Positions 1-27,780 of a stretch of DNA of 27,780 nt are shown here, piece by piece (positions within the stretch are counted from its first letter, which is position 1; every line of letters starts with the position of its first letter). The DNA comes from a virus: positions 1-27,780 of the IMG/VR virus record IMGVR_UViG_3300042898_002918; one strand, written 5' to 3'. The position numbers were made by a program, and so were the translations under genes. The notes below the pieces were generated by a model that was not told the DNA's origin, made no database searches, and saw only the letters and a program-made list of their open reading frames with translations.

Positions 1-342
1 GGCATCCTTAACAGCATCGAGATAAGCTTGTATACTACCTGCCTTCTCGACATCCTTAGTGACATCCTTGGGGTCTTCTGCGCTAGCTAGAGCCTGTATA
101 ACAGTTGGCTTAGTAGGGCCAATCTTCTTAGTCTTGATATTCTTACTACTAGGAATCTTGTAGTAATTAATAATCTTATTCAGGGTAGAAGTAGCTTTAG
201 GATTCTCACCCTTCTGTACTTCTATTGCGCCTCTCTTAGCTAGACGCTCTAACGTGTGTCTAGATATATTGTACTTAATACATAGTAAAGTACCAGGAAT
301 CCAAGTATCAAGATCTTCTTTCTGCCAAATAACTGTATTCAT
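1..342 (-). CDS. Partial HTH-like protein, N-terminal 114 codons
   Basis: An open minus-strand frame starts at ATG 340-342 and runs off the left edge without a stop. The ATG is preceded by AAGG at about 7 nt, a good ribosome-binding site, and it begins 9 nt after the stop of the polymerase C-part. Residues about 18-40 (CIKYNISRHTLERLAKRG) look like a helix-turn-helix, with a hydrophobic-polar pattern ending in a GAIEV strand as in DNA-binding winged or MerR-like proteins. The rest is rich in Lys, Thr and Ala (PTKPTVIQALASAEDPKD) and looks like a flexible linker. I do not recognise the family. The HTH reading is an inference from pattern only, and the C-terminal part lies outside the window. 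Confidence 0.6.
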   Translation of the reverse strand, partial: MNTVIWQKEDLDTWIPGTLLCIKYNISRHTLERLAKRGAIEVQKGENPKATSTLNKIINYYKIPSSKNIKTKKIGPTKPTVIQALASAEDPKDVTKDVEKAGSIQAYLDAVKDA

Positions 343-351
343 ATATGGACC

Positions 352-2766
352 TTACTTTATTAAGGTAATTCTTCCGACTGGGCGAATACGCAAGAAATCA
401 TCCTTCTTGGTTGCTTTGTAGGAGAAAAATAATAGGGAACAATAGTCAAGCTTGTCTTTCAGTTCTTCGTATTGATCTGAGAACAGCGTGACTTCTGATA
501 TAGAAGATAAATCTTCGATTGTCAATGTTGCCATTAATTTTCCTTTTGATTTACCGCTTTTGATTTGCTGTTCTTTAATATGAGATACCGCGACGAGCAG
601 ATTGCCTTCGTTGCTATTTGTCTCATCAATATCTTCTATTTGATTAATTAAGATTCCGGGTGGAGTCTTAGTAATGTAAGACAGAGGATGGCGACTAATA
701 AAAAACTTACAGTATTCTGATTCCCACTTAACAATTTGTAGTGGGACTCTATAGTCAGATGCTTTCTTAATAGATTCTAAGTCAGGAAAAGTAGGCTGAT
801 CAGGAACTTTAAGAACCAATGGCTTCTTAGGTCTTAGTTCTGAATAGACTTTCTTGCTGTCTGAATCTAGATGGACTGTGATTACACCAGCTTTTAGTTT
901 GGTTGTCCAGTCATCGAGCAAAGCAGGATAAGCATCTACTTCCTTGTTACGCTCAAAGGCCTGAACTATTCTTGTTTGATAGTTCTCAACCTTTGTATAG
1001 TAATCAAAGATATCAGGAAGTTTATCTACAAGCTTGACTCTATCGTAGCCAAAGCTATCGAATGCACCAACCTTTGCAAGTATACTAACAACACCAGAGT
1101 TAATCTTTGTGCGATTGATTCTAGTGAAGAAGTCAGCCATGCTTGTAAATGACTTGCGACCGCGGGCCTTAAGTATAAGGTCGCTAGCTTTGTTACCAAT
1201 GCCATTGATCATGCCAAGGCCAAACAAGATAGTATTGTCATCCAGCTTAGTAAAACCAATATCACTATTGTTAATACTGGGTGGAAGAATATTGTAACCC
1301 ATCTGGCGATACTCGTTGATATATCTGACCAGCTTCTCAGGCTTACCACTTCTCACAGTCATTAGCGTAAGCATAAAGTCTGTAGGGTAGTAGGTCTTAA
1401 GATAAGCATTGAAGTAAGTAATGAATGCATATGCAAGAGCGTGACTCTTATTGAACCCATACTCAGCAAACGCTGCAATGATATTCCAAATACGAGTTGC
1501 TTCTCCCATGTCAATCTTATGAAGACGAGCACATCCCTCCACAAATAGTGTTCGGTATTCTGCCATCAACGTGGCATCTTTCTTACCCATTGCTTTTCTA
1601 ATCTTATCAGCCTCTTGGAGGGTTACTCCTGCGAGAATCTGACAAGCAGCCATGATCTGCTCCTGGTAGATAAGAACACCGCCAGTTTCAGCAAGTATAT
1701 CATCAAGTAATGGATGTAACTTATTCTGAGTTTGACGAGTCTTCTTGTAGTCAATGTAGTCTTGAAGGAGACCTGAGTCACGAGGACCAGGACGGTTAAG
1801 AGCTGAGAAGACTGCAAGATCTTGAACGCTTTGTGGCTTAAGATCAGCCACAAGCTTTAGAAGATAGGTCTCTTCCATCTGAAATAAGCCAGCTGTAAAT
1901 CCTTTATTGATTAACTCAAAGACAGCAGGATCATCAGTTGGAACTTCTTCCTCTAGCCATTTAAGAGACTTACCAATGCGCTTACAAGTAAGATCATTAA
2001 TTGTGAGACAGTCAATTCTAAGAATGTCGAACTTAATAAAGTTCATCTTCTCAAGAGTTGGGCCTTCCCACTGGGTAAGATTAAACCAGTCTGAACCTTC
2101 AGTCTTGCTCTTGCGTATTGGAATAATCTGATCTACTGGACTTGTGCCAATTAGAACTGCGCTAGCATGTACGCTAACTTCTTTTGCTTGGCCATCTACT
2201 GGCCCGCAAAGACTAAAGATATCTTGATTAGCTTCTACAATCTTCTTGATGTGTTCGCTGTTGTCCTCAATAAGTTCCTTATAAGTCACGTACTTACCAC
2301 GATGACTTTCAGGTAGGCTATCAGCTAGACGCTCTGCGTCAGCAATAGTTCTATATGAACCATCCGCATGTTTAAGTAACTTAGTAAAAGCTTTAACACT
2401 GGTCTTAAGAGACCAAGGCTTGTAAGTTGAGACACGAAGAACACGATCATGGCCATACTTGGTTTGTAATGCCTTGATTAGATCATCGGCGCGGACGTTA
2501 CAGAAGTCAGTATCAATGTCCGGACCTTCGCCATCAACATGATAAGTAACACGCTCATCTTGATTGTATACATCAGATAAACCAAGAGCATAAAGCAAAG
2601 CAGAATTACTTTTATTTGCAAGCTTAGCCTTAGATGCCGAGGCCTTATTAATAAAGCCAAGCGTATCGTCAGTAAGATAGCGAATCTCAAAATCTAAATA
2701 GTCTTTGTTTATTGCTGTGAGTCTATCCTGCAGATAGAATTCATTAAGGTTTTTCTTGTTGATCAT
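352..2766 (-). CDS. dnaE: DNA polymerase III alpha subunit, C-terminal part (catalytic palm, fingers, HhH, OB)
   Basis: This is the second polypeptide of a split replicative polymerase of the bacterial C family. Residues 1-80 match nothing I know. The catalytic strand follows (GPDIDTDF, Asp83 and Asp85). SVHASAVLI near 198-206 matches the conserved nucleotide-site segment, and FIKFDILR carries the third catalytic Asp, about 247. A fingers region, tandem helix-hairpin-helix (GLGMINGIGNKASDLI, about 500-530), the landmark FISRHPL and a C-terminal OB fold complete the order seen in DnaE. All three catalytic aspartates are here, while the PHP, thumb and GS-rich palm motif are in the 3051-4334 gene. 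ATG 2764-2766 overlaps the preceding small gene by 23 nt. No obvious beta-clamp-binding motif was seen. Family assignment is secure; function as one half of a two-chain enzyme is inferred. Confidence 0.93.
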   Translation of the reverse strand: MINKKNLNEFYLQDRLTAINKDYLDFEIRYLTDDTLGFINKASASKAKLANKSNSALLYALGLSDVYNQDERVTYHVDGEGPDIDTDFCNVRADDLIKALQTKYGHDRVLRVSTYKPWSLKTSVKAFTKLLKHADGSYRTIADAERLADSLPESHRGKYVTYKELIEDNSEHIKKIVEANQDIFSLCGPVDGQAKEVSVHASAVLIGTSPVDQIIPIRKSKTEGSDWFNLTQWEGPTLEKMNFIKFDILRIDCLTINDLTCKRIGKSLKWLEEEVPTDDPAVFELINKGFTAGLFQMEETYLLKLVADLKPQSVQDLAVFSALNRPGPRDSGLLQDYIDYKKTRQTQNKLHPLLDDILAETGGVLIYQEQIMAACQILAGVTLQEADKIRKAMGKKDATLMAEYRTLFVEGCARLHKIDMGEATRIWNIIAAFAEYGFNKSHALAYAFITYFNAYLKTYYPTDFMLTLMTVRSGKPEKLVRYINEYRQMGYNILPPSINNSDIGFTKLDDNTILFGLGMINGIGNKASDLILKARGRKSFTSMADFFTRINRTKINSGVVSILAKVGAFDSFGYDRVKLVDKLPDIFDYYTKVENYQTRIVQAFERNKEVDAYPALLDDWTTKLKAGVITVHLDSDSKKVYSELRPKKPLVLKVPDQPTFPDLESIKKASDYRVPLQIVKWESEYCKFFISRHPLSYITKTPPGILINQIEDIDETNSNEGNLLVAVSHIKEQQIKSGKSKGKLMATLTIEDLSSISEVTLFSDQYEELKDKLDYCSLLFFSYKATKKDDFLRIRPVGRITLIK

Positions 2767-3058
2767 AGTTATCCAATAAACAATGTTTAAGAAATACTTC
2801 CCTATAAAGATTTAAGATTTCTTTCTTCTTCTCAGGATCAGTAATATAAAAATGACGGAAAAGCAAGTACAAAAAAGTAAAGAATGGAATAGTATAAATC
2901 CAACCAAGCTTAGAATACCAAGTTCGACTATGGTCTAAGGCAAAACTTTTAACAGAAGAAAAAGTTTCAGTTGCTTTATTCCATGTATACTTTTCTTTAA
3001 AAACTTTTCTGTAAGATAACTTGTCTGGTGTATACACTATAGACTTTTCATCAGACAT
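2744..3058 (-). CDS. Small single-pass membrane protein between the two polymerase genes
   Basis: A 104-aa protein with no family I recognise. The N-terminal half is basic and aromatic, residues about 51-68 (LGWIYTIPFFTFLYLLFR) form one clear transmembrane helix, and the C-terminal tail is charged (DPEKKKEILNLYREVF). The start is ATG 3056-3058, which overlaps the TGA of the upstream polymerase part by 8 nt (ATGTCTGA). A TTG two codons earlier is possible but less likely. Its 3' end overlaps the start of the polymerase C-part by 23 nt, so all three genes are probably translationally coupled. It has no homing-endonuclease or intein motif. The position suggests a role with the polymerase, such as membrane tethering, but this is inference. 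Confidence 0.8.
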   Translation of the reverse strand: MSDEKSIVYTPDKLSYRKVFKEKYTWNKATETFSSVKSFALDHSRTWYSKLGWIYTIPFFTFLYLLFRHFYITDPEKKKEILNLYREVFLKHCLLDNYDQQEKP

Positions 3059-4334
3059 TTTCAAGTTCTTTCATGTCTTCTGAGTAGTCTAAAGTAATGC
3101 GAACTCGACCAGGATTAAGGAAGCGCTCAAAGAGTAAGCCATGCTTAACTGGGTCAAGATGCTTAGCTGTAATGCCCAATGACCATGAGATCAAAGAGCC
3201 GCCGCCTGAGCCACGAGCTGGACCTACAGGTATACCCATACCCTTAGCAAGGCTAACATAGTCTTGAACGACAAGGAAATAGGAGCTATAGCGTGCCTCG
3301 TCAATAACTTGGAACTCATATCTAATTCTATCCTTGTAAGCCTTAGGAACATCAGCCCAACTCTTTACGCCAAGTCGAGATATAAGTCCAGCCTTAGCTT
3401 TCTTAAGTAGCATTAGACTTGTCCCTTCTGGGGTCATGCCTTCAAGCTGAAGGTTTGGAGCTTTAGTCGCCCGCTCAAAATATGAACCATCAACAAGATC
3501 TGCTACGTGCTGAGTATTAGTAACTGCCTCATGAGGCAATTGCCAGTCATCACAGAGTCCTTTAGCAAACTCCTCATCATACATCCAAGCATTGTGATCT
3601 TGGATTTCATATGGCATTGTGTCAGGAGTCTTATGCATACTTACACACATAACATAGCTACGTAATTTATACTGATCTTGATTTTGATGATGAGCATCCG
3701 CAGTAAGAACAAGAGGAATATTCTTACGCTTACTTAGATCAATTAGATATTGATTGTAACCATATTGCTTTTCAACATTGTTATGCTGAAGCTCAAGAAA
3801 GAAGCTGTCGTCGCCAACCGCTTCTCTGATCTCATCACACCATCGATCTATCTTTGCATGTTCACCCCAGTGCCAATACTTAAAGCACTGACTACTGATA
3901 CAAGTACTAGTAGCAATCAAGCCTTTAGCATGTTGCTTGAAAGTATCTAGATCAATACGAGGATAGCGATAAAAGCCATCTTCATATGAATACTTTGTAA
4001 GCTTCATTAGGTTCTTATAGCCTTCTTCATTCTTAGCAAGTAATAAGAAGTGACCATTGTTAACAGCCTTCTCGGCCACTCCATTTTCTGGCATAAAGTC
4101 AGACTTGGTCTTGGCATCGCCAAAAGCAAGGTAAGTCTCATTGCCAATGATAGGCTTTACATTTGCTGCACGACAGCCTTTTACAAACTCTGGGATGCCA
4201 CCCATATATCCATGATCTGTCAACGCAACTGCATTCATTCCCCTAGACGCAACAGTCTTACCCATTTCGTCAGCTGGCTGTAAGCCATCAAGTAATGAGT
4301 AGTAACTATGCGCATGAAGATGTACCATTCCCAT
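3051..4334 (-). CDS. dnaE: DNA polymerase III alpha subunit, N-terminal part (PHP domain and start of palm)
   Basis: A 427-aa first half of the split C-family polymerase. It opens with the PHP signature (MVHLHAHSYYSLLDG: His5, His7). TDHG (40-41), GNETY (Glu66), His95, Cys145 (TSTCISS), ELQHN (Glu181) and TADAHH (213-215) follow, so the metal-binding set of an active PHP exonuclease appears complete. The GS-rich palm motif (PARGSGGGSLISWSLGIT, from about 372) and GLLFERFLNPGR then match the segment just before the catalytic aspartates. The chain instead ends in VRITLDYSEDMKELENV, a degenerate version of that strand. I chose ATG 4332-4334 because DnaE proteins begin this way, GAGAG lies just upstream, and the longer frame would start inside a terminator hairpin. 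The catalytic aspartates are in the 352-2766 gene. Confidence 0.93.
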   Translation of the reverse strand: MGMVHLHAHSYYSLLDGLQPADEMGKTVASRGMNAVALTDHGYMGGIPEFVKGCRAANVKPIIGNETYLAFGDAKTKSDFMPENGVAEKAVNNGHFLLLAKNEEGYKNLMKLTKYSYEDGFYRYPRIDLDTFKQHAKGLIATSTCISSQCFKYWHWGEHAKIDRWCDEIREAVGDDSFFLELQHNNVEKQYGYNQYLIDLSKRKNIPLVLTADAHHQNQDQYKLRSYVMCVSMHKTPDTMPYEIQDHNAWMYDEEFAKGLCDDWQLPHEAVTNTQHVADLVDGSYFERATKAPNLQLEGMTPEGTSLMLLKKAKAGLISRLGVKSWADVPKAYKDRIRYEFQVIDEARYSSYFLVVQDYVSLAKGMGIPVGPARGSGGGSLISWSLGITAKHLDPVKHGLLFERFLNPGRVRITLDYSEDMKELENV

Positions 4335-4363
4335 ATTATTCTCTCGTGTAAGTTTAAAAATCA

Positions 4364-4413
4364 ATAAAAACACCAATAGGCAACAAGGCTAATAATAGCC
4401 CGTTGCCCCTTGG
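4364..4413 (-). terminator. Intrinsic terminator after phoH
   Basis: On the minus strand a 41-nt imperfect hairpin (4373-4413) has paired blocks CCAA/TTGG, GGCAAC/GTTGCC and GGCTA/TAGCC around a TTAT loop, with small internal loops. It is followed by a U-rich run (TGTTTTTATT). It lies 20 nt after the phoH stop and ends only about 30 nt before the polymerase N-part start. It probably ends, fully or partly, the transcript carrying the reductase, RecA-like, MoxR, VWA and PhoH genes. Confidence 0.75.
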
Positions 4414-4432
4414 TTTGCAATAGCAAAAAGTA

Positions 4433-5335
4433 CTAGTCGACTAGTTTCTTGCAGATCTGTATTCCGAGCTCAGCTAGTGGGCTACGCTCAATCTCGATAA
4501 GCTCAATAAAGCTAGTAAGAGGACTTTGCTGATAGATGTCAAGTCCAATTGTCTGAAGCACCGGGCAAGGCTTACCCTTGCGATTTTCCTTTTCGTCAAT
4601 CTGATCTGTGTCAGCCATAAGTATTAACTTACTCTTCTCACCTAAACGAGTGATTAGAGTCTTAAACTGATGGATCTCAACGTTCTGTGCCTCATCACAA
4701 ATGACTAATGCATTTGTAAAGTCTTCGCCGCGCATATATTCCAAAGGAATGCACTCAATCTTTCCTTCCTCAAGCTTCTGCTCAAAGATCTTTAGGTAGG
4801 TCTTACCCCAGATCTTAGCAAGAGCACGCTCATAGGAGCTGAACACTGGTCTCATCTTGTCTATAATTGTACCTGGAACATCGCCAATTCTACCGCCACT
4901 GCTGGTGGTAGCCTGGGCTCTGCTCTTTGTCAAGATAATCTTATCGTATTTCTTTTCGTCAAGCATATTAATTGCAGCAACCATTGTTACATAGGTCTTG
5001 CCAGAGCCAGCTCCGCCAAAGACTGTAAGCATTGGAATGCTTTGATCATACAATGATGAGAGTAAATATTTTTGCTCTAGATTCTTAGGAGCAAACTTCT
5101 TGACTGTAGGTAAATTAATGTTGACTAATGCTTCGCCGTTCCATCTCTTAAGAGCGCTATAGCTACCATGTCTAAAGCACCAATAGCTATTAACTGGTGG
5201 TGCTGACATCTCGAACCAAGGATCAAAATCAAGGTCATCAATAGTAACAGGGTCATCCGTAAACAGTGGACCTAAGTCTGCAGAATATTCTACATCAATT
5301 ATGGTCGGATGAAATACTTCCTTTGGTTCTTGCAT
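4433..5335 (-). CDS. phoH: PhoH-like P-loop ATPase
   Basis: A 300-aa PhoH-family nucleotide-binding protein. The N-terminal about 80 residues are acidic and variable. The family core follows: FAPKNLEQKYLLSSL (81-95), Walker A GGAGSGKT (107-114), ILTKSRAQ, VPGTIIDKMRPVF (153-165), Walker B ALVICDEAQN (209-218) and the sensor-like LILMADTDQID. Length fits phage PhoH proteins with an N-terminal extension. The ATG follows AAGGA at 5 nt, which lies within the end of the upstream VWA gene, so translation is coupled. PhoH is widespread in phages and its task is unsettled (RNA metabolism or phosphate response have been proposed). It is the last gene before a terminator. Confidence 0.92.
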   Translation of the reverse strand: MQEPKEVFHPTIIDVEYSADLGPLFTDDPVTIDDLDFDPWFEMSAPPVNSYWCFRHGSYSALKRWNGEALVNINLPTVKKFAPKNLEQKYLLSSLYDQSIPMLTVFGGAGSGKTYVTMVAAINMLDEKKYDKIILTKSRAQATTSSGGRIGDVPGTIIDKMRPVFSSYERALAKIWGKTYLKIFEQKLEEGKIECIPLEYMRGEDFTNALVICDEAQNVEIHQFKTLITRLGEKSKLILMADTDQIDEKENRKGKPCPVLQTIGLDIYQQSPLTSFIELIEIERSPLAELGIQICKKLVD

Positions 5336-5343
5336 TGGCTTCC

Positions 5344-6780
5344 TTACAAAAGTAGTTTGTTGTACCTCTCAAGAAACTCAGATTTAGCAAATTTTTTGTA
5401 GTCGCTAGGCAGTATTAGATAGAAGTTTTCAGGAATAAGTTCTTTTTGTATTTCAGGAATTATGCCGTCCGTAAAGCAAAGCACTGCATCATATTTATAT
5501 CTTCCGTTGTATTGGCCAATTATTTTTAACGCCGGATTCAAATCTGTGCAGCCACCGCCTTTCCATTCAATCGTCTCTGCAAAGTTCTTATTTCTTGCCT
5601 TCTCTATGTCCCCTCTCACCTCACTGTCATTCATTACATAATGAACACTAGCAGAAGTTGCTAGCTTCCTTAAATAAGATACAAACTTTTCAGCAAGTTG
5701 AGTATCGATACTTCCAGAAGTGTCGAAAATACAAGCAATTAAAGGCTTATCTGATTTCTTAGGGCCAGGTAAGATTCCTGGTAAAACTACGTTATAACTT
5801 GCCCATGACACTCCAGTCCTGTGTCTCTTGCCTGGTCTGATTAGACTCTTTAAGAATAGGACAGCGTCTCCTTCGTAAGGTTTTACGTGGATATCTATGC
5901 TATCAAATTTATCTAATTTATCAAACGAAAGAAATGGTGTTTCATTTATTTCAACAATTTTTGCAATTTGTTTCTCTATTGAACTAATTCTTTCATTTTG
6001 TTCTTCTTCGGAGATATCACTATCGTCGAGGACCATGTCCATACTTAATTGATTTATTTGATTTTGTTTTTGTTTGTCTATAAAGTCTTGATAATCGGGA
6101 CTATTCTTTAGCCAATTGAAGATTTCATTGGCGGTAACTTTATAAATTCCTTTTCTATTTCCATACTCATCCCTTAGCAGTTTGCTACTAGGGTGTAAGT
6201 AGTAAGCAGATAAGTCTGGGTGTTCAAAGGCAGCTTGTTCGTCAGTGCGAAAAGCATTAAAGAAAAACTTACCTTGGGCCTTGTGTAAAGGATAGTTTAC
6301 AAAATCACTTGGATCATCTAGCTGAGTAAAAGATTCTACATATTCATAAAGTAACTCAGTATTAATTTTCATATCCTGAGCTACATTCATAAGATAGCGA
6401 TCTTCAGCTGGTACTTTAAACATAGATACAGGATGAGCATAGACGAAATGCTTAAGCTCATGCAGTAGGATAAAGTAAAAAGTTTTATCACTTAATCTGC
6501 TAATGTTATCTATATTAAAATATAGCCCATACTGTTTAGTACTTGGAGTCCAGGCGATACAAGCTATGAACTCAGGATTAAAACCTTCACCTATAGCTTC
6601 TTCTTTGGATAAGAAGTATCTGTCTAGACAAATTAAGTACTCAGTTAGATCAAGGAAAGTATAAGCAATTGCATATGAAATGTAATCTGCAACAGGACTG
6701 TCTTTGCCTTCCTTGATAGCAATCAAAGAGCGACAAAGATCAGTAATTTTATTAGCATAAACTTTCTTTAAAGCATTCAT
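5344..6780 (-). CDS. VWA-domain protein with metallopeptidase-like N-terminal domain (MoxR partner)
   Basis: A 478-aa protein of the VWA-like/DUF2201 type. The N-terminal domain carries HELKHFVYAH (107-116), an HExxH-like zinc motif, followed by NVAQDMKIN, typical of the putative metallopeptidase domain of this family. The middle is charged and Gln-rich. The C-terminal von Willebrand A domain has a full metal-ion-dependent adhesion site: DTSGS (353-357), the Thr of GGGCTD (about 412) and FTDG (about 438). Its start overlaps the MoxR stop by one base (TAATG), so the two are made together. In known pairs a MoxR-type AAA+ ring remodels client proteins or inserts cofactors, with the VWA protein bridging to the substrate. 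The client is unknown, and whether the HExxH site is catalytic cannot be told. Confidence 0.85.
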   Translation of the reverse strand: MNALKKVYANKITDLCRSLIAIKEGKDSPVADYISYAIAYTFLDLTEYLICLDRYFLSKEEAIGEGFNPEFIACIAWTPSTKQYGLYFNIDNISRLSDKTFYFILLHELKHFVYAHPVSMFKVPAEDRYLMNVAQDMKINTELLYEYVESFTQLDDPSDFVNYPLHKAQGKFFFNAFRTDEQAAFEHPDLSAYYLHPSSKLLRDEYGNRKGIYKVTANEIFNWLKNSPDYQDFIDKQKQNQINQLSMDMVLDDSDISEEEQNERISSIEKQIAKIVEINETPFLSFDKLDKFDSIDIHVKPYEGDAVLFLKSLIRPGKRHRTGVSWASYNVVLPGILPGPKKSDKPLIACIFDTSGSIDTQLAEKFVSYLRKLATSASVHYVMNDSEVRGDIEKARNKNFAETIEWKGGGCTDLNPALKIIGQYNGRYKYDAVLCFTDGIIPEIQKELIPENFYLILPSDYKKFAKSEFLERYNKLLL

Positions 6781-7868
6781 TATTTCTTTATATGAAGGTT
6801 AATCATTTCATAGAACTCAGGGGCAAACTTCTTAGCATAATCTCTTAAGTACTTAGTTTGATCAAGTTGTTCTTGCGACATATTAGGAATTAGATTTCTA
6901 TATGTAAAGTATATGCCAACTAGTTCTGATCTAGTTACATCTGGAGTTTTCAACCAGGCCTCAAGTTTACCATTGTAAAAACTTGCATCTGCTAGCCAGT
7001 CTTTTCCATTGAGAATTTGGAACCACTTAAAGGCAAGGTTTGCTTTAACTAGTCCGCTAGCAAGAGCAATAATTGCTTCTCTTAGATCGCCTGTGATGTT
7101 CTGATTGCCATTGTTAATCTTCCACCACATACACCATGCAGCAAGTCTAGCCAATATCTCGATTGTACGAGGACATGGACTAACTTCTTTCTCGATGGAC
7201 CAGGTACCAGTCAGTTGACTGTTCTGGAATCCTTCAATTAGATCAGTACTATTATTGAGTATAAAGCTAAAAGCAGGATCAATATGACCTACTCTTGAGT
7301 CAAGAAAGGAGTTGGTATCTAGTGCATAGTGCACATGACTCCATCTGGCTTTCATTGCTTTGTCAAGTGTGTCTGTATTGAATTCTCCAGTAGGAGGATT
7401 GCAAGCAGAAAGCAACCGGCTAACTGGAGGTAACTTATACTCTCCAAGACGGCGTTCTGCTGTGATGCTCATCATTGCATTTATACCTTCTTGAGTACCA
7501 CGATTTAATTCGTCAGCAAACAGGACATATATACCACTGAGGCTAGCAGGAATCCAAGACGGCCGCGTTTTAGTATGAGTCATATACTGACGATCAACAA
7601 CCGGGATACCCCAGTCAGCTGTGTCAGTATGTGCAAGACGTAGATCGTAAAAGGTCTGAGGACCTAATTTATCAATCTTAACACTAGCAAACTCACTGTT
7701 ACAGAACATAGGAACATCTGCTTTTATATCAGCAAAGAAGTTCTTAGTAGTCTGTTCAATGATTGTACTCTTACCAATGCCACTGGCTCCCCAGACGCAA
7801 ACAGGAATATCTGCGTCCAGGGAGATTCTAATAGCAAGCTCTAATTGCTTGTTATTAATTGTAGACAT
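6780..7868 (-). CDS. MoxR-type AAA+ ATPase
   Basis: A 362-aa AAA+ ATPase. Walker A is GASGIGKS (27-34), Walker B YVLFADELNR (114-123), and sensor 1 LLSACNP (Asn157). Arginine-finger candidates are in AERRLGEY and MKARWSH (about Arg139-140 and Arg175). The C-terminal half is helical, as in MoxR/CbbQ proteins. The ATG follows AAGGAG at 5 nt, an excellent ribosome-binding site. It sits 2 nt after the RecA-like stop and overlaps the VWA gene by 1 nt. A MoxR plus VWA pair acts as a protein-remodelling machine. The CobS/CobT pair of cobalt chelatase has the same layout, which is notable because a B12-dependent reductase lies just upstream, but the motifs do not allow that specific assignment. Confidence 0.88.
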   Translation of the reverse strand: MSTINNKQLELAIRISLDADIPVCVWGASGIGKSTIIEQTTKNFFADIKADVPMFCNSEFASVKIDKLGPQTFYDLRLAHTDTADWGIPVVDRQYMTHTKTRPSWIPASLSGIYVLFADELNRGTQEGINAMMSITAERRLGEYKLPPVSRLLSACNPPTGEFNTDTLDKAMKARWSHVHYALDTNSFLDSRVGHIDPAFSFILNNSTDLIEGFQNSQLTGTWSIEKEVSPCPRTIEILARLAAWCMWWKINNGNQNITGDLREAIIALASGLVKANLAFKWFQILNGKDWLADASFYNGKLEAWLKTPDVTRSELVGIYFTYRNLIPNMSQEQLDQTKYLRDYAKKFAPEFYEMINLHIKK

Positions 7869-7870
7869 TT

Positions 7871-9007
7871 TTACTCCTTGTCCGGTGCTTCCTCAGCGAA
7901 AGAAATCTTACGCTTACGAGACAACGGATATCTAGCATCAAAATGCGCCACACCTAATAGATCACAAAGAGAAGCTCTTGCTCCTGCATCGCTTCTAAGA
8001 TTCTCGGAAAGATTATTTCTACCCTGAACCTTAAGACCAATTGCAGGAATCTGTAGCCATGCACCAGCAGCAACGATATGCTTCTGAGCTAGACCCATAG
8101 TGATAAGTGAGTCAACTCGGTCAAGGCCGATACCCCACTTAATACTAATCTCTACCTCATCCTCAGCACGAGCTGCGCCCTGAGCCTTAACGATCTGGAC
8201 CTTTCTAAGATTCTCTTTGCCATCACCAGGGATGGGAAGAATCTTAAGACGAAGTCTAGCATAATAGCGGATAGCACGACCACCTGTGGTGATAGTACCG
8301 CGGGCACCCATTGGAGTAATATTAACTCTCATCTGATTACTCGTAATGAACGTACAGTCATAGGCCTTATAAGCAGTAGCAAGGCGGCCTAAGACCTTCG
8401 AGCTAAGCAAAGCATGCCAACCGATTGCACCATCACCAGCTTCTGCATTAGTATCAGCACTAGCAGGAGGACTAATTGCAGCCCAGCTATCTAGGGCAAC
8501 ACATGAAAACATGCCACTGCGAACAAGCTGATCTAGTAACGTAAGAGCTTGCTTACCATTCTGAGGAAGGCTATAAACAAAGCGCTCTTCGTCCACAGGA
8601 ACACCAAGGTGTCTTGCATATTCTGAGTCAAAGTTACCTTCCATATCAATGAAAGCAATGCCACGATCAGGGAAAGTTCTAGCAAAACTAGCTAGAGCTT
8701 CGTACATTAATGTAGTCTTGCCAGATGATTCTTCTCCAGCAATCTCAATGAAAGTACCACGAGGCCAGCCAGCATTATCACCAAAGCCACCAAGTAGACT
8801 ATCTAAGCAGGGATCACCTGTTGGGACAAAGCTAAAGACGGGGAGACTATCCTTGCCAGTGACAAGAATAAGATCTTCGCCGTATTGCTTTAGCTTACTC
8901 ATCTTGAATGCATTAAATGTCTTTGCATTCCATGTGCTGGCTCCAGGAGTACTGAAATTATCTTCATGCTCCCAGTCGCCATTCACTCCATTCATTTCTT
9001 CTGACAT
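7871..9007 (-). CDS. recA: RecA/UvsX-like recombinase
   Basis: A 378-aa strand-exchange protein of the RecA family. Walker A is GEESSGKTT (91-99). IDMEGNFDSEYARHLGV (120-136) matches the RecA segment with the catalytic Glu. The Walker B strand is CVALDSWAAI (169-178). TFITSNQMRVNITP and TTGGRAIRYYARLRL match the DNA-binding loop 2 region and following strand. The N-terminal 40 residues are a low-complexity acidic leader and the C-terminus is basic (SRKRKISF). The ATG is preceded by GAGG at 5 nt. It is expected to form filaments on single-stranded DNA for recombination-dependent replication and repair, working with the single-strand-binding candidates upstream. It is closer to RecA than to T4 UvsX by eye. 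Confidence 0.92.
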   Translation of the reverse strand: MSEEMNGVNGDWEHEDNFSTPGASTWNAKTFNAFKMSKLKQYGEDLILVTGKDSLPVFSFVPTGDPCLDSLLGGFGDNAGWPRGTFIEIAGEESSGKTTLMYEALASFARTFPDRGIAFIDMEGNFDSEYARHLGVPVDEERFVYSLPQNGKQALTLLDQLVRSGMFSCVALDSWAAISPPASADTNAEAGDGAIGWHALLSSKVLGRLATAYKAYDCTFITSNQMRVNITPMGARGTITTGGRAIRYYARLRLKILPIPGDGKENLRKVQIVKAQGAARAEDEVEISIKWGIGLDRVDSLITMGLAQKHIVAAGAWLQIPAIGLKVQGRNNLSENLRSDAGARASLCDLLGVAHFDARYPLSRKRKISFAEEAPDKE

Positions 9008-9033
9008 ATAAACCTCATAGTTGTATTGTTTAA

Positions 9034-9231
9034 TTAGCCCTGCGAATAGAACAAGTCCTTTAAGTCTTCTTTAGTATATTTACGACCGTTCAGGGAAATG
9101 CTTCCCTTCCCGGCCATAAATAACTTAAGTTTTTCTTGCTGGGCTACAGTGAGTTCTAATGCAAAAACATCTTTAAGCAATCTTAAAAGATCTTGCGGAT
9201 CTGTTTTAGCTTTAGGATCTAACTCTTCCAT
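9034..9231 (-). CDS. Small helical protein, unknown
   Basis: A 65-aa protein between the ribonucleotide reductase and RecA-like genes. It starts at ATG 9229-9231 with AGGA 5 nt upstream. The sequence is charged and predicted helical (DLLRLLKDVFALELTVAQQEKLKLF), followed by a short strand-turn segment (GSISLNGRKYTKEDLKDLF). No metal, membrane or nucleotide-binding motif is visible. Placement suggests a small accessory factor for one of its neighbours, but this is not shown by the sequence. Confidence 0.7.
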   Translation of the reverse strand: MEELDPKAKTDPQDLLRLLKDVFALELTVAQQEKLKLFMAGKGSISLNGRKYTKEDLKDLFYSQG

Positions 9232-9239
9232 ACATTTCC

Positions 9240-11171
9240 TTACTTAACAGGACAGAAGCCACCTTCGCAATCGCTAGCATCTACACTCGCATCGAATGAA
9301 ATACCATTGATTAACTTAGTTGTTCTAACCAGTTCATTATAGACATCTTCTGTGATTTCTTCAAGAGGAGCTTGCTTGAAACCATGTTCAGAATGTAATA
9401 AGAATGAAAGACTCTTGTGGTTTAAGGTATAGTTCTCACGAAGATATTCCTTAACCTGATCGAGCTCCTCTTTCTTGTAATAAATAGTGCAAGATACACT
9501 ATTGTCTGACCAGTCTTGCTGAAGTCTCTTGACAACCGCAAGCTGATCAAGGGCTGTCATATCCCTAGCTAGAAGTGTTCCTTCAGGATAGGCAAACGGG
9601 AATTCAGCGACCATAGTCGAATAGTCAAGACTACCATCAAAGTTTTCCTGATACTCAATCTTATAGTTGTGTGAACGTACCACTTCAATCAATGGATGAT
9701 TAGCAGCAATACGAATACGACGAATAAGATGTCTAGCATATGCAGGATGAGCACCAGGTGTAACACCAGGAAGTAAGCTAAGTGTACCGCTAGGCTTTAC
9801 TGTTGTAAGCTTAACGCTAACAGGGAATCCCTTTGCTGCACTATACTCAACATCGTAAGCACGAAGGTCGCTATAGACTTCCTTAAGCCAAGACTTATGT
9901 TCTTCAGTAGCTTGAAGATAGCCAGTAATACCAATACCCATACGCATATGCTTATTGACAATCTCTTCTGTTTCCGAGTGGTGACAATGCAAAGCCAAGC
10001 TATGCTTGTTAATACGGTAAAGTAGTTTACATACATCAGCCAATTCAGCAGGACTTGTTATATTGGGAAGGAATACTTCAGCCAAGCAACAAGTCTCAAA
10101 ATTAGCAAGGCTCTGCTCTGCACAAGGGTTGTAACCCATGACAGCAGGATCAGGATACTCTGTTTCACCAAGTCGACCCATAGCGCGTGAAAGCTTAAGG
10201 TTAATTAAACCATAAGGCTCTCCCTTACCTTCGTAACCATCCCAGAACATGTCTGGAAGGTCATTGATGTCATCACAAGCTACGCTGTTATTGGACATTG
10301 CACGCCAGCTTGGGATAGTACCCAAGTCCCAACGCTTAGCAAGTAAGAACTCAATATCGTCACAGTCGCCAATGGCAATCTGTGCGCTACGTCGAACGTT
10401 ACCAGCTACTACAATGCTACCTATAATATTCATGATGTCTAGACAATCAACGCTACGTAATTGCTTACCAGCACGCTTCTCAAGGACCTTACCAATATTA
10501 GCTATACCTTCACATAGAATCTCAGGACCACTAGCTACGCCACCAAAGCCTTTGATTGGCGCGCCTTTGCCACGGATTAACTGAGTGCTAAATGTAAATG
10601 TATTCTTCTTGTCTGCAAGGAATGCAGCCTTAAGAGTCTTAGCCAATAGTGCAACCCAACCTTCTCTTGTATCGGACACAATAAAGTCAGAGTCACCGTG
10701 GTCTCTGCGGGTTGGACTCTTAAAGTTCTTACGAACCTTAGGAAGCTTGTTAATATGCTCACGCTGAATGTTATAGCCAACGCCACAACCAAGCATAAGC
10801 ATATCCATTGTCCAAGTAAATGGACGAACGGGATTATCAACAACAGTAAAAGCACAGTTCTGAAGACTTGGAAGACCTAAGTCCTTAACAGTCCTAGTGC
10901 CTAGCTGCCACAGAAAGCGGCCAGCAACGGTACCCTTAAGCTCAAGCATATACTGCCTAAGTCGGGCACGCTCATCAGGCGTAAAGCCTACCTTAAGCTG
11001 CTTATCACTGGCATTAAGGACACGTTCTACAGTGTCAGTCCATTCCTCGGTCGGACCATTAAGATCAGACTCACTAAGTCGTCTTGCATAGGTTCTCTTA
11101 TAGGTAAGATAGCCTACAGTACTCCAGGGCGTTGCTACATCTTGTAGCGAAAAATCATTAACGTTTGTCAT
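9240..11171 (-). CDS. nrdJ: Class II (adenosylcobalamin-dependent) ribonucleotide reductase
   Basis: A 643-aa reductase of the monomeric RTPR type, making deoxyribonucleotides with a B12-derived radical. The N-terminus has WSTVGYLTYKRTYARRL, as in RTPR. QNCAF (Cys106) and ETCC (Cys361/362) supply the substrate-site cysteine pair. NPCAE (350-352) carries the thiyl-radical Cys and catalytic Glu. APIKGFGGVASGPE, NVRRSAQIAIG and VKPSGTLSLLPGVTPG are further family landmarks. The C-terminal CEGGFC (635-640) is the swinging-arm thiol pair that regenerates the active site. It is about 100 residues shorter than the Lactobacillus enzyme, as is common in phages. There is no intein. AAGAGAG precedes the ATG. 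It should feed dNTPs to the polymerase together with ThyX and the deaminase. Confidence 0.94.
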   Translation of the reverse strand: MTNVNDFSLQDVATPWSTVGYLTYKRTYARRLSESDLNGPTEEWTDTVERVLNASDKQLKVGFTPDERARLRQYMLELKGTVAGRFLWQLGTRTVKDLGLPSLQNCAFTVVDNPVRPFTWTMDMLMLGCGVGYNIQREHINKLPKVRKNFKSPTRRDHGDSDFIVSDTREGWVALLAKTLKAAFLADKKNTFTFSTQLIRGKGAPIKGFGGVASGPEILCEGIANIGKVLEKRAGKQLRSVDCLDIMNIIGSIVVAGNVRRSAQIAIGDCDDIEFLLAKRWDLGTIPSWRAMSNNSVACDDINDLPDMFWDGYEGKGEPYGLINLKLSRAMGRLGETEYPDPAVMGYNPCAEQSLANFETCCLAEVFLPNITSPAELADVCKLLYRINKHSLALHCHHSETEEIVNKHMRMGIGITGYLQATEEHKSWLKEVYSDLRAYDVEYSAAKGFPVSVKLTTVKPSGTLSLLPGVTPGAHPAYARHLIRRIRIAANHPLIEVVRSHNYKIEYQENFDGSLDYSTMVAEFPFAYPEGTLLARDMTALDQLAVVKRLQQDWSDNSVSCTIYYKKEELDQVKEYLRENYTLNHKSLSFLLHSEHGFKQAPLEEITEDVYNELVRTTKLINGISFDASVDASDCEGGFCPVK

Positions 11172-11222
11172 TTTAAACTCTCTTAAAATAATGAGAAATA
11201 GAAAGGGGTAAGGAATATCTTA

Positions 11223-11735
11223 TCACTGGGTCTCGAAACCCTCAGACCCTTTTCCAAATGCTTTTAACTCGCTATTAACTGAGTAAGCAACACTTTCTAG
11301 AACTCGTCTCATACCTATGAGTTGACCCTGAATTCTTTCAAAAAAATCTACTAGGAATGTATGAAGTACTTCCTTAGTATTATCATCATCAAACTCTACA
11401 TCAAGACTCGCCTGTAGTTGATCTACAGTAAACTTAGGATTGTCTTTCTTAAGTTCTAAAAGCTTTGCAGCTTTACGAGACTTGATGGCGGAGTGATGAA
11501 GATCTCTGGCCAGAACGGCTTGACTATGCTTGTGATTTACATCACTAAGTAAATCTGCAATTCGTCTAAATTGCTTATAGACGTCCTTAACAGTCATATC
11601 ATCGGGTAAAGTTATCCGATAATACTCAGCCCATTCTGTCAGAGTCTTCTTATTGAAAGAAATAGTATTGACTAGGTTGATATCAGTTACGCAGCTTTTC
11701 TTTGCAGACTCAACTTTATCTTTATCTATTTCCAT
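11223..11735 (-). CDS. Helical hypothetical protein
   Basis: A 170-aa protein with no family I recognise. There are tandem ATGs; the second (11733-11735) lies 6 nt after AAGGAG, so I prefer it over the first, which would leave only 3 nt. The sequence is mostly helical and charged (VYKQFRRIADLLSDVNHKHSQAVLARDLHHSAIKSR is one long helix by composition), followed by an acidic patch (DVEFDDDNTKEV) and another amphipathic helix. There are no membrane segments. It starts just after the SpoVG-like gene, whose stop overlaps its ribosome-binding site, and it precedes the ribonucleotide reductase. A nucleic-acid-binding or structural role is possible but not shown. Confidence 0.75.
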   Translation of the reverse strand: MEIDKDKVESAKKSCVTDINLVNTISFNKKTLTEWAEYYRITLPDDMTVKDVYKQFRRIADLLSDVNHKHSQAVLARDLHHSAIKSRKAAKLLELKKDNPKFTVDQLQASLDVEFDDDNTKEVLHTFLVDFFERIQGQLIGMRRVLESVAYSVNSELKAFGKGSEGFETQ

Positions 11736-11745
11736 CATTTACTCC

Positions 11746-12165
11746 TTAGTCGGTTTCCCACTCATCTGAGGTGCTAGCCTTAGGTGCAGCCTTAGCAGGA
11801 GCGGGCTTCTTCGCAAGATATGAGTCAGGAACACTGCTCTTCGTAGCTGGCTTACCTGCAGCAGGCTTAGCAGCTGATGATGACGAACGCGTCGAGCCAC
11901 CCGTCTGGCTCTCATACTCAGCAACAAGTGCCTCCTTAATATCAAGAAGGAACTGGCCGCTCTCTTTAGGAGCAATAATCGTATCCTCATATGCTTCTCC
12001 ACGCTTCGCACTAGGAGCACCAGCGAATAGACCGTTCTTGCCGTTAACTACTTTCCATCCCTTAAGGATTAGATCGCCATCGTCAGTGACAAGGGTTACA
12101 TCGCCCATGGCGACAACGGGACCAGTGGGGTTGCTAAGGGGATTCACACGAACTCTAATTTCCAT
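11746..12165 (-). CDS. spoVG: SpoVG-domain protein with disordered linker and acidic C-terminus (candidate single-strand-binding protein)
   Basis: A 139-aa protein. Residues 1-85 resemble SpoVG: MEIRVRVNP, VVAMGDVTLV, LILKGWKVVNGKNGLFAGAP and then a helix LLDIKEALVAEYE, the strand order and VxNGxNGLFxxxP signature of that family. SpoVG proteins bind nucleic acid. Residues 87-131 form a Ser/Ala/Pro/Lys linker, and the last residues (SDEWETD) are an acidic tip with an aromatic. That layout, compact binding domain plus flexible linker plus acidic tip, is that of bacterial and T7 single-strand-binding proteins. No OB-fold SSB was found elsewhere in the window. The SSB role is inference; the SpoVG relationship is fairly clear. 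The ribosome-binding site lies inside the preceding 49-aa frame. Confidence 0.72.
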   Translation of the reverse strand: MEIRVRVNPLSNPTGPVVAMGDVTLVTDDGDLILKGWKVVNGKNGLFAGAPSAKRGEAYEDTIIAPKESGQFLLDIKEALVAEYESQTGGSTRSSSSAAKPAAGKPATKSSVPDSYLAKKPAPAKAAPKASTSDEWETD

Positions 12166-12304
12166 AATTTACCTCTTTGGTTTTGCCAAGCTTTCGTTCT
12201 TTGTGCTTGGCTAGCAAGTTAAGACCAATCTCGAAAATGATTGGTGCTGCAATTACAATAGCCTGTTTAATGGCATATTTGTTTTTAAATAAATAATAAT
12301 ACAT
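12155..12304 (-). CDS. Putative 49-aa membrane mini-protein
   Basis: A short frame in the gap between the 12331 gene and the SpoVG-like gene. ATG 12302-12304 is preceded by AGGAGAG with a short spacer, a strong ribosome-binding site, and its TAG overlaps the SpoVG start by 11 nt. It encodes MYYYLFKNKYAIK, then a hydrophobic helix (AIVIAAPIIFEIGLNLLA, about 14-31), then a basic tail (KHKERKLGKTKEV). This is a typical single-pass phage mini-protein pattern. Without a homologue it stays tentative, but the otherwise unexplained 165-nt gap, the ribosome-binding site and the coupled overlap all favour a real gene. Confidence 0.55.
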   Translation of the reverse strand: MYYYLFKNKYAIKQAIVIAAPIIFEIGLNLLAKHKERKLGKTKEVNYGN

Positions 12305-12311
12305 ACTCTCC

Positions 12312-12329
12312 TAATATTGAATAATATTA
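12312..12329. repeat. Perfect 7-bp inverted repeat before the 49-aa gene
   Basis: TAATATT and AATATTA flank a 4-nt spacer between the stop of the 12331 gene and the ribosome-binding site of the mini-protein gene. On the minus-strand RNA this forms a small all-AU hairpin directly upstream of AGGAGAG. There is no following U-run, so it is not a terminator. It could be an operator dyad, an RNA-processing site or chance in AT-rich DNA. Confidence 0.4.
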
Positions 12330-12330
12330 A

Positions 12331-12687
12331 TTACGATTCAGGAGTTGACTGTTCCTCGGGGCTGGAACCACCATTAGTATCTGATGATTCTTTTATCTCT
12401 AAAGTATACTTCTCAGATCCAAAAGTATAACCAAGCTGGAAAGCAACAAAAAGTAAAACGCCTAAAGCATTAATTGTTTGGTCGCTTCCAAGAGTTCCAA
12501 GTGCGCGAACAAATGGATCATTCTGCTCCATAAGCTCTTCTAGAAACTCGCCAACAACAGCCTTGCCTTTCGACTTCTCAACAACATCTTTATCTTTAAG
12601 ATGTCGAATGATACCTGACAAGATAGATGTAAGGGGAATTTCTTTTTCGCCATCAGTAATTAAAAGTGAACTTTCTCTTTTTTCCAT
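12331..12687 (-). CDS. Small protein with one hydrophobic segment, unknown
   Basis: A 118-aa protein starting at ATG 12685-12687 with GAGG about 6 nt upstream. The first 60 residues are charged and helical (IIRHLKDKDVVEKSKGK, GEFLEELMEQNDPFV). Residues about 71-89 (TINALGVLLFVAFQLGYTF) are hydrophobic enough for one membrane helix. The tail is acidic and Ser/Pro-rich (SSDTNGGSSPEEQSTPES), probably disordered. No family recognised. One base separates it from the 12689 gene upstream. A membrane-attached accessory protein is possible, but the hydrophobic stretch could also be a buried core helix. Confidence 0.7.
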   Translation of the reverse strand: MEKRESSLLITDGEKEIPLTSILSGIIRHLKDKDVVEKSKGKAVVGEFLEELMEQNDPFVRALGTLGSDQTINALGVLLFVAFQLGYTFGSEKYTLEIKESSDTNGGSSPEEQSTPES

Positions 12688-12688
12688 A

Positions 12689-13237
12689 TTAACCCTCGCG
12701 TGAATAAGTTATGAATAAATTTCCATTTTGATGTTTGAAATTATAAGGAATACCATGATGGTCCATGGGCTTCATACCCATTGCTTGAAAGAAGTATGGA
12801 TTATATCCATAAGGATCTTTGAACCTACTTAAATGGTTACGAAGTTCTCCGGCCACAAAAGGACTATTGGTATAGATCCTAAGCTTCGCTCCTGTCATCA
12901 AACTATTAAATCCTAAGCCACTAGTATACTGCTTTACAGCAAGACTTGCAAGCAAAAAAGTAACTTTAGTGTAGATGTCATAGCCTTCAGGCAATAGGTC
13001 TTTGTATTTATATACAAGAAAATCTGTGCTGTCCATGTCTATATCTGGGCCATCAGTAGACCCATATCGATAGACGACCATCTGCTCTACATCATCAAAG
13101 AATATGCCAATATGAGTCCAGGGACCAGACCTATATGGATATCCAAGTATAGGATTGAAACCATAGCCGAATGAAAAGGCCATGGTCCACATGTAAGTTC
13201 GAATTTTATCTAATACTTTATAATAAAAATTCTTCAT
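12689..13237 (-). CDS. Hypothetical protein, aromatic-rich
   Basis: A 182-aa protein, ATG 13235-13237, with only a weak upstream AAGAA. It is rich in Tyr, Phe, Gly and Pro (FSFGYGFNPILGYPYRSGPW, DPYGYNPYFFQAMG) and has alternating strands such as HIGIFFDD and MVVYRYG, suggesting a compact mixed alpha/beta fold. I see no nucleotide, metal or membrane motif and do not recognise the family. It lies in a run of unknown genes between the SpoVG-like gene and ThyX, so a replication-associated accessory role is a guess only. Confidence 0.72.
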   Translation of the reverse strand: MKNFYYKVLDKIRTYMWTMAFSFGYGFNPILGYPYRSGPWTHIGIFFDDVEQMVVYRYGSTDGPDIDMDSTDFLVYKYKDLLPEGYDIYTKVTFLLASLAVKQYTSGLGFNSLMTGAKLRIYTNSPFVAGELRNHLSRFKDPYGYNPYFFQAMGMKPMDHHGIPYNFKHQNGNLFITYSREG

Positions 13238-13245
13238 AGTTATTC

Positions 13246-13773
13246 TTACTTCTTAGGGTCTCGCTCACGCTGTAGATCAAGATGCAGGCCAGTCATATAG
13301 ATGCTAGCTGTGCGGCAAAGATTGATAAAGATATCCATCTCACCTGAAGTCATTGAGGTAGAGATACTATCACCAGCCTCATTGCGCATCGTAAGCATAT
13401 AAGTACCAAGATACTTATCTACGCCACTCTGGAATGTAAGTTTCTTAACGTTATCCTCGCTTGCACCAGGCGGAACGTGAATAAGGTTTAAGGTTTGACG
13501 CTGTGACGTATCAACCCAACCATTCATTACACCATTATAGAAGCTAAGGATCTGGTAGATATCGTTAATACCTACGGCAAAAACAATCTTATTACCCCAG
13601 TCGAAAGTGTTATGGCCACCTTCGTTCTTGCCACCAGTTGCACGAGCAAACTGGAGATATACTGCGCCTTCCTTCTCTACTTGCTTACCATAATCACTAT
13701 CCTTAGTGGTTACTGGAATGTAAGAGATCTGTAGTGCGCTGCTCTTCTTGACAATCTGAAACTGCTTTGACAT
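13246..13773 (-). CDS. Candidate Whirly/PUR-like single-strand nucleic-acid-binding protein
   Basis: A 175-aa protein with ATG 13771-13773 and AGAGGA just upstream. The pattern is beta-rich then helical: SALQISYIPV, VYLQFARATG, FDWGNKIVFAVGINDIYQIL (the most characteristic stretch), LNLIHVPPG, YLGTYMLTMRNEAGDSISTSMTSGEM and a final helix IFINLCRTASIY. A four-strand sheet, a helix, then repeated strands and a helix, with the FDWxNKI...L motif, recalls PUR-alpha/Whirly-type proteins that bind single-stranded DNA or RNA, some of which occur in phages. This is from memory of fold patterns, not a search, so it could be wrong. Its place near SpoVG-like, RecA-like and polymerase genes is consistent. 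Confidence 0.6.
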   Translation of the reverse strand: MSKQFQIVKKSSALQISYIPVTTKDSDYGKQVEKEGAVYLQFARATGGKNEGGHNTFDWGNKIVFAVGINDIYQILSFYNGVMNGWVDTSQRQTLNLIHVPPGASEDNVKKLTFQSGVDKYLGTYMLTMRNEAGDSISTSMTSGEMDIFINLCRTASIYMTGLHLDLQRERDPKK

Positions 13774-13807
13774 TTTTCCTCTTTTTTTCTAATTATTTCC
13801 CATAATA

Positions 13808-14275
13808 TTAAATAATAAAATTCTCCCAAGACTCATGTCCTGGCTTTTGAATTTGTAATTTCCAATTTAATTTTTCGACTAAATGATTAACATAAAAACA
13901 CATAACATCTTCGTCTTCAAAAAGTTCAAGGAACTTAAATTGAACTTCGCTAGTATACATTTGCTGAGTCTTTTTGGCAAGAGGATCAACTTTGTATTCA
14001 GCTGTAAATAGCTCTTTATACATAATAGTGTTTATTATGCTTAAAGGCTGAGTCTCAATTAATTCTTTGAATTCTTCAGTCATTACATTAAAAATGCCTT
14101 TATGATAACAGCAAAGTTTAAAAGTTTCATTGTCTAACCTTTCCCAGATTAGATTGAAGCTTACACCTTTAAAGTCATCTTCTTTTTTTACTGTAAGTCC
14201 CTTCGGATTGTCAAGTATTGTGTTTATACTTGTTAATTCAAAAGCGTCTTTTGTAGCGGCAAATCTGTAAGGCAT
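13808..14275 (-). CDS. Hypothetical protein
   Basis: A 155-aa protein with ATG 14273-14275 and AGAGGA 4 nt upstream, a strong ribosome-binding site. Its first 43 nt overlap the end of the preceding gene in another frame. The sequence has strands such as VSFNLIWERL and FKLCCYHKGIF, followed by helices (EEFKELIETQPLSIINTIMYKELF) and an acidic patch (LELFEDEDVMCFYVNHLVEKL). No recognisable domain, membrane segment or catalytic motif. It is AT-rich compared with the RNR and RecA-like genes, as are several unknown neighbours. Confidence 0.7.
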   Translation of the reverse strand: MPYRFAATKDAFELTSINTILDNPKGLTVKKEDDFKGVSFNLIWERLDNETFKLCCYHKGIFNVMTEEFKELIETQPLSIINTIMYKELFTAEYKVDPLAKKTQQMYTSEVQFKFLELFEDEDVMCFYVNHLVEKLNWKLQIQKPGHESWENFII

Positions 14276-14652
14276 TTGATCCTCTTGGATTTAAGGGTTT
14301 TTTGTCCAGTAAGTAGACTATTGAAGTCTGAGATCTTTGTCTTGTAAGCAATATGAGCTAACCATACTTTCATAAGAAAAGGTTCTGTGACAATAGCGTC
14401 TTGCATGTCTTCATCTGGATGTATATCTTGAATCATTGTAATAAGTAAATTCAATTTATTATCAAGTTTACTAATAATGAACTTATCTTCTTCTATGAGT
14501 TCTTCTTTGGAAAGCTTTACCCCATGAGGCATTACATATTCTTTTTCTTTGATAGGAATAGTGACTGATGGTATTGCAGCCGGCTTATCCTTAGCTAAGA
14601 TATCCTCAGCTCTCTCCCATATTGAAAACAAATATTTACGCAACTTACCCAT
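14233..14652 (-). CDS. Hypothetical helical protein coupled to thyX
   Basis: A 139-aa protein. I place the start at ATG 14650-14652, which overlaps the thyX stop by 8 nt (ATGGGTAA), rather than at an upstream TTG with no ribosome-binding site. It begins MGKLRKYLFSIWERAEDIL, a basic amphipathic helix, then a Pro/Ile segment (PAAIPSVTIPIKEKEYVMP) and further helices (LNLLITMIQDIHPDEDMQ). It ends with a basic segment. No family recognised. Its last 43 nt overlap the 13808 gene. Translation probably depends on ribosomes finishing thyX. Confidence 0.65.
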   Translation of the reverse strand: MGKLRKYLFSIWERAEDILAKDKPAAIPSVTIPIKEKEYVMPHGVKLSKEELIEEDKFIISKLDNKLNLLITMIQDIHPDEDMQDAIVTEPFLMKVWLAHIAYKTKISDFNSLLTGQKTLKSKRIKCLTDLPLQKTLLN

Positions 14653-15526
14653 TGGCAATCTTATTAAATTTTTCTTCAAACTCTAGCAACTCGCCTTTGC
14701 TTAAGTTTGTTCCCTCAATGGCTGCATTGAAAGCTTCTTTACCAGTGAAGGGGATAAGATAACGTAAAGCGTCTAACTCTACCTTACTAAAAGACACTCC
14801 ACCTTGCCAGTAGTCTTCGAATGCTTCCCAGGTCCAAGGACAGTGTAGCTTTACAAACTCTGCAATTGCTTCTGCAAATACCCGAATCTCATACTGAGCA
14901 TGGGAGTCTAGACGAAGTCTAAGCATCTTAAGAAGATTGAGTAAGTCACACTTCCAGACAACGCGAGTATAGAGATTGACAGGAAGTACCATGCGAGCTT
15001 GTTCGCGGCTAACACCAGCCTCAATTAACTGCTGATAAAGCTTGTAAGCTTCATCAGTTTGATGATTCATAACTGCTGTTGCTGTTTCTTTGGGACCAAT
15101 AAAGGGATTAAAGTCACCTTCAGCGCTTCCTTGCTTATTGGTAGTGCTTTGAGCTCTAAGAGTATCAGGTTCATAGAATACATCTTCCATGACACTGTAA
15201 CGTGCGCTTTCCTCGTTAAGACTAGCAGTTCTATGACGAACTAGCTGGCGCATAACAAAGATAGGCAAACGCATCTCGAACTTAAACTCTACCATCTCGA
15301 ATGGACTAGTATGCCAGTGCCGCATAAGATAACGCAGCAATTGCTTATCTGACTGCTTGCGTGTTGTACCTGACTGGTAACTAACTCTAGCAGCATCAAT
15401 AATTGCATAGTCAGCAATGTTAGTATTAAATGAAAGATCTTCTGCATCAGCATGAGGCATAACATCAATCAGCTTAACATAACCATGATCAAGACATGGA
15501 ATTAAATCATTAGTTCTTTCTAGCAT
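14645..15526 (-). CDS. thyX: FAD-dependent thymidylate synthase ThyX
   Basis: A 293-aa flavin-dependent thymidylate synthase, converting dUMP to dTMP with methylene-tetrahydrofolate and NAD(P)H. The ThyX signature RHRTASLNEESARYS (97-111) is intact, including the Ser and Arg residues that bind dUMP and FAD. LMRHWHTSPFEMVEFKFEMRLPIFVMRQ precedes it as in the family (here in parts, residues 67-94), and LPVNLYTRVVWKCDLLNLL with RLDSHAQYEIR completes the fold. Length is at the long end for ThyX. The ATG follows GAGGA at 5 nt. It belongs with the ribonucleotide reductase and deaminase in dTTP supply. Confidence 0.96.
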   Translation of the reverse strand: MLERTNDLIPCLDHGYVKLIDVMPHADAEDLSFNTNIADYAIIDAARVSYQSGTTRKQSDKQLLRYLMRHWHTSPFEMVEFKFEMRLPIFVMRQLVRHRTASLNEESARYSVMEDVFYEPDTLRAQSTTNKQGSAEGDFNPFIGPKETATAVMNHQTDEAYKLYQQLIEAGVSREQARMVLPVNLYTRVVWKCDLLNLLKMLRLRLDSHAQYEIRVFAEAIAEFVKLHCPWTWEAFEDYWQGGVSFSKVELDALRYLIPFTGKEAFNAAIEGTNLSKGELLEFEEKFNKIANG

Positions 15527-15527
15527 T

Positions 15528-16238
15528 CTAATCCTCAGGGAGCAGTTGAATATGTATATATTCAGAGTCTGTTACATCTTGATAGTTTTGACCAATATTA
15601 AAAGTAGTAATTAGCTCATTAATTAATTGACCATCTTCTTTGTTGCCAATCTTTTTATAGACCATGTAATGGGTTTTATATGAAAGATTAGATTTATTCT
15701 CAATAACTTTCTTAACAAAGACTGAATAATCAGCAGCAGAATTAATTAATATTTCTTTGCTGTTATCAATGTCATATAAAGTATACTTTGTGTACATGTT
15801 ATAGACATCATTGTCTTTGATTACACTAGGGAAATCAAATTTACTATGCTTCTTAAATAGCTGAAGTTCTTCGGGCTCTTCTTGATATTCTTCTTCGGCA
15901 TTTTGCAGAGCGCCGATTACGTTTCTGTAACCTAGAAAGATGTCTACAATTCTTGTAAGCATACTTTTATAAGGAATATAAACAGTTTCGTTATCTGTAA
16001 TCATTAGTTCTAACTTTTCATATATCTCATCAGTAAAAATATCTTTAGTCAGACTATTACTTGTCAATGCTTCATTAGGAAATTGAATATGAATTTTTTT
16101 AGAATTGACATAATCAATAAATGTAACCTGGCGTTGCCAATAGTAAATTGTTTTGATAACTCTATTAAGACTAAGTAATAGGGAAACAGAAAGTCCACAT
16201 ATCCCGATTGCAATGATAGAAAATATCAAAGAGGTCAT
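15528..16238 (-). CDS. N-terminally anchored membrane protein, unknown
   Basis: A 236-aa protein whose N-terminus is a membrane helix (LIFSIIAIGICGLSVSLLLS, about 4-23) followed by basic residues, giving a likely cytoplasmic C-terminal domain or an uncleaved anchor. The rest is AT-rich in codons and polar, with an acidic stretch (NAEEEYQEEPEELQ, about 114-127) and strands such as THYMVYKKIG and EYIHIQLLPED. No domain recognised. Its start overlaps the upstream zinc-finger gene by 1 nt (TAATG) and it ends in TAG one base before thyX, so it is part of the same operon. Confidence 0.75.
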   Translation of the reverse strand: MTSLIFSIIAIGICGLSVSLLLSLNRVIKTIYYWQRQVTFIDYVNSKKIHIQFPNEALTSNSLTKDIFTDEIYEKLELMITDNETVYIPYKSMLTRIVDIFLGYRNVIGALQNAEEEYQEEPEELQLFKKHSKFDFPSVIKDNDVYNMYTKYTLYDIDNSKEILINSAADYSVFVKKVIENKSNLSYKTHYMVYKKIGNKEDGQLINELITTFNIGQNYQDVTDSEYIHIQLLPED

Positions 16239-16774
16239 TACTTTTTCACGTGCTCAAAGTATCCAGACCCGTTGCAAATATAGCAAACAGTTGGAACCTC
16301 AGGTGGGGCATTAGGATCAATGCCATCACCGTAACATGCGTGGCAGATATTGTTATACTTACGATAAAGGAAAGCACACTCAGCAGCAGCTGGCGTCTTC
16401 TTTACTGTGTTATAGACAAACTGCCAAAGTTGAAGACCCCATTCCCATGACATATATGCATGATCAGACTCTTCTCTGGTCTCATATGTTCCCTTCTCAA
16501 AGACTTTGCTAGAGAATGGAATTACTGCGACGACAATCCGGTCAGGATCATTAGGGTTAGCTAATGACATGCGCATTGTAAAGTCAGGAAAAGAAAGGAG
16601 TCTATCTTCTTCCCATTCTGCGACAACAGGCATTGATACCAGGTGTGGCTCTTCAGGAGTAAGAATAGTTTCATTCTTATAGTGCCAGTGTCCAGTCTCT
16701 GTTTCTACAAACACACACTTTGGATCTAGCTTTAGTTCAAAATTCTCAAATAGCTCTTCTAACGTATACTTCAT
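16238..16774 (-). CDS. Protein with C-terminal DnaJ-type zinc finger
   Basis: A 178-aa protein. The C-terminal third carries two CxxCxGxG half-sites, CHACYGDG (Cys144, Cys147) and CYICNGSG (Cys164, Cys167), which would bind one zinc as in the cysteine-rich region of DnaJ and related phage proteins. Residues 1-130 form an unrecognised domain with strands (IVVAVIPFSSKVF) and a Trp-rich part (SWEWGLQLWQFVY). There is no J-domain HPD motif, so it is not a DnaJ. It is the first gene after a strong terminator, and a perfect inverted repeat abuts its start codon. No clear Shine-Dalgarno precedes the ATG. Function unknown; a nucleic-acid or protein adaptor is plausible. Confidence 0.82.
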   Translation of the reverse strand: MKYTLEELFENFELKLDPKCVFVETETGHWHYKNETILTPEEPHLVSMPVVAEWEEDRLLSFPDFTMRMSLANPNDPDRIVVAVIPFSSKVFEKGTYETREESDHAYMSWEWGLQLWQFVYNTVKKTPAAAECAFLYRKYNNICHACYGDGIDPNAPPEVPTVCYICNGSGYFEHVKK

Positions 16775-16791
16775 ATAACACCAATGTTATA
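16774..16791 (-). promoter_or_regulatory. Inverted repeat at the start codon of the zinc-finger gene
   Basis: TATAACA and TGTTATA, a perfect 7-bp inverted repeat with a 4-nt spacer, lies between the terminator U-run and the start codon; its last base is the A of the ATG. In RNA it would fold a hairpin that could hide the initiation region, and in DNA it is a possible operator dyad. No usual Shine-Dalgarno is present here, which makes a regulatory role more likely, but the sequence alone does not prove it. Confidence 0.5.
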
Positions 16792-16794
16792 AGT

Positions 16795-16827
16795 AAAAAA
16801 AATATACCCCCTGTTACGGGGATATAT
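16795..16827 (-). terminator. Strong intrinsic terminator
   Basis: On the minus strand ATATATCCCC and GGGGGTATAT form a 10-bp stem with one G-U pair and a 6-nt loop, followed directly by seven U residues. It lies 9 nt after the stop of the 16836 gene, as expected for the end of the long right-hand operon. The next gene starts only about 20 nt further on. Confidence 0.88.
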
Positions 16828-16835
16828 GGAATATA

Positions 16836-17807
16836 TTAACAGTTTATTTTTTGATTTGCAAGTTTAATTGCAGCTTGACTAGCAGAAAAATGACTTACAT
16901 ATCTAAATACATCGCTAGGCTCATCAAAGTCATAGTCGTAATGTAGATCAATAGCAAGATAGCTATTAGCCTTTAGCTCTTCCGCGCTAACTAAACCACT
17001 ATCAACCAAAAAAGTTTTAGCAGTTATGTCTGAAGGAACTGGCTTGGTCGAAACTTTATATATAAAACTTGCAATTCCAGAATTTGCAATTCTTTCCAAT
17101 GTGCAAAGGGGAACATTGTTATTAGCAATGTCTTGCTCAAGGGCGTTTTTGAGACGACCAAAGACTTGACGAACAATCGGAGTTTGCTGCTGTGCAGAAA
17201 CAATAGCACGGCCATAAGCCTCCAAGCAATCGTTCATAACTTTGATTTCTTTGCGAGTTAATGGTAGTTCTGCAAGGAGCCAACCATATTCCCGCATGCT
17301 ACGACTGGTGACTGTCTTGACACGTCTATTACTATTGTAAAGTGTGATAAGATTTTGGATTGTATCTTTGCGATACTTAGACTTGGGGCTATTTAAGTAG
17401 CCAAAGGCAGTCTTTTTCCATGCAGCGTATTCTGCGCTGTCATAACCATACATCTCAATTGTTTTACTTAGATAGCCAAGTTTATCTTGCAGATTCTTAG
17501 GTAACATAAAATAGATAGCATCTTCTGCATTACCAGTCTTGAATACATCTGCTGCTTCCTTGCTAGAAGTAATAGCAAGGGTAGTACTTTTACCAACGGT
17601 CAGGACATAATAATTAGTATTAATTCTTTCCGTGATGCTAGTTCTCAGAGTGAGATAGTCGTCAATGAGTTCTTCGAGCCCATCATGACCAATGGCTCTA
17701 AGGCAACTTGCTGACTTCTTGTCTGGGGAAAGATCTGCGCTCCAGCTCATAACATTCTTATATGATCTGTCAGACATTAAATGCTGTTTTAGCTTATCCC
17801 AGTACAA
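16836..17807 (-). CDS. Hypothetical protein with non-ATG start, in frame with the upstream gene
   Basis: A 323-aa protein of unknown family. No ATG is near its natural beginning. TTG 17805-17807 (then YWDKLKQHLMSDRSYKNVMSW) is the best start, with only a weak AGAAGA upstream; an internal ATG at 17775-17777 is the alternative. The frame is open back to a TAG at 17832-17834, which is the stop of the upstream gene in the same frame, so readthrough would give a fused protein. The sequence is mixed alpha/beta: YYVLTVGKSTTLAITSSKEA, then long helices, and a C-terminal LAIDLHYDYDFDEPSDVFRYV. It ends 9 nt before a strong terminator. No catalytic motif recognised. Confidence 0.7.
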   Translation of the reverse strand: MYWDKLKQHLMSDRSYKNVMSWSADLSPDKKSASCLRAIGHDGLEELIDDYLTLRTSITERINTNYYVLTVGKSTTLAITSSKEAADVFKTGNAEDAIYFMLPKNLQDKLGYLSKTIEMYGYDSAEYAAWKKTAFGYLNSPKSKYRKDTIQNLITLYNSNRRVKTVTSRSMREYGWLLAELPLTRKEIKVMNDCLEAYGRAIVSAQQQTPIVRQVFGRLKNALEQDIANNNVPLCTLERIANSGIASFIYKVSTKPVPSDITAKTFLVDSGLVSAEELKANSYLAIDLHYDYDFDEPSDVFRYVSHFSASQAAIKLANQKINC

Positions 17808-17831
17808 GTCTTCTGTGAGCAGCTTGATGTG

Positions 17832-18809
17832 CTAAACAATGCAAGCAGTAGTTTCATTAGCATCGCTAATTGCGTTAGCAAGATAAGAATAGTTCTTCTT
17901 GGCTTCTTGTAGGTTATCCGGTGTTACAGGAAGATGATCAATTGCATCAAGATTATTATCCTGATCATAGATTGGAAGAATGCCACTTGACTGTAAAACC
18001 TTATGCATCTCTTCAGTTCTAAAAGCGGAGCTATTACCCTGAAAAGAATTAGGGCTCTTATAGAGCTTTAACGCGCCGATTCTAGGTCCATATGGACCGA
18101 ATACTTTCTTACCATTCCTAATAGCAAAACTATGCTGGCGAGTACCTTCCGGTAACTTAATTTCATACTCATCATGAATATCACGTATAACCTTGACAGA
18201 CTGAACATCTGCATAAGGCACACTTGAAATTACACGACCAGCATTAGCCCCACTTGCCGTAAACTCTTCTACTAGTCGAGTAGCATCAGCGTCATAGGCA
18301 TGTTCCTGTGCATAGATAATGGCATCCATTGCCCATGAGGGAGCGTGAATAAAGCCTTCCTCTTCGATCTGACGGGCCTCATACCCACGAATTTCAGAGA
18401 CCATACTGGCAAGGCTATTGTAGCGGTCTGAACCTACTTCACCTCTTGCCTCAAGCTTACTCATCTCAGTTAGTGTCCACTCAAGAGCAGGATCAGTTTC
18501 AATCATGCGATTGACTGGTCCAGCATCTGATTGATCCGCATCTGGATGCTCCCAAGGGTATTGAATGAAACTTATAGCCCTGCTACCAGGGTAAAGTGCT
18601 TCAAGAGCTTCGTCACCAAAAGGAAGCCTCCGCGCTTCACGCCAGTCCGGATCTCCTACATCGCCAATGCTAAGGAAATTAGCAGCAGCGTATTGAGCTT
18701 CAGCATTTCCATAAGCGCCAGTGTAGTCTAGTCCGGCTGGTGTCCAGTGATTAAGGCTATACTCGTTCTCGTCGAAAATAGTAAAATCAATATTTAACTT
18801 CTTACTCAT
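17832..18809 (-). CDS. Hypothetical acidic protein
   Basis: A 325-aa protein with an excellent ribosome-binding site (GGAGGA, 5 nt before ATG 18807-18809). It is acidic and rich in Ala, Tyr and Asp. Notable stretches are NHWTPAGLDYTGAYGNAEAQ, AISFIQYPWEHPDADQSD and QHSFAIRNGKKVFGPYGPRI. I see no membrane helix, nucleotide-binding loop or metal cluster. Codon use is less AT-rich than in the small unknown genes, resembling the conserved metabolic genes, so it is probably an established phage gene. It ends in TAG, and the downstream gene continues in the same frame. Function unknown. Confidence 0.78.
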   Translation of the reverse strand: MSKKLNIDFTIFDENEYSLNHWTPAGLDYTGAYGNAEAQYAAANFLSIGDVGDPDWREARRLPFGDEALEALYPGSRAISFIQYPWEHPDADQSDAGPVNRMIETDPALEWTLTEMSKLEARGEVGSDRYNSLASMVSEIRGYEARQIEEEGFIHAPSWAMDAIIYAQEHAYDADATRLVEEFTASGANAGRVISSVPYADVQSVKVIRDIHDEYEIKLPEGTRQHSFAIRNGKKVFGPYGPRIGALKLYKSPNSFQGNSSAFRTEEMHKVLQSSGILPIYDQDNNLDAIDHLPVTPDNLQEAKKNYSYLANAISDANETTACIV

Positions 18810-18821
18810 ATATTCCTCCAG

Positions 18822-18834
18822 TATTCTCAGAATA
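18822..18834. repeat. Short perfect dyad upstream of the 17832 gene
   Basis: TATTCT and AGAATA are arranged around a single central base, between the stop of the uracil-DNA glycosylase gene and the GGAGGA of the next gene. A one-base centre disfavours an RNA hairpin and would suit a protein-binding dyad in DNA, but 6-bp arms can occur by chance in AT-rich DNA. Confidence 0.25.
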
Positions 18835-18836
18835 TT

Positions 18837-19490
18837 TTAAAGACAAGAAATATAAGATTTAATTTTTAAGAATTTAGCATCGTAATCAGACTCAAAGGTA
18901 AACCATTGCTCTTGCGTTAATGCGTTCTTTTGTCTTAAGTAATAACTAGGATGATAGATAGGGATAACCGGATAGCAAGTATCTTCAAAGTTGAAATAGG
19001 AAGCAACTTCCGATTTTTTCCAGTCAATTGTTTTAGGATTCACTATCTCACCTATAGTCTGAAGGCCTGCCATAGCACTCTTACCAAGTGTAACAATTAC
19101 TCTAGGAGTAAGAGCTTTGATTTGCTGCTCTAAGTATGGCGCGCAATTCTTAATCTCTTCTGCAGTTGGAGTTCTATTCTTCTCGGGTCTACATTTAACT
19201 ATATTAGTAATGTAACTATAAGACTGTAGCTCATGAGTTGATAGGTATTGGTCTAGGACCTTACCGCTAACCCCCATGAATGGCATACCAACTTGATCTT
19301 CTGTTTCGCCAGGAGCTTCGCCAATGATCATAATAGGCAAAGTCTTTTCTTCCCAAGGAGCAGCAGTACGTTTAGTATATTTGTCTACTACAACTTGTGT
19401 TCTACTTGCACAGAGTGCGTCGCATTTAACACATTCTTTAATTGCAGGTTTATTAATTAGCGAATTGAAAACTTCTTTATCAAATGTCAT
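18837..19490 (-). CDS. Family 4 uracil-DNA glycosylase (4Fe-4S)
   Basis: A 217-aa uracil-DNA glycosylase. The family 4 motifs are clear: IMIIGEAPGETEDQVGMPF (54-71) holds the catalytic water site, FMGVSGKVLD follows, TNIVKCRPEKNRTP (95-108) is the family landmark, and IYHPSYYLR (178-186) is motif 2. Cluster cysteines are CVKC (20, 23), Cys100 and Cys116, as expected for the iron-sulfur cluster. It removes uracil from DNA, which fits ThyX and the deaminase in keeping uracil out of the genome and argues against a uracil-substituted genome. It starts inside the stop of the upstream gene (ATGA overlap). Confidence 0.93.
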   Translation of the reverse strand: MTFDKEVFNSLINKPAIKECVKCDALCASRTQVVVDKYTKRTAAPWEEKTLPIMIIGEAPGETEDQVGMPFMGVSGKVLDQYLSTHELQSYSYITNIVKCRPEKNRTPTAEEIKNCAPYLEQQIKALTPRVIVTLGKSAMAGLQTIGEIVNPKTIDWKKSEVASYFNFEDTCYPVIPIYHPSYYLRQKNALTQEQWFTFESDYDAKFLKIKSYISCL

Positions 19491-20017
19491 TCGATTGCCG
19501 CAAGTAAAAGGTTTCCTTCTTTAATAATGCCTGGTGCATTGCCTGTTTGGTAAGCATTAGCAGTAGCTAAGTCTTTCTTGAAATTCTCTAGAGAGAGAAC
19601 TTGGAAGCTTGGCTTTACCTTAGCTCTTCTAGCGGAAAATCCTAGCCAGAAAAAGATAAAGTTCTGAGATTCCTTGTCGAATAGAACAAGAAATCTTTGT
19701 TTCTTATTCTTTGCACGGAGTTCAGCAAGTCTATCTCTCCAGACATAATGACAAACAATAGGAAAATAACTTAGTTCAAATATCCCAAGAACGCCAAAGG
19801 CATCCATTGTTCTATGGATAGATTTAATATCAGATATCTCAACAGGATTTCTGGGAAAGTTAATACCTAATGTAGATACTAAACTATAAAGATAAGTAAA
19901 ACAATAATAGCCGACTAAGCTTGTAGGCTTGTCAGCTATTAAGTTGTATTTAACTTTTTCTTCTATATCTGTTCCAAATTTATCTTTAAACTTAAATAAG
20001 TTAAAGATATTAGGCAT
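19487..20017 (-). CDS. Hypothetical protein
   Basis: A 176-aa protein of unknown family. The start overlaps the stop of the gene before it by one base (TAATG) and its end overlaps the glycosylase start by 4 nt, so it is tightly coupled. It contains an aromatic helix region (LVGYYCFTYLYSLVSTLGI), a mid-part ELSYFPIVCHYVWRDRLAEL, and strands such as RFLVLFDKESQNFIFFWLGF. The hydrophobic stretches are broken by charges and look like a globular core rather than membrane helices. No active-site pattern is recognised. Confidence 0.72.
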   Translation of the reverse strand: MPNIFNLFKFKDKFGTDIEEKVKYNLIADKPTSLVGYYCFTYLYSLVSTLGINFPRNPVEISDIKSIHRTMDAFGVLGIFELSYFPIVCHYVWRDRLAELRAKNKKQRFLVLFDKESQNFIFFWLGFSARRAKVKPSFQVLSLENFKKDLATANAYQTGNAPGIIKEGNLLLAAIE

Positions 20018-20475
20018 TATAGAACTCGATTAATTAGAGCTGAGTAGACTTTCCTACCATTAGGTGAGTCTGACTTTTTAAGTGAGTCGAACTGTACAAT
20101 ATCTACTTGGTCATATGACCAGTCAGAAAGATCTACAATCTCCAAGTAAAGATTTACTTCATCGCAGTGTTTCTTATCGTCAGCAGTATAGTAATCAAAC
20201 CAGCTACCAATATAAGATAAGGTTGTTTGCTCGGGATTACTGCTAGGATAAATGGCAATTGCAGAGTCTTTCTTGATTCGATCTCCAGGAAGATGAACTG
20301 CAGCTACAAGATTTAGAACTGACCTATGCAACTCTTCATGTTGATATTTACCAAGGTCCTCTTCGTCCTCGTCACTCTCAACCTTTAACTCATCAGGGAT
20401 GAATACGGTAAGAGTTTCGAGATCTTCATCTGCATGTCCATCGATAAAAGCATTAATATCAAAATCTTCTTCCAT
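20017..20475 (-). CDS. Acidic hypothetical protein
   Basis: A 152-aa strongly acidic protein, with ATG 20473-20475 preceded by GAGA at a usual distance. The first third is very acidic (DGHADEDLETLTVFIPDEL, ESDEDEEDLGKY) and is followed by a compact alpha/beta region (SVLNLVAAVHLPGDRI, AIAIYPSSNPEQTTLSYIGSW, VDIVQFDSL). It has no Cys or metal motif. It follows the GuaC-like gene by 2 nt. The acidity could point to DNA mimicry or simple solubility, but nothing in the sequence decides this. Confidence 0.72.
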   Translation of the reverse strand: MEEDFDINAFIDGHADEDLETLTVFIPDELKVESDEDEEDLGKYQHEELHRSVLNLVAAVHLPGDRIKKDSAIAIYPSSNPEQTTLSYIGSWFDYYTADDKKHCDEVNLYLEIVDLSDWSYDQVDIVQFDSLKKSDSPNGRKVYSALINRVL

Positions 20476-20477
20476 GT

Positions 20478-21551
20478 TTATCTCACAAGTGAAGTGTTAT
20501 TCTCAGACGTAATACTAGGTGAACAAATAAGTTTTGTTGAGCTTTGGAACTCAGCAAGTGTATGACTATTAGTGTAACTCATAGCACTGCGTAGATTACC
20601 TTCAATGCCTTTGAATAGACTGATAACAGGCTCAGTCACAGGTATAAGACCAGCCTGACCTTCAATGCTACTTTTGCTATTGTAAGATGTACTAGCTAAG
20701 CCCGCGTATTCCTTATACGCTATTCCAGTATCTACATCAATGACTGTTGCTGCAGCGCTTTCTGTGGTAGCAGCAAGCATCTTGCCAAGCATAACAAGAT
20801 CAGCACCAGAAGCAAGAGCCTTGCAAATATCACCATTATTACGTATGCCACCATCCGCAACAATATAAGCAGGAGCTGCTACATCTTTAGGGTAAGTATA
20901 AAGCAAACGCTTACGCTCTGCACTGCAACGTGCGAGAGTAGTGACGTTGCCAGCACCCACTCCAGTGTTGATACGAGTAGTACATGCACTGCCACCACCA
21001 ATGCCAACACGAATATAATCGCATAGACTGGCAATGCGGCTATAAGCGAGTTCATTGGTTACGTTACCTGCCCAGATAAAGACACCTTCGTCGAAACGAA
21101 GATCTTGTAGCTTGATTAGATAATCATAGAGGCTATCGAGATTGCCATTAGCAATGTCTACTAGAACATGTGCAATTTCATACTCGCTAACCTTATGAAG
21201 TAACTTGTCAATGGGATAGTCAAGGCCAATGCTAATGCCACAGCCTCTTGCATACATTTCATCTAGCTCACTCTCAGGCCTGAATCTATCAGCAAAGATA
21301 GCAAATGGCTTGTAAGTGGAGTCAGTAATTGCATCCATAAAGGCATGACCAGCAATGCTTGGCATAGGACTAGCAACAATTGGCAAAGCATCAAAAGGTT
21401 TCTGATAGTAACCATTTTCATTCCTATGATATGGATTAATATTAGCTCCATATCGGCTATTGATATCGGATACTGGCGCTTGATTAAGCAAAACGTCATC
21501 ATAGGTAAGCTGATAATTAGCAGCTACCGCATCCTCAAACTTAAAAAACAT
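20478..21551 (-). CDS. guaC: IMP dehydrogenase/GMP reductase family enzyme, CBS-less (GuaC-like)
   Basis: A 357-aa TIM-barrel enzyme. LTYDDVLL (15-22) is the family start, PIVASPM (57-63) the next strand, and VLVDIANGN matches the D-A-H-G strand. VGIGGGSACTTRINTGVG (182-199) is the active-site loop with catalytic Cys190. VADGGIRNNGDICKALASGAD and LVMLGKMLAATTES bind phosphate. YKEYAGLAS and the near-C-terminal LRSAMSYT also fit. The CBS regulatory domains of IMP dehydrogenase are absent, and length and the MLAxxTES stretch favour GMP reductase (GMP to IMP with NADPH). IMP dehydrogenase activity cannot be excluded. GGAG lies 5 nt before the ATG. It directly follows SpeD. Confidence 0.88.
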   Translation of the reverse strand: MFFKFEDAVAANYQLTYDDVLLNQAPVSDINSRYGANINPYHRNENGYYQKPFDALPIVASPMPSIAGHAFMDAITDSTYKPFAIFADRFRPESELDEMYARGCGISIGLDYPIDKLLHKVSEYEIAHVLVDIANGNLDSLYDYLIKLQDLRFDEGVFIWAGNVTNELAYSRIASLCDYIRVGIGGGSACTTRINTGVGAGNVTTLARCSAERKRLLYTYPKDVAAPAYIVADGGIRNNGDICKALASGADLVMLGKMLAATTESAAATVIDVDTGIAYKEYAGLASTSYNSKSSIEGQAGLIPVTEPVISLFKGIEGNLRSAMSYTNSHTLAEFQSSTKLICSPSITSENNTSLVR

Positions 21552-21553
21552 TT

Positions 21554-22069
21554 TTACTCCGCGAAACGAGACAGGTCCAAAGTTCTACGGACCATATGAA
21601 CACTCTTCTCAATATCTTTAGCATCAGGAAAGAACATCCTGTCAAATATTTCTTCAACAAGCTTTGCATCAAAGTCTTTACAAGAGTAAACATCTGCTGT
21701 GACAAAGCCTTGCTCGGGAAAAGTATGAAATGCAATGTGCGATTCTGCAATCATTGCAATCGTACTATATCCGTATGTTTGTTCGGCACGCTCTTTCAAA
21801 GCATTTGCGATAAACTGAGCAGTGGCAGAGTCAGCAAGTCCCTCAGCAGCCAAACGCTGAAGGACTCGCTCAAGTTCGCACTTGTTATGCGGGAATTCTA
21901 TAGTAAGTGGAGGAACAATTAATGTCATGTCAATTGCATCTACAAGGGCTGAAACAACTTTATGACCCATACTAGGATCATTAAGAGGATTTAATCTATC
22001 AGTTGATGGGACTGACTTAGCGCCAGCATCATAAATTAAATGTAAACCATTGTATTTGTAGTCAGACAT
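21554..22069 (-). CDS. speD: S-adenosylmethionine decarboxylase proenzyme
   Basis: A 171-aa prokaryotic-type AdoMet decarboxylase, which makes the aminopropyl donor for spermidine. IAESHIAFHTFPEQGFVTAD holds the self-cleavage pair Glu109-Ser110, whose serine becomes the pyruvoyl group, and His115. Cys130 (VYSC) completes the catalytic set with exactly the spacing of the Thermotoga enzyme. The N-terminal about 45 residues are longer than in the minimal enzyme. No spermidine synthase is visible here, so the host would have to supply it. It lies 2 nt from both neighbours, the Ntn hydrolase upstream and the GuaC-like enzyme downstream, in one cassette. Confidence 0.95.
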   Translation of the reverse strand: MSDYKYNGLHLIYDAGAKSVPSTDRLNPLNDPSMGHKVVSALVDAIDMTLIVPPLTIEFPHNKCELERVLQRLAAEGLADSATAQFIANALKERAEQTYGYSTIAMIAESHIAFHTFPEQGFVTADVYSCKDFDAKLVEEIFDRMFFPDAKDIEKSVHMVRRTLDLSRFAE

Positions 22070-22071
22070 AG

Positions 22072-22965
22072 TTAATCGGATCCTTTCTTTTTCTTATCGG
22101 TTGTAGAATTCTTTTTTGACTTACCCTTAGACTTCTTAGGCGAAGCTAGCTTTGGAGTTGGTTTTGCTTTGGGAACATGAACTTTCCCATACTTAACGAA
22201 TTGATCGTCAGTATCATATATGATTGAAAGCTTATGGGGGAAAGGCTTAGTGAAAATAGTATCTACCTCACTATAGGTTTCCTTGACAACGTAAATTGTC
22301 TCTTCTGTTTGAGTATTATATACCTGTTCAACCATACAGAATGGTCCAGCTACACCCATATGGATATCACAAACTGAATCCATAACAGTATCTAGCAGTT
22401 GCTCACCATCAAGCTGAACTGAATCATCATCTGTGGGATCAAGAAGGCCAAGGCGACGAGCTAATGTATAGGCACCAAGTGCAGTTGGCTGACCACTGCC
22501 TGTAGCTTGGAAGGGCTCAGCGAGCAAAGTAACGCAAAGAAATGCGTCTACATGATAAAGATTACCACGATAGCCTACAAGTAGATTAAGATTGCTGGCT
22601 GGTAGTGGATCCATATCATCTGTGCCACGACCCTTGCTAACCATCTTACTCTGCATGCTAGCAGGAATAATCTCGTTAAGTACGTTATGAATGTAAGCAA
22701 TGTCGCTAACATCTTCCGGGCGGACTAGCTCGTAATAAGTATGCTGGAATAGCTGAGCATCTTTAAGAACGCCAGCGTAACCAAACATAATATCATCACG
22801 AATGAAAATCTTAGGCTGCTTAAGCATAAAGCCATAGTCAGCATAGCTAACACGGCTATCTGCCTTTAGTAGAACAGACTTAAGCAATGGATCAAGATCC
22901 ATGTTGGTAGGCATACCAGTAGTAGTATCAATACCTGTATTTGAATATCCTAGAATGCAAGTCAT
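22072..22965 (-). CDS. Proteasome/HslV-like Ntn hydrolase with Lys-rich tail
   Basis: A 297-aa protein with the N-terminal nucleophile hydrolase layout. MTCILGY would expose Thr2 after loss of Met (Cys3 is adjacent), like T1 of HslV and proteasome beta subunits. LLKADSRVS resembles the D17 region, KIFIRDDIMFGYAGVLKDA the K33 strand and the following G-x-AG-x-x-x-DA, and FQATGSGQPTALGAYTLARRL the GSG-x-x-x-A-L-G helix of HslV. The last 40 residues are a Lys/Ser/Pro-rich tail, likely disordered and possibly DNA- or partner-binding. It has a perfect Shine-Dalgarno. No unfoldase partner such as HslU is visible in this window, though host or MoxR ATPases might serve. Protease activity is not proven. 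Confidence 0.8.
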   Translation of the reverse strand: MTCILGYSNTGIDTTTGMPTNMDLDPLLKSVLLKADSRVSYADYGFMLKQPKIFIRDDIMFGYAGVLKDAQLFQHTYYELVRPEDVSDIAYIHNVLNEIIPASMQSKMVSKGRGTDDMDPLPASNLNLLVGYRGNLYHVDAFLCVTLLAEPFQATGSGQPTALGAYTLARRLGLLDPTDDDSVQLDGEQLLDTVMDSVCDIHMGVAGPFCMVEQVYNTQTEETIYVVKETYSEVDTIFTKPFPHKLSIIYDTDDQFVKYGKVHVPKAKPTPKLASPKKSKGKSKKNSTTDKKKKGSD

Positions 22966-22968
22966 CGG

Positions 22969-22976
22969 ACCTCCTT
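22969..22976 (-). promoter_or_regulatory. Perfect Shine-Dalgarno for the Ntn hydrolase gene
   Basis: AAGGAGGT lies 3 nt before ATG 22963-22965 and overlaps the stop of the upstream gene (TAAGGAGGT). It is the most complete Shine-Dalgarno seen here, suggesting that this gene, the first of the SpeD/GuaC-like cassette, is translated at a high rate. Confidence 0.75.
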
Positions 22977-23235
22977 ATCGTTTAAAACATACAATAACTT
23001 GTCCTGACTCTTTATCGTAAAGATACTCGGTGACAGAACATTGTAATAGATCAGCTAAAGATCTTAAAGTAAGATCAAGTTGCTTAGACCAGATAGAGCG
23101 ACGGAAATAAAGAGTTGCCTCATTTACCCCATCGTCTATCTGATTAAGCATAGGCGCATGTGCAATATAGATTGATTTCATTTCCAATACTGCAGCAAGT
23201 GCCTGGCAATTACTAGCAATTAGTAATTTATTCAT
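22975..23235 (-). CDS. Small hypothetical protein
   Basis: An 86-aa protein. I place the start at ATG 23233-23235, which overlaps the stop of the zinc-ribbon gene by 3 nt, rather than at the farther ATG 23272-23274; neither has a good ribosome-binding site, so coupling is likely. The sequence MNKLLIASNCQALAAVLEMK is helical, then strands IYIAHAPM, EATLYFRRSIW, and a helix with LTLRSLADLLQCS and a final strand GQVIVCFKR. It is probably a small alpha/beta fold. No family recognised. Confidence 0.65.
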   Translation of the reverse strand: MNKLLIASNCQALAAVLEMKSIYIAHAPMLNQIDDGVNEATLYFRRSIWSKQLDLTLRSLADLLQCSVTEYLYDKESGQVIVCFKR

Positions 23236-23437
23236 TAACGTCAATTGTTTTTTTACAATTGTAACACTGAGCATTGCGTGCTAGATAGATATAAGTGCAG
23301 AATTTTTTACAATATGGGCAAGTAAGGCCGTCATCCTCATTGGAATCTGGCTCTGCTACCCATCTTGCATTATTCTTTTGTGCGATGATTGCTTTAATTT
23401 GATGCTCAGTGAAATCTTGTCTGTAACTTCTAGACAT
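23228..23437 (-). CDS. Small zinc-ribbon protein
   Basis: A 69-aa protein with Cys40, Cys43, Cys47 (CPYCKKFC) and Cys58, Cys61 (CYNCKK), a two-knuckle zinc ribbon in the C-terminal half. The N-terminus (SRSYRQDFTEHQIKAIIAQK) is basic and helical. The start is taken at ATG 23435-23437; an upstream in-frame TTG without a ribosome-binding site is possible. AAGGA lies 13 nt upstream, a rather long spacing that would follow the stop of the 26-codon frame, suggesting coupling. Such small zinc proteins in phages often bind nucleic acid or partner proteins, but the target is unknown. Confidence 0.72.
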   Translation of the reverse strand: MSRSYRQDFTEHQIKAIIAQKNNARWVAEPDSNEDDGLTCPYCKKFCTYIYLARNAQCYNCKKTIDVNE

Positions 23438-23453
23438 AACTGCTAGTAAATCC

Positions 23454-23534
23454 TTAATTAAAGTTAACTGCAAAGATATAATTCTTTTTTGCAATTATTT
23501 TTGCTAATGCTCTTGCAAGCTCAATATCATTCAT
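23454..23534 (-). CDS. Possible 26-aa mini-gene
   Basis: A 26-codon frame in the gap before the zinc-ribbon gene. ATG 23532-23534 has AGGA at 5 nt, a good ribosome-binding site, and its TAA leads straight into the AAGGA used by the zinc-ribbon gene. It encodes MNDIELARALAKIIAKKNY and a short end, an amphipathic basic helix. It may be a real small protein or a leader frame whose translation opens the next start. Too short for confidence. Confidence 0.4.
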   Translation of the reverse strand: MNDIELARALAKIIAKKNYIFAVNFN

Positions 23535-23565
23535 AATAATCCTAAAATAAGATAACAGATTTTTA

Positions 23566-23862
23566 TTATTCTGATGCGTTATAAGCAGTCATCAGGAGAC
23601 CATAGCCTGCAATATCTTGCCATGGACTTTCACTGAATGCGTCTTTCTTATTAGCAATTCGAAATAACTTATCTACAATACGAACCGTCACCAAAAGGTC
23701 AACATATTGCTCTGGCCGGACGCCATCCGGGTACAAGACCCGAATGACATCACCAGCCTGAGAAAATGCATCACCATATGCCATGTTCTTTTGCGAAACT
23801 AGGGCTCCTAGGGTTTGAGCTACCCTTAGGATATCTTCTGAATTCAATGTCTCGGCGCTCAT
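23566..23862 (-). CDS. Small DUF6378-like phage protein
   Basis: A 98-aa protein of a kind common in phages. It has LVSQKNMAYGDAFSQAGDVI (21-40) followed by VDLLVTVRIVDKLFRIAN (54-71) and SPWQDIAGYGLLMTAY (79-94), matching the YGD ... RI-x-KLxRI ... D-x-AGY pattern of DUF6378/DUF1599-type proteins, which are linked to nucleotide-metabolism or modification modules but lack a clear function. The ATG has GGAGAG just upstream. Its first 92 nt lie inside the 3' end of the 23771 gene in another frame, a longer overlap than elsewhere here. Family call is by pattern memory. Confidence 0.7.
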   Translation of the reverse strand: MSAETLNSEDILRVAQTLGALVSQKNMAYGDAFSQAGDVIRVLYPDGVRPEQYVDLLVTVRIVDKLFRIANKKDAFSESPWQDIAGYGLLMTAYNASE

Positions 23863-24514
23863 ATTCTCTCCAACTAAAAAGATTGTAAGACCAGGGAATT
23901 TCTCTGAGACAACTAAGTATCTGATAAATAACTTTAGTAATTGATCTTACATTAGGGCATTCGCCTGTTCCATACTCTAGATCTTCTAGTGGAACAATTA
24001 CTTCATCCCGGTATAGAAGCTGACCTTCGACAAGAGAATAGATCTTAATTGATCTATCAGTGTCAGTTTCCTTGATATCTACTCGCCAGCAAAAAGGAGA
24101 AGAAGAATCTTCTAGCCTTGTTGCAGCAAGATTTCTACCAAGATACTTATTGTACTGATCCTCAGAGGAAGTAACAGCAAGACCAAAGTCGTAGGAAAAA
24201 TGTCCTACTTCCTTATATGCGATGCTAATACACCTCGCATCATACGCTTCAGTGGTAGAAAAACGCATGTACGAATCTTCAATGAGATCCGTGAGTCTTT
24301 GATCGTGTGTACTAAGCGTAGGACTGAAGTATTCAGTATTCCTAATCCTAAGCAACGACAATGCTCTTTGCTTATCTCTAGCAAAAGCTGAGAGAGATTT
24401 GATATGTCCTTCCACAGGTGTGCCAAAAAAATCCTTAGGCTCAGATACAGTAATATTTTGATCTCTACTAAACTCTCTAATAGCTAGAAGACTAGCGTAT
24501 TTAATGTCACTCAC
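23771..24514 (-). CDS. Hypothetical protein, GTG start
   Basis: A 247-aa protein of unknown family. It starts at GTG 24512-24514, supported by AGGAG 8 nt upstream; no nearby ATG fits better. It has strands and helices (FCWRVDIKETDTDRSIKIYS, VIVPLEDLEYGTGECPNVRS) but no recognisable motif. Its last 30 residues (REYERRDIEFRRYPKGSS and on) are basic, repeat-like and overlap the next gene by 92 nt in another frame, so the natural fold probably ends near LFSW and the extension was gained by loss of an earlier stop, or the overlap is functional. Confidence 0.68.
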   Translation of the reverse strand: MSDIKYASLLAIREFSRDQNITVSEPKDFFGTPVEGHIKSLSAFARDKQRALSLLRIRNTEYFSPTLSTHDQRLTDLIEDSYMRFSTTEAYDARCISIAYKEVGHFSYDFGLAVTSSEDQYNKYLGRNLAATRLEDSSSPFCWRVDIKETDTDRSIKIYSLVEGQLLYRDEVIVPLEDLEYGTGECPNVRSITKVIYQILSCLREIPWSYNLFSWREYERRDIEFRRYPKGSSNPRSPSFAKEHGIW

Positions 24515-24522
24515 AGTAGTTT

Positions 24523-24527
24523 CTCCT
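24523..24527 (-). promoter_or_regulatory. Shine-Dalgarno deciding the GTG start of the 23771 gene
   Basis: AGGAG stands 8 nt before GTG 24512-24514. No in-frame ATG near the start has a comparable site, so the GTG is preferred. Confidence 0.65.
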
Positions 24528-24551
24528 AAACTAAGGTAATTATAATAGTCG

Positions 24552-24812
24552 CTATGCGGGCATTAATTGTCCTTTGCGATATCTGAATAAAGCTAAACAA
24601 GTAAATTCGCTAATTACACCTGCAGCTATTGCCATAAATGACATTGAAATGCCAGTTATGAACAATAGATTTGCAATTGTAACCGTAGCATCAAATATGA
24701 ATTCATGTCTAAAGAAAAACTTTTGAATTCTTATTGGCAGCTTTGTAAATGTATGGTAGGTTGAATAACCTAATAATATCCCAAAGAATACAGCGGCTAG
24801 AATAGTTGCCAT
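24552..24812 (-). CDS. Small membrane protein
   Basis: An 86-aa protein with at least two hydrophobic helices: residues about 1-17 (MATILAAVFFGILLGYS) and a long stretch about 40-76 (ATVTIANLLFITGISMSFMA and following), which may be one or two helices, joined by a basic loop (PIRIQKFFFRHEF). ATG 24810-24812 has AAGG about 10 nt upstream. The first helix resembles a signal anchor. It could act in lysis or membrane remodelling, but no holin or antiholin motif can be claimed; an SLT enzyme lies upstream. Confidence 0.7.
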   Translation of the reverse strand: MATILAAVFFGILLGYSTYHTFTKLPIRIQKFFFRHEFIFDATVTIANLLFITGISMSFMAIAAGVISEFTCLALFRYRKGQLMPA

Positions 24813-24828
24813 AAATTAAGCCCTTGGG

Positions 24829-25356
24829 TTACTTCCTATTGCTGGTAACCTCAAAGGTTGAACTACCAATGCTAGAAAGATCAGTGAGAAAGGACTCGGC
24901 AAAGCGACGAGAGATTTCCTTACGCTCATTCTGAGTCCAAACGCTGGCAGTACTAGGTGAGATCCCCGCAAGTGCAGCAGCGATACGCGTTGAGTACTTA
25001 GTGGATACGGCATGGACTAGTGAACGATGCATAGGATGCACCTTGCCAGTACGCGTACGGTACTCACGAGCCTGGACGAGAGTCGTGATAACGTTATCAA
25101 AACGACCATCAGTCTTATTGCGGTTACGAACTAGATTAGTAAGAGCTGACGTTGAAATGTTCAAATCCTTACTAACCTGAGTGGTAGAAATACCACATGA
25201 GCGACCGATGTCACGGGCACGAACAGCAAAAGTCTCATTGCGAGTTGTGTTGTAGGTGTCAATGCTGCGCCAGTAAGCAGTAACATTGTACTCAGAAGTT
25301 GGACGAATATTCTCATTCTCGGTCTTCTGATTATTATTTGAATTATTATTGGACAT
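24829..25356 (-). CDS. Putative DNA-binding protein with two helix-turn-helix segments
   Basis: A 175-aa protein. After an Asn-rich leader (MSNNNSNNNQ) it has two helix-turn-helix-like stretches: SCGISTTQVSKDLNISTSAL (53-72) and STRIAAALAGISPSTASVW (122-140). Each has a short helix, a Gly/Ile turn and a Ser/Thr-rich second helix. Between them lies a basic segment (REYRTRTGKVHPMHR). The layout suggests a transcription regulator or DNA-packaging/origin-type binder. The family is not recognised. AAGG lies 7 nt before ATG 25354-25356. It is well conserved in base composition compared with its AT-rich neighbours. Possibly an early regulator of this block, by inference. Confidence 0.7.
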   Translation of the reverse strand: MSNNNSNNNQKTENENIRPTSEYNVTAYWRSIDTYNTTRNETFAVRARDIGRSCGISTTQVSKDLNISTSALTNLVRNRNKTDGRFDNVITTLVQAREYRTRTGKVHPMHRSLVHAVSTKYSTRIAAALAGISPSTASVWTQNERKEISRRFAESFLTDLSSIGSSTFEVTSNRK

Positions 25357-25370
25357 GTTTTAACCTTATA

Positions 25371-26003
25371 CTAATTATGTAAAGTATCAATAAGGGACAA
25401 TATTTGCAAAGATTCAAAATTTGAATTAACATCAAACTCGCTGAAGCACTTCTTATAATTAAACAAAGAGTCCTCAACGTTTTCTTCGGTAAAGAATTCT
25501 GGAGTCCGTTTCTTATAAATATATGGAATCAAAGAACTATACTCTCCTAAGATGAATGAATAGTCAAACAAATTCTGATTGATAAGATTTGTATAATCAA
25601 CAAACCTACCATCTAAAAGAAATAAATTGTTATAACTGGTAGATTCAATTGGGATTTTATCTTTATGAATAGCTTGGATAACTAAGAGATATGTATACAA
25701 ATCAATGTCAACCATGTGATATTGAGAATGTATATAAGTCTTATCTCCTGCTTTGGAATATCTTTCTGGGATAGCAACAATTGCAAAGTCTTTGGGGATC
25801 GACTGGCGATAGCGCTTGTAAGCCTCTTTGACAATTGGAGCAAATCCAATATCTTCTAGACTGCCAGATTCCAGGAAGTCTTTATCAGGAGGTCTCTGCT
25901 TAAGGCCAAAGACTCCTAAGAAATTACTAGAAGGTCTAGTCTTATACATAATCTTGCCAATGTTAGACTGTCTAATACTGGCAATTAACTTTTCAATTTG
26001 CAT
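25371..26003 (-). CDS. Hypothetical protein
   Basis: A 210-aa AT-rich gene of unknown family, with GAGGAG 4 nt before ATG 26001-26003, a strong ribosome-binding site. The protein has a basic N-terminus (MQIEKLIASIRQSNIGKIM), a central part with KDFAIVAIPERYSKAGD and HSQYHMVDIDLYTYLLVIQ, and an aromatic C-terminal half (FDYSFILGEYSSLIPYIYK). No catalytic or membrane motif is visible. Its stop (TAG) is 15 nt before the helix-turn-helix gene, and its start is 2 nt from the 26005 gene. Confidence 0.72.
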   Translation of the reverse strand: MQIEKLIASIRQSNIGKIMYKTRPSSNFLGVFGLKQRPPDKDFLESGSLEDIGFAPIVKEAYKRYRQSIPKDFAIVAIPERYSKAGDKTYIHSQYHMVDIDLYTYLLVIQAIHKDKIPIESTSYNNLFLLDGRFVDYTNLINQNLFDYSFILGEYSSLIPYIYKKRTPEFFTEENVEDSLFNYKKCFSEFDVNSNFESLQILSLIDTLHN

Positions 26004-26004
26004 T

Positions 26005-26586
26005 TTACTCCTCGAGATGTTTTGCTAAATTGTTTAATTCATCTAAACAAGACAAATCAAAAACAAAACGTTGAAACATCTTAGTCTTTCTAAATTGTTT
26101 ATCTAAAGTTAATATTTTATACTGACATATTTTATGCTTCTTACTAAGATCAAGAACAATATTCCTTATAGAATGATAGGTCGCATCGTCCCCATATTTA
26201 ATATAGTAGACGGTGTTTTCCTCCTCTATAAGGAATACGTTCTTTTTTCTAAAACTCTCGCTTGGATAAAAAACTATATTATGACCTAACTTAGCATGCA
26301 AATAAAAGAATATAGCTAGCTCTTGTGTCTGTGGCGTTAATTGGCGTTGGATGAGGGCTTTTTGTATATAGTTTTCTATAGCCGCATAGCTATTTAAATC
26401 ATAATAGTATTTATCTAAGTCTAAAGTATTTAGAGTACTTGGAAACTTAATATTGTTTAGGTCAACTATCGTATCATCGCTGACATAGTCAGTGGTATTT
26501 AAAACTTTAGTTGTAAACCATATTAGTATTTGCCAGAGTACTTGATCATTAGTCAAGCTGGGCGTATTTATCTTGTTGACGCTCAA
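26005..26586 (-). CDS. Hypothetical protein, TTG start
   Basis: A 193-aa AT-rich gene of unknown family. No ATG occurs in its N-terminal 160 codons. TTG 26584-26586 is supported by AGGAG 5 nt upstream, so I take it as the start; the gene overlaps the end of the transglycosylase gene by 38 nt. The sequence has helices (DQVLWQILIWFTTKVL, NYIQKALIQRQL) and strands (HNIVFYPSESF, TVYYIKYGDD). A basic part near the end (LTLDKQFRKTKMFQRFVF) may bind nucleic acid. No known motif. It forms a pair with the 25371 gene. Confidence 0.7.
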   Translation of the reverse strand: MSVNKINTPSLTNDQVLWQILIWFTTKVLNTTDYVSDDTIVDLNNIKFPSTLNTLDLDKYYYDLNSYAAIENYIQKALIQRQLTPQTQELAIFFYLHAKLGHNIVFYPSESFRKKNVFLIEEENTVYYIKYGDDATYHSIRNIVLDLSKKHKICQYKILTLDKQFRKTKMFQRFVFDLSCLDELNNLAKHLEE

Positions 26587-27094
26587 ACTGTCTCCTAAGT
26601 CTATAATGATTCTTCATATAAGCATATCCACGTTTGCCACAGTTAATGCCTTGGTTATAGTGACAAGGCCAGTCTTTGTGATAACGTTTCTTCAAATGCC
26701 TATAAGTATTTATGAATTCTTCAGTGCCGCTATAAGGGTCCTTAAGAAGCTCACAAGTCTCATCATATTCCATTTCACGCAATTCTTTATTAGGTAGCCA
26801 TTTAGGTATCTGTTGATACAGACCGCATTCGCCAGAAGAGCCAATTGCCTCTTTGGTAAATCTGCTTTCTTGGAATGCGACGGCTAGAACAATTGCTTTT
26901 TCTTCCTTGGATAATTCTTTGTCAATTGAAGTTTTTTCAATTGCATCCGAGATTAAGTATTTATCTGAATCAGAGATGTATTCATATTTATCCAAGATCC
27001 GATATGTGTCTGTTGCCCTTATTGCATCATACTCAATAAGATTTCTCATTGGTGTGATCCAAAATGACAGCAACATTAGTATTTTCGTAAGCAT
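26549..27094 (-). CDS. SLT-type lytic transglycosylase with hydrophobic N-terminus
   Basis: A 181-aa lysozyme-like enzyme that cleaves peptidoglycan. AFQESRFTKEAIG (73-85) holds the catalytic Glu76, GECGLYQQIP (88-97) is the second SLT motif, and CHYNQGINCGKRGYAYMKNH fits the AYNxG...Y motif. A short hydrophobic N-terminus (MLTKILMLLSFWITPM) looks like a signal peptide or anchor for export across the inner membrane. AAGGAG lies 4 nt before ATG 27092-27094. It could be the endolysin, a virion-entry enzyme or a cell-wall modifier; its place in a metabolic block with no tail genes favours an endolysin-like or host-modifying role. Confidence 0.83.
   Translation of the reverse strand: MLTKILMLLSFWITPMRNLIEYDAIRATDTYRILDKYEYISDSDKYLISDAIEKTSIDKELSKEEKAIVLAVAFQESRFTKEAIGSSGECGLYQQIPKWLPNKELREMEYDETCELLKDPYSGTEEFINTYRHLKKRYHKDWPCHYNQGINCGKRGYAYMKNHYRLRRQFERQQDKYAQLD
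26592..26596 (-). promoter_or_regulatory. Shine-Dalgarno deciding the TTG start of the 26005 gene
   Basis: AGGAG lies 5 nt before TTG 26584-26586, within the coding end of the transglycosylase gene. No ATG is available in the early part of the downstream frame, so this site supports the TTG as the real start. Confidence 0.65.
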
Positions 27095-27106
27095 TTTCTC
27101 CTTGTA

Positions 27107-27502
27107 TTACAATGCGCTAAACAACCCTCCTCCATTCGAATAGATTACCTTTTTCAAAGGGTACCAGCTAATGAGCTCTTCGCAGAGCGCACAAGGCTTA
27201 CTATTCTTAAGCTCAAGAGTGTTAGGTTGGACCCTAACTACATACAGACTAGCACCACTAAGGTCGCTAGTAGGGAATCCATGTAAACATGTCATCTCAG
27301 CGTGCATTGTATCTCTTAAGCTATTCGGGAAGTTATGCTTTAGGAAGGGTGAACCTTTGACCGTGTTAAAACCGGTACTAATGATTGTACCACCCTTAAT
27401 TAGGACTGCGCCATGGCAGAACCTTTCATAACTGGATCGTTTAGCTTGTTTAATAGCAACTCGAATATATCCTAGTTCTTTCTTACTCAGGTTATACTCC
27501 AT
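27107..27502 (-). CDS. Cytidine/deoxycytidylate deaminase family protein
   Basis: A 131-aa zinc-dependent deaminase. HAE (67-69) supplies the zinc His and catalytic Glu, and PCALC (103-107) the two zinc cysteines. FCHGAVLIKGGTIISTGFN is the family's first strand pair. Length is near that of dCMP deaminase and small cytidine deaminases; the fold around the motif fits a nucleotide deaminase rather than a tRNA enzyme. If dCMP is the substrate the product dUMP would feed ThyX. AAGGA lies upstream of ATG 27500-27502 with a longish spacer of about 10 nt. Substrate unproven. Confidence 0.88.
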   Translation of the reverse strand: MEYNLSKKELGYIRVAIKQAKRSSYERFCHGAVLIKGGTIISTGFNTVKGSPFLKHNFPNSLRDTMHAEMTCLHGFPTSDLSGASLYVVRVQPNTLELKNSKPCALCEELISWYPLKKVIYSNGGGLFSAL

Positions 27503-27514
27503 AAATTATTTTCC

Positions 27515-27780
27515 TTATTCGTAGTCTCTTAATGCTTTCGCATATGGAAACCTAGGTACCCCATCAGGGGTTAGATTGAAATATTGAATAGTTACCTGCT
27601 TACCTATAAGTGAATCCTTGTTCTCCCATAGTCTTACAAGATACTCATGGGGTCCCATAATATTACTATTAAAGTGGCGACCGTCTGACATGACCAGGGT
27701 AAATGCCCCAGCCATGCCAGACTTGTTCCCCTCGCCCTCAACAACGTTAACAATCTCATACTCGCTATCGATAAACTTCT
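27515..27780 (-). CDS. lig: ATP-dependent DNA ligase, C-terminal part (window edge)
   Basis: An open minus-strand frame enters from the right edge and ends at TAA 27515-27517, at least 87 codons. An internal ATG (27713-27715) is not the start, since the frame is open and homologous upstream of it (IVNVVEGEGNKSGMAGAFTL). The end GKQVTIQYFNLTPDGVPRFP followed by YAKALRDYE matches the OB-fold of ATP-dependent DNA ligases (GK.v.v.Y...T.dG..R.P...g.Rd). MSDGRHFNSNIMGPHEYLVR is the preceding part of that OB fold. The nucleotidyltransferase domain with the catalytic Lys lies beyond the window. It would seal nicks during replication. Confidence 0.85.
   Translation of the reverse strand, partial: KFIDSEYEIVNVVEGEGNKSGMAGAFTLVMSDGRHFNSNIMGPHEYLVRLWENKDSLIGKQVTIQYFNLTPDGVPRFPYAKALRDYE

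Follow-up and report, generated by a model that had tools for sequence, protein, structure and literature searches.

Few enzymes are as hard to break as the replicative DNA polymerases. A known split in a C-family member, that of the cyanobacterial DnaE, is intein-mediated (the DnaE-c split intein) and lies at another site than the one considered here. Fractured genes that combine split inteins with Vsr-like endonucleases were reportedly described by Dassa et al. in 2009. Among T4-like phages, where genes also occur in pieces, an active-site segment duplicated with reciprocal decay is not known to us. The nrdA gene of phage Aeh1 is split by a homing endonuclease (mobE) and is fully functional, and in Aeromonas phage 25 the split gp43A and gp43B co-purify with polymerase activity, while the way in which such split chains assemble has been described as an open question (PMC2988022).

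The window analysed here is a virus contig of 27,780 bases from IMG/VR, a single metagenomic contig, in which DnaE is encoded by two genes with a third one between them. The gene order is N-chain, middle ORF and C-chain, the middle ORF overlapping the N-chain gene by 8 bp and the C-chain gene by 23 bp (Table 1). Two genes are also found for the cyanobacterial split DnaE, but the window has no intein. The palm domain PF07733 (260 positions) is cut at about position 100, with positions 4-100 covered by the N-chain and 100-259 by the C-chain in Pfam, so that the continuous palm is held by neither chain. When both chains are summed, all domains of a C-family DNA polymerase are present above the Pfam cut-offs, in agreement with Foldseek, and the hallmark motifs of the family are all conserved, R374-G375-S376 in the N-chain and D83, D85 and D247 in the C-chain. 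A DnaE in two chains, split inside the palm, had been proposed by a sequence-only reading of the window, and the palm halves in separate genes, together with six further contigs, establish the split as real. The same reading had correctly given the N-part a PHP domain, a thumb and a GS motif, followed by a stop soon after FLNPGR (the chain ends 17 residues beyond FERFLNPGR), and had placed all three catalytic aspartates in the C-part, where they are invariant in a 56-row alignment.

Table 1. Features of the split dnaE locus in the window.
Feature	Coordinates	Strand	Basis or remarks
dnaE N-chain (P0001)	3051..4334	minus	427 aa: PHP, thumb, palm first half, short tail
PHP domain	3783..4322	minus	Pfam coordinates
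GS motif R374-G375-S376 (GPARGS)	3207..3215	minus	invariant in N-chain alignment
FERFLNPGR, residues 402-410	3105..3131	minus	end of conserved palm N-half (alignment)
N-tail VRITLDYSEDMKELENV	3054..3104	minus	decayed counterpart of catalytic strand
Middle ORF (P0003)	2744..3058	minus	104 aa, single long hydrophobic stretch
dnaE C-chain (P0002)	352..2766	minus	804 aa: head, palm second half, fingers, HhH, OB-like region
C-head, residues 1-81	2524..2766	minus	diverged copy of palm N-half (hhalign, AF2)
Catalytic motif DIDTD (D83, D85; E. coli D401, D403), within PDIDTDF	2506..2520	minus	alignment
Third catalytic Asp D247 (KFD)	2026..2028	minus	invariant in alignment
Fingers PF17657	1528..1962	minus	Pfam
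HhH_6 PF14579	1033..1299	minus	Pfam

The PHP domain of the N-chain (PF02811) is recognised in Pfam at 1.6e-41, and the AF2 model of this chain (pLDDT 87.9) matches the Pol III alpha structures 7pu7, 2hpi and 2hnh in Foldseek. The candidate metal ligands of the PHP domain, H7, H9, D16, H41, E66, H95, C145, D213 and H215, are nearly invariant across relatives; D213 and H215 fall just beyond the Pfam match. In the tail of the N-chain, the family pattern R-x-x-x-P-x-[IL]-x-[FY] replaces R-V-S-M-P-D-I-D-I-D, the strand pattern being kept and the aspartates lost. The earlier suggestion that this tail is a decayed catalytic strand is weak when judged from the window alone and becomes clear across the family. 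The C-chain contains the second part of PF07733, the fingers PF17657 (3.1e-44) and HhH_6 PF14579, and its AF2 model (pLDDT 82.6) matches bacterial Pol III alpha structures in Foldseek. Its head keeps the helices of the palm, while the strand, the GS loop and FERFLN are gone.

The same split site, for which a search of related phages had been proposed earlier, was found in six other contigs of 25-176 kb, with halves 92-98% identical to those of the window. Purifying selection on the N and C bodies is strong, with a dN/dS of 0.016-0.033, and dN/dS is 0.07-0.2 in the C-head, the first ~80 residues. Each of four relatives of 146-176 kb has a single DnaE, the split one, and neither PolA nor PolB was detected in these four. 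Because the split is conserved, purifying selection acts on the two chains and PolA and PolB were not found in the relatives, the split DnaE appears to be the replicase of the phage, and both of its halves appear to matter. A sequencing frameshift, against which the presence of a third gene had already been raised, is rejected, since the order of N-chain, middle ORF and C-chain and the split itself recur in six independently assembled contigs, with purifying selection on both halves. An artefact of assembly or sequencing in general, or a pseudogene in decay, is a thought that a single metagenomic contig of 27.8 kb might invite, yet its probability is negligible given that the arrangement is repeated in six other contigs, is strongly selected and concerns the only polymerase found in the relatives.

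DnaE loci were collected from viruses and phages, 256 in all, with some contigs counted twice. Both palm halves are in one ORF in 224 of these and the gene is broken in 30, and the breaks fall between FLNP and DID in all broken loci except that of phage L187, which has a probable group I intron (E 5e-8, under the Rfam gathering score). Split-intein fractured genes are represented here by the type I loci (L018/L020, L153 and L165), which are broken at the same DnaE site, in the order N half, endonuclease-like ORF and C half; these have intein halves (Hint domain PF01079, 8e-9; 8.1e-9 in L020, which qualifies as a split intein), whereas such halves are absent from the window, where no splicing would be expected. 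In the type III loci (L049, L078, L102 and L105) the halves resemble decayed split inteins (26.9 vs 15.4 for shuffled sequences). Other breaks contain LAGLIDADG ORFs (L117, L123 and L154, mutually homologous) or an HNH ORF (L259). A set of 70 bacterial dnaE loci includes seven clostridial genes with a break at this motif as well, and in four of the seven Rfam recognises group I introns, group II introns or both between the parts. The catalytic motif of DnaE is thus an insertion hotspot, shared by introns, inteins and homing endonucleases. The intein match in the Prevotella Lak phage was rejected as a further DnaE case, as it sits in a helicase-like gene.

In the window, the coding region is likewise broken in comparison with unsplit homologues, and Pfam finds no endonuclease gene in the gap, where P0003 stands alone; in L117, L123, L154 and L259 an endonuclease does lie in the break. 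A counterpart of the middle ORF lies in the gap in six of six relatives that span it, so strongly diverged in three of them as to be hardly recognisable, and no family could be assigned to it. That a trans-splicing intein or a bipartite intron might cryptically restore a single chain is a notion encouraged by other DnaE genes that carry split inteins or introns exactly here, but it is highly improbable for the window. No Hint match was found by Pfam in P0001 or P0002, and a split or decayed intein was rejected at an hhalign probability of 0.04% for the C-head against C-inteins, in line with the absence of intein motifs noted before. A group I or group II intron at the break was rejected as well, since positions 2300-3500 of the window give no Rfam match at E<=1. 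Moreover, each chain has its own start and stop, in overlapping ORFs, and a ligated product would retain a redundant duplicated segment.

The broken DnaE genes that have no intein and whose C-chain begins with a head of ~75-85 aa were classed as type II. This architecture is shared by the window clade and eight further contigs, L117, L123, L154, L162, L173, L257, L258 and L259, of which the last three were located by means of a degenerate DNA pattern. The ~80 residues with which the C-part begins had been taken as unique, which proved wrong. Type II heads match the N-half of the palm with an hhalign score of 40.0, where 100 column shuffles reached no more than 16.1 (43.2 vs 16.6 for the pooled heads), and profile scores overall range from 36 to 43, with shuffled maxima of 16-20. 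The heads of the window clade match the other type II heads (46.9 vs 20.8 for shuffles, and 52.5 vs 21.5 with more members), and their direct comparison with the palm is not significant (17.9 vs a shuffle maximum of 24.4); the homology of the window head to the palm is thus a transitive one, via the heads of other phages. In cultured phages the type II head was not found by tblastn at that sensitivity, a search with the L162 head returned normal palms only among the matches listed, and the head pattern was absent from the bacterial genomes searched.

The extent of the two chains points in the same direction. Type II C-chains match PF07733 from position 68/69 in five contigs, and from position 3 in L257, although the N-chains already cover positions 1-104, with matches that run to 102-113; the two chains overlap through a duplication at the split. 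The motifs of the two chains are complementary, as the GS and F[EA]RFLN motifs are found in the N-chain and DxD in the C-chain in 11 out of 11 tabulated pairs, and the third catalytic aspartate in ten of these. The two chains of L257 still share one frame and are 36 codons apart, with two stops between. As judged from these alignments, the pattern is that of a reciprocal decay following duplication of the palm N-half together with the catalytic strand. A duplication of the motif at the split had thus been rightly anticipated, but its extent was underestimated, since it is reciprocal and involves ~80 palm residues in the C-head in addition to the strand in the N-tail.

The explanation that we favour, and hold to be probable, is a two-chain C-family replicase with a composite active site, which arose by endonuclease-associated, non-splicing fission with duplication and from which the endonuclease has since been lost in the window. 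An insertion of the homing-endonuclease type, presumably driven by the endonuclease, would have struck the catalytic motif, and the palm N-half and the catalytic strand would have been duplicated in tandem along with it. One copy of each would then have decayed: of the strand, the copy that closes the N-chain, and of the GS-bearing half, the copy that opens the C-chain. In the window clade the endonuclease would have disappeared, leaving a small unrelated ORF in its place. Both chains are most likely products of a single operon. The N-chain would supply the PHP nuclease, the thumb and that half of the palm which binds dNTP (GS and FERFLNP), and from the C-chain would come the palm half with the three catalytic aspartates, the fingers, the HhH and the OB-like region; the chains would probably assemble without covalent joining, the GS motif of one meeting the aspartate triad of the other. 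The remnants, which selection maintains, probably aid folding, docking or assembly.

Should the two chains each fold on a pseudo-copy of their own, the GS motif and the aspartates need not meet. The C-chain could then be a self-sufficient polymerase with a GS-less pseudo-palm half and the N-chain a PHP nuclease or accessory subunit. This is in keeping with the AF2 models, in which residues 1-70 of the C-head are confidently helical (pLDDT ~81-90) and the isolated N-tail is of low confidence and disordered in the single-chain model. We regard such separate sites as improbable, however, as the GS and FERFLNPGR of the N-chain are conserved equally with the aspartate triad of the C-chain, and the head has lost precisely the elements with which it would compete for the site, the strand and the GS loop. 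In the model, the head is a small unit on a flexible linker (residues 72-80, pLDDT <50) that tethers it to the catalytic strand, and the Foldseek superposition of the C-chain (rmsd 13-18 A) is too flexible to place it; the predicted picture fits a head lying outside the GS slot and does not prove a composite site.

On the tree of DnaE bodies, type II requires at least six changes, counting strongly supported branches alone, and an AU test run on 18 rows rejects type II as one clade (p about 1e-4). The endonuclease-bearing L117, L123 and L154 are also rejected as one clade (AU p 1.3e-4), and L123 and L154 at an AU p of 0.026 only. In contrast, the similarity among heads (z 4-35) exceeds that between each head and its own palm (z -0.6 to 6), and the heads share the derived features Nxx(N/S)S...G(I/L)(T/S)(D/N)E.P. 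The trees that bear on horizontal movement are of deep divergence. Because type II is not one clade and yet the heads resemble each other over their own palms, mobility is the simplest reading, and a movement of the tail-endonuclease-head unit between DnaE lineages of different phages is supported but not proven by these sequence comparisons.

Each type II lineage could instead have been split independently, if a segment of its own palm was duplicated locally in tandem and a stop or an insertion came afterwards, with heads that converged by losing the same motifs. The rejection of a single clade would be expected in that case, the arrangement of L257 looks like a fresh tandem duplication, and the gap contents differ among type II loci (LAGLIDADG, HNH, other genes, a small ORF or nothing). 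Against these points stand the mutual closeness of the heads, their derived features in common and the homology of the LAGLIDADG genes of L117 and L154 (1e-29) despite DnaE bodies in different clades, so that independent origins seem rather unlikely. Under the favoured fission with duplication, the split is apparently a recurrent, mobile arrangement and not a one-off. A bolder version, which we put forward as no better than a tentative idea, would see the N-tail, endonuclease and C-head as a distinct mobile gene-splitting element, which homes into the catalytic codons of the replicase and carries a degenerate copy of the active-site fold so that the unspliced halves could still fold and come together as a heterodimer; the window would then be a domesticated, endonuclease-free end state.

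The type II loci resemble Aeh1 nrdA and phage 25 gp43 in that an essential replication enzyme lies in two coding regions with an endonuclease in or near the break. In both of those cases the two polypeptides reassemble and are active, and by analogy the chains of the window may join in the same way. The T4-like cases differ from the window in concerning other enzymes and polymerase family B, and in that the window has no endonuclease. What is known is endonuclease-associated gene fission; what is new is a replicase cut between its two active-site motifs, together with the reciprocal decayed duplication. No report of this DnaE arrangement was found in the literature searched, of which the coverage was partial. 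A cut between the nucleotide-binding motif and the catalytic aspartates of an apparently sole phage replicase has recurred across several lineages, and the series found at one site, from introns, split inteins and decayed inteins to endonuclease-associated splits with a duplicated palm, makes a route from selfish insertion to permanent multi-subunit enzyme testable. The two chains would also amount to a natural conditional polymerase, which is of practical interest.

Two-gene DnaE is also found in actinophages (Microbacterium phage Gilda, Mycobacterium phage Weiss13 and Arthrobacter phage Wollypog, the last with an HNH gene between the two) and in corynephage P1201. In the three actinophages, the N-genes of 308-345 aa are cut near the PHP/polymerase boundary and not through the active site. 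Corynephage P1201, whose second gene of 476 aa has a PHROG 21652-like length, was rejected as a cultured parallel because its DnaE is cut after the palm, likewise not through the active site. PHROGs 7513, 13169 and 12219 begin or end at the site described here, and two-gene forms may therefore already be present in databases.

The 104-aa ORF that stands between the two polymerase halves in the window (Table) evolves rapidly and contains a single hydrophobic stretch, and its location between the halves is conserved. In three of the DnaE loci collected for comparison (L020, L153 and L165), the polymerase is fractured by a split intein, and an endonuclease-like ORF of 357-364 aa, similar to DUF7487/REase_MTES_1575, lies between the halves. 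In four others (L049, L078, L102 and L105), the halves adjoin or almost do so, and their facing ends carry apparent remnants of decayed split inteins from which all splicing residues are gone; these loci are possible intermediates on a route from an intein to a non-covalent split.

Gaps of other kinds are seen in two intein-less split loci. The N and C chains of L257 share a reading frame and are separated by TAA, 34 codons and TAG, so that readthrough of these stops would give an N-C fusion of ~1,280 residues. The halves of L173 are held 4.4 kb apart by an insert whose ORFs look radical-SAM-like by eye, judging from CxxxCxxC motifs.

Chromosomal dnaE is also interrupted in seven Clostridium genomes (L311, L326, L338, L339, L340, L344 and L345), with the break point at FERFLNPER-PD|IDSDF. 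Rfam detects group I introns in dnaE of L311, L344 and L345 and group II introns in that of L326, L344 and L345, some of the interrupted genes having several introns each; none reached the Rfam intron threshold in L338, L339 or L340.

Table. Coordinates of features in the window and in comparison DnaE loci
Locus	Feature	Position	Strand
Window	ORF between polymerase halves	2744-3058	minus
Window	Nucleotide and polyamine genes: B12-type ribonucleotide reductase, ThyX, IMP dehydrogenase, AdoMet decarboxylase	9243-22069	minus
Window	182-aa protein with DGPDIDMD	12692-13237	
L020	DnaE fractured by split intein	5323-11386	
L173	4.4-kb insert between polymerase halves	7296-11661	
L257	N and C chains in one frame	2393-6235	reverse

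One 171-kb contig (IMGVR_UViG_3300035034_002798) has the same DnaE match at two places in opposite orientations (L108 and L109); the contig may contain a long inverted repeat, or the assembly may have folded back on itself.

Elsewhere in the window, RecA and PhoH are encoded close to the nucleotide and polyamine genes. The DGPDIDMD of the 182-aa protein, which is unrelated to the polymerase, resembles the polymerase motif DGEGPDIDTD, a likeness probably due to chance.
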